From positions 666,188 through 730,187 of the forward strand of contig JAGAMF010000005.1 in assembly GCA_017624855.1 (NCBI GenBank): a stretch of DNA of 64,000 bases, read 5' to 3'. How positions within the stretch are numbered: position 1 is the stretch's first letter; each line of letters opens with the position of its first letter. Position numbers and translations under genes: made by a program. This DNA comes from Lachnospiraceae bacterium (lineage in GTDB: Bacteria > Bacillota > Clostridia > Lachnospirales > Lachnospiraceae). The notes below the pieces were generated by a model. The model worked only from the letters and a program-made list of their open reading frames with translations, was not told where the DNA came from and did not search any database. Shown in pieces: positions 1 to 64,000 of the stretch.

Positions 1-1307
1 TGGTGGAATTGATGCAACAGCAAAACGGGGCATTTTCACCGGGGAATAGTGTTGAAGTAAGTGACAGTTTTGCAGTTGTTACACTTAAGAAAGTCAACGG
101 ATGTAAGGTTACATATAAGGATGACGAGGGTACTGTGGTTCGTACGGATTATGTTGTTACAGATGCAAACAGCCCGGTAAACGGTACGGCAACCACGACA
201 TGGGATGGATTAACCAAGGAGAATGCAGTGTTAATCGGATGGAGTTTTTCGCAGGGCTCCAATATAAGAAACTATGAATTGGGTGCCAGTTTGATGGATG
301 CAAGTGGTACCATGTCACTATATCCCGTATGGGCTATAATACCGGAAGAAGAGGAACCGGAGCCCGAACCGGAACCTGAGCCGGCCAAACCGGAAAAAAG
401 CTCCGGTAAGGTAAGCGTAAGCATGAGCAGTTATATTTATGGAGGCTCGGCTTCGTCGCCGCAGATTTCATCGTCTACCAATGATGTTGGAAAAGCTACG
501 GTGGAATATAAACCTGCGAGCGCCGATGATTCGGCATACAGTAGTCAAAAACCTTCAAGCGTGGGGAATTACACCGTAAGGGTAACTTTACCCTCCAATG
601 ATGATTATACGAGAGCTGTGGGAACCGCAAATTTTTCAATCAGTTATTTAAGAGCGCCTTCTCCGGCTTATGAATTGGATGGTGCGGTAGGTGACAGCGG
701 ATGGTATAAATCCGAGGTAGAAATTACTGCTCCGGAAGGTTATGAATTATCTGTGGGCAACCGGGATAATTTTACAAGTGAAGCTTATGTGGTGGAAGAA
801 GAAACTACCAATTTGCGTATTTATCTTCGAAAAACAGCTACCGGTGAGCAGACGGATATGATTTCCATTGCAAATCTGCGTGTAGATGCAAAGATGCCTG
901 AGGTAAAAGATATAAAAGATGGTGAAGAAATATATGCCGATACGGTGGAGTTAAAATTCGAGGAGGCAAATTTGAAGGCGGTATCCGTTGACGGAAAGGA
1001 AGCGGAAGTCATTCAAAACGAGGACGGTTCTTATTCTGTGGCAATGGAGACGGGAATGCGTCGCTTAACGCATGTTTTATCTGTTAAGGATGAAGCGGGA
1101 AATGAAACAAAAATTTCTTTGATTACCGGCCCTGCGTGGTTAAAAGACGGTATCATCGGAGAAGGAAATTATTATTTGGAAACCGGTATGGAATACCATA
1201 CTCCGGAAGGTTCTCAGTGGAGTATGGCAGGCGATGCTACCATATATGCCGGTGGAATTGATTTTTATGCCAATAAAGAAGGCGAATTCAGTTTCAGTAG
1301 AGATTAG
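1..1307 (+). CDS. Surface/secreted Ig-like repeat protein, 3' part (5' end outside the window)
   Basis: About 434 residues are visible and the frame is open at the left edge, so the N-terminus with any signal peptide is missing. The first ~115 residues resemble an InlB B-repeat/Flg_new module, ending in a ...SLYPVWA strand. A Glu-Pro linker (about 114-130) follows, then an MBG-like module (about 135-215, with YGGSA and GNYTVRVT) and Ig-like segments to the C-terminus. This is the layout of extracellular proteins of gut Clostridia; no LPXTG or other sorting signal is visible at the end. The FecR-domain gene starts 12 bases after the stop, so the two are probably co-transcribed. The exact ligand or role cannot be read from the sequence. 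Confidence 0.7.
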   Translation, partial: VELMQQQNGAFSPGNSVEVSDSFAVVTLKKVNGCKVTYKDDEGTVVRTDYVVTDANSPVNGTATTTWDGLTKENAVLIGWSFSQGSNIRNYELGASLMDASGTMSLYPVWAIIPEEEEPEPEPEPEPAKPEKSSGKVSVSMSSYIYGGSASSPQISSSTNDVGKATVEYKPASADDSAYSSQKPSSVGNYTVRVTLPSNDDYTRAVGTANFSISYLRAPSPAYELDGAVGDSGWYKSEVEITAPEGYELSVGNRDNFTSEAYVVEEETTNLRIYLRKTATGEQTDMISIANLRVDAKMPEVKDIKDGEEIYADTVELKFEEANLKAVSVDGKEAEVIQNEDGSYSVAMETGMRRLTHVLSVKDEAGNETKISLITGPAWLKDGIIGEGNYYLETGMEYHTPEGSQWSMAGDATIYAGGIDFYANKEGEFSFSRD

Positions 1308-1318
1308 GAGGGAATGAC

Positions 1319-2269
1319 ATGTCGGGAAAAAAGAAAATAATCATCGGCAGCAGTGTTGCGGCAGCAGTTGTTGCAGCACTTGTGATTACCCTGATTGCTG
1401 TATTTAACAAAGAAGAAGCATACCGCGTAATTAAGGTAATGGAAATTGACGGAACGGCTGTGGTTGATCGTGAAAATGTTGGAGAATTGCAGGCATATTC
1501 CGGTATGACATTACAGAGCGGAGATAAATTAAGCGTAGCTTCAAACAGTATGTTGGTTTTGCAGATGGATGATGACAAATATGCCTATGTGGAGCAGGAT
1601 TCCATTCTTACCATGGTGGCAGAAGGTACATCCCGGGACAGTAAAACAATCATTGAATTGGAGCGAGGCGCGATTACTTCCCATGTGGAAAATAAATTAA
1701 ATGACAGTTCCTCTTACGAGGTGCACACGCAGAATTCCGTTATGGCAGTGCGCGGAACCGTATACCGCGTTAATATCTGTGAACCCGCTCAGTTGGGGAA
1801 TGACGGTGGAGAACCTATCGTACAGTTAAGTGTTTGGGACGGAGAGGTTCTGGCAACCTTGATTCATCCCAATGGTGAGACCGGCGCAGAAAAAACAGTG
1901 TCTGCAGGACAGTCGGCGGCTGTAGGTAGTGATGCATCCGGTAGTTTCTTTTTATCAGATGCTGATTTGAGCAAACTCCCCATACCTGAGGAAGATATGC
2001 AGGTGTTAAAAGCGTTGCAGGACATTATTGAAAGAGAAGACAATTTGTCCGTTACAAAGGAAGAATTGGCTGAAATGGTAGAAATACTTGAAAACGAAGG
2101 TATCTGTGATGTGTATTTCTATGCGAACGGCAAGTTATTCGGTGTACAGCAGGTACAATTCGGTGAATGTCCTCAGAAACCCGGATTGTCTCCTTCTGAT
2201 TCCGGTGCATGGAACATAGACTTTGATAAGCCCGTTACCGGTATCACGGAAGTATATTGGATCGAATAA
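1319..2269 (+). CDS. Membrane-anchored FecR-domain protein
   Basis: 316 residues with a strong RBS (AGGAGG just upstream). A basic MSGKKK start and one hydrophobic segment (about 8-29) form a signal anchor, leaving the rest outside the cell. Residues about 40-205 fit the FecR beta-fold: GMTLQSGDKL, SMLVLQMDDDKYAYVEQDS, the central VMAVRGTVYRV and a late VSAGQSAAVG. FecR domains sense or bind at the cell surface in Gram-negative iron regulators; in Firmicutes they occur in surface proteins of unknown role. No sigma factor or TonB system is nearby, so iron signalling is not implied. It follows the Ig-like surface protein by 12 bases and is closed by a good terminator, so the two likely form one transcript. 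Confidence 0.75.
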   Translation: MSGKKKIIIGSSVAAAVVAALVITLIAVFNKEEAYRVIKVMEIDGTAVVDRENVGELQAYSGMTLQSGDKLSVASNSMLVLQMDDDKYAYVEQDSILTMVAEGTSRDSKTIIELERGAITSHVENKLNDSSSYEVHTQNSVMAVRGTVYRVNICEPAQLGNDGGEPIVQLSVWDGEVLATLIHPNGETGAEKTVSAGQSAAVGSDASGSFFLSDADLSKLPIPEEDMQVLKALQDIIEREDNLSVTKEELAEMVEILENEGICDVYFYANGKLFGVQQVQFGECPQKPGLSPSDSGAWNIDFDKPVTGITEVYWIE

Positions 2270-2292
2270 AAAATATAATAATAAAAAGGCAG

Positions 2293-2330
2293 AACACTCT
2301 GTTTGTCGTAAGGCAAACGGAGTGTTTTTT
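2293..2330 (+). terminator. Rho-independent terminator after the FecR gene
   Basis: The arms AACACTCTGTTTG and CAAACGGAGTGTT form a 13-bp stem with one G-U pair and an 8-base loop, followed by a run of T. It lies 24 bases after the stop codon. Confidence 0.9.
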
Positions 2331-2373
2331 GCTGAAATTTTAAAAATTAACCAAACAAATATTCGAAAAACAC

Positions 2374-2402
2374 TTGCATAATCGAACAGATGTTCTTATA
2401 AT
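2374..2402 (+). promoter_or_regulatory. Sigma-A promoter with embedded LexA (SOS) box
   Basis: A -35 TTGCAT (2374-2379) and a perfect -10 TATAAT (2397-2402) are 17 bp apart. The spacer holds CGAACAGATGTTCT (2383-2396), a match to the Gram-positive LexA/DinR operator core GAAC-N4-GTTC. LexA bound here would block RNA polymerase directly, so the downstream radical-SAM pair should be induced by DNA damage. Confidence 0.85.
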
Positions 2403-2435
2403 GAAATAAGATTATTTAATGGGAGCGATTATAAC

Positions 2436-3854
2436 ATGTATGAAATAAAAACAAGTATGACAACAGAAGAGAAGCTTGAAATTCTGGCGGATGCGGCCAA
2501 GTATGATGTTGCCTGTACATCCAGCGGTGTGGACCGTAAGGGAAAGAAAGGCGAGCTGGGAAATTGTCGGGCGGCAGGTGTTTGTCATACTTTTGCTTCG
2601 GACGGACGATGCATTTCTCTTTTGAAGATTTTAATGACAAATCACTGTATCTATGATTGTAAATACTGCATCAACCGTTGCTCCAATGATGTGCCCAGAG
2701 CTGCTTTTACACCGGAAGAAATTTGTGATTTAACCGTGGAATTTTATAAAAGAAATTACATAGAAGGTTTGTTTTTAAGTTCCGGCATCGTTAAAAGTCC
2801 CGGTCATACCATGGAACTGATGTGTCGGGTGCTTGAAAAGTTGCGTACGGAGTATCATTTTAACGGATACATACATATTAAGGCGATTCCCGGTGTGCCT
2901 GACGAATTGATTGCCAAGGCAGGCTATTTGGCGGATCGTGTCAGTATTAACATGGAGTTTGCGGGAGACGACAGTTTAAAGAAATTTGCCCCCAACAAGA
3001 ATTTTAAAACAATCATAAATCCCATGGAAAAGATATCCAATACCATTGCCCTGCATAGGCTTGCCATCGGCAAGGATGCCAGAATGGAAAGAAGTACCGG
3101 GAATCGCTATTTGGAGAACAGTATTTTTAACATAAAAAGAATTGAAGAGGCCGGAGAGGGATATAAACAGTTGCCTGCAAGCATTTCTTCCGGAAATTTG
3201 AAAAGAGCGTTTGCGCCTGCCGGTCAGAGTACACAGATGATTATCGGAGCCGGAACGGAAACGGATTATGAGCTTTTGCAGACAACGCAGAGATTGTATC
3301 AGGATTATGATTTGAAGAGAGTTTTTTACTCAGCATATGTACCGTTAAATGATGACCCGGCTTTGCCTGCTATCGGAACGCCGGTGCCCCTTTTAAGGGA
3401 GCACAGATTATATCAGGCGGATTGGTTACTGCGGTATTACGGATTCCGGGCAGGAGAACTGCTGTCGGAAGAGAAGCCGGATTTTAATGAGCAGTTGGAT
3501 CCGAAATGCGACTGGGCATTGCGTCATCTGGATATTTTCCCGGTGGAGATTATGACGGCATCGTTTGAATTATTGCTTCGCGTGCCTGGAATCGGACCTA
3601 CGGGAGCGAAGAGGATTGTATCGTCCAGAAGATATGGAAGCCTGAATTATGAGCATTTAAAGAAGATGGGAATTGTGTTAAAAAGGGCGCATTATTTTAT
3701 TACATGCAACGGTAAGATGATGTACAAAACTCCTGTGGAAGAGAATTATATAACCAGAGAATTGACGGTGGTAAACCGGAAGGAAAACTGGGAAATTGTG
3801 CATCGTAATCAGTATGAACAGATGTCATTGTTTGATGATTATAAGTTGGGTTAG
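2436..3854 (+). CDS. Putative DNA modification/repair radical SAM protein (TIGR03916-like)
   Basis: 472 residues. The radical-SAM [4Fe-4S] motif CxxxCxxC is at Cys71, Cys75 and Cys78 in MTNHCIYDCKYC. A helix-hairpin-helix DNA-binding motif (VPGIGPTGAKRIV) is near residues 383-396. This combination and the adjacent DUF4130 gene match the family annotated as 'putative DNA modification/repair radical SAM protein', whose chemistry is not established. The start is ATG with GGGAG about 10 bases upstream. The gene lies directly behind a promoter containing a LexA box, which independently supports a DNA-damage role. It is probably co-transcribed with the next gene (about 80-base gap, no terminator). 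Family assignment is confident; the substrate is unknown. Confidence 0.88.
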   Translation: MYEIKTSMTTEEKLEILADAAKYDVACTSSGVDRKGKKGELGNCRAAGVCHTFASDGRCISLLKILMTNHCIYDCKYCINRCSNDVPRAAFTPEEICDLTVEFYKRNYIEGLFLSSGIVKSPGHTMELMCRVLEKLRTEYHFNGYIHIKAIPGVPDELIAKAGYLADRVSINMEFAGDDSLKKFAPNKNFKTIINPMEKISNTIALHRLAIGKDARMERSTGNRYLENSIFNIKRIEEAGEGYKQLPASISSGNLKRAFAPAGQSTQMIIGAGTETDYELLQTTQRLYQDYDLKRVFYSAYVPLNDDPALPAIGTPVPLLREHRLYQADWLLRYYGFRAGELLSEEKPDFNEQLDPKCDWALRHLDIFPVEIMTASFELLLRVPGIGPTGAKRIVSSRRYGSLNYEHLKKMGIVLKRAHYFITCNGKMMYKTPVEENYITRELTVVNRKENWEIVHRNQYEQMSLFDDYKLG

Positions 3855-3935
3855 AAGTGTCTCAAAGTAAGATAAAAGAATGTAAAGAGAAGCAGAGTTT
3901 TAAATGATATATTTAATCGGAAGTAGGTGATAATT

Positions 3936-4700
3936 GTGTACATATATACCTGTTCGCCGGATTATGAGTCCATGCTTACCTGCATATATGAGGCCTGGGC
4001 AAGCGGTAAAGGTCATGCCAATATTAAGCTGTGTGTGGAACCGGTAGATCAATACGGTTTATTTGATGAGTATATATATGTGGAAGGAAACACTGAGAAG
4101 GCTGAAAAAGTAAGCAGAGCAGTATGGACCCGGATTTCACAATACTTATATTGGGAGATTTCCCATGCATTGCTTTCATTTGAAGAGGATGCGCTGGATA
4201 CGGTATATCGGATTATGATATTGGGCTTTCATTTCGGACCTCAGGTAACGGAAATGATTCAGTATAAAGAAGTGGTCAGATTTCGTGAAATTCGCAAACT
4301 TGTAAGCAGGGAAGTCTGTTCCTTTCAGGAATTTATGCGGTTTTACAAGGTGCAGGATGATGTGTATGTGGCGCATTTTGAACCCAGAAGCAGGGTGATT
4401 ATGCCTGTGGCAAAATATTTTATGGATCGCATGCCTTCTGAGAATTGGATGATTATTGACGATACTCATAAAGAAGCCATTATTCATCCCAAAGATGAAG
4501 ACTGCTATATGCGTATTCTTACGGATGAAGAACTACAAGCCTTATCCTCCACGGAAAGTGAGGATTACTATACACGGTTATGGAGAAATTACTTCCATAC
4601 CATGGGAATCCGTCAGCGGGAGAATAAGGCTTGTCAAAATAATCATTTTCCTCTATGGATGCGTAAGCATGCTACGGAGTTTAAGGAAGAGTGTGAATAA
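3936..4700 (+). CDS. DUF4130 / TIGR03915-family putative DNA repair protein
   Basis: 254 residues from GTG at 3936; a GTG at 3927 in the same frame lies inside the likely Shine-Dalgarno (GTAGGTG), so the later start is preferred. The family's landmarks are visible: VAHFEPRSRV, a following NWMIIDDTHKEAIIH stretch, and a C-terminal LWRNYFHTMGIRQRENKACQ with LWMRKHATEF. In relatives this domain is encoded next to, or fused with, a uracil-DNA-glycosylase-like part and always accompanies the radical-SAM partner found here just upstream. The biochemical role is unknown; SOS control of the pair suggests DNA repair. Its last 20 bases overlap the end of the convergent GGDEF gene. Confidence 0.82.
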   Translation: MYIYTCSPDYESMLTCIYEAWASGKGHANIKLCVEPVDQYGLFDEYIYVEGNTEKAEKVSRAVWTRISQYLYWEISHALLSFEEDALDTVYRIMILGFHFGPQVTEMIQYKEVVRFREIRKLVSREVCSFQEFMRFYKVQDDVYVAHFEPRSRVIMPVAKYFMDRMPSENWMIIDDTHKEAIIHPKDEDCYMRILTDEELQALSSTESEDYYTRLWRNYFHTMGIRQRENKACQNNHFPLWMRKHATEFKEECE

Positions 4701-5697
4701 CTCTGTTTCTTCCGTTTTCCTTTGCATAGTATAATTTTGCATCTGCATCTTTTACATTTTCTGCGGTGTCAAGATCTGCATTTAATTCACTGACACCAAA
4801 GCTCATGGTTACTTTTATTTCTAAATCTTCAAAATGGCATACGGAGGCTTCGATGGTTTTGCGGCAATGCTCTGCAAATTCGGCAGCCTGAGTCAGGTCC
4901 TTGCCGGGAAGAAGCATGATAAATTCTTCACCGCCCCAACGGAAGATTCCGTCATCAATACCCACAAGGCCAAGATATGTATTTGCCACATGTTTTAAAA
5001 CCGCATCGCCTGCATTGTGGCCCCAAGTGTCGTTTACACGCTTAAAGTGGTCAATGTCACAGATAATAATGGACGCTTTCTTGGAAGCGAGAATGGGAGC
5101 GATAAACTTTTCATAATGAATGTATAATCCGCGTCTGTTTTTCAAACCGGTTAACTGGTCTTCTATGGATTCGTTGTACAGAAGATAAGATTCCAAGGTT
5201 CTTCCGCAGAAGGCAGTAGCAAGCTTGATACGCTTAATGTCTGTTTCGTTAAAAGCGGAATCCATACCGTTTTCATCCAATTTGTTTACTGCCTGATATG
5301 CACCGATTACTTTACCTTCCGAATTGGTAACGGGAACGGTTAAAATAGACTTGGTCACATACCCGGAACTTTTATCTACATCGCTGTTAAAACGGGGATC
5401 GTTGTAAGGGTCGTTGATTACCAAAAGCTCATTGTTCATAATGGCTGCGCCTACAAGTCCTGTATTCTCCGGAATGGTGATTTTGCTGATGTCGAGAGCT
5501 GCCATAGTCCAGATTTCATGCTTCTTTTTGTCCCAGAACCAGAAGCTGGCACGGTCTGAGTTTACCAACGCCTTTCCTAATTCCGTTAACAGATGCAATG
5601 CGCCGGAAAGTTCATTTTCTTCAAACAGCCTTTCCATGCAATAGAATATTTTTTCCAACAATTCGTCGGATGTTAATTGTTTCTTGTTGTTTTCCAT
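4681..5697 (-). CDS. GAF-GGDEF diguanylate cyclase
   Basis: 338 residues from the ATG preceded by AGGAGGGG on the minus strand; a longer frame exists but has no RBS. Residues about 25-185 form a GAF sensor domain (ASFWFWDKKKHEIW...GLVGAAIMNNE...VINDPYNDPRF). The GGDEF domain follows (about 205-338) with the active-site signature RWGGEEF (Gly-Gly-Glu-Glu-Phe at 255-259), consistent with making c-di-GMP from two GTP. The Arg of the usual RxxD inhibitory site is Gly here, so product feedback is probably absent. No membrane segment is visible, so it should be cytosolic. It is encoded divergently from a CHASE2 adenylate cyclase, putting two nucleotide-second-messenger enzymes side by side. Confidence 0.9.
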   Translation of the reverse strand: MENNKKQLTSDELLEKIFYCMERLFEENELSGALHLLTELGKALVNSDRASFWFWDKKKHEIWTMAALDISKITIPENTGLVGAAIMNNELLVINDPYNDPRFNSDVDKSSGYVTKSILTVPVTNSEGKVIGAYQAVNKLDENGMDSAFNETDIKRIKLATAFCGRTLESYLLYNESIEDQLTGLKNRRGLYIHYEKFIAPILASKKASIIICDIDHFKRVNDTWGHNAGDAVLKHVANTYLGLVGIDDGIFRWGGEEFIMLLPGKDLTQAAEFAEHCRKTIEASVCHFEDLEIKVTMSFGVSELNADLDTAENVKDADAKLYYAKENGRNRVIHTLP

Positions 5698-5920
5698 ATA
5701 TTCCCCTCCTGTTTGTAAAAAACTTAACAAACCATTCATAAAAAGTATAACATAAATGTTTGTAGTTGAAAAGAAAAAAGCAGAAGGAGCGTGCATAATA
5801 ATGACAGTGTTTTTTAACAGGCAAAACCTATAAAAAGCATGACGTGAAAGGGGTTTTATGATATCATTTTGAATGTGAAAGATGTGAATCGCCGTTGTCG
5901 AAAATGGGATGGGAGGATAT

Positions 5921-7765
5921 ATGAGAAAAAATCTGATTCTCGTTTTAGAGATATTGTTAATCGGAATTATTACTTTTATATTTTGTTATGGGGATGCGTT
6001 TTATTCCATTGACGCACTGTATAAAGATAAGTTATATCAACAACCTAGGGCAATTGACCCTGCCATAAAAATCATCTCTATCGATGAGAAAACTTTGGAT
6101 GCGTTGGGTCCCTTTGGAACCTGGCCCAGAAGTACCTATGCGGAAGTTTTGGAAATTTTGGAGGATTATCCTGCGGTAGTAGGCTTTGATATTATGCTTA
6201 TTGGTGCCATGGATGAACAGGATGATGCGGTTTTTGCGCAGGCGTTGAGTGAGCGGGACAATGTGGTACTTGCGTCGCATTTGATATATGATTCCAAGGT
6301 GAAAGTAGATGAAAACGGTGAGAATTATATCGATCACATGCATGTGTCTGCGGTGGAAGTTCCTTATACGGGAGATATCACGCCTGTCGGATATGCAAAT
6401 ACTTCACCTGATACGGATGGTACAATACGTTCCTATCTCCCCATTACATTGGTGGAAGATGAAGCAGGGAATGTGACAGAATATACATCCTTATCTTATC
6501 AGATTTATCTGGAATATTGTGAGAGTATGGGCATGGAGCCCTTGAAGCCGGTTACGGATGAAAACGGGGTACAGTGGATTTACTATGCGGGTAAACCTTA
6601 TGATTATGAGAGCATTTCATTGATTGATGTGTTGGAAGGTAAAGTGGACGCCAGGGTGTTTACGGACTGTATTGTGCTGGTGGGAGCGTATGCAACCGGT
6701 TTGCAGGATCAGTTTACGGTACCCAACAGCAGTAATCAGATGTTCGGTGTGGAGATTAATGCGAATCTTATTCAGAGCTTTTTGGATGAGCAACATCCTT
6801 TGCCGGCAAATCGTATGGCGGTATCGGTAATTTTCAGTCTGATTGCCATGGCTATGTTTTATTTGTTCTCGAAATTACATCTAAAATGGGGAACGATTAT
6901 TTTTGTTGTGGCAGAAGTGCTTACTGTGGTTTCGGGTATTTTATTGTTTACCAAGGCGGGTATTAGCATTCCGGGATTCTATTTGGCGCTTATGCTGTTT
7001 GCGGATTATGTGATAGCTTTGGCCGGCGGATATCTTTATGAATGGAGCAAGCGTCGTAAAATCGCCTCCGTATTTCGTAAATATGTGGCACCTCAGGTTG
7101 TGGACGATATTATGAAGTCGGGACGATATAAAATCGAACTGGGGGGCGAAAGCAGAGATATCGCAGTGCTTTTTGTGGATATCCGTGGATTTACGCCGTT
7201 GTCGGAGAGCCTGAAACCCGCAGAAGTTGTGGAAATTTTAAATGAGTATCTGAATCTTACCACCAATGCGGTGTTCAAAAACAGCGGTACCTTGGATAAG
7301 TTTATCGGTGATGCCACCATGGCGGTTTTTAATGCTCCTTTTGATTTGGAGGATTACGAATATAAGGCAGTCTGTGCAGCCTGGGACATTGTGGCCGGAG
7401 CCAAGGAATTGGAGCAGAAATGCATGGAGCGCTTCGGTAAAAGTGTTGCGTTCGGTGTAGGCGTAAACTGCGGGGAGGCAGTAGTGGGTAATATCGGTTG
7501 TGATTTCCGAATGGATTATACCGCAATCGGCGATACGGTAAATACTGCGGCAAGATTGGAGTCCAATGCCAAGCGTGGGCAGGTTTTAATCAGCGAACAT
7601 ATTTATAAGCGCTTGGAAGGTCGTATACAGGTAAATGAAATCGGAGAGATTCCTTTAAAAGGAAAATCGCAGGGCGTTTGCGTATACGAATTGGTAAGTA
7701 TTCACGGAGAAAAGCAGACAAACGCGACGGATGAGGAACCCTGTAATGTAAAGCCGGAAGCATAG
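5921..7765 (+). CDS. CHASE2-domain class III adenylate cyclase
   Basis: 614 residues from ATG 5921, which has GGGAGGA just upstream; an ATG at 5909 would overlap that RBS. An N-terminal membrane segment (about 5-25) leads into an extracellular CHASE2 sensor (about 30-290). Three membrane helices follow (about 295-375), then the cytosolic cyclase domain (about 395-585). The metal-binding aspartates are Asp420 (FVDIRGFT) and Asp464 (FIGDATMAVF); Lys460 matches the purine-selecting Lys of adenylate cyclases, and the NTAARLE transition-state motif is intact. It should therefore make cAMP in response to an unknown extracellular signal. cAMP enzymes are uncommon in Clostridia. No cAMP-binding regulator is in the window. 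birA follows 38 bases later. Confidence 0.88.
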   Translation: MRKNLILVLEILLIGIITFIFCYGDAFYSIDALYKDKLYQQPRAIDPAIKIISIDEKTLDALGPFGTWPRSTYAEVLEILEDYPAVVGFDIMLIGAMDEQDDAVFAQALSERDNVVLASHLIYDSKVKVDENGENYIDHMHVSAVEVPYTGDITPVGYANTSPDTDGTIRSYLPITLVEDEAGNVTEYTSLSYQIYLEYCESMGMEPLKPVTDENGVQWIYYAGKPYDYESISLIDVLEGKVDARVFTDCIVLVGAYATGLQDQFTVPNSSNQMFGVEINANLIQSFLDEQHPLPANRMAVSVIFSLIAMAMFYLFSKLHLKWGTIIFVVAEVLTVVSGILLFTKAGISIPGFYLALMLFADYVIALAGGYLYEWSKRRKIASVFRKYVAPQVVDDIMKSGRYKIELGGESRDIAVLFVDIRGFTPLSESLKPAEVVEILNEYLNLTTNAVFKNSGTLDKFIGDATMAVFNAPFDLEDYEYKAVCAAWDIVAGAKELEQKCMERFGKSVAFGVGVNCGEAVVGNIGCDFRMDYTAIGDTVNTAARLESNAKRGQVLISEHIYKRLEGRIQVNEIGEIPLKGKSQGVCVYELVSIHGEKQTNATDEEPCNVKPEA

Positions 7766-7803
7766 TTAAGAACGATATAAGAAGCAAATAAGAGGACGGC
7801 GTT

Positions 7804-8583
7804 ATGTATACACTCGCAGAAGATAAAATCAAAGAGAAACTTTCTCAAAAAAACATAGATGTCTATGTGTACGAAACCATAGATTCTACCAACGATGAAG
7901 CAAAGAGGCAGTGGAAGGAAAATAAAAAGGCCCCCTGCCTTTTTGTCAGTGAAGAGCAGACGGGAGGTCGCGGCCGTCGTGGACGAAGCTTTTATTCTCC
8001 CAAGGGAACCGGAATATACATGTCGTTACTGATTAAGCCATCCACCGGCTTGGAAGATGCGGTTCACATTACAACGGCGACTTCCGTTGCAGTGGCAAAA
8101 TGCTTGCAGAAGCACATGGGGCTTACGGTAGGAATAAAATGGGTAAACGACTTGTATTACGGAAATAAAAAAGTATGTGGCATCCTAACGGAAGCAATTA
8201 TGGAGCCGGATAACAACGAACATCCTGCCGTGGTTGTGGGCATTGGCGTTAATCTCAGTACTGAAGTTTTTCCGGAGGAATTGCAGGAAACCGCAGGCAG
8301 TCTTGTTAGTGATATGGCGAATACGGATGTGAATGCATTGGTGGCAGCCATTGCCGAAGCTGTACTTTCTTTTGCCGAAAATATAGGTGATTGTTCTTAT
8401 GTGGAAGATTACCGTAAGATGTCCATTGTTTTGGGGAAGGAAATCCGCTATAATGAGGGAGATGTTCAAGTGAAAGCAAAGGCTTTGGATGTGGATTCGG
8501 AAGGCGGTCTTATGGTGGAGCTTGAAGATGGTCTTGTAAAAGTGTTAAAGACCGGTGAGATTACCGTAAGATTGGCCGATTAG
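7804..8583 (+). CDS. birA: Biotin--[acetyl-CoA-carboxylase] ligase, catalytic-only form
   Basis: 259 residues. The biotinyl-AMP loop GGRGRRGRSF (about 54-62) and the catalytic KWVNDLYYG (about 112-120) are clear, followed by GILTEA and a C-terminal SH3-like domain ending ...KTGEITVRL. Unlike bifunctional BirA (about 320 residues), it starts directly with the ligase domain and has no N-terminal winged-helix, so it should biotinylate carrier proteins without acting as a repressor. It lies in a co-directional run with the cyclase upstream and a phosphatase 12 bases downstream. Confidence 0.93.
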   Translation: MYTLAEDKIKEKLSQKNIDVYVYETIDSTNDEAKRQWKENKKAPCLFVSEEQTGGRGRRGRSFYSPKGTGIYMSLLIKPSTGLEDAVHITTATSVAVAKCLQKHMGLTVGIKWVNDLYYGNKKVCGILTEAIMEPDNNEHPAVVVGIGVNLSTEVFPEELQETAGSLVSDMANTDVNALVAAIAEAVLSFAENIGDCSYVEDYRKMSIVLGKEIRYNEGDVQVKAKALDVDSEGGLMVELEDGLVKVLKTGEITVRLAD

Positions 8584-8595
8584 AGGAGATAGATT

Positions 8596-9309
8596 ATGAA
8601 GATTATTTTTATAAGACATGCAGAACCGGACTATTCCATTGATTCGTTAACGGAAAAAGGATGGCGCGAGGCTGAAATTCTGGCAGAACGAGTAAAAGAC
8701 TGGGAGGTGGACCGCTTTTTCGTATCGCCCATGGGCAGAGCAAAAGATACGGCATCTTTGTCTTTGAAGAAATGCAATCGTCAGGCAGAGGAGTTGCCCT
8801 GGTTACAGGAATTTTACTATCGCGTGAAGAGTCCTTTTAACGGTGAGGATATTATTGCGTGGGATTTTATGCCTTCTTATTTTTCAAAGCAGGAAGAATT
8901 GCATGATAAAAATCTGTGGCATGAAACGGAATTGATGAAGTCCGGCAACATGGGCGAGCATTATCGTGAAGTATGCGAAGGCTTTGATGCAATTCTTAAA
9001 GAATACGGATATGAAAGAGAAGAAGGCGGAATGTATCGCGTGAAGGAAAGTAAAGATGTTACATTGGTGTTCTTCTGTCATCTTGGCGTAAGTTTCGTTA
9101 TTATGAGCCATTTACTGGGCATTGCGCCGCCTGTTTTATGGCAGGGCTTTTTCGTGGCACCTACGGCGGTTACCGTTTTAGGATGTGAGGAAAGAATTAA
9201 GGGCGAAGCGGCGTTCCGTGTACAGATTATGGGAGATACCAGACATTTGACCGAGGCGGGAGAGCCTATTTCCGCATCGGGATATTTTACGGATACATTT
9301 CAGTTATAA
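8596..9309 (+). CDS. Histidine phosphatase (phosphoglycerate-mutase superfamily)
   Basis: 237 residues with GAGGAGA upstream. The catalytic RHAE motif is at the start (IIFIRHAEPDYS), and the second catalytic His lies in VFFCHLGVSF, as in two-histidine phosphatases. An insert around residues 85-140 is large for the simplest members. The substrate cannot be deduced; relatives include broad-specificity phosphatases and alpha-ribazole phosphatase, and no cobalamin genes are nearby. Probably the last gene of the cyclase-birA-phosphatase run. Confidence 0.8.
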   Translation: MKIIFIRHAEPDYSIDSLTEKGWREAEILAERVKDWEVDRFFVSPMGRAKDTASLSLKKCNRQAEELPWLQEFYYRVKSPFNGEDIIAWDFMPSYFSKQEELHDKNLWHETELMKSGNMGEHYREVCEGFDAILKEYGYEREEGGMYRVKESKDVTLVFFCHLGVSFVIMSHLLGIAPPVLWQGFFVAPTAVTVLGCEERIKGEAAFRVQIMGDTRHLTEAGEPISASGYFTDTFQL

Positions 9310-9383
9310 AAAAGCAAACATGCATGCATAAAACTGTGTGCATCAAAAGAATATAAAACAATAAACAAGAGAGGTAAATGATT

Positions 9384-9611
9384 ATGATTAATCCTGCAAA
9401 ATTATTAACATTAAAAAAAGATTGGGAAGGCTTTGCTCAAAGACATCCTAAATTTGTTCAGTTTTTTATGACACTTATGCAGAACGGTGTGGGTGTTGGC
9501 AGCGTAATTGATGTTACCGTAACTTTACCCGACGGAAAAAGCTATCAGTCCAACATGCGCCTGACACAGGAAGATGTTGATTTTGTAAAAAACATCGGTA
9601 ACATGATGTAA
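9384..9611 (+). CDS. Small hypothetical protein (75 aa)
   Basis: A short frame starting at ATG 9384, 8 bases after a GAGGT Shine-Dalgarno; the in-frame ATG at 9378 is too close to it. The protein has a Leu/Lys-rich start, RHPKFVQFFMTLMQNG and a C-terminal VTLPDGKSYQSNMRLTQEDV. No membrane segment or known motif. It has its own intergenic regions on both sides and codon use like its neighbours, so I take it as real. Function unknown. Confidence 0.65.
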   Translation: MINPAKLLTLKKDWEGFAQRHPKFVQFFMTLMQNGVGVGSVIDVTVTLPDGKSYQSNMRLTQEDVDFVKNIGNMM

Positions 9612-9685
9612 TTAAAAGGCCATAGGAATATTTTAAATTAAAAAAACTCATACTGATAACATCTTTATGCGGAAAGGTGAAGTTT

Positions 9686-10819
9686 ATGAATAAGCAAATC
9701 GGTATGAGCAGTACACAGCTTGGGGCGCCGGTATACATCCGTGAGTGGGCGTCGGCAGTGGGCAAAAAAGAAGGAGAAGGTCCGTTAAGCCAGCTTTTTG
9801 ATTTTGTGGCAGGGGATGACCTTCTTGGAAACAAAACATGGGAAGAAGCAGAAAGTGCTTTTCAAAAAAAGGCGGTTTCTCTTTTATTTGAAAAGGATCC
9901 CGATACATGCAATCGGGTGCGTTTTTTGCTTGCCGGAGATTTGCTGGGACAGGAGATTGCATCTTCTTTTGGCTTAAAAGATTATCGCATTCCTATGTTT
10001 GGTTTGTATGGTGCCTGTTCTACCTGCGGTGAGTCTTTGGGCCTTGGATCAATGTTAATAGACGGAGGATTTGCTGACCGGTTGGTTTGTGTAACATCCA
10101 GTCATTTTGCCAGTGCAGAGAAGGAATTTCGTTATCCTTTGGATTACGGCAGCCAAAGACCGCCATCTTCCACATGGACAGTGACGGGGAGCGGCGCATA
10201 TCTTTTAAGCAAAGAAAGCGATCGTAAGTATCTTAACAACCAAACGGTGGGAGAAGCGAACCAAAACGATTCTCCAATTGTGGATAAAAGTGTATTTGAT
10301 TTGCCGCGGAAATGTTTTATAGAGCGAAAATATGAAGTGGCAATTACCGGAATTACTACCGGTAAAATTGTGGATTATGGGATTAAGGATTCTATGAATA
10401 TGGGGGCATGTATGGCACCGGCGGCATGCGATACCATCTACCGTAATTTAAGGGATTTTGACAGACAGCCCGGATACTATGACAAAATCATTACCGGTGA
10501 TTTGGGTACGGTGGGACAAACCGTTCTCATTGACTTGTTAAAACAAAAGGGCTATGATATCAGCGACCGTCATATGGATTGCGGCATAGAGATTTTTAAC
10601 GGTGAGGAGCAGGGGACCAATGCCGGCGGTAGCGGTTGCGGTTGTGCGGCAAGTGTGCTTGCGGCATATATTTTACCCAGACTTGCCTGCGGTGAATGGA
10701 AGAGGGTTTTGTTTCTTCCTACGGGAGCATTGCTCAGTAAGGTGAGTTTTAATGAGGGTAAAAGTATCCCGGGCATCGCTCATGCGGTGGTAATCGAGTG
10801 CATGAAGCAGAGCTTGTGA
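9686..10819 (+). CDS. spoVAD: Stage V sporulation protein AD
   Basis: 377 residues from ATG 9686, 6 bases after AAAGGTG. Thiolase-like fold signatures of SpoVAD are present: GLYGACSTCGESLGLG, SSHFASAEKEFRYPLDYG, GSGAYLLS, GDLGTVGQ and a C-terminal LLSKVSFNEGKSIPGIAHAV. In Bacillus, SpoVAD binds dipicolinic acid and is part of the SpoVA channel that loads it into the forespore. Normally it sits in a spoVAC-spoVAD-spoVAE(B) block. Here spoVAC is absent and spoVAE lies about 6 kb downstream beyond unrelated genes. The protein is about 40 residues longer than the usual ~338, through an N-terminal stretch and mid-protein insertions. Confidence 0.87.
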   Translation: MNKQIGMSSTQLGAPVYIREWASAVGKKEGEGPLSQLFDFVAGDDLLGNKTWEEAESAFQKKAVSLLFEKDPDTCNRVRFLLAGDLLGQEIASSFGLKDYRIPMFGLYGACSTCGESLGLGSMLIDGGFADRLVCVTSSHFASAEKEFRYPLDYGSQRPPSSTWTVTGSGAYLLSKESDRKYLNNQTVGEANQNDSPIVDKSVFDLPRKCFIERKYEVAITGITTGKIVDYGIKDSMNMGACMAPAACDTIYRNLRDFDRQPGYYDKIITGDLGTVGQTVLIDLLKQKGYDISDRHMDCGIEIFNGEEQGTNAGGSGCGCAASVLAAYILPRLACGEWKRVLFLPTGALLSKVSFNEGKSIPGIAHAVVIECMKQSL

Positions 10820-10924
10820 AAAGACCGGAATTATATTTGAAAATATAATCGAAAATGATAATCAAGACGATAATATAAAACGATAATTAAACGCAATAAT
10901 AACGAAAGAACTTAGGTAATAGAT

Positions 10925-11827
10925 ATGAAGAAGTGGTTGGGAAGCGGTATGCTTCTTTTGACGGCGATGATTTGGGGTGTGGCCTTTGTTGCCCAAAGTG
11001 TGGGTATGGACTATGTGGAGCCATTTACCTTTAATTTTGCCAGATATATAATAGGCGGTGTTGTGTTACTGCCTTTTTTAAAACTGGGGAATTCTGATTT
11101 GCCAAAAGAAAATACAGAAGATAAAACCAAGAAAAAGCAGTGTCTGCGCCGTTCCGTCATTGGTGGTATCGGTTGCGGTGTACTGTTGTTTTGTGCCAGC
11201 ATGCTGCAACAGTTTGGAATCATGTATACCAATGTGGTGGGAAAAGCAGGTTTTATAACGGCACTTTATATTATTCTTGTGCCGGTACTGGGAATTTTCT
11301 TCCGTAAAAAGACCAAGCCACTGCTTTGGATTTGCGTAGGGATATCCGTGATCGGCCTGTATCTGCTGTGCGTATCGGACGGATATCGTTTGGAACTTGC
11401 GGATATTTTGCTTTTGGCCTGCGCCCTGTTTTTTGCATTCCATATTATATTTATTGATTACATATCTCCCAATACAAACGGTGTATTGGTGTCTTGTGTG
11501 CAGTTTTTTGTGTCGGGACTTTTTTGCATGGTGGCCATGTTTTTGTTTGAAAGTCCCAGTTTCGCAGGTATGTTAAAAGCGTATGTACCGATTCTGTATA
11601 CCGGTGTGCTTTCCTGCGGTGTAGCCTATACATTCCAGATTCTTGGACAAAAGTATGTGGAGCCAACCAAAGCTTCTTTGATTCTGTGCTTAGAGTCCGT
11701 TGTGGCAGTTCTTGCCGGCTGGCTTTTGTTGCAACAGGCATTGAGCATCAGAGAATTGCTTGGATGTATTATTATGTTTGTGGCAATTATTATGGCGCAA
11801 TTCGTGCAAAAAGAAGAATCAATCTAA
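10925..11827 (+). CDS. EamA/DMT-family transporter
   Basis: 300 residues, about ten membrane helices in two EamA repeats (start LTAMIWGVAFVAQSVGM; second half CALFFAFHIIFIDYISP; end LSIRELLGCIIMFVAIIMAQ). Drug/metabolite-superfamily exporters of this type move amino acids, nucleotides or small metabolites; specificity cannot be read. It stands between spoVAD and a strong terminator and has a weak RBS (AGG, 9 bases before ATG). Confidence 0.85.
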   Translation: MKKWLGSGMLLLTAMIWGVAFVAQSVGMDYVEPFTFNFARYIIGGVVLLPFLKLGNSDLPKENTEDKTKKKQCLRRSVIGGIGCGVLLFCASMLQQFGIMYTNVVGKAGFITALYIILVPVLGIFFRKKTKPLLWICVGISVIGLYLLCVSDGYRLELADILLLACALFFAFHIIFIDYISPNTNGVLVSCVQFFVSGLFCMVAMFLFESPSFAGMLKAYVPILYTGVLSCGVAYTFQILGQKYVEPTKASLILCLESVVAVLAGWLLLQQALSIRELLGCIIMFVAIIMAQFVQKEESI

Positions 11828-11858
11828 TATAATAAGGGTCACGGTATTGTAATAGGAT

Positions 11859-11910
11859 TCCCCTTAAGTAGATAAGGTAAATAACCAAAATCTGCTTAAG
11901 GGGATTTTTT
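11859..11910 (+). terminator. Terminator after the EamA transporter
   Basis: Arms TCCCCTTAAGTAGA (11859-11872) and TCTGCTTAAGGGGA (11891-11904) pair with a single G-U, followed by TTTTTT. Long AT-rich loop of 18 bases. Confidence 0.88.
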
Positions 11911-12002
11911 GCGTCTGTTTTCAACTATCGGTTGCTTTTCCCGGGAGGGAGATTTTGTTATATTTTAGGTAAGCCTATAGAAAAATGTGTGAGGGGATTT
12001 TT

Positions 12003-13157
12003 ATGGATTGGGATTTTGGAAAAAAGAATTCAAACAGAGTATATTTAAAAGATGTTGCAGAAATTAGAAAGGGTATTCTTCTTTCGGAGCATGACATACA
12101 TCCGGTAGAGCAGGGAGAAAGCGAACATGAGTATGTTGTGCTTAATCTCAGAAAAGGGAATATGTTTGGTTGTATTTTCTGGGATTCCCAGGATTTGGTA
12201 TGGACAGATAAGCCTGTTCCGAAGGAGTATTTAACACAGTTGAACGATATAATTATTCCGCTGAATAACAGAGAATGGATGCTTATCGTGGGGAAAAAAG
12301 AAGTTGGTTATATTATTCCCGATTATTATATCGTGGTGCGCACAAATCGCAGGAAGCTTCTTCCGGAGTATTTATACAAAATTGTGTCTGACAACAGACG
12401 AAAACTTGGTTCAAGTTTCTGCTTAGGCAGTGAAAAGAAAATTTTTTGGGCAGAGTTTTCCGGCGAAGAGTGCCCTCCCATAGGAATGGAAGACTATCTT
12501 TTGGCAGAATTGGAATTAAAAGACATAGAGAACCAGAAACATGAAGGAGGAGCAATTCGCTCCAGAATGAATGCACGCGGAGATTATTATGAACAGGCAA
12601 AATTGCATGAAAAAATAAGCAGAAGTTGTGAATTGCAGCGAAAGTGGGAGGCTGAGGGACTGTATCATATAGAAGGAAAAGATTATCATTTGGAGGTAAT
12701 AGAATCTTTAAGAGAATCGGTGCATTTGGAAGATGATAAAATTGTTGTAAATGTGGTAGATGCAATGGATAATACCCGCATTAAGCGGATGCTTATAAAA
12801 TGGTATCATGAATATTGTGAAGTTATAGCTAAAAAATATATGGATGAAAACTATCCCAGATTTGCTGCCTATAACATTCCTTATCCGACTATTGAATTAT
12901 TGGAAATGAAGGCGGTTATGGGAAAATGTAATTGTGAGAAAGGCAAGATAAAATTCAGTACGATATTGTTTTCCTTGCCGCCTAAATATATTGAATATGT
13001 TGTTGTGCATGAGTTGGCTCATTTCGTTTATCACAATCATAAAAAAGATTTTTGGTTACTTGTGGAAGAAATAATGCCCGATTGGAAACAGTATGATGAA
13101 AGCTTGGGTGATGAATTAAGAAACAGAAGATGCATAAGAAAAAAAGACATGTTCTAA
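12003..13157 (+). CDS. HsdS-TRD-like domain fused to a YgjP-like zinc metallopeptidase
   Basis: 384 residues from ATG 12003 (GAGGGG 6 bases upstream). The first ~165 residues look like one half of a type I restriction specificity subunit: opening LKDVAEIRKGILLS, then YVVLNLRKG, DIIIPLNNR and the closing YYIVVRTNRRKLLPEYLYKIV. A helical linker follows (about 165-215). The C-terminal part is a YgjP/DUF45 (WLM/SprT-like) metallopeptidase with HELAH at 336-340, a third zinc ligand His346 and FW after it, then EEIMPDWK. No methylase or restriction subunit is nearby. I infer sequence-directed DNA binding coupled to proteolysis, perhaps of DNA-bound proteins. A degenerate paralogue follows 38 bases downstream. 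Domain calls are by motif, without a profile search. Confidence 0.75.
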   Translation: MDWDFGKKNSNRVYLKDVAEIRKGILLSEHDIHPVEQGESEHEYVVLNLRKGNMFGCIFWDSQDLVWTDKPVPKEYLTQLNDIIIPLNNREWMLIVGKKEVGYIIPDYYIVVRTNRRKLLPEYLYKIVSDNRRKLGSSFCLGSEKKIFWAEFSGEECPPIGMEDYLLAELELKDIENQKHEGGAIRSRMNARGDYYEQAKLHEKISRSCELQRKWEAEGLYHIEGKDYHLEVIESLRESVHLEDDKIVVNVVDAMDNTRIKRMLIKWYHEYCEVIAKKYMDENYPRFAAYNIPYPTIELLEMKAVMGKCNCEKGKIKFSTILFSLPPKYIEYVVVHELAHFVYHNHKKDFWLLVEEIMPDWKQYDESLGDELRNRRCIRKKDMF

Positions 13158-13195
13158 AACGGAGATATGCATATTAGGAGATCGGAGGAAACAGT

Positions 13196-14314
13196 ATGAG
13201 GGTCGATTTAAAAGATACTGCCACCATATTGCGGGGGGCTGAAATAGGTTCAACTGAGGTTTCGGTATCGGATTCGGGCGAATATAAATATATTGTTTTG
13301 GACATAAAAAAAGTAGACGATATGGGATGTTTCGTTCACGAAGATGATGACTGTATAAGAACCAACAATATTGTAGATTCCGGCTATATTACCGCAAAAG
13401 GCGATGTGATTGCCGGCATATCAAAAGAGGATGCGGTTTTTGTGGTAGGAGAAGCGGAAGAGGGATATATTATCCCTTCGGATTGTGTTGTTTTTAGGAC
13501 AAATGCCAATCAATTGTTGCCGGAATATCTTTGCAAAGAAATTACCTGTTATAAGGCAGGGGGCGGAACTTCGTTTTTGCCTGCCGGAGCTGAAGATCGG
13601 TTTTGGATGAATTTTGATAAATTCGGTGAGGAGGACGATGCGGAAGAACTTCATGGTGATTGTTTTGATTCATATTTTTGCGGAAAAATTGATCTGCCGG
13701 CATTGGATGAGCAGGAGAAAGAAGGCGAAAGTGTAAGAAAGTGTTTGAAAGAGCGTGCAATGGCATATATTATGAATGGCACACTCGATGAAAGTCCGAC
13801 TAAGAAAAAGGATATTTACTATGAGATTTTGGGAGAAATTTATGATTTTGAAGTGAGAAAAAGCGAGGAAGAAAGCGTCGATATTGAAAATGACAGCGCA
13901 ATCGTGGTGCGGACAAATCATGTAACCAATAAAAGAAGAGTTGAGAAATTGTTATCTGATTGGTATCGTGCATGGTGTGAAGAAATTGTCGGCGAAGTTT
14001 TAGAGAAATATAAAGATGCAATCAATAAATACAGTGTGGCTTTTCCGGAGTATGAAATTATGACCATGGATGATAAACTGATTCGCTACTTTCCCAAAGA
14101 AAATAAGTTGATTATAGATCCTATGCTTTTTACGGCGCCGAGAGAGTATGTGGAATATGTGATAATAGAGCATTTTATTCGTTGCTCTCATCGTGGTGAT
14201 TTATTATCTTTTGCAGAGATAATGCATGAAATAATGCCCGGGTGGCTGGAATATGCAATCCTTTTAAATGACACGATGAATTCAGTTTATTGTATAAAAA
14301 TTGTTCCCGCATAA
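13196..14314 (+). CDS. Paralogue of the TRD-metallopeptidase fusion with lost zinc site
   Basis: 372 residues with CGGAGG 7 bases before the ATG. It has the same plan as the preceding gene: DLKDTATILRGAEIG start, YIVLDIKKV, GDVIAGISK, CVVFRTNANQLLPEYL, a linker, then a YgjP-type fold with LLSDWYRAWCEE and EYVIIEHF...HEIMPGW. Aligned without gaps between EYV and EIMP, the HELAH ligands become EHFIR (325-329) and the third His becomes Asp. The catalytic Glu and all three zinc ligands are gone, so it should be a pseudo-enzyme. It is likely co-transcribed with the active-looking copy and closed by its own terminator. A partner, regulator or decoy role is inference. Confidence 0.72.
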   Translation: MRVDLKDTATILRGAEIGSTEVSVSDSGEYKYIVLDIKKVDDMGCFVHEDDDCIRTNNIVDSGYITAKGDVIAGISKEDAVFVVGEAEEGYIIPSDCVVFRTNANQLLPEYLCKEITCYKAGGGTSFLPAGAEDRFWMNFDKFGEEDDAEELHGDCFDSYFCGKIDLPALDEQEKEGESVRKCLKERAMAYIMNGTLDESPTKKKDIYYEILGEIYDFEVRKSEEESVDIENDSAIVVRTNHVTNKRRVEKLLSDWYRAWCEEIVGEVLEKYKDAINKYSVAFPEYEIMTMDDKLIRYFPKENKLIIDPMLFTAPREYVEYVIIEHFIRCSHRGDLLSFAEIMHEIMPGWLEYAILLNDTMNSVYCIKIVPA

Positions 14315-14345
14315 TTTATTTATATCTGTATAAAATATTACTTAT

Positions 14346-14386
14346 AAAAGTACATATGATCCCTTGGGGAGATATGTACTTTTTTA
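14346..14386 (+). terminator. Terminator after the TRD-metallopeptidase pair
   Basis: Arms AAAAGTACATAT and ATATGTACTTTT form a perfect 12-bp stem around a 14-base loop, with a T run. It separates the pair from the PTS gene and marks the two fusion genes as one unit. Confidence 0.87.
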
Positions 14387-14462
14387 TATGCGCAGATAGT
14401 ATGAAAGAAATATCCGGTGAGAGATAAAAGAGAATCCGGTTTGCGCAGGAACGGAGAACAAT

Positions 14463-16721
14463 ATGAAAGATAAAATTTTTGGCGTGCTTCAACGGGTGGG
14501 AAGGTCTTTTATGCTTCCCATTGCCATTTTGCCGGCAGCAGGTTTACTTCTGGGATTTGGTGGTTCGTTTAGTAATATGACCACCTTGGAAACTTATGGA
14601 TTAACCGAAATTATGGGGCCGGGAACCATATTGAATGCAATTTTTATTGTGATGAGGGATGCGGGAGATATTGTATTCGCAAACCTGCCCCTTATTTTTG
14701 CCATTGGTGTTGCTATCGGTATGGCAAAACAGGAGAAAGCGGTGGCGGCATTGGCGGCGGCCATTGCATTTTTTATCATGCACGCATCCATTGGTGCCTT
14801 AATTACCATTCGAGGTGGGGCGGAGAGTATGTTAAGTGGGGCTGTTGCCTCCGTATGTGGCATTACTTCCCTGCAAATGGGTGTGTTTGGTGGTATTTTG
14901 GTGGGGATTGGTGTGGCATGGCTGCATAATCGATTCTATAAAATTGAGCTTCCCAAGGTGCTTTCTTTTTTCGGAGGCACAAGATTTGTGCCCATTATCA
15001 GTGCGCTGGTGTATACACTTGTGGGTATTTTAATGTTTTTTATCTGGCCTGTGATTCAAAGCGGTATTTATGCGGTGGGTGATTTCGTGTTGCGTTCCGG
15101 TTATTTTGGTACATGGATATATGGCTTAATGGAGCGGCTTTTAATTCCTTTCGGCCTGCATCATGTATTTTATCTACCTTTTTGGCAAACAGGTCTTGGC
15201 GGAACCATGGAAATAGACGGGCGGCTGGTTGAGGGGGCTCAAAACATTTTCTTTGCTCAGCTGGCATCTCCCAATGTGAATCGGTTTGCGGTATCGGCTA
15301 CCCGATTTATGTCGGGAAAATTCCCGCTGATGATTTTTGGATTGCCCGGTGCGGCGCTGGCAATGTATCGCACCGCACGACTGGAAAACCGTAAAAAAGT
15401 AGGCGGTTTGTTACTGTCTGCCGCGCTGACATCCATGTTAACCGGTATTACGGAACCGTTGGAATTTACCTTCCTGTTTGTGGCACCTCTTTTATACGGT
15501 ATTCATTGTGTGTTTGCGGGACTGGCATATATGCTTATGCATGTATTTCAGGTCGGCGTGGGCATGACTTTTTCGGGCGGTTTGGTTGACTTATTCCTTT
15601 TTGGTATTTTACAGGGGAATGCTAAAACCAATTGGATTTGGATCGTAATTGTGGGCGTGTTTTATTTCGTAGCATACTATTTAATCTTTTATTTCCTGAT
15701 TAAAAAAATGGATTTAAAAACACCCGGCCGAGGTGAAGAGGAAGAAATAAAATTGTACAGCCGCAAAGACATGGAAGCAAAGGCACAAAAAGGCGAAAGT
15801 GATTCGGAGAAAGAAAGTGGAGCGATGCTTTTATCCCGGAATATCTGCCGGGGACTTGGCGGAGTTGCCAATATTTCCGACATTGACTGTTGTGCCACAA
15901 GATTACGATGTACCGTGCATAAAGCGGAATTGGTGGATGATGCATTTCTAAAAGATACAGGTGCTTCGGGAGTGATTCATAAGGGAAACGGCGTACAGAT
16001 TATCTATGGTCCGCGGGTCACAGTAATTAAGTCTGATTTGGAGGAATATATTGAGAGGTTCCCGGAAGGAGAAGATGTAGAGGTAAGACACAGTGACTCA
16101 TTGGAACAGATGAGTGAAACAGATGGTGTAAAGAAAGGAGAACAGGCTATGTTTGGTAAACGGGATAAAAAAGAAAAGACATATGAGGAAAAGCCGAAGA
16201 ACGGTTGCAGCAAAGTGATATATGCGGACCCGGATGCGCAAAAAGAACGCAGGCTTACCAAGTCAGTGGTGATTTGCAGCCCCATTACGGGAGTTGCTTC
16301 AGAATTGTCGGAGGTGCCGGATGAAGCATTTTCTAAGAAAATAGTAGGTGACGGTGTGGCAATTACGCCTGCTGACGGTAACATTTATGCACCGGAAGAC
16401 GGTGAAATTGTATTTGTTTACGATACTAAGCATGCGATTGGATTCTTATCTTACACCGGAATTCCCCTTTTGCTTCACATCGGTATTGATACGGTTAAAT
16501 TAAACGGACAGGGATTTGAGGTATTGGTTGAGAATGGTCAGAAGGTAAAAAAAGGCGAGCTTCTTATGCGAGTGGCTTTGTCTTATATTCAGGCAAATGC
16601 TCCCAGCACCATGTCTCCTGTTATTCTTTCCGAAATGCATGAAAATCAGGAAATCAGAATTTTAAAAACCGGCAAAGTAGAAGCGGGAGAAGAATTATTT
16701 GCGGTGGATTTTTATGAGTAA
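14463..16721 (+). CDS. PTS glucose-family permease, fused EIIC-EIIB-EIIA
   Basis: 752 residues. EIIC (1-~415) has about ten membrane segments and the substrate-region motifs GLHHVFYLPFW and GITEPLEF. EIIB (about 460-535) carries the phosphorylated Cys477 in DCCATRLR. EIIA (about 605-745) carries the active His672 (LLLHIGIDTV) and the supporting His657 (TKHAIGF). The protein takes phosphate from HPr and imports and phosphorylates a hexose. The glucose/maltose/N-acetylglucosamine subfamilies share these motifs, so the sugar is uncertain. The EIIB-EIIA linker (about 540-600) is long and charged. I see no antiterminator RNA in the leader and no sugar-metabolism genes next to it. Confidence 0.88.
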   Translation: MKDKIFGVLQRVGRSFMLPIAILPAAGLLLGFGGSFSNMTTLETYGLTEIMGPGTILNAIFIVMRDAGDIVFANLPLIFAIGVAIGMAKQEKAVAALAAAIAFFIMHASIGALITIRGGAESMLSGAVASVCGITSLQMGVFGGILVGIGVAWLHNRFYKIELPKVLSFFGGTRFVPIISALVYTLVGILMFFIWPVIQSGIYAVGDFVLRSGYFGTWIYGLMERLLIPFGLHHVFYLPFWQTGLGGTMEIDGRLVEGAQNIFFAQLASPNVNRFAVSATRFMSGKFPLMIFGLPGAALAMYRTARLENRKKVGGLLLSAALTSMLTGITEPLEFTFLFVAPLLYGIHCVFAGLAYMLMHVFQVGVGMTFSGGLVDLFLFGILQGNAKTNWIWIVIVGVFYFVAYYLIFYFLIKKMDLKTPGRGEEEEIKLYSRKDMEAKAQKGESDSEKESGAMLLSRNICRGLGGVANISDIDCCATRLRCTVHKAELVDDAFLKDTGASGVIHKGNGVQIIYGPRVTVIKSDLEEYIERFPEGEDVEVRHSDSLEQMSETDGVKKGEQAMFGKRDKKEKTYEEKPKNGCSKVIYADPDAQKERRLTKSVVICSPITGVASELSEVPDEAFSKKIVGDGVAITPADGNIYAPEDGEIVFVYDTKHAIGFLSYTGIPLLLHIGIDTVKLNGQGFEVLVENGQKVKKGELLMRVALSYIQANAPSTMSPVILSEMHENQEIRILKTGKVEAGEELFAVDFYE

Positions 16722-16795
16722 TCCTTGGCGATATCATTTAGAAACATTGGCTATTGTGAAATCAGATTATAAATTTAGAAAGTGTAAAAGAAATT

Positions 16796-17152
16796 ATGAT
16801 TTATATTAAAGCATTTGTGATTGGAGGGCTGATTTGTTTGCTCTGCCAGATACTATTGGAGAAAACCAAAATGATGCCGGGCAGAATTATGGTGTTGTTG
16901 GTATGTCTCGGCGCGGTATTAAGTTTCTTTGGTTTGTACGAGCCTTTTCTGGAATTTGCCGGAGCGGGAGCGTCAGTGCCCCTACTGGGCTTTGGACATG
17001 TGCTTATGGATGGTGTAAAAGAAGCTGTAGATGAGAATGGCTTTCTTGGTGTTTTTCAGGGCGGATTTAAGGCCGGTGCCTTAGGCACGGCTGCTGCGTT
17101 AATCTTTGGCTATATTGCCAGTTTGATATTTAATCCGAAGAGCAGGAGTTGA
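16796..17152 (+). CDS. spoVAE: Stage V sporulation protein AE
   Basis: 118 residues, the usual length for SpoVAE(B). Four hydrophobic segments; family motifs include AFVIGGLICLLCQIL, KMMPGRIMV, GFGHVLMDGVKEAV and GGFKAGALGTAAALIFGY. It is a membrane part of the SpoVA dipicolinate channel. It is not adjacent to spoVAD (9686-10819), being separated by the transporter, the TRD-metallopeptidase pair and the PTS gene. The Shine-Dalgarno is weak, but the start gives the expected N-terminus. Confidence 0.85.
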   Translation: MIYIKAFVIGGLICLLCQILLEKTKMMPGRIMVLLVCLGAVLSFFGLYEPFLEFAGAGASVPLLGFGHVLMDGVKEAVDENGFLGVFQGGFKAGALGTAAALIFGYIASLIFNPKSRS

Positions 17153-17160
17153 AAGAAAAA

Positions 17161-17200
17161 AGGATTGAGGGTTACTTCCCGAACCCCTCAATCCTCTTTC
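17161..17200. terminator. Bidirectional terminator between convergent spoVAE and the LytTR gene
   Basis: Arms AGGATTGAGGGTT (17161-17173) and AACCCCTCAATCCT (17182-17195) with an A-rich left and T-rich right flank, so it can stop transcription both ways. It overlaps the last codons of the minus-strand gene. Confidence 0.8.
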
Positions 17201-17867
17201 TATCGCCCCAACCCAAGGGCACCTTGGAGTGATCGCTTAACATCACATGGTTTTTCTCTATCTTTACAATGTGGTTGAAATTCACCACATATTTTTTCCC
17301 AAGAAGTAAGAAGGACTCAAAGGGCTGCAACACCGGAATCAATTCCTGTAATGTGCCAAGCTGCATAATGACGCGACCGTCTTTTAATACAATTTTGGTA
17401 CGATATCCGTCGGGATACGCGTAGATGAAATCTTCTTCATAAATATAATAAGTGTTTAAATCGTCACGAATTTCAATGGTGGGAGCGGCTTTCTTTTGCT
17501 TTGCTTCCACTTTATTTATAATTTCGGTTAATTCTTCCGGCTTAAAGGGTTTATCAATATATAAAAGCTCCACAGGAGGCTTGGCATAATCTTCATAGCG
17601 GATAGAAGATGTGCAGAGTACAATGGGAGCCACAACGCCCATTTCGCGCAACAAAATAGCAGTTTCCATGCCATAAGGCGGAAGCTGCGTCATATCGATA
17701 AAAAACAAATCATAAATCATGGGCGACTTGGTTAATGCGTCTACATTACCATAGGCATCAATATACAGAATGCCCTTCGTGTCTTTTCTGCGGTCCGATT
17801 CACGGCCCAACAATCGTTCCAAGTGTTTACGATCTGCTATATTGTCATCACAAATTGCTATATGCAT
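17172..17867 (-). CDS. LytTR-family response regulator (orphan)
   Basis: 231 residues. An N-terminal receiver domain has acidic Asp7/Asp8, phosphoacceptor Asp58 (LFFIDM) and Lys106 (IDKPF). The C-terminal LytTR DNA-binding domain (about 130-228) contains YIYEEDFIYAYPDGYRTKIV, the FLLLGKKYVVNFNHI strand-turn and a closing VPLGWGDRKRIE. Such AgrA/LytR-type regulators usually pair with a HPK10 sensor kinase; none is nearby. The hydrophobic TQLPPYGMET segment is atypical for a receiver. Targets are unknown. Confidence 0.88.
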   Translation of the reverse strand: MHIAICDDNIADRKHLERLLGRESDRRKDTKGILYIDAYGNVDALTKSPMIYDLFFIDMTQLPPYGMETAILLREMGVVAPIVLCTSSIRYEDYAKPPVELLYIDKPFKPEELTEIINKVEAKQKKAAPTIEIRDDLNTYYIYEEDFIYAYPDGYRTKIVLKDGRVIMQLGTLQELIPVLQPFESFLLLGKKYVVNFNHIVKIEKNHVMLSDHSKVPLGWGDRKRIEGFGK

Positions 17868-17947
17868 AGCGAATATCCCCCAAAATAAACCTATATTTTA
17901 ATCGTGCTTTCTTTCCGAATTTGAACAATAAAAAGTATTTCACGCTT

Positions 17948-18241
17948 TTACATCAATTTAATGTCAAAAGGCAGATAAAAAAGCAAGATAGCAAATAAAA
18001 TCTGTCCTATAAGAATAGCCGGCATTCCCCAAACGAAAGAGCGGTGTTTGGTTTTATGACGAAATGTATACATGCCAAGAATTGCGCCGATACTTCCGCC
18101 GATGGCCGCCAGAATAAAAAGAGTGGCTTCAGGAATTCTCCACGCACGCTTTTTGGCTTTCCACTTATCAATTCCCATTACCGTAAAAGCGATAATGTTC
18201 ATGAACAGTGAATAAATTGCCAGCAAGTAGATTGTTTCCAT
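17948..18241 (-). CDS. DUF1294 small membrane protein
   Basis: 97 residues with three to four hydrophobic segments and the family signature GIDKWKAKKRAWRIPE, then GGSIGAILGMYTFRHKT. DUF1294 proteins are widespread and uncharacterised; some are fused to cold-shock domains, this one is not. Lies alone between the LytTR gene and argG, on the same strand as both. Confidence 0.85.
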   Translation of the reverse strand: METIYLLAIYSLFMNIIAFTVMGIDKWKAKKRAWRIPEATLFILAAIGGSIGAILGMYTFRHKTKHRSFVWGMPAILIGQILFAILLFYLPFDIKLM

Positions 18242-18318
18242 AAAGCCACCCTATAAATTCATAAAACAAAACTAAAAGTTACAACAGAAGTTTGTCTGTC
18301 ATAAGTGACAGCATCAAC

Positions 18319-19539
18319 TTATTTTAATTCGCCAACTTCCTGCATCTTCAGTGCACGAACCTTACATGAGAGACCGAAGAGATTGATAAATCCTTCTGCG
18401 TCATGGTGGTCGTACATATCACCGGTTGTGAATGAAGCAATGCTTTCATTGTAAAGAGTATAAGGAGAGGTTGTACCTGCCTTAATAATGTTACCCTTGT
18501 ACAATTTAAACTTAACTTCACCGGTTACATACTGCTGTGTAGACTCGATAAATGCCTGAAGCGCTTCACGAATAGGTGTAAACCACTTTCCTTCATATAC
18601 GATATCGGCAAATTTGTTACCTAAGTCTTTCTTTAATGTGTATGTATCTCTGTCGAGGATTAATTCTTCCAACTGCTGATGTGCTTCGTAGAGAATGGTT
18701 CCGCCCGGTGTTTCGTATACACCACGAGACTTCATACCTACTACACGGTTTTCAACGATATCAACAATACCGATACCGTGCTTTCCGCCAAGCTTGTTTA
18801 ATTCACGAATGATATCGGAAACCTTCATAGCCTTGCCGTTGATTGCAGTGGGAACACCCTTTTCAAAAGAAATGCTTACATATTCGCCTTCATCGGGAGC
18901 CTTCTCGGGAGTTGTGCCGAGAACCAAAAGGTGATCGTAGTTAGGCTCGTTAGCGGGATCTTCCAATTCAAGACCTTCATGGCTGATATGCCAGATGTTA
19001 CGGTCACGGCTGTAGCTGCTGTCAGCTGAGAAAGGAAGGTGGATGCCGTGAGCTTCACAGTATTCGATTTCTGATTCACGGGAATCCATTGTCCACTTAT
19101 CGTTACGCCATGCAGCGATAATCTTTAAATCGGGAGCAAGTGCTTTGATACCAAGTTCGAAACGAATCTGGTCGTTACCCTTACCTGTTGCACCGTGGCA
19201 GATAGCAGTAGCGCCTTCTTTACGAGCGATTTCAACCAATCTCTTAGCAATAACGGGTCTTGCCATTGATGTACCGAGAAGGTATTTATTCTCATATACA
19301 GCATGAGCCTGTACACAGGGAACGATGTATTCGTCACAGAATTCATCGATTACATCTTCGATGTAGAGCTTCTCTGCACCGCTTAACTTTGCACGTTCCT
19401 CAAGTCCGTCAAGTTCGCTTTCCTGACCGCAGTCGATACATACGCAGATAACTTCGTAGTCAAAATTCTCTTTTAACCAGGGAATAATGGCTGTGGTATC
19501 CAGACCACCGGAATATGCCAAAACAACTTTTTCTTTCAT
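18319..19539 (-). CDS. argG: Argininosuccinate synthase
   Basis: 406 residues from the ATG with AGGAGGATAAAAAA upstream on the minus strand; a longer frame adds nine residues without an RBS. The ATP pyrophosphatase motif AYSGGLDTT is at the N-terminus, with [11 protein letters not shown] and [13 protein letters not shown] further on. It joins citrulline and aspartate using ATP, the penultimate step of arginine synthesis. argH, which normally follows, is not present here. It is divergent from the GNAT-argJ-argB-argD operon, and the shared intergenic region carries ArgR-like boxes. Confidence 0.96.
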
Positions 19540-19583
19540 TTTTTTATCCTCCTGAAATTTAATCATACATGTTCAACAAACCT

Positions 19584-19612
19584 AATATACAACACTATTT
19601 CCCTAAAATCAA
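19584..19612 (-). promoter_or_regulatory. argG promoter
   Basis: On the minus strand, a -35 TTGATT (19607-19612) and a -10 TATATT (19584-19589) are separated by 17 bp. The ArgR-like boxes begin about 20 bp upstream of this -35. Confidence 0.6.
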
Positions 19613-19631
19613 GGATATTTTTAAAAAAGAT

Positions 19632-19685
19632 TGCATAAAAATGCATAAAATAATGTATAAAATGCAAATTTATGCATAATATGCA
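19632..19685. promoter_or_regulatory. Three ArgR-like operators (ARG boxes)
   Basis: TGCATAAAAATGCA (19632-19645), TGTATAAAATGCA (19654-19666) and TGCATAATATGCA (19673-19685) are spaced roughly two helical turns apart. They match the AT-rich TG(A/C)AT-N4-AT(G/T)CA palindrome bound by arginine repressors and lie between argG and the GNAT-argJBD operon, where ArgR control is expected. Confidence 0.75.
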
Positions 19686-19714
19686 AAAGAAATGAATATT
19701 TTTCGAAAAAATGC

Positions 19715-19742
19715 TAGACTTTTTTGAAAATAGTGTTATGAT
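19715..19742 (+). promoter_or_regulatory. Candidate promoter of the GNAT-argJ-argB-argD operon
   Basis: TAGACT (19715-19720) and TATGAT (19737-19742) with a 16-bp spacer, about 80 bases before the first gene. Imperfect -35; the call rests mostly on position. Confidence 0.45.
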
Positions 19743-19789
19743 ATCAATGATATATTCGGAAAACATACTTTATTTATAAGTGCATGGAA

Positions 19790-19803
19790 TGCATTTTTAT
19801 GCA
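19790..19803. promoter_or_regulatory. Fourth ArgR-like box in the operon leader
   Basis: TGCATTTTTATGCA is the exact reverse complement of the box at 19632-19645. It lies just upstream of the Shine-Dalgarno of the first gene, downstream of the candidate promoter, suiting repression by blocking elongation or DNA looping with the upstream boxes. Confidence 0.7.
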
Positions 19804-19824
19804 TCCTTTGACATCGGAGGATAA

Positions 19825-20289
19825 ATGGAAGATAAGAATAAGGTTATCATTCGGGTTATGACACCGGAGGATTATGACCAGATAAAAGAATTATGGTTAA
19901 GCATCAAAGGATTTGTCATCCGAAGCGTGGACGATTCCCGCGAAGGCGTTGAGGCCTTTTTACGACGAAATCCTACAACCAGTGCGGTGGCGGAGGTAAA
20001 CGGCGAAATCGTAGGCGGAATTCTTTGCGGGCATGACGGGCGACGCGGTTGCATGTATCATGTGTGTGTAAGAGAGGATCATCGTATGCAGGGTATCGGT
20101 AAGCAGATGGTAGTGTTTTGCATGGATGCATTGCGAAGAGAGAAAATCAATAAGGTTTCGCTGATTGCTTTTACAAGGAACGATATAGGTAACCGTTTCT
20201 GGAACCAAATCGGCTGGACCAAAAGAGAAGATTTAAATTATTACGATTTTACTTTAAATAAAGAAAATATTGAGAAGTTTAATCAGTAA
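19825..20289 (+). CDS. GNAT N-acetyltransferase, first gene of the arginine operon
   Basis: 154 residues with CGGAGG 6 bases upstream. The acetyl-CoA motif VREDHRMQGIGKQM (R-x-x-G-x-G type) and ARNDIGNRFWNQIGW-like end (FTRNDIGNRFWNQIGW) are typical. Its place directly ahead of argJ, behind the ArgR boxes, suggests a role linked to arginine synthesis, possibly as a short N-acetylglutamate synthase or an accessory to ArgJ. It lacks the kinase-like domain of classical ArgA. The sequence alone does not show the acceptor. Confidence 0.8.
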   Translation: MEDKNKVIIRVMTPEDYDQIKELWLSIKGFVIRSVDDSREGVEAFLRRNPTTSAVAEVNGEIVGGILCGHDGRRGCMYHVCVREDHRMQGIGKQMVVFCMDALRREKINKVSLIAFTRNDIGNRFWNQIGWTKREDLNYYDFTLNKENIEKFNQ

Positions 20290-20359
20290 CAACGAAAAAA
20301 TAAAACATACATAAATAATGAAGAATTTGTCCAAGTGACAGTTCGGAACGGAGGAATAT

Positions 20360-21583
20360 ATGGAAATGATAAAAGGCGGTGTAACCGCGGCAAAAGGATT
20401 TGAGGCAGCAGGCGTGGAAGCCGGCATTAAATATAAGAACAGAAAAGATATGGCACTGGTTTACAGTGCTACACCCTGTAAGGCGGCAGGCACTTTTACG
20501 ACCAATGTGGTAAAAGCGGCGCCCGTGTTATGGGATAAGGATATTGTGGACAATTCACCCGCAGTACATGCGGTTGTGGTAAATGCAGGTATTGCCAATG
20601 CCTGTACGGGTAAGCAGGGCTATGCATATTGTAAGGAGACTGCGGAAGTGGCATCCAAGGCATTGAATGTGCCGGAGGATTCCGTATTGGTGGCTTCTAC
20701 CGGTGTAATCGGTATGCAGCTTCCCATGGACCGCATTGCGGCCGGTGTTGAGAAACTTGCCGGAGCAAAGAAGGAAGGTTTGGAAGCGGGCCTTATGGCA
20801 GCAGAAGCCATTATGACTACCGATACCGTATCCAAGGAAGTGGCAGTAACTTTTGAGATTGACGGTGTAACCGTAACCATGGGTGGTATGTGTAAGGGTA
20901 GCGGTATGATTCATCCCAATATGTGCACCATGTTAGGTTTTGTAACCACCGATGTTGCCATTAGCAAGGAACTTCTTACCAAGGCATTAAAAGAAGATGT
21001 GGTTGATACTTTTAACATGATTTCCGTAGACGGGGATACTTCCACAAACGATACATTACTGGTGCTCGCCAACGGTTGTGCAGGCAATGTAGAAATTACT
21101 GCAGAAGATGAAAATTATGCGAAGTTTAAGGAAGCGCTTCACTATGTAAATATGACCCTTGCCAAGAAGATGGCAGGAGACGGCGAAGGCGCAACAGCGC
21201 TTTTTGAAACCAAGGTAATCAATGCAAAGACCAAGGAAGATGCAAGAATCTTAGCTAAGTCTGTTATTTGCTCAAGCCTTACCAAGGCGGCAATTTTTGG
21301 CCATGATGCAAACTGGGGAAGAATTCTTTGTGCGTTGGGATATTCCGGAGCTCAGTTTGAACCCGAGAATTTGGAACTGTTCTTCCAAGGCGGCGGAAAG
21401 AGCATTCAGATTTACAAAGACGGTGTTGCTACCAATTACAGCGAAGAAGAAGCAACCGTTATTCTTTCACAGCCTGAAGTAACCGTGTTGGTAGATATGA
21501 AGTGCGGTACAGAAGAAGCTACAGCTTGGGGTTGTGATTTGAGCTATGACTATGTTAAAATTAACGCGGACTATCGTTCGTGA
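20360..21583 (+). CDS. argJ: Bifunctional ornithine acetyltransferase / N-acetylglutamate synthase
   Basis: 407 residues with CGGAGG before the ATG. ArgJ is cut autocatalytically before a conserved Thr, which becomes the N-terminal nucleophile of the beta chain; here it is Thr190 in HPNMCTMLGF (usual context is MATML, so Cys replaces Ala at the cut). Other landmarks are TPCKAAGTFTTNVVKAAPV, STGVIG and GHDANWGRI. It recycles the acetyl group from N-acetylornithine to glutamate and, when bifunctional, also uses acetyl-CoA. argC is missing from its usual place upstream. Confidence 0.95.
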   Translation: MEMIKGGVTAAKGFEAAGVEAGIKYKNRKDMALVYSATPCKAAGTFTTNVVKAAPVLWDKDIVDNSPAVHAVVVNAGIANACTGKQGYAYCKETAEVASKALNVPEDSVLVASTGVIGMQLPMDRIAAGVEKLAGAKKEGLEAGLMAAEAIMTTDTVSKEVAVTFEIDGVTVTMGGMCKGSGMIHPNMCTMLGFVTTDVAISKELLTKALKEDVVDTFNMISVDGDTSTNDTLLVLANGCAGNVEITAEDENYAKFKEALHYVNMTLAKKMAGDGEGATALFETKVINAKTKEDARILAKSVICSSLTKAAIFGHDANWGRILCALGYSGAQFEPENLELFFQGGGKSIQIYKDGVATNYSEEEATVILSQPEVTVLVDMKCGTEEATAWGCDLSYDYVKINADYRS

Positions 21584-21638
21584 TTTTTAGATAAAAGAGT
21601 ACAGAACATTCTCGAAAACGAAAGGCAAGGTAAAAGCA

Positions 21639-22535
21639 ATGGAAAAAGATATGGAACAGTTATTGGCGAAGGCGAATGTCTTAATTGAAGCCCTTCCCTA
21701 TATTCAGAAATATAACCGTAAAATTATTGTGGTAAAATACGGCGGCAGCGCTATGACCGATGTGGAATTGCAGAAGAAAGTAATTGCCGATGTTACCCTT
21801 TTAAAACTGGTTGGATTTAAGCCCATCATCGTACATGGCGGCGGTAAGGAAATCAGCCGTTGGGTAGACAAGGTTGGTAAGACTCCCGAATTCGTAAACG
21901 GTCTTCGTGTTACCGATGCGGAAACCATGGAAATTGCGGAAATGGTACTTGGCAAGGTAAATAAAAGCCTCGTATCCATGGTGCAGGAACTTGGGGTTAA
22001 AGCGGTTGGTATCAGCGGTAAAGACGGCGGCCTTTTAAAAGTGGATAAAAAATATTCCGATGGCAAAGACATTGGTTTTGTAGGCGATATTAAGTCCGTA
22101 GATACCAAGATTTTATATGATTTATTGGAAAAGGATTTCCTTCCCATCGTAGCACCCATCGGTTTGGACGATAACTTCCAGAGCTATAACATCAATGCAG
22201 ATGATGCGGCATGTGAAATTGCAAAGGCAGTCGGTGCGGAGAAATTGGCTTTCTTAACGGATATTGAAGGCCTTTACAGAGATATTAACGATAAGAGTTC
22301 TTTTATTTCAAGAATCAGTGCATCTCAGGCTCATGAGCTGATTAACAGCGGAATTATCGGCGGCGGTATGCTTCCTAAGTTGAATAACTGTACATCGGCA
22401 ATTGAAAGCGGCGTAAGCAGAGTACATATTTTGGATGGCCGTATGCCTCATTGCCTTTTACTTGAAATCTTTACCAAGAAGGGTATCGGAACCGCTATTA
22501 TTGCAGATGAAGATCCTTTAAATTACGAAAACTAG
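21639..22535 (+). CDS. argB: Acetylglutamate kinase
   Basis: 298 residues. N-terminal KYGGSAM, the GGGKEIS substrate loop ([11 protein letters not shown]), [14 protein letters not shown] and the C-terminal [14 protein letters not shown] are all conserved. It phosphorylates N-acetylglutamate with ATP in the second step of the acetylated arginine pathway. An N-terminal helix before the kinase core is of the kind linked to arginine feedback inhibition in hexameric enzymes. Second arg gene of the operon, 55 bases after argJ. Confidence 0.96.
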
Positions 22536-22591
22536 ATTTGACATAAAGCAGGTAACTTACTTTTAAGTCCGGCTTTGGAATGGAGATAATT

Positions 22592-23782
22592 ATGCAGAAC
22601 ATAATCAATGAAGCAGAGTCGGTTCTGCTCCACACATATAACCGTTTTCAGGTGGTTTTTGACCATGCTGACGGTGTTTGCTTATATGATACAAACGGCA
22701 AGGAATATTTGGATTTTGTGTCCGGTATCGGTGTGTTTGCCTTGGGATATAATAACAAGGAGTACAACGATGCCTTAAAAGCACAGATTGATAAAATCAT
22801 GCACACTTCCAATTATTATTATAACGAGCCGGCTATTTCGGCAGCCAAAGCTCTTACCAAGGCTGCTCAGCTTGACCGCGTATTCTTTACCAACAGCGGT
22901 GCGGAAGCAGTGGAAGGGGCCATTAAAGCAGCAAGAAAGTATGCTTATAACAAGGACGGAAATACCGACCATGAAATCATTGCGCTGGAACATTCTTTCC
23001 ACGGAAGAACCATGGGCGCTTTGTCGGTAACCGGAACACCGAAATATCGAGAAGCTTTTCAGCCCATGATCGGTAATATTAAATTTGCGGAAATGAATGA
23101 TTTTGACAGCGTGCTTTCGCAGGTAACGGATAAAACCTGTGCCATTATTATGGAGACTGTTCAGGGTGAAGGCGGAATCACTCCCGCAACAGAGGAGTTT
23201 CTGAAAAAAGTTCGTGCTCTTTGCGACGAAAAGGATATTTTATTGATTTTAGACGAAGTACAGTGTGGTATGGGAAGAACCGGATACATGTTTGCGTGGC
23301 AGAAATTCGGTGTTCGCCCTGATATCATGACCGTTGCCAAGGCATTGGGAAGCGGTGTGCCGGTAGGCGCGTTTCTTATGACGCAGAAGGTGGCGGATTC
23401 CTCATTGGTAGCCGGTGATCATGGCAGTACTTACGGCGGTAATCCTTTTGTGGGTGCAGCCATTACCAAGGTGTTTGAAATTTTTGAAAAAGAAGATATC
23501 TGTGGCCATGTACAGAAGGTTGGCGCATATTTGGAGAGCGAGCTGGATAAAATAGCGGCTAAATACGATATGATTGAATTGCGTAGAGGTGCAGGTCTCA
23601 TGCAGGGCCTTGTATGCAAGGAACCTGTTGCGGCAATCATAAATACGGCATTGTCAAAAGGCCTTGTGTTGATTAATGCGGGAACCAATATCATTCGTTT
23701 CCTTCCTCCCCTTGTAATTACAGAGGCGGATGTTGACCGTATGATTAAAATTTTGGATGAAGCGTTTGCTGCGAATGCATAA
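22592..23782 (+). CDS. argD: Acetylornithine aminotransferase
   Basis: 396 residues from ATG 22592, 6 bases after TGGAG; an in-frame ATG at 22580 overlaps that RBS. Class III PLP aminotransferase: FTNSGAEAVEGAIKAAR, HSFHGRTMG, ILDEVQCGMGRTG and the PLP-binding Lys250 (TVAKALGSG). It converts N-acetylglutamate semialdehyde to N-acetylornithine with glutamate. Last arg gene of the operon; the solute-binding-protein gene starts 19 bases later and may be read through. Confidence 0.95.
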   Translation: MQNIINEAESVLLHTYNRFQVVFDHADGVCLYDTNGKEYLDFVSGIGVFALGYNNKEYNDALKAQIDKIMHTSNYYYNEPAISAAKALTKAAQLDRVFFTNSGAEAVEGAIKAARKYAYNKDGNTDHEIIALEHSFHGRTMGALSVTGTPKYREAFQPMIGNIKFAEMNDFDSVLSQVTDKTCAIIMETVQGEGGITPATEEFLKKVRALCDEKDILLILDEVQCGMGRTGYMFAWQKFGVRPDIMTVAKALGSGVPVGAFLMTQKVADSSLVAGDHGSTYGGNPFVGAAITKVFEIFEKEDICGHVQKVGAYLESELDKIAAKYDMIELRRGAGLMQGLVCKEPVAAIINTALSKGLVLINAGTNIIRFLPPLVITEADVDRMIKILDEAFAANA

Positions 23783-23801
23783 GTGAAAAAGGAATAAAAG
23801 T

Positions 23802-25271
23802 ATGACAAAAAAGATACTTTCCATTATTCTCATTTGCTGTATTGTTTTATTGGCGGTGAGTGTGGGGACTTATGTGCCCCGTTCCGGTGAGAATAATTTA
23901 AGTGATAAAGATACGCACAGCATCATTGTGTGGTATACGGATGAAGCCATGGAGCCTTATATGAATGAGGCGGCCATTGCATATCAGGAAAAGACGGGAA
24001 TCGCCGTAAGTGTAAAATTAATTTCCGGATTGGAATATCTAGAGAGTATTCAGGAAGCAAGTCTCCATACGGAGGAAGGCCCGGATGCATATATTGTAAA
24101 CAGTGATTCTTTGGAAAAAGCTAGATTGGCAGGACTTGCTTCTGTTGTAGAAGATCCCGAAGGAGTTTTGACAACGGATTGCTTTCCTCAGGTTGCTTTA
24201 AATGCAGTTACTTATAATGATAAGCTGTTGGGGTATCCTTTTACCTATGAAACCACCGGTTTCTTTTATAATGATACCTATTTGACGGAAATGGCAGAAA
24301 AAGCCATCGAAGCTGCGCGGGATACGGAAGCGGGTGAAGAAGCCATGGAAGAGTTGGAAGAAGGCGAAGAACCCGTATCGGAAGTGAGTTCTGAGGATAT
24401 TCCGGCGGAAGAAACCATAACCGAAGAGGCAGTAGAGAATAAAAAAGAAGAAATATTCCCGAAGTCTTTGGTGGGACTTTTGGAATTTGCCAATTCATAC
24501 GACCCGGCAGAGAATATGGAAACTTTCTTGCTCTGGGATGTGGCCGATGTAATGTATAACTATGGTTTTGCCGGTGCATACATGAATGTGGGCGGAACTT
24601 ATGGTGATAGCAGAGATGAAATTAACATTTATAATACGGATGCAATGTACTGTTTGTCCGTATATCAGGATTTTAACCAGTTCTTCTCCATTGATGCAAC
24701 GGAAGTGGATTATGAAAGCGTAGAAGCGGATTTTGTAAGCGGTAAAATCATGTTTACCATTGGCGGTAGCAATATGATGAATACCATTGAGCAGGCCAAG
24801 GCTGACGGAACTTTTACCGGTGAGTACGGTGTGGCGTCTATTGAGATGTTGAATGCGACTTTGGAGTATAAGCCTTTATCCGTGACTACGGTTGTTGTTG
24901 TGAATGAATACAGCGAGAAGCAGGAAGTTGCCGAGGATTTTGCACGGTTTATATCATGCGAATATGCTGAAAACATATACAGCCGCTCCGGTAAGCTGAG
25001 CGCTCACTACATGGAAACATATCCGGTGGCAGCAATGGAAAATATGATGCATTGTTATGAAAACAGTGTTTCTCTTCCTAAAATTGTTGAAAACAGTAAC
25101 TATTGGATTCTTGCGGAAATGTGTTATACCAATATTTGGGACGGAAGTGATGTAAATGCAGAATTGATGTCTCTCTCAGCTCAGGTAAAGAAAGAAATCA
25201 GCGGTGAGGAAACCAATGAATCGCCTCTGGAAACTCCGGTAGTAACAGAGAGTTATATAAAAGAAGAATAA
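23802..25271 (+). CDS. Extracellular solute-binding protein (family 1) with an acidic insert
   Basis: 489 residues. A hydrophobic N-terminal segment (about 4-24) could be a signal peptide or anchor, but there is no lipobox Cys in the right place (the CC at 12-13 lies inside the hydrophobic core). The fold is MalE-like: IIVWYTDEAMEPYMNEAAIAY, an EGPDAYIVNSD segment, GYPFTYETTGFFYND, and a C-terminal SKL-type end. Between FFYND and FPKSLVGLLEF lies a low-complexity Glu-rich insert (about residues 165-222), not normal for this fold. No ABC permease or ATPase is nearby, so the import partner is unknown. It follows argD by 19 bases. Confidence 0.8.
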   Translation: MTKKILSIILICCIVLLAVSVGTYVPRSGENNLSDKDTHSIIVWYTDEAMEPYMNEAAIAYQEKTGIAVSVKLISGLEYLESIQEASLHTEEGPDAYIVNSDSLEKARLAGLASVVEDPEGVLTTDCFPQVALNAVTYNDKLLGYPFTYETTGFFYNDTYLTEMAEKAIEAARDTEAGEEAMEELEEGEEPVSEVSSEDIPAEETITEEAVENKKEEIFPKSLVGLLEFANSYDPAENMETFLLWDVADVMYNYGFAGAYMNVGGTYGDSRDEINIYNTDAMYCLSVYQDFNQFFSIDATEVDYESVEADFVSGKIMFTIGGSNMMNTIEQAKADGTFTGEYGVASIEMLNATLEYKPLSVTTVVVVNEYSEKQEVAEDFARFISCEYAENIYSRSGKLSAHYMETYPVAAMENMMHCYENSVSLPKIVENSNYWILAEMCYTNIWDGSDVNAELMSLSAQVKKEISGEETNESPLETPVVTESYIKEE

Positions 25272-25326
25272 AGAATAAAACCGATTGTTTTGTGCACACT
25301 AGAATAATAAATTTGGGAGGTATGAA

Positions 25327-25755
25327 ATGGTCGGTTTTTTGATTGCAATTTTATCAGGGGCGCTTATGAGCGTGCAGGGCGTTTTTAATACGCAGGTAAC
25401 CAAAACCGCAGGTATGTGGCTTGCCGCTGCTTTTGTGCAGTTTACGGCACTTGTTGTTTGCGTGGCGGCTTGGTTAATCAAAGAAAGAACTCCGGTCACA
25501 TCGCTTTTTCTTGTGCAGCCGAAGTATATGTTGCTTGGAGGCGTAATCGGTGCTTTTATAACAATTACGGTAATTAAGGCAATGGAGTTTTTAGGTCCAG
25601 CGAAAGCGGTTATGTTTATTGTGGTGTCTCAGTTGCTTGTTGCTTATGTGATTGAATTGTTCGGAATGTTCGGTGTGGAAAAACAGCCTTTGGAATGGCG
25701 CAGAGTGCTTGGAATGGCCATTGCAATTGCGGGGGTTATTCTTTTTAAATGGTAA
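25327..25755 (+). CDS. DMT-family (DUF606/YdcZ-like) membrane protein
   Basis: 142 residues, about four to five membrane helices, with GGGAGG upstream. LIAILSGALMSVQGVFNTQVTK at the start and RVLGMAIAIAGVILFKW at the end match the half-size DUF606 transporters, which act as dimers or as tandem genes. Only a single copy is present. The substrate is unknown. Confidence 0.82.
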   Translation: MVGFLIAILSGALMSVQGVFNTQVTKTAGMWLAAAFVQFTALVVCVAAWLIKERTPVTSLFLVQPKYMLLGGVIGAFITITVIKAMEFLGPAKAVMFIVVSQLLVAYVIELFGMFGVEKQPLEWRRVLGMAIAIAGVILFKW

Positions 25756-25884
25756 AATATTTGTCGCTTGAAATAGGGAAATTTTTAGGTATTTTATCTT
25801 GTAATCAGGGATGATTTACATTAAACTGAAAATAGCGGTCAGTTTGAGGGACTTTTGTGCAATGCATGAAAGGAGACTGACAAA

Positions 25885-26475
25885 ATGAATAAAAAAATAT
25901 GCACATATTTCGGACTGATTTTTCTTGCGGCAGTGGTTATATCCGCATGCGGAAAGGATGAATTGCTGTTGGAACAATCTTCTGAGGCAGGTTTAAGCGA
26001 GGACCGGGAAACCGATGCTTTTGCCGATGGAATTGTTTTGCCGACGGAAGCTGTCCAAGAAGAGTTTGCGGCAAATATTTGCGTTCATGTTTGCGGCGCG
26101 GTAGAAGTGCCGGGTGTTTATGAATTGCCGGTGGGCAGCAGGATTTATGAGGCGGTGGATGCGGCAGGTGGTTTTGACGAAGAAGCGGACCGTGAGGCTG
26201 TTAATCTGGTGGAAGGAATCGAAGACGGCGAACAGATTCGAATCCCTTTTATCGGAGAAATCGATTACAATCCGGGAAGTGGATTAATCGATATAAATAC
26301 CGCAGATATGGATGACTTGTGTGAAATTCCCGGAATCGGAGAGAGCAGGGCGCAGGCAATCATTAAATACCGAGAGTCCCAAGGCGGATTTAAATCAAAA
26401 GAGGAGCTTATGCAGGTCCCCGGGATAAAAGAAGGCATATACGGCAGAATCAGTTCTTATGTAGAATGTAAATAA
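25885..26475 (+). CDS. comEA: ComEA-like competence lipoprotein (SLBB + helix-hairpin-helix)
   Basis: 196 residues with AAGGAGAC upstream. The lipobox VISAC (Cys about 23) indicates a lipoprotein rather than the transmembrane anchor of B. subtilis ComEA. Residues about 55-115 form an SLBB domain (ICVHVCGAVEVPGVYELPVGSRIYEAV), followed by INTADMDDLCEIPGIGESRAQAII and a second HhH to residue 195. ComEA binds incoming double-stranded DNA at the cell surface. comEC lies 3.2 kb downstream, after a two-component system and a GerMN lipoprotein. Confidence 0.88.
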   Translation: MNKKICTYFGLIFLAAVVISACGKDELLLEQSSEAGLSEDRETDAFADGIVLPTEAVQEEFAANICVHVCGAVEVPGVYELPVGSRIYEAVDAAGGFDEEADREAVNLVEGIEDGEQIRIPFIGEIDYNPGSGLIDINTADMDDLCEIPGIGESRAQAIIKYRESQGGFKSKEELMQVPGIKEGIYGRISSYVECK

Positions 26476-26511
26476 TATACGGTGTAAGAGGAAACACATA
26501 CGGAGGTAAAA

Positions 26512-27195
26512 ATGGGTAACAAAGTTTTGGTTGTAGATGATGAGAAATTAATTGTAAAAGGATTGAAATTCAGCCTTGAACAGGAAGGCTTTAAGGTAGA
26601 TTGCGCATATGACGGTGAAGAGGCATTGCAGTATGCAAAGAATACGGCTTATGACATTATTTTATTGGATATCATGTTGCCGAAATTGTCCGGTATGGAG
26701 GTTTGCCAGCAGATTCGTGAGTATTCCAATGTCCCCATTATTATGCTTACCGCAAAGGGTGACGATATGGATAAAATCATGGGACTGGAATACGGTGCGG
26801 ATGATTATATTACCAAGCCCTTTAACGTGCTTGAAGTTAAGGCAAGAATGAAGGCGGTAATGCGCCGTCTCGATCCTCCCAAGAAAGGAAATATCAATCT
26901 GATTGTATCAGGCGACATCCGTATGGAGAGAGATTGCAAGAGATTACATATTTGCGGAAAGGAAATCAATGTTACAGCCAAGGAATTTGATGTACTGGAA
27001 TTATTGGTGACCCATCCGGATGAAGTGTACGACAGAGAGAAATTGTTAAGAGCGGTTTGGGGAGAAGATTTCCCCGGCGATGTGCGTACCGTAGATGTGC
27101 ATGTCAGACGTTTACGCGAAAAAATCGAACCGAAAGCCAGTGAACCCAAGTATGTATGCACCAAATGGGGACAGGGATATTACTATAAAGGATGA
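26512..27195 (+). CDS. OmpR-family response regulator
   Basis: 227 residues with CGGAGG upstream. Receiver domain with DDE at 9-11, phosphoacceptor Asp53 (LLDIMLP) and Lys (YITKPF), followed by a winged-helix domain (VTAKEFDVLELLVTHP, VRTVDVHVRRLREKIE, KWGQGYYYKG). PhoB/WalR-type transcription factor activated by the kinase encoded 6 bases downstream. The target genes cannot be inferred, but the operon mates (GerMN lipoprotein, comEC) may be among them. Confidence 0.92.
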   Translation: MGNKVLVVDDEKLIVKGLKFSLEQEGFKVDCAYDGEEALQYAKNTAYDIILLDIMLPKLSGMEVCQQIREYSNVPIIMLTAKGDDMDKIMGLEYGADDYITKPFNVLEVKARMKAVMRRLDPPKKGNINLIVSGDIRMERDCKRLHICGKEINVTAKEFDVLELLVTHPDEVYDREKLLRAVWGEDFPGDVRTVDVHVRRLREKIEPKASEPKYVCTKWGQGYYYKG

Positions 27196-27201
27196 TAAAA
27201 C

Positions 27202-28656
27202 ATGAATTTTCTGGGGCGAATAAAAAGTGAACTGAATAAAATCACTGTGCTTCGCAGTTTGAGATTTCGATTGTTTATTATCATCATGGCAGTGGGAATT
27301 TTATGTTGTTTGGTAATGCGTTTCGGTATTATGCAGAGTTATTTTAACCGTGCGGTGGATGTGCGAACTTCGGATGTGCAGAACCAGATTAAAATTCTGG
27401 CAGATCACCTCATTACATATAACTATTTACAGGATCCCACATCGGATGTAGTCAATGCAGAGTTAAATATGTTATCCAATCTGTATGACGGTCGTGTTTT
27501 GATTATCAACAACAGCTTTAAAGTAATTAAGGATACCTATAATGTCAGCCAGGGTAAGACCATCATATCGGAGGAGGTTATCCGATGTTTTAAGGGTGAG
27601 AGTATCTCAAATTATGATGATAATCACAACTACATTGAAATGACGGTGCCCATTACCATGACGGTAGGCGAAGAAACACAGGTAATCGGAGTTATTTTAA
27701 CCAGTGTTTCGGCGGACAGTATTGTAATCAATCAGGAGATTCTCGATCGTCAGGCGATTTTAATTGCAATTTTGTTGCTTATCGTTGTGTTTGCCATTGC
27801 GGTAACCGTATCAAGAAAGGTAATGCAGCCTTTTGATAAAGTAACCAATGCAATCAATGCGGTAAAAGCCGGATTTACGGATGAAAAAATCATGGCTGAC
27901 GATTATACGGAGTTGGAACACATTGTAGATGCCTTTAATCAGCTGATGGCCCGCATGAAGGTGTTGGATGATTCCCGTCAGGAATTTGTATCAAATGTCT
28001 CTCATGAATTAAAAACACCGTTGACCTCCGTTAAGGTGTTGGCAGATTCATTGAATACCCAGGAAGATGTTCCTGTGGAATTGTATAAAGAATTCATGGC
28101 GGACATTGTAAATGAAATTGACAGAGAAAATAAAATTATCAATGACCTGTTGTCTTTGGTAAAACTGGATAAAACCGCTTCCGGGTTAAATATCGAAAGT
28201 GTTGATATTAACATGTTGATGGAAGCAATTTTTAAGCGTTTGATGCCTTTGGCAAAAGAGCAGGGAATCGATTTGATTTTCGAAAGTCAGCGACAGGTTA
28301 CAGCGGAAGTGGATGAGGTAAAATTATCGCTTGCCATTACTAATCTGATAGAGAACGGCATTAAGTATAACCGCGAAGACGGTTGGGTAAAAGTAGAGTT
28401 GGATGCCGATCATCAATTTTTTACTTTTGAAGTAATAGATTCCGGTATTGGAATTGATGAAGAAAGCAGTAAACATATTTTTGAACGATTTTATCGTGTA
28501 GATAAGTCCCATTCCCGAGAGATCGGTGGTACCGGACTTGGACTTGCGATTACAAGAAGTACTGTTTTAATGCACAGAGGCTCCATAAAAGTAAGCAGTG
28601 AGCCGGGAGAAGGAACCACTTTTACGGTAAAGTTACCGCTTTCATATATTCAGTAA
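27202..28656 (+). CDS. Sensor histidine kinase (HAMP-HisKA-HATPase)
   Basis: 484 residues. Two membrane segments (about 22-45 and 190-212) bracket an extracellular sensor of ~145 residues, followed by HAMP. Phosphorylated His268 is in FVSNVSHELKTPLTSVK; the ATPase has NLIENGIKYN, DSGIGID and GTGLGLAI. Architecture is PhoR/WalK-like without a visible PAS domain. It pairs with the OmpR-type regulator just upstream, and the next gene, 26 bases on, encodes a GerMN lipoprotein that could modulate it at the membrane, as LpqB does for MtrB in Actinobacteria (analogy only). Confidence 0.92.
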   Translation: MNFLGRIKSELNKITVLRSLRFRLFIIIMAVGILCCLVMRFGIMQSYFNRAVDVRTSDVQNQIKILADHLITYNYLQDPTSDVVNAELNMLSNLYDGRVLIINNSFKVIKDTYNVSQGKTIISEEVIRCFKGESISNYDDNHNYIEMTVPITMTVGEETQVIGVILTSVSADSIVINQEILDRQAILIAILLLIVVFAIAVTVSRKVMQPFDKVTNAINAVKAGFTDEKIMADDYTELEHIVDAFNQLMARMKVLDDSRQEFVSNVSHELKTPLTSVKVLADSLNTQEDVPVELYKEFMADIVNEIDRENKIINDLLSLVKLDKTASGLNIESVDINMLMEAIFKRLMPLAKEQGIDLIFESQRQVTAEVDEVKLSLAITNLIENGIKYNREDGWVKVELDADHQFFTFEVIDSGIGIDEESSKHIFERFYRVDKSHSREIGGTGLGLAITRSTVLMHRGSIKVSSEPGEGTTFTVKLPLSYIQ

Positions 28657-28682
28657 TCAGTATTTTGCGGAGAAATGTTTTT

Positions 28683-29624
28683 ATGAAAAAATGGCTTGGA
28701 CTTATTGTTTTGTCTTTGCTCTGCCTCGGAATTGTGGCATGTCGCGGCGGTGAAGACGAAAATGACAAACAGAATAATGTACAGGTGTATTATCTTAATC
28801 GTGAAGAAACCGCAATTAAACCGGTAGACTATGATTTACAGTCCGAGGAGAGAACCGATGCGGTTTCGGAGCTTTTAAATTTAATGTGTACAGAGCCTGA
28901 CAATAATGATTTAAAAGCACCGATTTCAGCGGAAATACAGATATATTCCTGCAGAATCAATGAGAATAAATTGGTTATTGATTTTGCTCAAAATTATAAG
29001 GATATGTTACCGACTACGGAAGTGCTTGTAAGGGCAGCGATTGTCCGCACCGTAACACAGGTGGAAGGCATTGATTCGGTGGAATTTGAAATAGAAGGTG
29101 AACCGATGATTGATTACGCCGGTATTGTTGTAGGCGTTATGAATGCCGGACAGTTTATTGACAATGCCGGTACGGAAATTAATACCTATGAGCAAGCAAC
29201 ATTGCAGTTGTACTTTGCCAATGCGGAAGGTACTTCTTTGGTGCCGGTAAGCAAAACGGTAGAATACAACACCAATGTTTCGTTGGAAAAGCTTGTTATG
29301 GAACAGTTAATCAAAGGGCCGGACGGAACCGGCGGAAATCCTACGATTAATCCGGCAACAAAGATTGTTAATATTACGGTGAATGACGGTACCTGCTATG
29401 TAAATCTGGATGAAACGTTTTTAACGCAGATTTACACGGTTACTTCTGAGGTTACCATATATTCTATTGTAAATTCACTGGTGGAACTGGACAATGTAAA
29501 TAAAGTTCAGATTCTGGTGAATGGTGAAAGTCAAATCAGTTACCAGGAAAGCATTAACCTCAATACAACTTTCGGCAGAAATTTAGATTTGATTGAGGAA
29601 GAAGTGCCCTGGGAAGAAGAATAA
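28683..29624 (+). CDS. GerMN-domain lipoprotein
   Basis: 313 residues from ATG 28683 (GCGGAGA 9 bases upstream); a TTG 18 bases earlier overlaps the RBS. The lipobox is LGIVAC, giving a lipid-anchored extracellular protein. Two GerMN modules are visible, the first about residues 40-160 (EIQIYSCRINENKLVIDFAQNYK), the second about 170-305 (TLQLYFANAEGTSLVPV...EKLVMEQLIKGPDGTGG...VNLDETFLTQ). GerM in Bacillus is needed for the SpoIIIA-IIQ complex and germination; free-standing GerMN lipoproteins also accompany two-component systems. Here it is third in an RR-HK-lipoprotein row. Confidence 0.88.
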   Translation: MKKWLGLIVLSLLCLGIVACRGGEDENDKQNNVQVYYLNREETAIKPVDYDLQSEERTDAVSELLNLMCTEPDNNDLKAPISAEIQIYSCRINENKLVIDFAQNYKDMLPTTEVLVRAAIVRTVTQVEGIDSVEFEIEGEPMIDYAGIVVGVMNAGQFIDNAGTEINTYEQATLQLYFANAEGTSLVPVSKTVEYNTNVSLEKLVMEQLIKGPDGTGGNPTINPATKIVNITVNDGTCYVNLDETFLTQIYTVTSEVTIYSIVNSLVELDNVNKVQILVNGESQISYQESINLNTTFGRNLDLIEEEVPWEEE

Positions 29625-29641
29625 AAGAAACAGGGGATTGA

Positions 29642-31888
29642 ATGAAGAGACCACTCATGTTGTTCTGTATTCTGATGATGGTCATAAGCATCCTAAGGTT
29701 TCATATATATGTTGAACAACCGCCACCCGACACATTAACGACAGAAGCGGTAACGCTGCAAGGTCGGGTGGTCTCTTATGAAATCAGAAACGGACAGACA
29801 ATTCTTTACTTATCGGATGTGTTTTTCTATGGCGAATCTGCCAATGAAATTTCAAATGTTAATTCAATAGGTGTTTGCTGTTATCTAATAAAAACGGCAG
29901 ATTGTAAACTTGGACAGACGGTGGCTGTGCAGGGCTTTTTGGCGTTACCGGAAGAAGCGGACAATCCGGGAGGTTTTGATGCCCGGGCGTATTATCGCGG
30001 CAAGGGTTGTGATTATCTTTTATATGAGGGAGAGTTGCTTGACGCAGGAGAGGATTACGATGTTCTTTTGGAATGTTTGAACTCGGTAAAACACTACGGA
30101 AAGGAACAGCTGGAAAAGCATCTTAAACCTGAAGACGCCGGCATTATGAAGGCAATGCTTTTAGGTGATAAAAGCGAAATTGATTCAGAAAGCAAGATGT
30201 TGTATAGGAATAACGGAATCTATCACATTTTGGCAATCAGCGGACTGCATATCTCCATGTTGGGAGGATGTTTATATAAAATATTAAAACGCATCCGCAT
30301 CAAACCATGGCTTGCGGCGGGAATTGCGTTATTGTTTATTTTTTTATACGGAATAATGATAGGGATGCCGCCGTCGGCATTTCGGGCTATTGTGATGTAC
30401 GGTTTCGGGGTATTTGCACCGCTTCTTGGTAGAAGTCATGATCGTCTAACTTCTCTTGCGGTGGCGGGAGCCTGTTTGCTTGCAGGGAATCCGGCCTTGT
30501 TTTATGACGCAGGAGTAAGACTTTCTTTCTTGGCGGTGTTGGGCATTGTCTGCTTATATCCTACCTTCTTGGGCGTGCAAAGGCATCACATGAAAGTGGC
30601 GGACGGTTTGTGGGTGAGTTTTGCCATATCTTATATGACGCTGCCTGTTATCATGCAGACATATTATGAAATCCCAATATATTCATTGCTGGTAAATGTA
30701 TGCGTGCTTCCTTTTGTTCCGGTGCTAATTGGTTTAGGCATTGCAGTTATTATTTTAGGACCTTTGGGGAATTGGGTAGTATGGGTATCGGCGTGGGTGA
30801 TACACTACATTTTATTCTTTTATGAGATTCTTTTAAAATTGTTCGCAAGACTTCCCGGAAATCGATATGTTACCGGGTATGTATCGGATTATAAAGTGAT
30901 TATTTTTTATGCGGTACTGGGATGCCTGATTTATTTTGTTTTAAAAATCAAGCGAGAGTATTTAATTCGTTCTTTAAAAAGCGAAAATGATTATGCTGCC
31001 GGCAGACAGAAAAAGTATGTTTGGGAACAGAAAGCAATTCAAAAAAACATGTTGCGAATCAGAATGGTTCAAATGGTGGTTATGACCGTTTTGATTGTAT
31101 TTTTGATGCTGCCGGAATCTTTTGGTTGCCAAATTTCTTTTTTGGATGTGGGGCAGGGGGACTGTGTCTGCGCGGAGATAAACGGTAAGGTATATATGAT
31201 TGACGGAGGAAGCACATCCGAATCGGGACTTGCTGAGTATACGATACTGCCCTTTCTGAATTACAGAGGGATTCGGCGGGTAGATGCGTGGTTTCTAACC
31301 CATTCGGATCAGGACCATGTCAGCGGATTTATGGAACTGTGTGGTATGGAAGATTTAGGCGGAATCGAAATAAAAACATTATATATTCCGGCGGTTTTAG
31401 AGGAAGAATTCATGGAAGTGAAAAATTGTGCACAGGCTGCGGGAATAGAGGTGGTCCTTTTAGAAAAAGGTGATGTCCTGAAAGATAAGAAGGCAAAATG
31501 GCATGTTCTATCGCCGGAAAATGACGGGATATATCCTGATGAGAATGCGGCATCATTGGTGTTATATCTGGAATATGAAGAGACGGAGGCTCTTTTTATG
31601 GGAGACGCGGGAACTTATGCGGAGCAAATCGTTATGCAAGCCGGGATAAAAGATGTTGAAATACTGAAGGTGGCACATCACGGTTCGGCAGTTGATACCA
31701 ATTCGGCAGATTTTATTGAACAAATGAGTCCGGAGTATGCGGTTATTTCTTGTGGAGCGAATAATGTGTACGGGCATCCCCATGGGGAGACATTGGAGCG
31801 CCTGTTGGCGGCGGATGCAGTGATTATGACTACGCCGGAATGCGGGGCGGTCGTGGTGGAGGTGAAGGAGGGCGTTAGAGTGTACTGA
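29642..31888 (+). CDS. comEC: ComEC/Rec2 DNA-internalisation channel
   Basis: 748 residues with the full three-part layout: N-terminal DUF4131-like soluble domain (about 20-145), the multi-helix competence domain (about 160-440, with HILAISGLHISMLGG and GMPPSAFRAIVMYG) and a C-terminal metallo-beta-lactamase domain (about 490-745, with FLDVGQGDCVCAEINGK, THSDQDHVSG and VAHHGSAVDTNS). It forms the channel through which single-stranded DNA enters, and its MBL domain may degrade the other strand. The HSDQDH motif is intact. comEA is upstream in the same cluster; holA follows, as often seen in Firmicutes. Confidence 0.94.
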   Translation: MKRPLMLFCILMMVISILRFHIYVEQPPPDTLTTEAVTLQGRVVSYEIRNGQTILYLSDVFFYGESANEISNVNSIGVCCYLIKTADCKLGQTVAVQGFLALPEEADNPGGFDARAYYRGKGCDYLLYEGELLDAGEDYDVLLECLNSVKHYGKEQLEKHLKPEDAGIMKAMLLGDKSEIDSESKMLYRNNGIYHILAISGLHISMLGGCLYKILKRIRIKPWLAAGIALLFIFLYGIMIGMPPSAFRAIVMYGFGVFAPLLGRSHDRLTSLAVAGACLLAGNPALFYDAGVRLSFLAVLGIVCLYPTFLGVQRHHMKVADGLWVSFAISYMTLPVIMQTYYEIPIYSLLVNVCVLPFVPVLIGLGIAVIILGPLGNWVVWVSAWVIHYILFFYEILLKLFARLPGNRYVTGYVSDYKVIIFYAVLGCLIYFVLKIKREYLIRSLKSENDYAAGRQKKYVWEQKAIQKNMLRIRMVQMVVMTVLIVFLMLPESFGCQISFLDVGQGDCVCAEINGKVYMIDGGSTSESGLAEYTILPFLNYRGIRRVDAWFLTHSDQDHVSGFMELCGMEDLGGIEIKTLYIPAVLEEEFMEVKNCAQAAGIEVVLLEKGDVLKDKKAKWHVLSPENDGIYPDENAASLVLYLEYEETEALFMGDAGTYAEQIVMQAGIKDVEILKVAHHGSAVDTNSADFIEQMSPEYAVISCGANNVYGHPHGETLERLLAADAVIMTTPECGAVVVEVKEGVRVY

Positions 31889-32059
31889 TTCGTTCTTGTG
31901 AAATAACCTTGAACTGTGTTACAATGCAGTTGTATATTGAATGTCAACAGTTGCATTTTAAATATAATTTTATAGCATTAAACTTATATGTTATTTATCG
32001 GCAGTAATTTGTTTGATAATATAAAAATATAGTAGTATCTTAAATGGCCCGGAGGTAAA

Positions 32060-33070
32060 ATGTACGTAATTAATGATGATTTAAAAACAGGTAATTTAAA
32101 ATCTGTCTATCTTTTACACGGGCCGGAAGGATACCTTGTCAGAAGATACCGCGATAAGCTTTTGAATGCTTTTTGTGGGAACAGCAGTAAAAAAGAACTG
32201 GACGACGATATGAATTTTAATTCTTTTGTCGGAAAAGATTTTACGCAGGAGCGGATTATCGATTTGGCAGAAACACTTCCCTTCTTTGCTGACAGGAGAG
32301 TGATTCTGTTGGAAGATACGGAGCTTTTTGTTAAAAACGGCGATAAGCTGGCGGATTATTTGGGAAGCAAAGCGGAATCTACTGTTTTTATATTTGTAGA
32401 AGGCGATATTGATAAGCGTTCAAAATTGTATAAAGCAATTACTTCTGCGGGGCATGCGGCGGAATTCCGTAAGCAGGATGAGGATACCTTAAAACGATGG
32501 ATTGTTTCTTTGGTTAAAAATGAAAAGAAGCAGATTACGGTTCGCGCGGTTGAATCATTGATAGAAAGAACCGCAGGCGACATGGAGTTGTTAAATCATG
32601 AGCTGGAAAAACTGTTCTGCTATACGCAGGATATGGAGGCTATTGATATTACGGAAGTAGAAGCGGTTTGTACAACGGTAGTTACCAATCATATTTTCGC
32701 CATGATAGAAGCAATGGCTAACAAGAAACAGGCGGAAGCTCTTGGGTTGTATTATGAATTGCTTGCTTTGCGGGAATCGCCCATCGGTATTCTTCGTTTG
32801 ATTGCAAGACAGTTTACGCAGCTTTTAATGATTAAGGATTTACGAAACCGGGGATATGATCGTCGTAAAATTGCTGAGAAAACCGAGTTGAAACCGTTTA
32901 TTGTAAATAAATATATGGAACAAGCCGGTAAATTTACCACTTCCACATTACGCAAAGCTTTGGATGATTGTGCGGAGTATACGGAGTGCATTACCACCGG
33001 ACGGTTGACGGACCGACTTGCGGTGGAGCTTTTGCTTGTAAAATACAGCAGTAAAAATGGAAAAGAATAA
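32060..33070 (+). CDS. holA: DNA polymerase III subunit delta
   Basis: 336 residues with CCGGAGG upstream. The N-terminal LLHGPEGYLVRRYRDKL, the strand DRRVILLEDTELF, and the C-terminal GILRLIARQFTQLLMIKDLR are typical of HolA, which opens the beta clamp as part of the clamp loader. It normally follows comEC in Firmicutes, and does so here after a 171-base gap. Its terminator hairpin has been split by a transposable element (see 33091-36400). Confidence 0.93.
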   Translation: MYVINDDLKTGNLKSVYLLHGPEGYLVRRYRDKLLNAFCGNSSKKELDDDMNFNSFVGKDFTQERIIDLAETLPFFADRRVILLEDTELFVKNGDKLADYLGSKAESTVFIFVEGDIDKRSKLYKAITSAGHAAEFRKQDEDTLKRWIVSLVKNEKKQITVRAVESLIERTAGDMELLNHELEKLFCYTQDMEAIDITEVEAVCTTVVTNHIFAMIEAMANKKQAEALGLYYELLALRESPIGILRLIARQFTQLLMIKDLRNRGYDRRKIAEKTELKPFIVNKYMEQAGKFTTSTLRKALDDCAEYTECITTGRLTDRLAVELLLVKYSSKNGKE

Positions 33071-33080
33071 TAACATTGAG

Positions 33081-33100
33081 AAAAAACGCCATCCTTTGGG
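33081..33100 (+). other. Left half of holA's terminator hairpin, split by a transposon
   Basis: AAAAACGCC followed by ATCCTTTGGG. Joined with TGGCGTTTTT (36401-36410) it rebuilds a classic terminator: stem AAAAACGCCA/TGGCGTTTTT around a 9-base loop. The element inserted after the loop sequence, which is now duplicated on both sides. Confidence 0.85.
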
Positions 33101-33117
33101 CAATGTCATTTAGTTAA
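33091..33117. repeat. Left target-site duplication and terminal inverted repeat
   Basis: The 10-bp target duplication ATCCTTTGGG (33091-33100) is followed by the 17-bp inverted repeat CAATGTCATTTAGTTAA (33101-33117). Both are matched exactly at the right end. Confidence 0.92.
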
Positions 33118-33132
33118 GGTTTCAAGAAAACA

Positions 33133-33170
33133 CACCCGTCCACTTAATCAAAAGTGAACGGGTGCTTTTT
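33133..33170 (+). terminator. Terminator inside the left end of the transposable element
   Basis: Arms CACCCGTCCACTT and AAGTGAACGGGTG (one mismatch) with a TTTTTT run on the plus strand. It would stop read-through from holA, replacing the terminator that the insertion broke, and may weakly serve the minus-strand gene too. Confidence 0.8.
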
Positions 33171-33192
33171 TGCCATTTCGACAAATTGGAAT

Positions 33193-33936
33193 TTACAAAA
33201 ATTTTGCAATACCCAAAATCAACAAATGTAGAGGGTAAAAGAGGTAATAGAAATATTGCAATTTTTTGCTATGGTATCCTTGTTTGCCGTTATACAGCCA
33301 GATAGGAATCAATGCCAGCATGGCAATACTTTGTCTTGTAAAGAAATATGTATCACCAAACAGATTAATTTCATATTCGAAGCCCCCAAGCATTTCACGG
33401 TTGATGTACCACATACAAAGCAGCTGCCCAAGATAATTCCACCACTTTTTGCCTCGGAAGAAATAGAAAGTCAGAACCATCAAAATGCCTGCATTATAGT
33501 AATCTACAAATGTAATAATTCCACCAATATATGCAATACAAAGCGCCGCAATTCCTACCAAAATTCTTTTCCAAACTTGTCTTTCTTTTGCTTTTTCATT
33601 CCAATGAATAAGTCCAACGGATATTAAAAAACTCCATAACACATTTTGATGCAGAGGATAAAACAAATTGCTTCCCATCACCAAATTAAATGGAATTTCC
33701 GAGAGGATAGCAAATAGGAATAGTCTATTCACATATTTCTTCAAGTTGCTGGTATGAAAATAACCTTCAACAATCATAAAGGCATAAATAGGGAATGTAA
33801 GTCTTCCTAGGCATGTGAATACATCGTGGTTTACAAATGACGTCCCCCACAAATGGTCACATAACATAAATACCATAGCCATGATATGCAATGAAAATGA
33901 TGTTGTTTCTAACTTGAATTTTTTACCCATCACCAT
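33193..33936 (-). CDS. TraX-family membrane protein (element cargo)
   Basis: 247 residues with AAGGAGG 4 bases before the ATG (a second in-frame ATG six bases on is also possible). Seven or eight membrane helices; family motifs include MLCDHLWG, LGRLTFPIYAFMIVEGYFHTS and FYPLHLLILG near the end. TraX of the F plasmid acetylates pilin; chromosomal Firmicutes homologues are related to acyltransferase-3 type membrane enzymes and are not characterised. It lies inside the transposable element between the left inverted repeat and the transposase, so it appears to be a passenger. Confidence 0.85.
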   Translation of the reverse strand: MVMGKKFKLETTSFSLHIMAMVFMLCDHLWGTSFVNHDVFTCLGRLTFPIYAFMIVEGYFHTSNLKKYVNRLFLFAILSEIPFNLVMGSNLFYPLHQNVLWSFLISVGLIHWNEKAKERQVWKRILVGIAALCIAYIGGIITFVDYYNAGILMVLTFYFFRGKKWWNYLGQLLCMWYINREMLGGFEYEINLFGDTYFFTRQSIAMLALIPIWLYNGKQGYHSKKLQYFYYLFYPLHLLILGIAKFL

Positions 33937-34637
33937 CTTGCCTCCTTGTTAAATTCAAGTTTGTCTAACTGTTTCATAAATTTGCTACTATCTACAGTAT
34001 ACAGTTACTGTACGACTGCGTCAACAAAATGCCCTTATATTTCAAATTATCAACTAGTCTGTACAACGGATGAAAAAAACATAAAAAATTGCAAAATATC
34101 GAAAAATCCCCAATTCTTAACTAGTCTGTTTAATGCTTAGAAAATTTACGGATTTTACTAAAAATGCGGAAACTCCACATTTTTTGCCAATTCTCACTAG
34201 TCGCAGAAATGTATCAAAAAGTTGCCCATTTTTATTAAACTGGCGATAGTGACAAATTTTCATACGCCTATGTCCGTCTAAACTTAATGGCACATTCTAT
34301 ATGTGTATTCTGCTAAAGAGTGGGGGTATCAGAAAAGCGGTCATTCCATTTTAGGATGCCTTATTGATACTAGTTGGAAAAACTACAACGGCACTCTGTT
34401 TTGACTTGAACGGAAATACCATTCACTTTTTTATACATTCCAACGACTAGTTGATAAATTATTATAGGCTTTCACTGTTTTTGCGTTTTTTACCCTCCGT
34501 TAAGTTTAGGCAAAGCGTTCTTTTTTGAAAAACCTTGTTTTCGCATCAAAAAAGCATGTTTTCACAGAAAAATATGAAACAGGGCAGAAGTGTTCCTATT
34601 CTGCCCCGTTTCTTTTTCGTCAAATTTTTATGCGATA
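33937..34637. other. 700-base AT-rich non-coding stretch with repeated CTAGT motifs
   Basis: No convincing gene. Five CTAGT/ACTAGT-centred motifs occur at 34052, 34119, 34195, 34369 and 34445, with spacings of 67, 76, 174 and 76 bases; two share AACTAGTCTGT and two are preceded by CCAATTCT. A copy of the inner inverted-repeat core (CTAAACTTAA at about 34277) is also here, followed by GGCACATTC-like sequence resembling that beyond the right inner repeat. Confidence 0.5.
34575..34617. terminator. Bidirectional hairpin downstream of the transposase
   Basis: Arms GAAACAGGGCAGAA and TTCTGCCCCGTTTC with a short loop, A-rich on the left and T-rich on the right. It lies just past the transposase stop and should shield it from outside transcription. 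Confidence 0.75.
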
Positions 34638-35966
34638 TTATGCCGACACTCTGTAAATGAAACCGACGAAGGTTTTCGCTTTTATGTTTCGTTCATCCCG
34701 TCTTCCCGGTCGGACGGGTTCGGTATACCTCGCAATATCCTGCAACAGTTTCTTTGCGTCCGCATCTTTGGTGCGGAAGAATTGCCTGCAGATATGTATC
34801 GCCATAGTCATATTCACTTTGTATTCGTGAATATTTGCGTCATTTTTCCGAACGACAACTTCATTGACAATGCGGCTGCAGAAGTTTGACATAATCATTG
34901 CAGAAAATATCTCCTGCCTTACAAAATCATCCTTTTTGCCGTGTAAATTCACTAAACCGATACCATACTTTAACTCGCGGAACGCTGTTTCAATTCCCCA
35001 ACGGGCGTGATATAATTCCTTGATTTCCGCAAGCGTAATACTTCTGGGAAGACTCGTTGCCAGTGTTTCGTATTCTCCCGTATCCAACTTAAACCGCACC
35101 ACACGGATTTTCATAGGGTAAGGAGAGGGAAAGTCCCAACGTCCTGCCCTTGTTTTACTGCTGTATATTCGGTCTTCCTTTTTGCGTGTCTGCAATAGAA
35201 TGTAACCATTTTCTTTATCTTCTTTGGTTTGAGTCGTAGTAATGGTAAATGATACATCCGTGTCCAGTTCCGTCATTGGCAGTTTGCCGATTTCACGCAT
35301 CGCCGTTCTGTCCTGCTTTACTCTTATTAGAAAGTCCGTATTTGGAGTATTCTGAATGTGGGCGAATACGTTGTACGATTCGTAACCTCTGTCGGCAACA
35401 ATTAAGGTTTTCTCCTTAAAATCATACCATTTCATCATAAATAACAGTGCGCCCACCTCGTCCTGCTGAGGTTGCGGTTGTATAACACAATACTGATAAG
35501 TCTTATTTAGCACATCATATAAAGGATTGACGTGCAGTTGGTTATATCCTTTGGGCGTGCTGTTGTTTATTACGAAGCTGTCCGATTTCGGATTGCGTGC
35601 CATGTTTATGGTAGTGCCGTCTATGGCAAGCACCCGATACCCCTTATAAGTCTTTGTGTCCTTACACTTGGAATTAAAACTCTCGAAGACTTCTTCCATA
35701 ACCGTCCACGGAATTTTATCCCGCTGTTGCACAAATGCCGATGCAGAAACAGGTACTCCTGCATCGTATAATTCCTTTTTCAGACTTCCACCCTGCATGG
35801 AAAGCAGAAGATTTATCACAGTTCCCATTGTCAGCACCCGTTTTCGTGAGAAATCGGGATTGTGATTGTTTATGTGGTAGTTTTCCTTAAAATCGGAAAC
35901 CACCTCTTGTATTGCGCTGTCAAGGTTTTCTTTCAGCACATTCGGAGTAGAGTTTACAATTCTCAT
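34638..35966 (-). CDS. IS4-family transposase, apparently intact
   Basis: 442 residues from the ATG with GAGGA about 9 bases upstream on the minus strand; longer frames lack an RBS. The DDE triad is complete: Asp116 (LAIDGTT), Asp192 (IVADRGYES) and Glu326 within the IS4 signature Y-(2)-R-(3)-E-(6)-K (Tyr319, Arg322, Glu326, Lys333). The N-terminal helix-rich DNA-binding part (SRKRVLTMGTVINLLLSMQGGSL) is typical of the family. No frameshift or stop is seen, so the element may still be mobile. Confidence 0.93.
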   Translation of the reverse strand: MRIVNSTPNVLKENLDSAIQEVVSDFKENYHINNHNPDFSRKRVLTMGTVINLLLSMQGGSLKKELYDAGVPVSASAFVQQRDKIPWTVMEEVFESFNSKCKDTKTYKGYRVLAIDGTTINMARNPKSDSFVINNSTPKGYNQLHVNPLYDVLNKTYQYCVIQPQPQQDEVGALLFMMKWYDFKEKTLIVADRGYESYNVFAHIQNTPNTDFLIRVKQDRTAMREIGKLPMTELDTDVSFTITTTQTKEDKENGYILLQTRKKEDRIYSSKTRAGRWDFPSPYPMKIRVVRFKLDTGEYETLATSLPRSITLAEIKELYHARWGIETAFRELKYGIGLVNLHGKKDDFVRQEIFSAMIMSNFCSRIVNEVVVRKNDANIHEYKVNMTMAIHICRQFFRTKDADAKKLLQDIARYTEPVRPGRRDERNIKAKTFVGFIYRVSA

Positions 35967-36322
35967 ATTCTTTATCCTCATTTCGTTAGTAGTTAAAAAT
36001 GGGCGCAAAAAAACAAGATAATAAACCCCTTTTGAAAGGAGCATACCTATCTTGTGGTGTAAGTTTTACTATTCTCTCTCCAAACTGTAACTTCTGTGCT
36101 TTCTCTACTAACTGAAATAAACTCTACTAAAATATTCTTGCTGTTGCGTTCTCTCTATTCTCTCTGTGTTCTGTGATTTCTCTCCGTTGCGCCTAAACTT
36201 AACACTGCCCACATTCATATTATACACCATTTTCATCCAAAAAGGGCAGATTTTATCAAAAAAACTATAAATTTGAAAATAGATATTTTTCTTAACTAAA
36301 CAGGTATTTTTTAACAGGCAAA

Positions 36323-36360
36323 AAGTTAAGGAGCAAATCCGAAGATTTACCCCTTAACTT
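36323..36360. repeat. Inverted repeat near the right end of the element
   Basis: AAGTTAAGGAGCAAATC and GATTTACCCCTTAACTT pair over 15 of 17 positions. It sits 13 bases inside the right terminal inverted repeat and could be a subterminal transposase site or a transcription block protecting the transposase from outside promoters. Confidence 0.6.
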
Positions 36361-36373
36361 AATGATTTTAAAA

Positions 36374-36410
36374 TTAACTAAATGACATTGATCCTTTGGG
36401 TGGCGTTTTT
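36374..36410. repeat. Right inverted repeat, target-site duplication and right half of holA's terminator
   Basis: TTAACTAAATGACATTG (36374-36390) is the inverse of the left end; ATCCTTTGGG (36391-36400) repeats the target; TGGCGTTTTT (36401-36410) is the descending arm and T run of the original holA terminator. Confidence 0.92.
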
Positions 36411-36580
36411 AAATTTAAACTATGCGTTGATACAAAAATCAAAAATAGGGTGTATAATGTATTTTACAAGCACCGGCTATCGTAGAAAGGGAAAGTGTAA
36501 AAAAATCGTATAGCGGTGATGTAGAATAAAAAAGTAACATAACAAAAAACATCTCAACCCACAACAAGGAGGGCTAAATT

Positions 36581-36973
36581 ATGAATACAAACACAACTAC
36601 ATACTCCGCAAATCTCAGCAAGCGCAAGGCGCTTGACTACTGCCTCTACATGCTTCTTGCAAGCTACTTCGATAAGGCAGTATGTAAAAATAAAACATTG
36701 GAAAATAAGCTCTATCTCTACTACAAGGAGCTGTCAGCTGACAAGCAGGTAGATATGGAGAAGCGTTGCCTGAAAGCTCTGAAAAAGAGTGCTCTTGCCA
36801 AGATGCCCAATAATTACTTTCATCAGAAAGTCGAAATAAGCCTTGTCACTAAGGCGGGCGGAGAGACAGAGATTCTCTTAGACGATGGCTTTACGGTAAT
36901 TGGCGTCATGTCAACCGGCGCTCCCGCCTACAAGGTATGCACCCGCAAGGTTGCAATGGCTAAAGAGGCCTAA
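36581..36973 (+). CDS. Hypothetical protein (130 aa)
   Basis: 130 residues with AAGGAGGG 7 bases before the ATG. Rich in Lys, Ala, Leu and Tyr at the N-terminus (KALDYCLYMLLASYF), probably helical, with a more strand-like C-terminus (KVEISLVTKAGGETEILLDDGFTVIGVM). No membrane segment and no motif I recognise. It uses more C-ending codons (CTC, GCC, AAC) than its neighbours and lies just beyond the transposable element, hinting at acquired DNA. Function unknown. Confidence 0.6.
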   Translation: MNTNTTTYSANLSKRKALDYCLYMLLASYFDKAVCKNKTLENKLYLYYKELSADKQVDMEKRCLKALKKSALAKMPNNYFHQKVEISLVTKAGGETEILLDDGFTVIGVMSTGAPAYKVCTRKVAMAKEA

Positions 36974-37040
36974 AAACCTCTTTAGTATCTGAAATTTGCT
37001 TTATTTCTCTATTTGTCATATAAATACCTTCTTCTTTGTG

Positions 37041-37079
37041 AAAATGTCGTCTCCCGGTGGGAGGCGGCATTTTCTTTTT
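37041..37079 (+). terminator. Terminator after the 130-aa hypothetical gene
   Basis: A 15-bp stem (AAAATGTCGTCTCCC / GGGAGGCGGCATTTT, with G-U pairs) around loop GGT, then TTTCTTTTT. A shorter hairpin CTAAAGAGG/CCTCTTTAG overlaps the stop codon at 36960-36985. Confidence 0.88.
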
Positions 37080-37149
37080 GTTTTCAAAGTGTAAAAAATG
37101 AAAAAAGCCGTATGAGATAATAAATACATAAAAGAAAGGAGATTTTACT

Positions 37150-38202
37150 ATGGAGAGAAAGGATGCAGATAAAACAATTAAAAAATTAAGAAGAAATGTA
37201 GTTGTTGCTTACATGATATCTGTTTGCGTATTGTTCTTCTGTTTTTCGGATCTCTGTGCGCAGGCTAGAGGAGAATTGTATAGCTATCTTAACGGTGATA
37301 ACCGGAATGAAACAGTTGTAACCGCAGCTGTCACGGAACCTGTCTCCGAAGTCGTCGAAGAAGAAGTTATCGTAGAACCCGAAGAAGAACCTATAGGTGT
37401 TGTGGTTATAAAAACATGGCAGTTGAATGTACGCCAAACGCCCAATGGTAAAATTATGGGAACGGTAAGCATGGACGAGGAGCATGCGTATTATGAAAAA
37501 GATGGCGGATGGCTGCGAATCAAATATGAGGAGGAGGACGGGTATATTGCAAGTCGTTACTGTGACAAGTATGATTTGAATAACTGTCTTGTGGAATGTG
37601 CAAATATTCCCGAACCGGAACCTGTACCGGAGCCCGAACCGGAGCTCCAGCCGGAACCTCAGTCGGAATCTCAGCCGGAGCCCGAACCGGAGCCCGAACC
37701 GGAGCCCGAACCGGAGCCCCAGCCGGAACCTCAGTCGGAATCTCAGCCGGAGCAAAATACGGATATTACACAGTGGACCAATGCCCAATTGTGTCAATAC
37801 ATTGTAACTGTGTTAAGAGAACAAACATCTAACGATTATGAGATGGTAACGGCTATTAACGATTTCTTGTGCCGGAGAATGGAATACGATCTGGATTATT
37901 ACACCACCAAAGATGCGTTGGTTGAAGGAAAAGGTAGATGTCTGGGGTATGCCAATGCCTTTAAAAGTTTGTGTACGGAGGCCGGAATTCCTACGGATTT
38001 AGTGTACGGTTATGCATATAATAGTTTTTCTTCAAAACATGCATGGAACCGAGTATATATTGATGGTCAGTATTATTGTGTGGATGTTACTTTCAATGAT
38101 TCATATGGCAGTAATGTGGTGTTACTTGTGCCCGAAGAAAAATTTAATCAAAATGCGGAAATTCACGGGTATAATCCGGCTAATGCAGATATAGTGGAAT
38201 AG
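37150..38202 (+). CDS. Secreted SH3b - Pro/Glu-repeat - transglutaminase-like protein
   Basis: 350 residues with AAAGGAG upstream. A signal anchor (about 17-37) is followed by an acidic stretch, an SH3b domain (about 83-140, [18 protein letters not shown]...[10 protein letters not shown]), a Pro-Glu-Gln-Ser repeat linker (about 155-215), and a transglutaminase-like domain (about 220-345). The papain-like triad is visible: Cys264 ([12 protein letters not shown]), His297 (SKHAWNRV) and Asp312 (CVDVTFND). It probably acts as a cell-wall-associated protease, peptide cross-linker or amidase; the exact reaction is unknown. The linker arises from DNA direct repeats at 37641-37681 and 37713-37753. 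Confidence 0.85.
37641..37753 (+). repeat. Direct repeats coding the Pro-Glu-Gln linker
   Basis: Two nearly identical ~41-base copies, starting GGAGCTCCAGCC (37641) and GGAGCCCCAGCC (37713), are 72 bases apart and separated by short CCGGAGCCCGAA units. All units are multiples of three, so gain or loss would change linker length without breaking the frame. Confidence 0.8.
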
Positions 38203-38212
38203 TCATAATTTT

Positions 38213-38241
38213 TTTACAAACAGTTTAAGCTGTGCTATAAT
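38213..38241 (+). promoter_or_regulatory. Promoter of the WYL regulator pair
   Basis: TTTACA (38213-38218), a 17-bp spacer and a perfect TATAAT (38236-38241). Confidence 0.75.
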
Positions 38242-38287
38242 AAACGCATGCATATTTTGGTTTCAAAACCGATGTGCATGCGTTTTG
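38242..38287 (+). terminator. Terminator of the transglutaminase gene, overlapping the WYL transcription start
   Basis: AAACGCATGCA (38242-38252) and TGCATGCGTTT (38275-38285) enclose a second small stem GGTTT/AAACC. It begins directly after the -10 box, so transcripts from the WYL promoter would lack part of the left arm and escape termination, while read-through from upstream would fold it fully. Confidence 0.7.
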
Positions 38288-38327
38288 TTGTGATAGATAT
38301 TTTAAAAGTACTTCAGAGGAAAACAAT

Positions 38328-39578
38328 ATGGCGGGAATGAAGAAAGCAGATATCAGAAGACAGGGGATTCTGGCGGATTTAAAGGCCGGAGACCGTACCT
38401 TGGAGGAATTAAAAGAAAAGTATTCCAGTTCCACAGAAACCATAAAAGCAGATATTAAATATTTGCGTGGGCAGGGGATTGAAATCAATACCGTAAGAAA
38501 TAATACGCAGAATCGTTATTCTATAAAGCAGGAGTCTGCAGAAGAAGCGGTTTACTTTGAGAAAACCAGCAGTAAGAATGTGCGTAAGCTCTTTTTAATG
38601 CTAATTTTACAAAAAAAAGACGGAATGTCTTTTGCTGATATAAAAGAAGCAGTTGTAAAATACAGCAGGGATAAATATTTAAAATATTACAGTAATTCCG
38701 AGGAAGATGCCGCCGAAATGACTTTTAATACCATTCGAAACGACTTAAAAGAATTGGTAGAAGAAAAACTGATTAAAGAACGAAACGAACTGTATTATAT
38801 ATCATCTCAGGCACCCTTGCAGCTTGTGCTTTCGGAGGAAGAGGCGGAGCATGTTTTTATGCTTTTGGAGAATTGCGCCAAGGGAAGCGTTTATGAAGAA
38901 GTGCTAAACGGAATCAAAAAGAAAATGACGGATTCGTTATTTTATGAAACGAAGGGCGCAGATGAGAACTACTATGTATACAAGCGTAAATATGAAGAGG
39001 CAAACCGTATAGAAGGTATTTTAAACGAACTGAATAAATATCCTTTTGAGACAAAGCAGCTGGAAATTCAGTATAAGGGAAATTCCGATCATGAGGTTAC
39101 CATCTATATGTCGGTGGGCAATATTGTATATTCGCTTGAGAAAGACAAGGTATATTTGCTTGGTCATTCCAAGGGAAAGCCCATGGTAATTGCTTATAAC
39201 CAGATTAAATCCATCCGTGCGACATCCGAATCCAATAAGGTGTTCCGAAATGATTTTTATAAAAGATTGGTAAATACCATGTTTGGTATTTCTGTGGAAG
39301 AACCGGTTCATGTAAAGGTAGAATTTGACAATCGTGTTTACATTAGAGAAAAAATAAACCGTATCCTCAAAAATCGGCCGGAGGCTACGGTGTCAGTAGA
39401 GGGTGATATTTTTATCTATGAAGATAATATAAGCGGTATGCATGACTTCGCGCGATATTTAAGAAGCTACGGTTCCGGTTGCAGGGTTTTACAGCCGAAA
39501 AAGTTGCAGAATATTCTAAAAAACGGTGCACAGCGTACCCTATACTTTTATGAACAAATGGAGGAAAACGATGAGTGA
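38328..39578 (+). CDS. WYL-domain transcriptional regulator 1
   Basis: 416 residues from ATG 38328 (GAGG 8 bases upstream). An N-terminal HTH (about 1-60, RRQGILADLKAGDRTLEELKEKYSSSTETIKADI) precedes a second helical segment and the WYL domain (about 230-320, including DKVYLLGHSKGKPMVIAYNQIKSIRAT) and a WCX-like C-terminal extension. WYL regulators sense ligands or nucleic acids and often control stress or defence genes. It overlaps the second WYL gene by 8 bases (ATGAGTGA), so the two are translationally coupled and may act as a heterodimer. Confidence 0.85.
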   Translation: MAGMKKADIRRQGILADLKAGDRTLEELKEKYSSSTETIKADIKYLRGQGIEINTVRNNTQNRYSIKQESAEEAVYFEKTSSKNVRKLFLMLILQKKDGMSFADIKEAVVKYSRDKYLKYYSNSEEDAAEMTFNTIRNDLKELVEEKLIKERNELYYISSQAPLQLVLSEEEAEHVFMLLENCAKGSVYEEVLNGIKKKMTDSLFYETKGADENYYVYKRKYEEANRIEGILNELNKYPFETKQLEIQYKGNSDHEVTIYMSVGNIVYSLEKDKVYLLGHSKGKPMVIAYNQIKSIRATSESNKVFRNDFYKRLVNTMFGISVEEPVHVKVEFDNRVYIREKINRILKNRPEATVSVEGDIFIYEDNISGMHDFARYLRSYGSGCRVLQPKKLQNILKNGAQRTLYFYEQMEENDE

Positions 39579-40542
39579 ATTTAATAATATAGCAATATAT
39601 CGTTTAAATACCATATTGTCTCTTTTTGGAATGGAAGATGCAGAGTACAGTATTCGGGAATTGGCGGAACTTTTGAATGTTCCTGTTGCGACAATCCGTG
39701 AAGATATTGTTAAGTTGCATGAAAATGAAGATTTTGATACCTGTTTTGTGGTTATGGATGATGAGGATGAATATGACCTTGACAACAGTAAAGATATCTT
39801 AAGCGGCAAAATGGACGATGTTCGCTTGATGGCAGAAAATACTTTTCAGACGGATTTTATCATTCCTTTAACCCCGGTAGAACTGGAATGTTTAAATGCG
39901 TTTTTGGAAGATAACCAGTATTTTAGAGGAACCATATATCAAAATTATGATATAAAACCGTTGCCGAATTTTAACCAGACCAGGATGTTGGAGGCGGTAG
40001 CTGAATTTAATAAAATGATTCGCAAGAAGGAAACGCTTGATATTGTTTACCGAAGAAATGACGGTAAGAGAGGACAGTATCGAATCAAACCATTAAAAGT
40101 AGTGGAAGACTCCACGGAACAGCGTTTCTATATTGTGACTATACGGGACGGCAGATTAGTATCTTTTCGTTTGGATCGTATTATAGATTACAGTATATCG
40201 CCGGAGAAGGTGGAGATTGATGATTTGTCGCCGTTAGACCTTCTTCCCAATGTATGGGGAATGGAAATTGGTAATCCCGTGCATGTGAAAATTAAAATTC
40301 TGAATGAAGCTAAGGTGCAGGAAAAAGTTCGTAAGGATTTGGAATGCAGAACAAACGGCAAGTTTACCGTGGACGGAGATATTCTGTATTTTGAAGACGA
40401 TGTTATCGGTATCAACAGTTTTAAGCGCTGGTTATACGGATACGGAAGTTCAATTCTTGTGGTGGAACCCAAGAGTTTGCGGGATACGATTATTCAAAGT
40501 GTTCGGAAGAGACTGGAATTTTACAACAAACGGAATAAATAA
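39571..40542 (+). CDS. WYL-domain transcriptional regulator 2
   Basis: 323 residues from ATG 39571, overlapping the stop of the preceding gene. HTH at about 1-60 (LNTILSLFGMEDAEYSIRELAELLNVPVATIREDIVKL), WYL domain at about 145-215 (IVYRRNDGKRGQYRIKPLKVVEDSTEQRFYIV) and a C-terminal extension similar to that of its neighbour (KVQEKVRKDLECRTNGKFTVDGDILYFEDD). Tandem WYL genes resemble the PafB-PafC arrangement of Actinobacteria, where the two proteins work together in the DNA-damage response; the parallel here is only organisational. Confidence 0.83.
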   Translation: MSEFNNIAIYRLNTILSLFGMEDAEYSIRELAELLNVPVATIREDIVKLHENEDFDTCFVVMDDEDEYDLDNSKDILSGKMDDVRLMAENTFQTDFIIPLTPVELECLNAFLEDNQYFRGTIYQNYDIKPLPNFNQTRMLEAVAEFNKMIRKKETLDIVYRRNDGKRGQYRIKPLKVVEDSTEQRFYIVTIRDGRLVSFRLDRIIDYSISPEKVEIDDLSPLDLLPNVWGMEIGNPVHVKIKILNEAKVQEKVRKDLECRTNGKFTVDGDILYFEDDVIGINSFKRWLYGYGSSILVVEPKSLRDTIIQSVRKRLEFYNKRNK

Positions 40543-40635
40543 GACGAATGTGAAAAGTCCTTTTTATTGTACTTTGTATTTGCTATTCTTTGAGTGTAAA
40601 GAACAGGCAGACAGTACGATGAGGAGGACTTTTTT

Positions 40636-41007
40636 ATGAGAAAAAATATGGAAAACATTATACCCGCGGCAGCAGTTGTTATTATGATTCTTGTATTTGC
40701 ATTTTTGGCAGGACAGAAAGTATACGGTCAGACAATTGAAAGAGTCGAAAGAGAAAGACGGGATGCCATGGAAAGTACATACATCGCAGAAGTAAAAGAG
40801 ACTCTTCGTGACAGTGGATTTGTTAACAGCGGCGTTAATTTGACGAAGGAAACAAACGCGTCGGGAGATTGGGAATACACCCTTGTTATTTATAATCGTT
40901 CTTTTGACTGGATGGAAGAAGCTGTAAGAGCAGACCTTGAAAAAGAACTGGCAGATATGGCAAATGACGAACTTGGTAAAATTTCTCTTGCATTATTGTC
41001 AAGATAG
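40636..41007 (+). CDS. Hypothetical single-span membrane protein (123 aa)
   Basis: 123 residues with GAGGAGG upstream. One membrane helix (about 8-28) then a charged domain (about 35-123) with alternating helix and strand (VKETLRDSGFVNSGVNLTKE...WEYTLVIYNRSFDW) and a Glu-rich helical end. The exposed domain probably lies outside the cell. I do not recognise a family. Confidence 0.65.
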   Translation: MRKNMENIIPAAAVVIMILVFAFLAGQKVYGQTIERVERERRDAMESTYIAEVKETLRDSGFVNSGVNLTKETNASGDWEYTLVIYNRSFDWMEEAVRADLEKELADMANDELGKISLALLSR

Positions 41008-41083
41008 GCATGACAAAATAAGAAAAAGGAATTATAATATAAAAGAAGGCACTTTATAGATTCATGGAAAGGAGATGTGGCAA

Positions 41084-41563
41084 ATGAGGGAGCTTCCCAA
41101 GGCAGGAGAGGTATACAGACATTTTAAGGGAAATAATTATGAGGTAATATCCATTGCCACAGGTTCGGAAGATGGTGAATCTCAGGTAGTATACAAGGCT
41201 TTGTACGCACCTTATACCGTATATGTTCGTCCGTTGGACATGTTTATGGAAAAGGTAAATAGGGACAAATATCCCAATGCGGTTCAGGAGTATCGTTTCG
41301 AAAAGATTGATCCTGAGAAAGAGGCGGAAGCTGCCGAGAAGAAAATAGACCAGCGTTTGATTGCATTCTTGGAAGCAAAGGATTATCAGGGCAAATTGGA
41401 TATCTTGGACAGTATGGAATATAATGTATCCGAGCAGACCATTATTGCTATGGCGGTTTCCATGGATATTGAGTTGAATGACGGAACCGCGGAAGAGAAA
41501 TTCCGTTCTCTTCGCAAATGCATTCAGACAATGCAGATGTATGAAGGAACCAGACTCAGATAG
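41084..41563 (+). CDS. DUF1653-domain protein
   Basis: 159 residues from ATG 41084, 9 bases after AAAGGAGA (an ATG at 41075 overlaps it). The first ~70 residues match DUF1653: KAGEVYRHFKGNNYEVISIATGSEDGESQVVYKALY...TVYVRPLDMFMEKV. The rest is a helical, acidic extension. DUF1653 is common and of unknown function. Confidence 0.85.
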   Translation: MRELPKAGEVYRHFKGNNYEVISIATGSEDGESQVVYKALYAPYTVYVRPLDMFMEKVNRDKYPNAVQEYRFEKIDPEKEAEAAEKKIDQRLIAFLEAKDYQGKLDILDSMEYNVSEQTIIAMAVSMDIELNDGTAEEKFRSLRKCIQTMQMYEGTRLR

Positions 41564-41681
41564 AGTTTGGACAAATAGAGATTATCTATGGGGAGCGGGG
41601 GCCGCTTCCCATGTTTTATGTTATACGAAAATGTAAAAGAAGAGCAGTTTGATTTTATGTCCAAGCGGAAGAAGGCACAGT

Positions 41682-42746
41682 ATGAAAAAAAGAGAGATTG
41701 ACAATTTGTTGGCATGGTATTATGGCAACGCCAGAAAATTGCCGTGGCGAGAAAATCCGGATGCATATCGTGTGTGGGTTTCCGAAATTATGCTACAACA
41801 GACCAGGGTTGAAGCGGTAAAACCATATTATAAAAGATTTTTGGAAAAATATCCGAATGTCTTGGCTTTGGCGGAAGCAAAAGAAGAAGAACTTCTGAAA
41901 TATTGGGAAGGTTTGGGTTATTATAACCGTGTGCGCAATATGCAGAAGGCAGCCATTCAGGTCAGGGATACTTATAAGGGAATCATACCTCTGACATACG
42001 AGGCTTTAATTGATTTGTCGGGAATCGGGCCTTACACGGCAGGTGCCATTGCTTCCATTGCCGGGAAGGAAAAAGTTCCTGCGGTTGACGGCAATGTTTT
42101 GCGAATTATGACCAGATTAAACGGTGATTATTCCAATATATCCGAACCTGCAACCATGAAAGCGATTCGGGAAGAATTGTTAAAAAGTATGCCGGACGAA
42201 CCGGGGGATTTTAACCAGGCAATGATGGAATTGGGGGCTATGGTATGTTTGCCAAACGGTGAACCTAAATGTAGTGAGTGTCCATGGAAAAGTGCCTGCC
42301 AAGCAAGAAAGAAAAATATTATTTCGGAATTGCCTGTAAAGAACAAACCGCAAAAGAGAAGAATCGAAGAGCGGACTTTGATTATTCTGTCGGGATCAAA
42401 AGGGATTGCTTTGCGTAAAAGACCGGCCAAAGGTTTACTTGCGGGTATGTATGAAATTCCGGCGATGGAAGGATATAAAACCGCGGAGGAAATATTGGAA
42501 TATGTAAAGAGTTTAGGATATCATCCTTTGCATATTCGTGAGGCAGAACGACATGTCCATATTTTCAGCCATATTGAGTGGCATATGAATGCTTTTATAT
42601 TGCGTATTGATGAAATTGCGGATAATATGAAAAAGGATAAAAGAAACGACTTTTTCTTTGTGTCGCCGGATGAAATAAAAGTGAATTATCCTCTGCCTTC
42701 TGCATTTGCTCCCTATCGAAAATATATCGAGGGGAATGTTTTATAA
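41682..42746 (+). CDS. mutY: A/G-specific adenine DNA glycosylase
   Basis: 354 residues from ATG 41682. The catalytic Glu is in SEIMLQQTRV; HhH motif LSGIGPYTAGAIASIAG; catalytic Asp in VPAVDGNVLRI; [4Fe-4S] ligands in CLPNGEPKCSECPWKSAC (spacing C-X7-C-X2-C-X5-C). The C-terminal NUDIX-like domain (about 225-350) recognises 8-oxoguanine. It removes adenine mispaired with 8-oxoG. The SD is weak (GAAGG, 8 bases). Confidence 0.94.
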   Translation: MKKREIDNLLAWYYGNARKLPWRENPDAYRVWVSEIMLQQTRVEAVKPYYKRFLEKYPNVLALAEAKEEELLKYWEGLGYYNRVRNMQKAAIQVRDTYKGIIPLTYEALIDLSGIGPYTAGAIASIAGKEKVPAVDGNVLRIMTRLNGDYSNISEPATMKAIREELLKSMPDEPGDFNQAMMELGAMVCLPNGEPKCSECPWKSACQARKKNIISELPVKNKPQKRRIEERTLIILSGSKGIALRKRPAKGLLAGMYEIPAMEGYKTAEEILEYVKSLGYHPLHIREAERHVHIFSHIEWHMNAFILRIDEIADNMKKDKRNDFFFVSPDEIKVNYPLPSAFAPYRKYIEGNVL

Positions 42747-42816
42747 GTGCAGAAAGAATAAGGGGCGGTAATGCTTATAAGTACTTGATTAAAAAATATA
42801 AAATTTGAGGTGCGAT

Positions 42817-43305
42817 ATGGCTAAAAGTAAAGAAATTAAAACAAATGCCATGCGAATTTTGGATTCGCTGAAAATATCATACGAAAGCTATTTTTATGAA
42901 TGCGACGAGTTTATTGATGCCTTAAAAATAGCGGATCAGTTGGGCCTGCCTTATGAGAAAGTGTATAAAACTCTTGTAACGAGGGCGGCAAGCAAAAACT
43001 TTTATGTGTTTGTAATTCCTATTGCGGAGGAACTGGATTTAAAGAAAGCAGCCAAAGTTGTGGGTGAAAAATCGGTTGAAATGATACATGTAAAAGAAAT
43101 CAACAGTATTACAGGATATATACGAGGCGGATGTACCGCAATCGGCATGAAGAAAAAATATGTCACCAAAGTAGACGAAAAAGCAAAAGAACTATCGACT
43201 ATGATTGTAAGCGGTGGTAAAATAGGTGTGCAGCTTGAATTGAAACCGGAAGAATTACTGCGGGCTTGCGAGGGAGAATTTGCGGATTTGACCGTTGCCC
43301 GGTAA
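42817..43305 (+). CDS. ybaK: Cys-tRNA(Pro)/Cys-tRNA(Cys) deacylase YbaK
   Basis: 162 residues from ATG 42817, after GAGG. YbaK/EbsC domain over the whole length: LGLPYEKVYKTLVTRA, the catalytic Lys region, FVIPIAEELDLKKAAKVVG, GYIRGGCTAIGMKKKY and MIVSGGKIGVQLELKPEEL. It hydrolyses Cys mischarged on tRNA(Pro), correcting an error of prolyl-tRNA synthetase. Between mutY and an ECF S component; no functional link evident. Confidence 0.92.
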   Translation: MAKSKEIKTNAMRILDSLKISYESYFYECDEFIDALKIADQLGLPYEKVYKTLVTRAASKNFYVFVIPIAEELDLKKAAKVVGEKSVEMIHVKEINSITGYIRGGCTAIGMKKKYVTKVDEKAKELSTMIVSGGKIGVQLELKPEELLRACEGEFADLTVAR

Positions 43306-43344
43306 TTTTATGGTACATATGGAACGAAAACAAAGGAGAATAGA

Positions 43345-43905
43345 ATGAAGAAATCATCCATGCGAATCAGAAAATTGTGTTTTGCAGCATTGTTGCTGGC
43401 TTTGGGATGGTTGTTGCCCTTTCTGACCGGGCAGAACAGAGACTTGGGAAATATGTTGAGTCTGATTCATCTCCCGGCTTATCTGGGAGGCATTTTGCTG
43501 GGGCCTTGGTACGGTGTGTTGTTGGGATTTATGATTCCGCTAAGTCGGTCATTGATTTTCGGTATGCCTGTGTTATATCCCAGAGCTGTTTGCATGGCTT
43601 TTGAAATGGCGGCATACGGAGGAATCAGCGGTGGTTTGTATTTGCTTTTAAGAAGTAAAACCAAGATGAAGAATCCGGCAACTATATATGCATCTATTAT
43701 TCCCGCCATGCTTATGGGACGCGTGGTCTGGGGCGTAGGAAGGGCAGTTTGCGGTCTGTTTTCGGCAGATGCTTTTACATGGAGTGCTTTTATTGCAGGT
43801 GGATTCGTTACTGCATGGCCCGGCATAATTGCCCAGTTGATTTTATTACCGATTTTAATCGTGGCGCTGGAAAAAACAAAACTGTTTCGGGAAGAAAACA
43901 ATTAA
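43345..43905 (+). CDS. ECF transporter S (substrate-binding) component
   Basis: 186 residues, five to six membrane helices, with AAAGGAG upstream. The motif ML SLIHLPAYLGGILLGPWYGVLLGF with RSLIFGMPVLYPRAVCMAFEMAAYG is typical of Firmicutes ECF S components. These bind a vitamin or metabolite and dock on a shared EcfAA'T module encoded elsewhere. The substrate (for example pantothenate, thiamine precursor or pyridoxine) cannot be decided; no riboswitch is seen in the 39-base leader. Confidence 0.78.
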   Translation: MKKSSMRIRKLCFAALLLALGWLLPFLTGQNRDLGNMLSLIHLPAYLGGILLGPWYGVLLGFMIPLSRSLIFGMPVLYPRAVCMAFEMAAYGGISGGLYLLLRSKTKMKNPATIYASIIPAMLMGRVVWGVGRAVCGLFSADAFTWSAFIAGGFVTAWPGIIAQLILLPILIVALEKTKLFREENN

Positions 43906-43975
43906 CAGATAGCAGAGAATATGAATTGGTGGAAGTTTAGATTGTCCTAAGGAAATTATTTCGTGAAGTTGGCTA

Positions 43976-44004
43976 TTGAGCCTTTTAGAATTATATGTTA
44001 TAAT
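43976..44004 (+). promoter_or_regulatory. glyA promoter
   Basis: TTGAGC (43976-43981) and a perfect TATAAT (43999-44004) with 17-bp spacing, about 54 bases before the start codon. No glycine riboswitch is visible in the short leader. Confidence 0.7.
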
Positions 44005-44057
44005 CCAAACGATTATGTGTACATAAAACTATATAAATAGATTATGGAGGAATGAAA

Positions 44058-45296
44058 ATGTATTCATTGGAAGAAATCAAATTAGTTGACCCCGAAATCG
44101 CCCAGACAATTGTGGACGAGCAGGAAAGACAGAACAGTCATATTGAGTTGATTGCATCTGAAAACTGGGTAAGCAAGGCAGTTATGGCTGCTATGGGCAG
44201 CGTACTTACCAACAAGTATGCAGAAGGATACCCTGCAAAGAGATACTACGGCGGATGTGATTGCGTAGATGTTGTGGAAAATCTTGCAATTGAAAGAGCA
44301 AAAGAGCTTTTCGGATGTGATTATGCAAATGTTCAGCCTCATTCAGGTGCACAGGCTAACATGGCAGTACAGTTTGCTGTTTTAAATCCCGGAGATACCA
44401 TTATGGGTATGAACCTTGATCACGGCGGACATCTTACACACGGAAGCCCGGTTAACATGTCAGGTAAGTACTTCAATGTTGTTCCCTACGGTGTTAATGA
44501 TGATGGTTTCATTGATTACGATAAATTACGTGAAATCGCTTTGGAATGCAAGCCTAAAATGATTATTGCAGGTGCAAGTGCATATGCAAGAACCATCGAT
44601 TTTAAGAAGTTCAGAGAAGTTGCTGATGAAGTTGGTGCAGTTCTCATGGTAGATATGGCTCATATCGCAGGTCTTGTAGCAGCAGGACTTCATCCTTCAC
44701 CCTTCCCTTGGGCAGATGTAGTTACCACAACTACTCATAAGACTTTAAGAGGACCTCGTGGCGGTATGATTCTTGCAAATCAGGAAGCAGCTGAAAAGTA
44801 TAACTTCAATAAAGCAATTTTCCCCGGAATTCAGGGCGGCCCTCTTATGCATGTAATTGCAGCTAAGGCAGTTTGCTTCAAAGAAGCATTAGGCGATGAA
44901 TTCAAGGCATATCAGCAGCAGATTATGAAGAATGCTCAGGCACTTTGCAAGGGACTTATGAGCAGAGACATTAAGATTGTATCCGGTGGTACAGATAATC
45001 ACTTAATGTTGGTTGACCTTACAACTTATGATTTAACAGGTAAGGCAGTTGAGAAACTTCTTGATCAGGCTCACATTACCTGTAACAAGAACACAATCCC
45101 TAACGATCCCAAGTCACCTTTCGTTACCAGTGGTGTTCGTCTTGGTACACCCGCTGTTACCAGCCGTGGTATGAAGGAAGACGATATGGACCGTATCGCA
45201 GAAGCAATTGCGGCAGTAATCAAGGGCGGCGAGGAGAAAGTTCCTTACGCAAGAGCAATTGTAGATGAACTTACTGCAAAATATCCCTTAATCTAA
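44058..45296 (+). CDS. glyA: Serine hydroxymethyltransferase
   Basis: 412 residues from ATG 44058, 7 bases after GGAGG (ATG 44052 is too close). PLP-enzyme motifs: [36 protein letters not shown], and the PLP Lys in [15 protein letters not shown]. It converts serine and tetrahydrofolate to glycine and 5,10-methylene-THF. Codon use is strongly biased, as in highly expressed genes. A parvulin gene follows 13 bases later. Confidence 0.97.
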
Positions 45297-45309
45297 GCGG
45301 AGAATGTAA

Positions 45310-46395
45310 ATGAATTTTTATAAAATAAGTAAGACAGCAAAAAGGGCACCTTTTACAAGGCTTGCCCTTTGTCTGTTGAGTGTGGTTGTTTTATTGACTT
45401 TTATCGGATGTGACAGTGATAAAACGGTAGTGCTCACGACAGGATTGTCTCAAAATGAAATTTTTAAAATAGAATCGGAAGTATGTACCCGACCGGAAAT
45501 CATGCTGTATCTGACCAATATGCAGAACATGTATGAAGGTGTATATGGAGAGCAGATTTGGGATACGGATGTGGACGGAACTTCCATAGAAGATGCTCTA
45601 AAAGAAACCGTACTTGCCAGAATTTCCAGAGTAAAAGTTTTAATACTTTTGGCGGAAGAAAAGGGTGTGTCATTGAATAAAGATGAGCGCCGTACCGCGG
45701 AAGATGCGGGAAAAGAGTATTATGACTCATTGAGCAAGGAAGAAATCGCTCTTTTGGGTGTTACGGAAGAGATGATTGTGGATATGTACAAGGAGTATGC
45801 CTTGGCGGATAAGGTGTATCATTACCTGATTCAGGATGTGAATCCGGAAATCAGCGATGATGATGCCAGAACCATAACGGTGTCTCATATTTTGATCCGT
45901 ACTTTTCATGTGGACAGTAACGGTAAAGTAAAACCTTATTCTCAGGCGGCTAAGGCGGAAGCTTTGCAGCGTGCCAAAGAAGTGTTGGAATTGGTTCGCG
46001 GCGGAGAGGATTTTGATACTTTGGCAATGACCTATAACGAAGACATTGAAAGCAGCATTTCCTTCCGCAAAGGAGAGATGCCCTTAGCATACGAAGAAGC
46101 GGCATTTAATCTGGCTACCGATGAAGTCAGTCAGATTGTTGAGACGGAATACGGTTATTATATTATAAAATGTACCAATACCTTCAACAGAGAAGAAACC
46201 GATGCCAACAAAATTATTATTCTCAATGAGCAAAAAGAAGAAGCCTTTCAGGTTGTTTACGAGGAGTTCCTCGGCACTTTAACCGGAAATCTGAATCAAA
46301 GGGAATGGGATGCCATTACTTTAATTGATTCGCCGGAAATTACAACGGACAGTTTTTTTGCGGTATATGAGAAATACTTTGTGACGGAAGAATAG
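45310..46395 (+). CDS. Parvulin-type peptidyl-prolyl isomerase lipoprotein (PrsA-like)
   Basis: 361 residues. Signal peptide with lipobox TFIGC (Cys about 34), so it is anchored outside the membrane. N-terminal SurA/PrsA-like helical chaperone domain (about 45-190), then a parvulin domain (about 195-300: ITVSHILIRTF, RAKEVLELVRGGEDFDTLAMTYNED, VETEYGYYIIKC). It helps fold secreted proteins. It sits immediately upstream of CIRCE-htpG and is probably co-transcribed with glyA. Confidence 0.87.
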   Translation: MNFYKISKTAKRAPFTRLALCLLSVVVLLTFIGCDSDKTVVLTTGLSQNEIFKIESEVCTRPEIMLYLTNMQNMYEGVYGEQIWDTDVDGTSIEDALKETVLARISRVKVLILLAEEKGVSLNKDERRTAEDAGKEYYDSLSKEEIALLGVTEEMIVDMYKEYALADKVYHYLIQDVNPEISDDDARTITVSHILIRTFHVDSNGKVKPYSQAAKAEALQRAKEVLELVRGGEDFDTLAMTYNEDIESSISFRKGEMPLAYEEAAFNLATDEVSQIVETEYGYYIIKCTNTFNREETDANKIIILNEQKEEAFQVVYEEFLGTLTGNLNQREWDAITLIDSPEITTDSFFAVYEKYFVTEE

Positions 46396-46427
46396 TATGG
46401 CTTAAATTGTGATAAAAGAATGAATTG

Positions 46428-46454
46428 TTAGCACTCAACTTGGTTGAGTGCTAA
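46428..46454. promoter_or_regulatory. CIRCE element (HrcA operator)
   Basis: TTAGCACTC-N9-GAGTGCTAA, an exact match to the CIRCE consensus. It lies 7 bp upstream of the -35 box of the htpG promoter and 33 bp after the stop of the parvulin gene; it could also act as a weak hairpin terminator for that gene. HrcA should repress htpG in the absence of heat stress. Confidence 0.93.
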
Positions 46455-46461
46455 TTTTGTA

Positions 46462-46490
46462 TTGACTTTTTGATTTTAAGGGATTACAAT
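46462..46490 (+). promoter_or_regulatory. htpG promoter
   Basis: TTGACT (46462-46467) and TACAAT (46485-46490) with 17-bp spacing, directly downstream of CIRCE. A further inverted repeat, TTTTATCT-N10-AGATAAAA, follows at 46506-46532 around the presumed transcription start. Confidence 0.8.
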
Positions 46491-46585
46491 GTTACCTGAT
46501 GATAAATTTTATCTTGTGCACATTAGATAAAAACAGATTTTTTACGAAAGAACGAAAAAAGAGAAATGAAAGGAAGTAAGATAGA

Positions 46586-48619
46586 ATGGCAGCGAAAAAA
46601 GGCAGTTTATCCATTAACAGCGAGAATATTTTCCCGATTATTAAAAAGTGGCTCTATTCAGACCACGATATTTTTATGAGGGAGTTGATTTCCAACGGAT
46701 GTGATGCCATCACCAAGTTAAAAAAGCTTGATATGATGGGCGAATATACCTTAGAAGACGGTTACAAAGCAAAAATCAGCGTTGTAGTGAACCCGGAAGC
46801 TAAGACTTTGTCTTTTACCGATAACGGACTTGGTATGACCGCAGAGGAAGTGGACGAGTATATTAACCAGATTGCATTCTCCGGCGCAACGGATTTTATT
46901 GAAAAATATAAAGATAAAACCAACGATGACCAGATTATCGGTCATTTCGGTCTTGGTTTTTATTCCGCATTCATGGTTGCGGATAAGGTTACCATTGATA
47001 CCTTATCTTATAAAAGTGAAGCTAAGGCAGTGCATTGGGAGTGCGACGGCGGAACCGAGTTTACCATGGAAGACGGTAATAAGGACGGCGTGGGAACCAC
47101 GATCACTTTATACTTAAACGAAGATTGCTATGAGTTCTGCAATGAATATCGTGCAAGAGAAATCATCAAGAAGTATTGTTCTTTTATGCCGACCGAGGTT
47201 TATTTAAGCAAGGCAAATACCACAGAAACACAGACCATCAAAGCAGATGAGCTTCAGGAAAATGATGTGGTGGTAGAAACAATTGCACCGGAAAAAGATG
47301 GGGACGAAACCAAGTTAAAAATCACAAAGCGTCCCGAACTTTTAAACGATCCCGCCCCTCTTTGGACAAAGAACCCTTCCGAATGTGAAAAGGAAGATTA
47401 TTTGGCATTTTATCGCAAGGTATTTAATGATTATAAGGAGCCTTTGTTCTGGATTCATTTGAATATGGATTATCCCTTCAACTTAAAGGGTATTTTATAC
47501 TTCCCCAAGATTAATACAGAGTATGAGTCTTTGGAAGGAACCATTAAGTTATACAACAATCAGGTATTTATTGCGGACAATATCAAAGAAGTAATCCCTG
47601 AGTTCCTTTTATTGTTAAAAGGTGTGATTGACTGTCCCGATTTGCCTCTTAATGTATCCAGAAGTGCATTGCAGAACGATGGATTTGTAAAGAAAATCTC
47701 TGACTACATTACTAAGAAAGTGGCTGACAAGCTTTCCGGTATGTGCAAGACACAGAAGGAAGAATATGAGAAATATTGGGATGACATCAGTCCCTTTATT
47801 AAATTCGGTTGCTTAAAAGACGATAAGTTCTGTGAGAAGATGACTGACTACATCCTCTTTAAGAATTTAGACGATATCTATATGACTCTTCCCGAATGCT
47901 TAGAGGTAAAACCCATCGATACGGAAGAAGAAAATGCTGTAGATGAAAACGGTGAAAAGGTTGAAGCTGAAATCGTTGAAGAGGAAGAAACAACCGAAGA
48001 AGCAAAAGAGAAGGTAATCTACTATGTGACCGATCCGGTTCAGCAGAGCCAGTATATCAATATGTTCCGCAAGGCTAAAATGGATGCGGTAGTATTGACA
48101 CACAACATTGACCAGCCTTTTATCTCTCAGTTGGAGGCAAAGAACGAAGGAATCAAGTTCCAGAGAATCGATGCTGATTTGACCGATGCGTTCAAGGCGA
48201 AAACTTCCGCAAAGGTTGCCGAGGAGTTAAAAGCACAGGAAGAGGAGCTTTCTAAACTTTTCAAGAAAGTGACCAAGAAAGACAATGTGGCAATTAAGCT
48301 GGAGAAATTAAAGAATAAAGAAGTTTCTTCCGTAATTACATTATCGGAAGAAAGCCGTCGTATGCAGGATATGATGAAAATGTATGCTGCTTCCGGCATG
48401 GATATGGGAATGTTCGGTAAAGAAGGACAGACCTTGGTATTGAATGCAAACAATAAGCTTGTACAGTATGTTTTGGAAAACCGTGACGGTGAAAACGTAT
48501 CTTTAATTTGCGAGCAGTTATATGATTTGGCATTGATTCAGCATGCGCCTCTCGATCCTGAAGCAATGACCAAGTTCGTTAACCGTACAAACAAAATTAT
48601 GCTTTTATTGGCGCAGTAG
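46586..48619 (+). CDS. htpG: Molecular chaperone HtpG (Hsp90)
   Basis: 677 residues with AAAGGAAG upstream. GHKL ATPase motifs in the N-domain: RELISNGCDAITKL, DNGLGMT, GHFGLGFYSAFMVAD and the GVGTTITLYL strand. The middle domain has PLNVSRSALQND with the catalytic Arg. An acidic insert rich in Glu (about 450-475) precedes the C-terminal dimerisation domain. Hsp90 family folding chaperone in the cytosol. Controlled by a CIRCE site, unlike B. subtilis htpG, which is outside the HrcA regulon. Confidence 0.95.
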   Translation: MAAKKGSLSINSENIFPIIKKWLYSDHDIFMRELISNGCDAITKLKKLDMMGEYTLEDGYKAKISVVVNPEAKTLSFTDNGLGMTAEEVDEYINQIAFSGATDFIEKYKDKTNDDQIIGHFGLGFYSAFMVADKVTIDTLSYKSEAKAVHWECDGGTEFTMEDGNKDGVGTTITLYLNEDCYEFCNEYRAREIIKKYCSFMPTEVYLSKANTTETQTIKADELQENDVVVETIAPEKDGDETKLKITKRPELLNDPAPLWTKNPSECEKEDYLAFYRKVFNDYKEPLFWIHLNMDYPFNLKGILYFPKINTEYESLEGTIKLYNNQVFIADNIKEVIPEFLLLLKGVIDCPDLPLNVSRSALQNDGFVKKISDYITKKVADKLSGMCKTQKEEYEKYWDDISPFIKFGCLKDDKFCEKMTDYILFKNLDDIYMTLPECLEVKPIDTEEENAVDENGEKVEAEIVEEEETTEEAKEKVIYYVTDPVQQSQYINMFRKAKMDAVVLTHNIDQPFISQLEAKNEGIKFQRIDADLTDAFKAKTSAKVAEELKAQEEELSKLFKKVTKKDNVAIKLEKLKNKEVSSVITLSEESRRMQDMMKMYAASGMDMGMFGKEGQTLVLNANNKLVQYVLENRDGENVSLICEQLYDLALIQHAPLDPEAMTKFVNRTNKIMLLLAQ

Positions 48620-48627
48620 AATATTGG

Positions 48628-48667
48628 AGCGGTAGGGAAATTTACATAATTTCCCTGCTGCTTTTTT
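48628..48667 (+). terminator. htpG terminator
   Basis: AGCGGTAGGGAAA (48628-48640) and TTTCCCTGCTGCT (48650-48662) pair with two G-U, followed by TTTTTT. Confidence 0.87.
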
Positions 48668-48723
48668 ATGTAAATCGTTTGTCTTATCATGGGCAGATTT
48701 ATCAAAAAACACTACTTTTTGTC

Positions 48724-48752
48724 TTGACATCAAAGAGGCAAAAAAGTATACT
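48724..48752 (+). promoter_or_regulatory. Promoter of the PurF-like gene
   Basis: A perfect -35 TTGACA (48724-48729) and TATACT (48747-48752) are 17 bp apart, about 42 bases before the ATG. Confidence 0.75.
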
Positions 48753-48793
48753 TCATTAAGGTATGTTTAAAGATAAAAGAAGGAGAAGAAGCA

Positions 48794-50200
48794 ATGGGCG
48801 GATTTTTTGGCGTAGCTTCAAAAGAAAGTTGCATTTTCGATTTGTTTTTTGGAATTGATTACCATTCACATCTTGGAACAAGACGCGGTGGTATGGTTCT
48901 TTACAGTGAAGAAAAAGGGTTTGACCGTGCAATTCATAATATAGAGAATTCTCCTTTTAGAACGAAGTTTGACAAGGATTTTGCCACAATGGATGGACAT
49001 TTGGGTATTGGTTGTATTTCGGATCATGAACCGCAGCCTTTGTTGATTCGTTCACATCTTGGCAATTATGCCATTAGTACCGTAGGTAAAGTCAATAATC
49101 TTAATTCTTTGGCAGAAAAGCTTTTTGATTGCGGTAAGTCTCATTTTCTTGAGATGAGCGGCGGAGAAATCAATCAGACGGAGCTTGTTGCTGCTCTCAT
49201 TAATCAGAAAGATTCCATTGTAGAAGGTATGTTATATGCACAGGAAGTCATAGATGGTTCTATGTCTGTTCTTTTGATGACCAAAGAAGGCATTTATGCA
49301 ATGCGTGACCGTTACGGAAGAACACCGGTAATTATCGGTAAAAAGCCCGGTGCGTACTGTGTTTCTTTTGAAAATTTTGCATACATGCATCTCGGATATG
49401 CCGATTATAAAGAATTGGGACCCGGTGAAATTGTATATATTACACCGGAAGAAGTTAAGGTAATGGCTTCTGCCGGAGATGAAATGAAGATTTGTACCTT
49501 TTTATGGGTATATTACGGATATCCTACCTCTGCCTACGAAGGTGTGAATGTAGAGGAGATGCGTAACCGTTGCGGTCGTTATATGGCACAGCGTGACAAT
49601 GTGGATGTTGACCTGGTTGCAGGTGTTCCCGATTCCGGTTTGGCGCATGCAATCGGATACGCAAACGAGGCACATAAGCCTTTTGCAAGACCTTTTATTA
49701 AATATACACCCACATGGCCCCGTTCTTTCATGCCGACGAAGCAGGAACAGCGTAAATTGATTGCTAAGATGAAATTGATTCCGGTAGAACCTTTGATTCG
49801 GGATAAAAAACTGCTTTTGATTGACGATTCCATTGTGCGAGGAACACAGCTTCGCGAGACTACGGATTTCCTTTTTAACAGCGGTGCCAAGGAAGTGCAT
49901 ATCAGACCGGCATGCCCTCCCATTATTCACGGATGTAAGTATTTGAATTTCTCCCGCTCCAATTCCGATATGGATTTGATTGCAAGAAGAGTCATTGCAG
50001 AACGCGAAAAGGAAGTTACACCGGAAGTTCTTGCGGATTACAGCAATCCTGAAAGCAAGAATTATAAGGAAATGGAGCAGTGTATCTGCAAGCAGATGAA
50101 TTTTACCTCATTGTCATATAACCGCTTAGATGATATGATAAAAGCAGTGGGTATTGAACCTTGTAAATTATGTACTTACTGCTGGAACGGTAAGGAATAA
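48794..50200 (+). CDS. Amidophosphoribosyltransferase-family protein lacking the N-terminal Cys
   Basis: 468 residues with AGGAGAAGAAGC upstream. The layout is PurF: N-terminal Ntn glutamine-amidotransferase fold (1-~235; FFGIDYHSHLGTRRGGMVLY, GCISDHEPQPL) and a phosphoribosyltransferase domain with the PRPP loop LLLIDDSIVRGTQLRE. PurF normally begins, after processing, with a catalytic Cys (CGI-like). Here the protein starts MGGFFG: Gly replaces the nucleophile, so glutamine hydrolysis should not work as usual. C-terminal CKLCTYCW cysteines could bind a cluster as in B. subtilis PurF. It may be an ammonia-dependent enzyme or a regulatory paralogue. It precedes carB by 55 bases. Confidence 0.85.
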   Translation: MGGFFGVASKESCIFDLFFGIDYHSHLGTRRGGMVLYSEEKGFDRAIHNIENSPFRTKFDKDFATMDGHLGIGCISDHEPQPLLIRSHLGNYAISTVGKVNNLNSLAEKLFDCGKSHFLEMSGGEINQTELVAALINQKDSIVEGMLYAQEVIDGSMSVLLMTKEGIYAMRDRYGRTPVIIGKKPGAYCVSFENFAYMHLGYADYKELGPGEIVYITPEEVKVMASAGDEMKICTFLWVYYGYPTSAYEGVNVEEMRNRCGRYMAQRDNVDVDLVAGVPDSGLAHAIGYANEAHKPFARPFIKYTPTWPRSFMPTKQEQRKLIAKMKLIPVEPLIRDKKLLLIDDSIVRGTQLRETTDFLFNSGAKEVHIRPACPPIIHGCKYLNFSRSNSDMDLIARRVIAEREKEVTPEVLADYSNPESKNYKEMEQCICKQMNFTSLSYNRLDDMIKAVGIEPCKLCTYCWNGKE

Positions 50201-50255
50201 GGTATAAAAATCAAACAATAATATTTTTAGATAAAGACATTTTTAGGAGGAAGTT

Positions 50256-53200
50256 ATGGGCAAACGTAATGACATTCACAAAGTACTGATTATCGGTTCC
50301 GGTCCTATTATTATCGGACAGGCCTGTGAATTTGACTATTCAGGAACACAGGCATGTAAGGCACTCAGACAGTTGGGATATGAAATTGTATTGGTGAATT
50401 CTAACCCCGCTACAATTATGACAGACCCCACAACCGCTGATGTGACTTATATTGAACCCCTTAATGTAGAAAGATTGGAACAGATTATTGAAAAGGAACG
50501 CCCCGATGCATTACTTCCTAACCTTGGCGGACAGTCCGGCTTGAATCTTTGTTCCGAACTTGCGCAGGCCGGCGTTCTGGATAAATATAATGTAAAAGTA
50601 ATCGGTGTTCAGGTTGATGCAATCGAAAAAGGTGAAGACCGTATTGCTTTTAAGGAGACAATGAATTCTCTCGGCATTGAAATGGCAAGAAGTGAAGTTG
50701 CTTACAGCGTAGAGGACGGTCTTCGTATTGCAGATGAATTGGGATATCCCGTTGTATTAAGACCTGCTTACACCATGGGTGGTGCCGGCGGCGGTCTTGT
50801 ATATAATGTGGATGAATTAAAAACCGTTATTGCAAGAGGTCTTCAGGCCAGCCTTGTAGGTCAGGTTCTTGTAGAAGAATCCATTCTCGGCTGGGAAGAA
50901 TTGGAAGTGGAAGTTGTTCGTGACTCTAAGAACAACATGATCAGCGTTTGCTTTATTGAAAATATCGACCCCTTGGGCGTTCACACCGGTGACTCTTTCT
51001 GTTCAGCTCCCATGATTACCATTTCAGAGGATTTACAGAAGCGTTTACAGGAGCAGGCATATAAAATTGTTGAGGCCGTAGAAGTAATCGGCGGTACCAA
51101 TGTACAGTTTGCACATGATCCTGTTTCCGACAGAATTATCGTTATTGAAATTAACCCCAGAACATCCCGTTCTTCAGCACTTGCATCCAAGGCAACAGGT
51201 TTCCCCATTGCCCTTGTATCCGCAATGCTGGCTTCCGGACTTACTTTGGATGAAATTCCTTGCGGTAAGTACGGTACATTGGACAAGTATGTTCCCGGCG
51301 GAGATTATATTGTAATTAAGTTTGCCCGTTGGGCATTTGAGAAGTTCAAAGGTGCAGAAGATAAGTTAGGTACTCAGATGCGTGCCGTTGGTGAGGTTAT
51401 GAGTATCGGTAAAACTTACAAAGAAGCATTCCAGAAGGCAATCCGCAGCTTGGAAACAGGCCGTTACGGACTTGGCTTTGCTAAGAACTTCCATGAAAAA
51501 ACCAAGGAGCAGTTAATCGAAATGCTCCATACACCTTCCAGTGAGAGACAGTTCATTATGTACGAAGCTCTTCGTAAAGGTGCAACTGTGGAAGAGTTAT
51601 ACCAGCTTACCAAGATTAAGCATTACTTCTTAGAGCAGATGAAAGAATTGGTGGATGAAGAAGAAGCACTTATGCAGAATAAGGGCGAAGTTCCTTCCAA
51701 GGAAGCATTGGAGCAGGCTAAGAAGAATGGTTTCTCAGATAAATATTTAAGCCAGATTCTTGCAGTGCCCGAGGATGATATTCGTAATGCAAGAAAGTCT
51801 TACGGTATTACCCAGGCTTGGGAAGGCGTGCATGTAAGCGGTACAGAAGACAGAGAATACTTCTATTCAACATACAACGCCCCTGATTACAGCAAGACCA
51901 ACGAAGAGAAGCCCAAGATTATGATTCTCGGCGGTGGTCCCAATCGTATCGGACAGGGTATCGAATTTGACTATTGTTGTGTACATGCGGCATTCGCATT
52001 GCGTGATTTGGGATTCCAGACCATCATTGTAAACTGTAATCCCGAAACCGTATCAACAGACTATGATACATCTGATAAATTATACTTTGAGCCTCTTACA
52101 TTGGAAGATGTTCTCAGTATTTATGAAAAAGAAAAACCCGTTGGTGTTATTGCTCAGTTCGGTGGTCAGACACCTCTTAACCTGGCAGATGACCTTGAAA
52201 GAAACGGTGTTAAAATTCTCGGTACAGCACCTGCCGTTATTGATATGGCAGAAGACAGAGATTTGTTCCGTGCCATGATGGAAAAACTGGAAATTCCCAT
52301 GCCTGAGGCAGGAATGGCAGTAACTGTTGATGATGCGGTAGAAATTGCAGAAAGAATCGGTTACCCCGTAATGGTTCGTCCTTCCTTCGTATTGGGCGGC
52401 CGTGGTATGGAAGTGGTTTACGATCAGGAAAGCCTTAAGAGTTACATGGCTGCGGCAGTAGGTGTAACTCCCGACAGACCTATCCTTATTGACCGTTTCT
52501 TAAAGAATGCTATGGAATGTGAAGCAGATGCAATCAGTGACGGTACACACGCATTTGTACCTGCTGTTATGGAGCATATCGAGCTTGCGGGTGTTCACTC
52601 CGGTGACTCGGCTTGTATCCTTCCTTCTATGCATATTTCAGAGAAGAACCTTGAAAAGATTAAAGAATATACCAAGAAGATTGCGGTTGAAATGAATGTT
52701 CGCGGTTTAATGAACATGCAGTACGCAATTGAGGATGATGTGGTTTATGTACTTGAGGCAAATCCTCGTGCATCCAGAACCGTGCCTTTGGTTTCCAAGG
52801 TATGTAACATCCAGATGGTAAAACTCGCAACACATATTATTACAAGCGAATTAACCGGCAAACCTTCACCCGTACCTGAGTTAAAAGAAAGCAAGTACGA
52901 TTACTTCGGTGTTAAGGAAGCGGTATTCCCCTTCAATATGTTCTCGGAAGTTGATCCCTTGTTAGGACCCGAAATGCGTTCTACCGGTGAAGTTCTCGGT
53001 ATTGCGTCAGACTTTGGTGAGGCATATTACAAGGCTCAGGAAGCTACACAGAATCCTCTTCCTTTGGAAGGAACTGTTTTAATCAGTGTTAACCGTCAGG
53101 ATAAGCCTGAGGTTCCCGAAGTTGCTAAGGCATTCCACGAGTGCGGATTTAAGATTATTGCAACCGGATCTACCTATGATTTGATTGTGGCTAACGGTAT

Positions 53201-53480
53201 TCCCGCAGAGAAGATTAATAAGATGCAGGAAGGCAGACCCAACATTGTAGATGCCATTACCAATAAGCAGATTCAGTTGATTATCAATACCCCTGCAGGC
53301 AAGGAAAAAGTATTTGACGACAGCTATGTGCGTAAGTCAGCAATTAAGCACAAAGTTCCTTACATCACCACTATGGCTGCTGCTAAGGCAAGTGCTGCGG
53401 GTATTGCGGCTGTTAAGAAAAACGGTAAGATTGCCGTGGATTCCATTCAGCACATCCACAGTACCATTACTCAGGAGTAA
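50256..53480 (+). CDS. carB: Carbamoyl phosphate synthase, large subunit
   Basis: 1074 residues, full length. Two homologous ATP-grasp halves: first GSGPIIIGQACEFDYSG, RPAYTMGGAGGG; second GGGPNRIGQGIEFDYCC, RPSFVLGGRGMEVVY; then a C-terminal MGS-like regulatory domain (about 940-1070, FKIIATGSTYDLIVANGI). It makes carbamoyl phosphate for arginine and pyrimidines from ammonia delivered by CarA. carA is not adjacent or in the window, which is unusual. Strong RBS AGGAGGA and biased codon use suggest high expression. Confidence 0.96.
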   Translation: MGKRNDIHKVLIIGSGPIIIGQACEFDYSGTQACKALRQLGYEIVLVNSNPATIMTDPTTADVTYIEPLNVERLEQIIEKERPDALLPNLGGQSGLNLCSELAQAGVLDKYNVKVIGVQVDAIEKGEDRIAFKETMNSLGIEMARSEVAYSVEDGLRIADELGYPVVLRPAYTMGGAGGGLVYNVDELKTVIARGLQASLVGQVLVEESILGWEELEVEVVRDSKNNMISVCFIENIDPLGVHTGDSFCSAPMITISEDLQKRLQEQAYKIVEAVEVIGGTNVQFAHDPVSDRIIVIEINPRTSRSSALASKATGFPIALVSAMLASGLTLDEIPCGKYGTLDKYVPGGDYIVIKFARWAFEKFKGAEDKLGTQMRAVGEVMSIGKTYKEAFQKAIRSLETGRYGLGFAKNFHEKTKEQLIEMLHTPSSERQFIMYEALRKGATVEELYQLTKIKHYFLEQMKELVDEEEALMQNKGEVPSKEALEQAKKNGFSDKYLSQILAVPEDDIRNARKSYGITQAWEGVHVSGTEDREYFYSTYNAPDYSKTNEEKPKIMILGGGPNRIGQGIEFDYCCVHAAFALRDLGFQTIIVNCNPETVSTDYDTSDKLYFEPLTLEDVLSIYEKEKPVGVIAQFGGQTPLNLADDLERNGVKILGTAPAVIDMAEDRDLFRAMMEKLEIPMPEAGMAVTVDDAVEIAERIGYPVMVRPSFVLGGRGMEVVYDQESLKSYMAAAVGVTPDRPILIDRFLKNAMECEADAISDGTHAFVPAVMEHIELAGVHSGDSACILPSMHISEKNLEKIKEYTKKIAVEMNVRGLMNMQYAIEDDVVYVLEANPRASRTVPLVSKVCNIQMVKLATHIITSELTGKPSPVPELKESKYDYFGVKEAVFPFNMFSEVDPLLGPEMRSTGEVLGIASDFGEAYYKAQEATQNPLPLEGTVLISVNRQDKPEVPEVAKAFHECGFKIIATGSTYDLIVANGIPAEKINKMQEGRPNIVDAITNKQIQLIINTPAGKEKVFDDSYVRKSAIKHKVPYITTMAAAKASAAGIAAVKKNGKIAVDSIQHIHSTITQE

Positions 53481-53525
53481 GGTTACTTACACCCGTATAA
53501 AACGGACAAATGGCAAACATAAAAC

Positions 53526-53562
53526 AAGCCCCGATATTTTATATGTCGGGGCTTAATTTTTT
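53526..53562 (+). terminator. carB terminator
   Basis: AAGCCCCGATA and TGTCGGGGCTT form the stem, followed by AATTTTTT. Confidence 0.88.
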
Positions 53563-53630
53563 ATAAAAATAACCGATATAAAATATACGAATATTAAAGG
53601 CCGGAAATATTTAGTAAGTCACCACGGATG

Positions 53631-53676
53631 GTACGATAAGAAAGAAGGAATCTTTCGAATCGTACTGTTTTTGTTT
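53631..53676 (+). terminator. Second hairpin upstream of the EF-hand gene
   Basis: GTACGATAAGAAAG (53631-53644) and CTTTCGAATCGTAC (53652-53665) pair over 12 of 14 positions and are followed by TGTTTTTGTTTT. It stands 60 bases before the TTG start, so it may be a leader attenuator rather than a plain terminator. Confidence 0.55.
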
Positions 53677-53735
53677 TATATTCAGACAAGGAGGGAGAGA
53701 AATAAGGCAGTGACTCATTAGAAAGGAAATGAATA

Positions 53736-54830
53736 TTGCGAATAGAATCAAGCGTAATAGGAATGGAGTCCGCCCGAAGATATCAATCTTCGAGAACACA
53801 GAATAATCGTTTCATGTTGCAGGATTACAGCAGGGAACGAACCAAAAACGATACATATCTGTCTCAGGGAGAGGTGGAGACGCAGGAAAGTGAAGAAGAG
53901 ACCGAAAAAACCGCAAAGAAGGAAAAGGCGCGGAATGCGTCGGTTTGGGACGAGAGGCTTTCCGGTTTGCACCAAAGTAAGTTACAGATTCGAGAGGCTA
54001 ATTATGATACCGCAGCACAATTTCATTATTATTCCACCCAGTATATTTTTATGCTTTTGTTCGGTGAACGGGGGCGGAATATCTATGAAGAGGATATGTT
54101 TGCGAGAGGTTTAAATGCCGAAACCACCGCGCAGAGTGCGACTTTGGAATTTATGCCCATGAAACAGGCGACTTTCGTCAGTGAAGGCTATTATGAAGAG
54201 ACCGAGAATGTACTCTACAAGTCTCAGGGAAAAGTAACCACTGCGGACGGCAGGGAGATTACATTTAATCTGGAATTGGGCATGAGCAGAAGCTTCCGGG
54301 AATATTATCGGGAAGAATATGACATAGCACAGCTTCAGCGGGTGTGTGATCCTTTGGTCATTAATTTTGACGGCAATGCTGCCGCGCTAAGCGATCAAAA
54401 GTTTTTCTTCGACATTGATGCTGACGGAGAGAAAGACGAAATATCCAATCTTTTGTCCGGTAGCGGTTATCTTGCATTGGATAAAAATAACGACGGCAAA
54501 ATCAATGACGGAAGCGAGTTGTTTGGACCGAAATCCGGAGACGGGTTCGGAGATTTGGCAGAATACGATGATGACGGCAACGGCTGGATTGACGAAAATG
54601 ATGCGATATGGAAGAAGTTAAAAATCTGGTGCCGGGATGAAAACGGCGAGAGCACGCTTTATACATTGGCAGACAAAGGAGTAGGTGCTATCTGTCTGCA
54701 AAAAGCGGCAACAAATTTTGCATTAAAAGATGCCAATAATGGAGATAAAGGCTTTATCCGCAGCACCGGCATTTTCTTATACGAAAACGGCAATGTGGGA
54801 ACCGTGCAACATTTGGATTTGGCACAGTAG
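53736..54830 (+). CDS. EF-hand-like calcium-binding protein of unknown function
   Basis: 364 residues, starting at TTG 53736, 8 bases after AAAGGAAA; the next in-frame ATG (53763) would cut a well-formed N-terminus. The N-terminal half is polar with an acidic coiled stretch (about 45-75). From about residue 225 there are three Asp-rich loops: DIDADGEKDE, DKNNDGKINDGSELFG and DDDGNGWIDENDAIWKK, matching EF-hand/dockerin-like calcium sites. No signal peptide or membrane segment is seen. Function unknown. Confidence 0.72.
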   Translation: MRIESSVIGMESARRYQSSRTQNNRFMLQDYSRERTKNDTYLSQGEVETQESEEETEKTAKKEKARNASVWDERLSGLHQSKLQIREANYDTAAQFHYYSTQYIFMLLFGERGRNIYEEDMFARGLNAETTAQSATLEFMPMKQATFVSEGYYEETENVLYKSQGKVTTADGREITFNLELGMSRSFREYYREEYDIAQLQRVCDPLVINFDGNAAALSDQKFFFDIDADGEKDEISNLLSGSGYLALDKNNDGKINDGSELFGPKSGDGFGDLAEYDDDGNGWIDENDAIWKKLKIWCRDENGESTLYTLADKGVGAICLQKAATNFALKDANNGDKGFIRSTGIFLYENGNVGTVQHLDLAQ

Positions 54831-54838
54831 AATAAAAT

Positions 54839-54878
54839 ATACCTGTTGTATTTTACGGAATGCGACAGGTATTTTTTA
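54839..54878 (+). terminator. Terminator after the EF-hand gene
   Basis: ATACCTGTTGTA (54839-54850) and TGCGACAGGTAT (54861-54872) pair with G-U wobble, followed by TTTTTATT. Confidence 0.82.
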
Positions 54879-55056
54879 TTGCCGAAAAATGGTGTGTTTT
54901 TTCATAAAAATTTGTATAAAAATATACTTGTAAAAAGCCACGGTTGGTGTTTATATATATTTTGTGAAAAAACGAAAAAACTTTTTGTACGGACCGAAAC
55001 TTTTTAATGGGTAAAAGGTCTAAACATATAGAGTGTGTTTTTTCGGGGTGATAAAA

Positions 55057-56400
55057 GTGGTTTTCAGCAGTTTGGAATTTATATTGGTCTTTTTGCCGAT
55101 CTTTTTTATTATATATGCAATTGCTCCCAAAGCATGGAAGAATGCAGTGCTTGTTTTGGGGAGTCTTGCTTTCTATGCCTATGGCTCGTGGGAACACCCG
55201 GAGCACATAGTGTTTTTGATTTTGTCTGTGATTCTTAATTTTTCCATCGGAAAATGCCTAGGGTACGGTCGTTTCAGAGACGGTATTCTTATGGCCATCG
55301 GACTGATTTTTAATATTGTCCCTCTTGTGTGGTTTAAAGTGCATATTGATGATGTGATTTTGCCGGTGGGAATCAGTTTCTTTACTTTCCAGAATCTGTC
55401 CTATATTTTTGATGTAAAAAGGCGGTCTGTGGAACGGGAAGATTCTCTTCTGAATTATGCTGCCTATATCAGTATGTTCCCTCAGCTGATTGCGGGTCCC
55501 ATTATTACATACCGACAGATAAAACCCCAATTAAAGCAACGAAGAGTGGCCAAAGAGGACATCAGCCGCGGCATCAGCCAATTTATAATCGGGCTTGGTT
55601 TTAAAGTGTTGATTGCAAACCGTATCGGTGGTCTGTGGTTAAATATTAAAACAATAGGCTATGAAAGTATTTCCACGCCGTTGGCATGGATGGGCATTGT
55701 TGCCTTTGCCCTGCAGATTTACTTTGATTTTTATGGGTATTCTTTGATGGCAATGGGCCTTGGCTCCGTTATGGGATTTCGGTATCCGAAGAATTTTGAC
55801 AATCCCTACCGTTCCGTGACTATGTCGGAATTCTACCGGAGATGGCATATGACGCTGGGAAACTGGTTTCGGGATTATGTGTACATTCCCTTGGGAGGAA
55901 ACCGCAAAGGCGGATTTCGTACGGTATGCAAATTGTTTTTGGTGTGGCTTTTAACCGGTCTCTGGCACGGAATTAACTTAAATTTCCTGATATGGGGACT
56001 CGGTCTCTGGGTGTTAATCGTATTGGAAAAATTCCTGTTCCGTAAATTTTTGGAGAAATACAGATTCGTCGGCCACATATATGTTATGGCAGTCATTCCT
56101 CTAATGTGGTTTGTGTTTGCCATGACGGATTGGAATGAGTTTATGGTATATGCTTCCAGACTTTTTCCGATTGGCGGGGACTATTCCGGCGCATTTGCGG
56201 GAGATTATATAAAATACCTTTCTCTTTACGGCGCATATTTTCTTGCGGGAATTCTTTTATGTACCAAATTGCCCGATTGGATATGGCGTAAATGCAGGAA
56301 GAATTTTATGGGTAAAATTATTTTAATATTGATTTTGGCGGCATCCCTGTATTGTATGTACATGGGATTAAACGATCCGTTCCTCTATTTCAGATTCTAG
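55057..56400 (+). CDS. MBOAT O-acyltransferase (AlgI-like)
   Basis: 447 residues from GTG 55057, about 6 bases after GGGGTGA; an earlier in-frame start has no RBS. Ten or more membrane segments. Family landmarks: PVGISFFTFQNLSYIFDV, FPQLIAGPI, the DFYGYSLMAMGLG segment, EFYRRWHMTLGNWFRDYVYIPLGG and the catalytic His304 in LTGLWHGINLNF. Such proteins carry acetyl groups across the membrane for O-acetylation of extracellular polymers (alginate, peptidoglycan, teichoic-acid relatives). An SGNH-hydrolase-like partner follows 53 bases later, as in AlgI/AlgJ or PatA/PatB pairs. The polymer is unknown. Confidence 0.93.
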   Translation: MVFSSLEFILVFLPIFFIIYAIAPKAWKNAVLVLGSLAFYAYGSWEHPEHIVFLILSVILNFSIGKCLGYGRFRDGILMAIGLIFNIVPLVWFKVHIDDVILPVGISFFTFQNLSYIFDVKRRSVEREDSLLNYAAYISMFPQLIAGPIITYRQIKPQLKQRRVAKEDISRGISQFIIGLGFKVLIANRIGGLWLNIKTIGYESISTPLAWMGIVAFALQIYFDFYGYSLMAMGLGSVMGFRYPKNFDNPYRSVTMSEFYRRWHMTLGNWFRDYVYIPLGGNRKGGFRTVCKLFLVWLLTGLWHGINLNFLIWGLGLWVLIVLEKFLFRKFLEKYRFVGHIYVMAVIPLMWFVFAMTDWNEFMVYASRLFPIGGDYSGAFAGDYIKYLSLYGAYFLAGILLCTKLPDWIWRKCRKNFMGKIILILILAASLYCMYMGLNDPFLYFRF

Positions 56401-56453
56401 TGGGCGGATTGGCTTGCAAAGGAAGGATAAAAGCATTGGCTTAGGTAATAGAT

Positions 56454-57353
56454 ATGCAAAAGCAAAAACGAAACGGCATTTATGTGTTGCTCCTGCTTTT
56501 GGCTATGGTTGGAATCGGCGGATTCATGGTTGAAGAAGAAATGCAGTGGCAGCAGATATATGTGATAAGAAACACTCAGGGATTCTGTGCCCTTCTAAAC
56601 GGAGTGGGAGAATACGGTTCTGACGAAATGCTGTTAAACGGCCCTGTTTTGAATGAAGAAGGTGCAGATGGGCAAGTTATTGCAGAAGGTACAGAGAATG
56701 CCTCAAATGGGGCAAATATGGCGTTAGAGGGCTATTTAGAAACGATGGAGCCTCCATTTGTTGTGGGAGCGACGGATGCGGCATACTTTGATGATGCGTT
56801 ATTCATCGGAGATTCCAGAACGGTGGGTATTGAAGAATACGGTTATTTTGAGCAGGCTGACTTCTTTGCGGATGTCAGCATGAGCGTATATAAAGTATGG
56901 AATCGTAAAATTGCGGTAACCGGCAAAACCAAGCAGAAGTTGGAAGATATTCTTGCACAGAATTCTTACGGCAAAGTGTATGTTATGCTGGGAATCAATG
57001 AGTTGGGCTATGACTATGAGCAGAATGTAAAAAAATATACAGAGCTCATTGAGGCCATTCGCGTGGCACAGCCTGAGGCTGTCATTTACATTTGCGCCAA
57101 TTTACATGTAACCGAGAAGCAGTCTGAGGCGGACAAATATTTTAATAACGACAATATCAATCGGTTTAATCAAGCGATTGAAGCATTAGCGGATGGCGAA
57201 AGCTGCTTTTATATTGACATCAATCCCATGTTTGATGACGAAAACGGCAATTTAAGTACAGACTATTCCTCTGACGAAGCCCATGTAAAAGCACAATATT
57301 ATGTGGCATGGTGCGACTGGCTCATGACGCAGGCGATTGTAAAAACGAAGTAA
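56454..57353 (+). CDS. Membrane-anchored SGNH/GDSL-family hydrolase or acetyltransferase
   Basis: 299 residues. An N-terminal anchor (about 8-27) places the domain outside the cell. SGNH blocks: nucleophile Ser121 in FIGDSRTVGI, Asn in YVMLGINELG, and the Asp274-x-x-His277 pair in SSDEAHVKAQYY. Directly after the MBOAT gene, it most likely takes acetyl groups exported by that protein and transfers them to (or trims them from) a surface polymer. The anchor-to-domain linker (about 40-100) is acidic and low complexity. Confidence 0.87.
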   Translation: MQKQKRNGIYVLLLLLAMVGIGGFMVEEEMQWQQIYVIRNTQGFCALLNGVGEYGSDEMLLNGPVLNEEGADGQVIAEGTENASNGANMALEGYLETMEPPFVVGATDAAYFDDALFIGDSRTVGIEEYGYFEQADFFADVSMSVYKVWNRKIAVTGKTKQKLEDILAQNSYGKVYVMLGINELGYDYEQNVKKYTELIEAIRVAQPEAVIYICANLHVTEKQSEADKYFNNDNINRFNQAIEALADGESCFYIDINPMFDDENGNLSTDYSSDEAHVKAQYYVAWCDWLMTQAIVKTK

Positions 57354-57487
57354 AAATCACTGTGTTGATTTTATATAAAAATATGAAAAAATACCACTTT
57401 TAAGGCTTACCAATGACATAAATCTGACATGAAACGAAAAAAAGTTCAAAAATCTGCTAAATTTGTGCAAAAATGATAAAAAAATCA

Positions 57488-57515
57488 TTGATTTATCCTA
57501 AAAATTAGTTATAAT
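57488..57515 (+). promoter_or_regulatory. Promoter of the structured RNA candidate
   Basis: TTGATT (57488-57493) and a perfect TATAAT (57510-57515) with a 16-bp spacer. No reading frame starts downstream for almost 600 bases. Confidence 0.7.
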
Positions 57516-57521
57516 AACAAT

Positions 57522-57812
57522 ATAAAGTGAATGGGGATAAACATTCTACATGCGCAGGATAAGTTAGGGGTAAGTTACCTGTGGATATGCAGAGTGTAGT
57601 AAAAGGGAAGTGCTTTCTGCTATGGGGATAGCAAGTTGAGACGAGTGATTCGTTACCGTAATAATGCATTGGGCGGTTACAAATCTGCGAAGCAGATGCT
57701 TAGTAAGAGGCGATTACGGGAAAGATTACCTTTTACAAAATGAATTATTTTTACATAAAAAAAGCAGTGAATGAGTTGGGTAAAGGGAACTTCATTATAC
57801 TGTTTTTTTTAT
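57522..57812 (+). ncRNA. Candidate structured non-coding RNA (class not identified)
   Basis: About 290 bases between a good promoter and a terminator, without a coding frame. Readable helices: GAATG/CATTC (57529/57542), CTACATGC...GCA-AGAG-TGTAG (57546-57599) with an inner GCAGG/CCTGT, a long-range GTAAAAGG/CCTTTTAC (57599-57606/57729-57736), TGCTAT-GGGG-ATAGCA (57618-57633), CCGTAAT/ATTACGG (57656-57662/57713-57719) and ATCTGC-GAA-GCAGAT (57683-57697). The core is roughly 57522-57740. It lacks the hallmark motifs of RNase P RNA, tmRNA and SRP RNA. The size and multi-domain form would suit the clostridial raiA motif or a 6S-like RNA, but I cannot confirm either. Confidence 0.65.
57764..57812 (+). 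terminator. Terminator of the RNA candidate
   Basis: GCAGTGAATGAGTT and AACTTCATTATACTG form an imperfect stem around a GGGTAAAGGG loop, followed by eight T. Confidence 0.72.
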
Positions 57813-57829
57813 TGTTGTGAAGAGGGAAC

Positions 57830-57979
57830 GGCTTCATGGGTTTTATGATCGTTTTCGGACGCGCTCTCGCTCGGTTGTGAATGTAACGGACACTAAGTTC
57901 GAAATGAACGGTGTTCATTTCTCACTAAGTGCCGACACTCACAAACGGTCCTCAAACGAAGCATAAAACCATTGAAGCC
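57830..57979. repeat. 150-bp imperfect palindrome
   Basis: The outer arms GGCTTCATGGGTTTTATG and its near-inverse CATAAAACCATTGAAGCC match at 16 of 18 positions; pairing continues inward through CGTTT/AAACG, GTGAATGT/ACACTCAC and CACTAAGT-like segments to a perfect centre GAAATGAAC-GGT-GTTCATTTC (57901-57921). The left arm holds about 11 extra GC-rich bases (CGCGCTCTCGC). It has no coding frame and ends within 130 bases of the following gene; it could be a mobile hairpin element (MITE-like) or a second structured RNA. Confidence 0.8.
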
Positions 57980-58105
57980 TGTGTACCGAACAAAAATTCT
58001 ATAATGAATTGATTGAATTTGTATATTTGCGGAAAATATAGAGTTATTAATATATACTATGTGATGTGTAGTCTAAGATAATATGCATAAAGGAATAATG
58101 AACAG

Positions 58106-58894
58106 ATGAGTAAAACAGAAGAAAACAAACGAATTCGCGAATTGTTTTGGGAGCAGATGCAGAAGGATTATTGTTGCAGTTTGGAACAACTGAATTCAAC
58201 GGATAATGAGTATACAATAAGGCAGTTACGGGAAGGGCGTCGCCGATTCAAAAAGGATGATGCCATTCTGAAAGTTTTATGCATAAACGGAAAATGCATT
58301 TTCTCCGGCAAGGAAGAAATACTGGAAGAATGCAGGGAGACTTTTGCCAATTTAAACGGTGCATGGATGTCACAATATAAATATCTATATTGGCTGGATG
58401 ATTTGTTGTTGCAAAACAAGTATTTCCTGGAAGATTTGCACCACTATTACCTACCTCTGGGCCGGGAGCTTCTGACGGAAGAAGAACTGAATGAGATGGA
58501 AAAGTCTTATGAGGTAAAGTGGTATGAGAAGGAAGAGATAGAGCAGTTTCGCGGTGATGAGCGTTTCGCGCATGCCTATTCCTTTTTGCCGGATGCACCG
58601 GATGTTCTGGGAGTAGCGGTGTTGCAAAACGGAGAGATTCTTGGCATGGCAGGAGCCAGCGCGGACAGTGAAGTTATGTGGCAAATCGGTATCGATGTAA
58701 TGCCGGAGAGTAAGGGACAAAACCTTGGGCCTTTTATTACGATTTTGTTGAAAAGAGAAATTTTAAAGCGGGGAAAACTCCCCTATTACGGAACTGTGGA
58801 GAGCCACATTCAGTCGCAAAAAGTGGCGGTAAAGTCGGGATTTCTTCCGTTCTGGGCAGAGATTAACAGTGCGCCTTTGCCGGAAACGGAGTAA
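58106..58894 (+). CDS. GNAT-family acetyltransferase with N-terminal extension
   Basis: 262 residues. The C-terminal third carries the GNAT fold: GVAVLQNGEILGMAGASAD, WQIGIDVMPESKGQNLGPF (acetyl-CoA loop variant) and VESHIQSQKVAVKSGFLPFW. The first ~150 residues are a helical, aromatic-rich domain (YKYLYWLDDLLLQNKYFLEDLHHYY) of unknown role. The substrate is unknown. Its leader holds the palindrome, and the SD is weak (GGAATAATG). Confidence 0.8.
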   Translation: MSKTEENKRIRELFWEQMQKDYCCSLEQLNSTDNEYTIRQLREGRRRFKKDDAILKVLCINGKCIFSGKEEILEECRETFANLNGAWMSQYKYLYWLDDLLLQNKYFLEDLHHYYLPLGRELLTEEELNEMEKSYEVKWYEKEEIEQFRGDERFAHAYSFLPDAPDVLGVAVLQNGEILGMAGASADSEVMWQIGIDVMPESKGQNLGPFITILLKREILKRGKLPYYGTVESHIQSQKVAVKSGFLPFWAEINSAPLPETE

Positions 58895-58927
58895 TCGGTT
58901 GTTTGGCAAGAGAAAGCCTATGTACAC

Positions 58928-58956
58928 TTGTTTAAAAGGTATAAATCTGCTAGAAT
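58928..58956 (+). promoter_or_regulatory. Promoter of mrp
   Basis: TTGTTT (58928-58933) and TAGAAT (58951-58956) with 17-bp spacing. Confidence 0.55.
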
Positions 58957-59033
58957 AAGTAGTTGAAGTCAGGCACTTATCTTTATAAAAAGCAGAGTTT
59001 GTGCCCTAAATAGATATTTTATAAAAAGGAGGG

Positions 59034-59050
59034 CGTGTTTTAAATACGCA
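59034..59050 (+). promoter_or_regulatory. Leader hairpin between the mrp Shine-Dalgarno and its start
   Basis: GCGTG and TACGC (G-U at the end) with a TTTTAAA loop. If folded, the spacing from AGGAGGG to the ATG falls from about 24 to 9 bases. Confidence 0.45.
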
Positions 59051-59058
59051 TAGATGTT

Positions 59059-59880
59059 ATGGCAGAATGTTCACATGACTGCGGAAGTTGCAGTGAAAAT
59101 TGTTCAGAAAGAGACCCTAAGAGCTTTCTTGAAAAGCCCCATGAGTCTGCAAATATTAAGAAAGTAATCGGTGTTGTCAGCGGTAAGGGCGGTGTTGGTA
59201 AGTCACTTGTTACATCCATGCTGGCAGTATCCATGAAGCGTGCGGGATTTAATACCGGTATTCTGGATGCAGACATTACCGGACCTTCTATCCCTAAGGT
59301 GTTCGGCCTTACCGAGAAGGCTTATGGCGATGAGGAGGGCATTGTTCCCGTAAAAACAACCACAGATATTGATATTATGTCCATTAATCTTTTGTTGCCG
59401 GACGAAACAGATCCCGTTATTTGGAGAGGCCCTGTAATTGCAGGCACTGTAAAACAGTTCTGGACCGATGTTCTTTGGGGCGATAAGGATTATCTGTTTG
59501 TTGATATGCCTCCCGGAACCGGCGATGTGCCTCTGACAGTATTCCAGTCTCTTCCCGTAGACGGAATCATCATCGTGGCATCGCCTCAGGAACTGGTATC
59601 CATGATTGTGGAGAAAGCGGTAAAAATGGCAACTTTAATGCGCATTCCCGTACTTGGTATCGTTGAGAATATGTCATATTTTGTATGCCCCAACTGTAAA
59701 GAAAAGCATTACATCTACGGCGAAAGTCATATCGAGGAAATTGCTGCAGAATACGGTATTAAAAATGTGGCCAAGATTCCCATGGATGCAAATCTTGCAG
59801 CGGCTTGTGACGCAGGTATGATTGAAGTGTTCAAGGGCGAGTGGTTAGACGAAATGACCGAGATGTTGAAGAACCTGTAA
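59059..59880 (+). CDS. mrp: Mrp/NBP35-type iron-sulfur cluster carrier ATPase
   Basis: 273 residues. An N-terminal Cys cluster (CSHDCGSCSENC) precedes a deviant Walker A, SGKGGVGKSLV (Gly42-Ser49), the ADITGPS switch, MPPGTGD, and the metal-binding Cys210-x-x-Cys213 (CPNCKEKH). Such P-loop proteins assemble and pass on [4Fe-4S] clusters. ATG 59059 is the only possible start, since a stop codon lies in frame at 59041. The good Shine-Dalgarno AAAAGGAGGG is about 24 bases away, but a small hairpin GCGTG/TACGC between them would bring it to about 9 bases. Confidence 0.93.
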   Translation: MAECSHDCGSCSENCSERDPKSFLEKPHESANIKKVIGVVSGKGGVGKSLVTSMLAVSMKRAGFNTGILDADITGPSIPKVFGLTEKAYGDEEGIVPVKTTTDIDIMSINLLLPDETDPVIWRGPVIAGTVKQFWTDVLWGDKDYLFVDMPPGTGDVPLTVFQSLPVDGIIIVASPQELVSMIVEKAVKMATLMRIPVLGIVENMSYFVCPNCKEKHYIYGESHIEEIAAEYGIKNVAKIPMDANLAAACDAGMIEVFKGEWLDEMTEMLKNL

Positions 59881-59946
59881 GAGTAAAATCCACCGGCAGA
59901 AGGGATTTTGCAGTGGGATAGTAATGCAATGTAAGGGTTTGAGTTT

Positions 59947-60417
59947 ATGAAAAAAATATTTAAAATTTTGTTTCGTATATTTTATATTACTTTGTTTTCT
60001 GCCGTTCTTTTAGCGGTTATCTATGTTTTACTACCCAAGGTGTGGGGCGATGTAGCCGTACAAGTTGCAGGAGAATCTTATGTGCCGGAAACCGTCAGCG
60101 GTTATTATGAATTAGATGAAGCGTTGAACTTAAACTACAGAACGAAGGGCGAAACGGGTAAATTCAGCCATATTAAAGGCAATTACGGCATGTACGATTA
60201 TATTATTCCGATTCATGGCGAAAGCATTGATACGGAGTTGACAATACACTTTTTTAAAACCAATCAATGGAAGATGAGAAGCCTGGACATATCCGTTGCG
60301 GTTTATGAGGAAAACGGTGTGTGGAATGCGGTTGTTGCGGTTGAGACGGCTGATCGCGTGTATGAAGAAACCTTTCGGGATATTGAAGAGAATGGAATTG
60401 AGATAAGAGTAGAATGA
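59947..60417 (+). CDS. Hypothetical membrane-anchored protein (156 aa)
   Basis: 156 residues. One strong membrane segment (about 8-30: LFRIFYITLFSAVLLAVIYVLL) after a Lys-rich start, then an extracellular strand-rich domain with YYELDEALNLNYRTKG, MYDYIIPIHGESIDTELT and a Val-rich VVAVETADRVYEETF end. No family recognised. It starts 66 bases after mrp and is closed by a terminator. Confidence 0.65.
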   Translation: MKKIFKILFRIFYITLFSAVLLAVIYVLLPKVWGDVAVQVAGESYVPETVSGYYELDEALNLNYRTKGETGKFSHIKGNYGMYDYIIPIHGESIDTELTIHFFKTNQWKMRSLDISVAVYEENGVWNAVVAVETADRVYEETFRDIEENGIEIRVE

Positions 60418-60484
60418 TGGAGCCGGTAGCGTTGATAAACGGAATTCACTATTCAGGAACATCTATAAAACAAGAACGATCTTA

Positions 60485-60525
60485 AAAGTATTACATTTCC
60501 AGAACGGAGATGTAATACTTTTTTA
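60485..60525 (+). terminator. Terminator after the 156-aa gene
   Basis: AAAGTATTACATTTCC and GGAGATGTAATACTTT pair over 16 positions with one G-U; TTTT follows. Confidence 0.88.
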
Positions 60526-60600
60526 TATTTCCATCTTATGATTTTTTATGGACTGAATACCGTAATTTAAAGATAAAATAAGAATTATTTTTAAAAACCA

Positions 60601-60629
60601 TTGACAAAGTATCAAAGGAATACTAATAT
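60601..60629 (+). promoter_or_regulatory. Promoter of the lipoprotein gene
   Basis: A perfect TTGACA (60601-60606) and TAATAT (60624-60629) with 17-bp spacing, about 87 bases before the start codon. Confidence 0.7.
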
Positions 60630-60715
60630 AAAAACAGAAAGTAGTCAATAAAGACTAACAACATGTTTTTATGTGTAAAAGATTATATAAAATGTCGTAA
60701 AAAGAGGGAAGAAAT

Positions 60716-62347
60716 ATGAGAAGAAGAGGATTTGCAGTTGGAACAATGTTATGCCTGCTGACGGTAATTTGCCTTGCAGGATGTAAGGCTGAGTCGGATC
60801 ATCCGGAGACGGTGCAACCTGACAGCATACAGGAGGAGAGCCTTAGCGAAACGGAAGAAATAAGCGAGGAGCAGGAAGGGGCTTCGCAAGAGGCAGAATC
60901 CGGCATAGACCGGGAATTTGTGGAAGATATGATTTCGGTGTACGAAGAAATTCTTACGCCCATGGGAACCGCGGAGGATATTGCCAAACTGGATACCATT
61001 GTCTGGGATGAAAAGATAAAACCTTACATGGAATACAACTGGTTGGAGGATTCCGGGATTGAGGCAAATCACTTGGCAGATAATAGATGGGTTATGCAAA
61101 TAGGGGATTTGAATCAGGACGGACAGCCTGAGATGCTTATTTCCGAAGTGATTTATAACAAAGAAGAGTACACCTATGTGTATACCGTAAAAGATGGGGA
61201 AGTGGTGCCTTGTGGTATGATAAATGGTAGTAGGGATTATATGTTCCGTGAGGATTTTCCGGGAACGAATCTTTTTTATCCGGCTTATTATGTGGATGTA
61301 TATCAAAACGAAGAGGGCAATTTGCGCTTTTTATCCTGTGATGTTGTTCAGATGGCAAGCTGGGGTTGGTTTCAGATATATGTGAGTACTTTTGACGGGG
61401 AAAACATAAGCAGCGAGCCTGTATACGGAGCGGGATATGCCGAAAGCACGGACGGTGAGATGCATTATACCTGTTATGTGGGCAGTGTTACGGAAGATAA
61501 TGAGCAAATCGAAGATGATGTAAAATACAGTGAGTTTAATCGTTTGATGAGCGAGTATATGCAGGGGTATGAAAAGGTGGATATGGCTTTTGTTGCATCG
61601 GATTATTATCCGCCGGAAGTGGCAATGTATATGCCTGAGGAGTACAAGGATACGGTAAGTGACAACATCCGTTTAAGCTTCGCAAAAGCCTATGGATATG
61701 ATGTTGTTACGGAAACGGAAGAAGATACCTTTACGGATGAGGAATTAAGTCAAATCAATGAGAAAGCAAAACTTGCTTATGAAGAATATGTTAGCAATGA
61801 TGAAAATATGCGTTATTACGCCACTCCTACCGGAGAAGAGAAGATGAAATACCGCACCGAGTATACAGTGGCGGATGCAGACGGTAACGGCATTGTGGAT
61901 TTGGTAATTCGTGAGCCCAGACAATGGTATTTCTTTGCCTATGATTATGAAAAAGACGAAATGGTTAATTTTGCGGCAATCGGATCGGGACATTCTTTTG
62001 AATACGATATGCTTCAAGATGGAACCTATATCTATTGGGGAATCGAAGGTCCGCAGTATGAGGATGGGCATTATAAATTGTATTTCCGACATTTTTACCT
62101 GGATGAAGAGGGTGAAGATGTGGATATTGAGCGGTTTTGGATTGAAGATATCAACGATAATCTTGAGTATGGTAAAGGCGATGACATCACTATAAGATAT
62201 GCTGACGGCGAGAATGCAGAATGCTCTTATGAGGAGTGGAGGGCGACTGCATGGAAGTATATTGAAATGGTTGGCGGGCAATCTACCGTAAACAAGGATT
62301 TAAAGCTGAAAGATACTGTTGAGTGGACGGTATATTTTGAAGGGTAG
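60716..62347 (+). CDS. Large lipoprotein of unknown function
   Basis: 543 residues. Signal peptide with lipobox CLAGC (Cys 23), then an acidic Ser/Glu linker (about 30-65). Two Asp-rich calcium-like turns occur: DLNQDGQPEMLIS (about 131-143) and DADGNGIVDLVI (about 390-401), both in FG-GAP/VCBS-like strand-turn contexts, followed by aromatic strands (FFAYDYEKDEMVNF). This suggests a beta-rich extracellular protein with two related halves. RBS GGGAAG upstream. No enzyme signature is visible. Confidence 0.72.
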   Translation: MRRRGFAVGTMLCLLTVICLAGCKAESDHPETVQPDSIQEESLSETEEISEEQEGASQEAESGIDREFVEDMISVYEEILTPMGTAEDIAKLDTIVWDEKIKPYMEYNWLEDSGIEANHLADNRWVMQIGDLNQDGQPEMLISEVIYNKEEYTYVYTVKDGEVVPCGMINGSRDYMFREDFPGTNLFYPAYYVDVYQNEEGNLRFLSCDVVQMASWGWFQIYVSTFDGENISSEPVYGAGYAESTDGEMHYTCYVGSVTEDNEQIEDDVKYSEFNRLMSEYMQGYEKVDMAFVASDYYPPEVAMYMPEEYKDTVSDNIRLSFAKAYGYDVVTETEEDTFTDEELSQINEKAKLAYEEYVSNDENMRYYATPTGEEKMKYRTEYTVADADGNGIVDLVIREPRQWYFFAYDYEKDEMVNFAAIGSGHSFEYDMLQDGTYIYWGIEGPQYEDGHYKLYFRHFYLDEEGEDVDIERFWIEDINDNLEYGKGDDITIRYADGENAECSYEEWRATAWKYIEMVGGQSTVNKDLKLKDTVEWTVYFEG

Positions 62348-62383
62348 AGATGCTGATACTGTCAATGTATATAACATGATAAT

Positions 62384-62427
62384 ATACTACGCTTTTATGA
62401 CAAAACATATTGGCGTAGTATTTTTTT
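62384..62427 (+). terminator. Terminator after the large lipoprotein
   Basis: ATACTACGC (62384-62392) and GCGTAGTAT (62413-62421) form a perfect 9-bp stem, then TTTTTTT. Confidence 0.85.
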
Positions 62428-62475
62428 ATGCTTAAAAATCAATATTTTTCTAAAAACACCCTGATACTTTAAGCG

Positions 62476-62504
62476 TTGCGTCGGCTATGATATGGTGCTA
62501 TAAT
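62476..62504 (+). promoter_or_regulatory. Promoter of the CAP-domain lipoprotein gene
   Basis: TTGCGT (62476-62481) and a perfect TATAAT (62499-62504) with a 17-bp spacer, 100 bases before the ATG. Confidence 0.55.
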
Positions 62505-62603
62505 TCTGAACTGTAGTGGGGAGACTTGTTTGTTTTTTCGACTAAAAAACAAGAGAAACAGAATTCGACAATGTGAAAAATCAACAATTTACAAGGAGAT
62601 TTT

Positions 62604-63848
62604 ATGAATAAAAAAATTAACATTTCCATCATGGCTATTATCATGGCAGTGTGCGTTATCGGATGCATTGGCAATCCCGGTTCAAGCAATGTAACAGGGC
62701 CGGTCGGGGAACCTGTGAATGAAGTTGTCGTGACTCCGGAAGTAAGCGAAGAAGTATCCGAGGAAGTAAGCGAGGAGAAGACAGAAGAAGTATCCGAGGA
62801 AGTAAGCGAGGAGAAGACAGAAGAAGTATCCGAAGAAGTATCTGAGGAAGTAAGCGAAGAAAAGACAGAAGAAGAGTCCGAGGAAGTAAGTGAAGAAATT
62901 ACTTACGAATTCAATTCTGTGGAGGCTATATCAAAAGTATGTGGTCTCAGAGCAACTGTTCAGGACGATTCGTCTATTTGTTATGTACATACATTTGATG
63001 AGGTGAATCCCTATGATGTAATTTGGGACTACGGCTCTAAATACGAAGAATATGTAGCAGCTTGTGATTGGTCATTAGTATTCGACGCTGATTTTTATAT
63101 GGAGTCTTTTCCTATGTTGGTGCTTCAGTATAATTACGACGAAGAATTATTACTTAGACATTTTCAGACTGTAGGTATTCATGAAGGTCGTCAAGGTTCT
63201 GCAGACTTCAATATTGGTGCATATTTTATGAATTGTAATGATGCTTTATATGATTCATTTGAACATAATTATGAAGGTTATTACCTTTATTACATGCTTA
63301 ATTACGAAACTGAAAAGGATATCAATACAGTCACAAGAAATGATGGTGAGCCTGTAAAGCTTCAGTATGAAACGATTATGACAGCACTTCAGGCCAGAGA
63401 ACTTGCACAAGTTAATGAATATCGTAAAGAAGTTGGCGCTGAACCTCTTATCTACGATGCTGAATTTTCGGCTTTTTCTAATTGGCGTTGTTATATTAAC
63501 TGCGTAGAAAATTGGGATGCACATGATTGGTGTAAGGAAAATATAGATGAGCTTCGCGAGTATATAAAAATTATCAGTTGCGGGAGATATAGTGAAAATA
63601 ATGTAGATGCAAATACCGCAGGGTTGAACGCTTTGTATTATAAGGTTGTACCTAAGGCGGCAGCATACGCAGGTTCACCTTCGCATTATGAGGCTATGGT
63701 TAATACTGATTTTGTATATTTTGGTACATCTAATTATTATATTGGTGAAAATAATCATACTAACCCGGCATTCCAGGAAACATCAAACTATATCAGTTTT
63801 ATCCAGGACACATTTACCGATACTTTGTCAACGCCTACTAACCCATAA
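62604..63848 (+). CDS. CAP-superfamily lipoprotein with Val-Ser-Glu repeats
   Basis: 414 residues with AAGGAG upstream. Lipobox VIGC (Cys about 20) anchors it outside the membrane. A linker of VSEEVSEEKTEE-type repeats (about 48-97) follows, then a middle domain (about 100-240, aromatic-rich, MESFPMLVLQYNYDEELLLRHFQTVGIHEGRQG) that resembles the repeated stretches found in Clostridia cell-surface proteins. The C-terminal part (about 260-410) is CAP/SCP-like: ARELAQVNEYRKEVGAEPLIYD, the NVDANTAG stretch and SPSHYEAMVN with the conserved His. Role unknown. Confidence 0.8.
   Translation: MNKKINISIMAIIMAVCVIGCIGNPGSSNVTGPVGEPVNEVVVTPEVSEEVSEEVSEEKTEEVSEEVSEEKTEEVSEEVSEEVSEEKTEEESEEVSEEITYEFNSVEAISKVCGLRATVQDDSSICYVHTFDEVNPYDVIWDYGSKYEEYVAACDWSLVFDADFYMESFPMLVLQYNYDEELLLRHFQTVGIHEGRQGSADFNIGAYFMNCNDALYDSFEHNYEGYYLYYMLNYETEKDINTVTRNDGEPVKLQYETIMTALQARELAQVNEYRKEVGAEPLIYDAEFSAFSNWRCYINCVENWDAHDWCKENIDELREYIKIISCGRYSENNVDANTAGLNALYYKVVPKAAAYAGSPSHYEAMVNTDFVYFGTSNYYIGENNHTNPAFQETSNYISFIQDTFTDTLSTPTNP
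62751..62900 (+). repeat. Tandem 36-bp coding repeats
   Basis: Two identical 36-base units (62751-62786 and 62787-62822, each starting GAAGTATCCGAGG), then a 48-base variant (62823-62870) and a partial copy. They encode EVSEEVSEEKTE-type units. Recent identical copies and unit length divisible by three suggest slippage-driven length change in the linker. Confidence 0.85.
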
Positions 63849-64000
63849 TTGTTTAATGAAATATATAATTTTTACTCCGACATGAGTATTAAGGGTAGAG
63901 ATGCTGCCGGTTGTGATGAAGGACAAGGCCGGTGAGGCAACTGTCAATTAAAATAATTTTTACGAAACTGTTTATATATATAATATATAATATAATAATA
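63849..64000. other. AT-rich window end without a gene
   Basis: No credible frame; ends in a run of TATATAATATA-type sequence. A short plus-strand frame here is an out-of-frame shadow of the CAP-domain gene. Confidence 0.5.

What the first reader, a model, noticed from the sequence alone, without database searches (positions are those of the whole stretch)
12003..14314. Tandem HsdS-TRD/YgjP-metallopeptidase fusions, one active-looking and one dead
Seen: both proteins begin with a region resembling half of a type I specificity subunit and end in a YgjP/DUF45 domain. The first keeps HELAH plus a third His; in the second an ungapped alignment turns these into EHFIR and Asp. The two form one unit between terminators, with no R-M genes around. 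Known: HsdS TRDs read DNA sequence; YgjP/WLM/SprT-type proteases include DNA-protein-crosslink proteases. Inference: a DNA-guided protease with a pseudo-enzyme partner, possibly for crosslink repair or phage defence. I know of no described system with this architecture.
Basis: partly seen in the sequence, partly recalled or inferred. Interest (0 to 1): 0.8.

Follow-up and report, generated by a model that had tools for sequence, protein, structure and literature searches.

The report
Fused end-genes of a restriction operon
Two neighbouring bacterial genes each join the small first protein and the protease-like last protein of a common type of DNA-restriction operon into one chain, one copy with its protease site intact and one with it destroyed, which hints that the two parts work together on foreign-DNA defence.

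Summary
Two tandem, related ORFs (31% identical) have an HsdS-like N-terminal half and a YgjP metallopeptidase C-terminal half; the first keeps HExxH plus the third His, the second has lost them. The new result is their origin. Outside this genome, the N-terminal half matches a distinct "half-S" family: 17 of 18 hits at E<=1e-7 are the first gene of an operon half-S–HsdM–HsdS–HsdR–YgjP, YgjP last; the 18th is cut by a contig end. Both YgjP domains score better with a profile of YgjP from such operons than with one of other YgjP. So the proteins most likely fuse the first and last genes of one type I restriction operon class, then duplicated. They sit as a low-GC3 insertion between a transporter and a PTS gene that adjoin in three sister species. 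No other fusion was seen. Half-S follows the operon's history while HsdS does not, so it looks like a fixed companion rather than a swappable sequence reader; this weakens "DNA-guided". Most likely (inferred) an orphan protease/pseudoprotease pair that docks through its half-S parts and acts on restriction complexes. Structure prediction could not be run.

The parts
12003..13157 (+). P1: half-S / YgjP fusion, HExxH and third His kept (384 aa)
   Evidence: ORF; PF01863 E 1.7e-33; half-S profile
12036..12458 (+). P1 residues 12-152: HsdS-like half-S domain
   Evidence: hhalign to 17 half-S proteins, E 1.5e-18; tree 100/99 inside half-S family
12459..12611 (+). P1 residues 153-203: presumed remnant of the half-S conserved helix and the junction; residues 153-200 are the least conserved between P1 and P2 (10 of 48 identical)
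   Evidence: the helix is assigned by eye only
12612..13106 (+). P1 residues 204-368: YgjP metallopeptidase domain; first 46 profile positions unmatched
   Evidence: PF01863 positions 47-204 of 207
13008..13040 (+). HELAH (13008-13022) and H346 (13038-13040), presumed zinc site of P1
   Evidence: sequence
13196..14314 (+). P2: half-S / YgjP fusion without HExxH (372 aa), 38 nt after P1, GGAGG before its start
   Evidence: ORF; PF01863 E 6.4e-12; sequence
14168..14182 (+). E-H-F-I-R in P2 at the place of HELAH
   Evidence: ungapped pairing
11860..11910 (+). Inverted repeat followed by a T run (CCCCTTAAG...CTTAAGGGGATTTTTT) between transporter gene and P1; by eye not present in the three sister genomes
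   Evidence: sequence; alignment; not among the hits of the consensus scan, which allows loops of 3-8 only
14349..14386 (+). Hairpin plus T run belonging to the PTS gene, conserved in sister genomes that lack P1-P2; marks the right edge of the insertion

Best explanation
P1 and P2 descend from one protein made by joining the first gene (half-S) and the last gene (YgjP) of a half-S–HsdM–HsdS–HsdR–YgjP type I restriction operon, most simply by loss of the genes between them, followed by tandem duplication, loss of the zinc site in P2, and horizontal transfer of the two-gene unit. (Descent of both halves from this operon class: well supported. Route and order of events: inferred.) Working model, inferred: the half-S parts pair P1 with P2, as half HsdS subunits can pair, and dock the pair on HsdM/HsdR-type complexes or on the DNA that they hold; P1's protease head then cuts a protein there, most likely a restriction subunit, while P2 is a scaffold or brake. 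It would be a detached restriction-control or antirestriction protease.
For: Origin: 17 of 18 outside genomes with a half-S hit at E<=1e-7 have the complete five-gene order, the 18th (G766) is cut by its contig end. Starting from the other end, a profile of 16 operon-linked YgjP brought 15 viral-collection loci; 10 held a YgjP ORF by phmmer, HsdR directly precedes it in 9 of the 9 with upstream sequence, and half-S–HsdM stand in front in 6 of those 9; since the query was itself operon-linked this shows consistency, not independence. P1 and P2 YgjP domains score 132.7 and 78.4 bits with a profile of 21 operon-linked YgjP against 110.7 and 27.6 with one of 22 others; leave-one-out control 21 of 21 and 20 of 22 right. 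A 3-residue stretch missing in 26 of 28 other YgjP is present in P1, P2 and 8 of 8 operon-linked ones. N-termini of P1 and P2 are sisters (100/100) inside the half-S family. Transfer: GC3 0.353/0.354 against 0.407-0.455 in nine other genes of the window; transporter and PTS genes adjoin in 3 of 3 sister genomes that have the PTS gene. P2 kept open: 372 codons without a stop, chance in random sequence of its composition 8e-14, and differences P1/P2 by codon position 0.56/0.41/0.65. Mechanism: fusion of two genes of one operon suggests joint action (general principle, recalled); YgjP identity follows HsdR across 14 operons (r 0.93), and the two genes overlap or lie within 21 nt in those 14; precedents: ArdC, DNA-binding domain plus Spartan-like metalloprotease, antirestriction (PMC7213743, passages); ClpXP destroys HsdR to relieve restriction (PMC4231737, abstract); two copies of a half HsdS in an engineered enzyme (PMC2877798, start of abstract in a listing).
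Against: No activity, binding partner or expression is known. P1 lacks the family's W-G-S motif, so it may be inactive too. HsdM follows HsdR even more closely (r 0.97) than YgjP does, so a special YgjP-HsdR link is not shown. ArdC's protease centre was not needed for its antirestriction function. The YgjP tree does not settle P1's place: it falls on the operon side (split 91/99, with two YgjP, L003 and L014, that have no Hsd gene near) but AU tests do not reject other placements (p 0.19, 0.23). One of 29 comparison YgjP loci (L026) has an HsdR match within its flanks although it groups with the others, so an HsdR neighbour is not confined to the operon side. The half-S tree puts P1/P2 in the family but not closer to half-S of YgjP operons than to 8 half-S without a YgjP seen; that link rests on the search ranking. 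The host's own type I system (L074) has no half-S or YgjP. No second fusion was found to show that the arrangement is kept.
Confidence: 0.45

Rival explanations
1. Stand-alone defence effector: half-S parts sense foreign DNA or phage protein-DNA complexes and P1 cleaves a host or phage protein, with P2 as inhibitor.
For: Derived from a defence operon; present as a compact two-gene insertion; a published type I island with an M48 metallopeptidase gene downstream protects against phages as a whole (PMC12255303, passages).
Against: No defence neighbours among the window genes scanned (10 by Pfam, 5909-21580: sporulation, transport, arginine and other household genes; 10 others by PADLOC, from 32060 on: WYL-type and Cas3c hits of one regulator-like protein only); the role of the peptidase in the published island is not tested in the passages I read.
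Confidence: 0.2
2. One reading: sequence-guided DNA-protein-crosslink protease with a pseudoenzyme partner.
For: HsdS-type fold by sequence; the YgjP profile matches projannalysin (E 2.5e-7) and Wss1p (E 0.006).
Against: Half-S is a fixed companion of its operon, not a swappable reader; nothing seen ties it to crosslink repair.
Confidence: 0.1
3. Relic: a collapsed restriction operon whose fused ends are no longer functional or are dying.
For: Single genome; P2 lost its zinc site and has a long branch (3.05 against 0.99 for P1); P1 lost W-G-S; the YgjP N-terminus is short.
Against: Both frames are open with ribosome sites after deep divergence; second codon positions most conserved; the pair stands as one insertion.
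Confidence: 0.2

Closest known systems
Type I restriction-modification operon with half-S first and YgjP/M48/SprT-family peptidase last (e.g. L042, L043, L052)
   Same: Both domain families, in the same order, are the two end genes of this operon
   Different: P1/P2 have them fused and duplicated, without HsdM, HsdS, HsdR; one copy is dead; YgjP N-terminus shortened
RRDM defence island of enteropathogenic E. coli (PMC12255303)
   Same: Type I R-M with a predicted M48-family Zn metallopeptidase gene as the downstream flank
   Different: DarTG between HsdS and HsdR and the repressor RptR first; no half-S in the passages read; whether that peptidase is YgjP was not tested here
ArdC antirestriction protein (PMC7213743)
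   Same: N-terminal DNA-binding domain plus C-terminal Spartan-like metalloprotease in one chain, acting against type I restriction
   Different: Its N-terminal domain is a non-specific ssDNA-binding domain likened to Rad4 BHD2, not HsdS; no paired dead copy mentioned in the passages read
YgjP/PF01863, SprT, WLM/Wss1 metalloproteases
   Same: HExxH...H site, domain match
   Different: Other domain architecture; P1 lacks W-G-S; P2 lacks the site

Membership tests
Type I restriction-modification system | HsdR, HsdM and HsdS encoded together | tested here: not met
   Neighbours of P1-P2 are EamA transporter and PTS; no N6_Mtase match inside the window
HsdS specificity subunit | Two TRDs separated by conserved helices, PF01420 | tested here: not met
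   One HsdS-like half only; no PF01420 hit for P1 or P2
Half-S family | Sequence falls inside the half-S clade, apart from HsdS halves | tested here: met
   Tree 100/99; P1N+P2N 100/100; hhalign 1.5e-18
Half-S family | Gene directly before HsdM in a type I operon | tested here: not met
   No HsdM next to P1 or P2
YgjP-like metallopeptidase PF01863 | Match above gathering score | tested here: met
   116.8 and 46.4 bits, cut-off 26
YgjP-like metallopeptidase PF01863 | HExxH and third His | tested here: inconclusive
   Met in P1, not met in P2
YgjP-like metallopeptidase PF01863 | W-G-S motif (as seen in relatives here) | tested here: not met
   M-G-K in P1, lost in P2; invariant in 16 of 16 operon-linked YgjP
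DNA-protein-crosslink protease (Spartan/Wss1/SprT) | DNA-dependent cleavage of crosslinked protein | not testable with these tools
   Only distant profile similarity
ArdC-type antirestriction protein | ssDNA-binding N-terminal domain of the ArdC kind | not tested
   N-terminal region matches half-S/HsdS instead; ArdC itself was not compared

The most novel reading that the evidence does not exclude
The pair is a new stand-alone machine: a heterodimer of half-S-tethered protease and pseudoprotease, cut loose from its restriction operon, that finds DNA-bound restriction or phage complexes and destroys a protein in them; by extension, half-S and YgjP form a hidden two-part protease module in the type I operons that carry both.
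Probability: 0.25. Interest if true: 0.75.

Novelty: new variant of a known kind. Interest (0 to 1): 0.52.

Why it matters
It ties together two accessory genes, half-S and YgjP, that bracket a type I restriction operon found here in 17 genomes across one phylum, and predicts that their products touch each other. That can be tested directly in the ordinary operons. If YgjP acts on restriction subunits, these operons carry their own restriction-control protease, a job that ClpXP does for EcoKI in E. coli.

Tried and rejected
Sequence-guided TRD reading: weakened. Widespread fusion family: none seen in six genome searches with the N-terminal profile (397, 31, 392, 391, 398 and 48 genomes, overlapping), nor as a P1 match covering the N-terminus outside G000 among the 61 genomes; none in two scans of genome contigs (exact short peptide patterns, so near relatives only), one of viral contigs with the fusion alignment, nor by tblastn of P1 in plasmids and phages (0 of 532 and 0 of 9 matching records cover 80% of P1). 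Weaker N-terminal hits with long frames (G441, G873, G935 second hit, G995, G1417, G1202) were checked in their short loci: HsdM- or S-like or unassigned, no YgjP hit. Weaker half-S hits: G150, G093, G629 are half-S–HsdM loci without YgjP in the stretch taken; G910 (E 1.1e-4) has the full operon; G318, G180, G063, G1370, G1208 (second hit) were seen only in loci of about 3 kb, G927 and G947 are cut by contig ends, so their YgjP status is unknown. Pair between two terminators of its own: the right one is the PTS hairpin. Promoter-like sites: 12 against 9.6 (sd 3.4) in shuffles. PHROGs: only weak hits of unknown function for P1. Half-S in plasmids by tblastn: no match. Papers: searches; no title or abstract listed described an HsdS/YgjP fusion; the two hits were false matches to DUF450; passages of PMC6102843 and PMC5512222 did not bear on it. 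Structure prediction was asked for 14 times; each time the queue was full, so no fold was tested.

Labels: the comparison YgjP are hits of P1 in relatives. Rows left out of the 21-against-22 profile test: near-copies or uncertain rows L053, L073/L114, L108, L110, L117, L118, L119 on one side and L013, L017-L020, L023 on the other.

Full report
What is there. Two ORFs, P1 (12003-13157) and P2 (13196-14314), lie 38 nt apart on the + strand, each with a plausible ribosome site. They align end to end at 29-31% identity. Both have a YgjP-like metallopeptidase domain in the C-terminal half. P1 keeps HELAH and the third His; P2 has no HExxH in any alignment. P1 has lost the W-G-S of the family, invariant in 16 of 16 operon-linked YgjP, so 'active-looking' should be read with care. 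By single-sequence scans the HsdS likeness of the N-termini is marginal.

Where the halves come from. I searched genomes with a profile of the two N-termini. In the genus only the window's genome has them (1 of 31). In family, order, class and phylum samples (397, 392, 391, 398 genomes, overlapping) 18 other genomes gave a hit at E<=1e-7. I took the surroundings of all 18. In 17 the hit is a half-S gene of 188-237 aa at the head of an operon that continues with HsdM, HsdS, HsdR and ends with YgjP; in the 18th the contig stops inside the half-S gene. In one of the 17 (L100) HsdS is split into two ORFs, and in two (L056, L101) about 0.85 kb separates half-S from HsdM. Pfam confirms N6_Mtase/HsdM_N, Methylase_S, HSDR_N/SWI2_SNF2 and YgjP for the genes of L042. 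Hits weaker than 1e-7 are mixed: G910 has the whole operon; G150, G093 and G629 are half-S–HsdM loci without YgjP in the stretch taken; others were seen only in short loci.

The same operon is reached from the other end, though with a query that was itself operon-linked. A profile of 16 such YgjP brought 15 loci from the viral collection. Ten held a YgjP ORF by phmmer; one of these starts at its contig end; in the other nine HsdR directly precedes YgjP, and six of the nine show half-S and HsdM in front (two of the other three begin inside HsdM). For contrast, six YgjP genes of order-level relatives had no Hsd gene within 6.8-19 kb (L058-L063), and 28 of 29 P1-hit loci of relatives had none within their short flanks; the exception, L026, has an HsdR match. 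An annotated plasmid of Aliarcobacter cryaerophilus also has HsdM, HsdS, HsdR and then a 'SprT family zinc-dependent metalloprotease', without a half-S in the part shown, which starts inside HsdM.

Are P1 and P2 from this class? N-terminus: in a tree of 45 sequences the half-S family separates from 16 HsdS halves cut from 8 proteins (100/99), and P1 and P2 sit inside it as sisters (100/100). Within the family their place is open: the tree does not set them nearer to half-S of YgjP operons than to 8 half-S for which no YgjP was seen. The ranking does: all readable hits at E<=1e-7 are of the YgjP kind. Profile comparison to 17 half-S proteins gives E 1.5e-18. C-terminus: P1 and P2 score 22 and 51 bits better with a profile of 21 operon-linked YgjP than with one of 22 others; leave-one-out put 21 of 21 and 20 of 22 on the expected side (the two exceptions are L003 and L014; L026, with its HsdR, scored with the others). 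They also share a 3-residue stretch with 8 of 8 operon-linked YgjP that 26 of 28 others lack. Trees agree in direction but not decisively: without P2, P1 falls on the operon side of a 91/99 split, but AU tests do not reject alternatives (p 0.19 and 0.23). Taken together I regard descent from the two end genes of this operon class as well supported (about 0.8).

How it got here. Three of the 30 other genomes of the genus have the same PTS gene at E<=1e-100, and in all three the EamA transporter and the PTS gene adjoin without P1-P2. The hairpin before the PTS gene is conserved there and is therefore not a terminator of the pair's own. GC at third positions is 0.353/0.354 in the pair and 0.407-0.455 in nine other window genes measured. 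The two genes thus look like a recent insertion of an older pair. P2 stayed open over 372 codons while diverging, and codon position 2 differs least between P1 and P2 (0.41, against 0.56 and 0.65), which argues against an old pseudogene. No strain-level data were available.

What half-S is. A specificity subunit should be exchanged freely between operons. Across 14 operons (91 pairs), HsdS identity hardly follows HsdR identity (r 0.33), while HsdM (0.97), YgjP (0.93) and half-S (0.74) do. Pairs share sequences, so these are descriptions, not tests. Mean identities are 35.8% for half-S and 32.4% for HsdS, against 25.1% for shuffled half-S. Half-S behaves as a fixed companion of the operon, even though its fold is HsdS-like by sequence (12 of 17 match PF01420 at E<=0.01; solved HsdS chains). 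The 14 are part of the 18 operons with full gene order (17 plus G910); L053, L100, L108 and L110 were left out as near-copies or for the split HsdS.

How it most likely works (inferred). Genes fused somewhere usually act together, so half-S and YgjP probably meet in the ordinary operon. Half HsdS subunits can be used in two copies (PMC2877798, start of abstract seen). P1 and P2 may pair in this way, giving a complex with one live-looking and one dead protease head, docked on restriction complexes or DNA. The substrate is unknown; a restriction subunit is my first guess because of the operon origin and because proteolysis of HsdR is an established control (ClpXP; PMC4231737, abstract). ArdC shows that a DNA-binding domain with a Spartan-like domain can counter type I restriction, though its protease centre was not needed (PMC7213743, passages).

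Known and new. A SprT/M48-type gene beside HsdR is visible in annotation, and one functional study names an M48-family metallopeptidase downstream of hsdR in a phage-protective island (PMC12255303, passages), without, in what I read, a test of that gene. I found no description of the half-S–YgjP bracket or of a fusion in the paper searches made, which cover open papers only and were judged mostly from listings. The finding is a new variant made of known parts.

Limits. The genome is 74.5% complete and unnamed. Structure prediction never started because the queue was full at all 14 attempts. The metagenome collection was not open. The fusion is known from one genome only.

Noticed in passing
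L074 8088-18560 (own genome, about 50 kb upstream of the pair, outside the window): Type I R-M locus with HsdM, HsdS and a 1517-aa ORF that carries both Methylase_S and HsdR domains (an HsdS-HsdR fusion), followed by a phage-type integrase and a GmrSD protein.
   Followed up: partly
L053 5239-5961 (G630): Operon-linked YgjP with HKLCH in place of HExxH, while its close sister in L054 (G505) has HELCH: a second loss of the catalytic Glu.
   Followed up: no
L026 (G041): YgjP with an HsdR match in its flank, yet grouping with the other YgjP and lacking the 3-residue stretch: an HsdR neighbour may have arisen more than once.
   Followed up: no
L042, L043, L073, L129 between HsdM and HsdR: Different extra genes sit there in different copies of the operon (annotated RhuM, KAP NTPase and ATP-binding proteins in L129; in the others a nucleotidyltransferase-like and a trypsin-like protein by eye, not scanned), as if this place takes cargo.
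   Followed up: no
same-genus genomes: 22 of 30 other same-genus genomes have a YgjP match without the N-terminal part; the window's genome (74.5% complete) has none besides P1-P2.
   Followed up: no
window 9677-10819 and 16796-17152: SpoVAD and a SpoVAC/SpoVAEB-type gene lie on either side of the insertion.
   Followed up: no
PDB 8vsq/8vsr: A solved protein of 198-206 aa named Esub1 matches the half-S profile (E 0.0034); one paper search for it found nothing.
   Followed up: partly
window 14463-16721 and G000:C12 464468-466093: The genome has a second PTS gene 64% identical to the one beside the pair.
   Followed up: no
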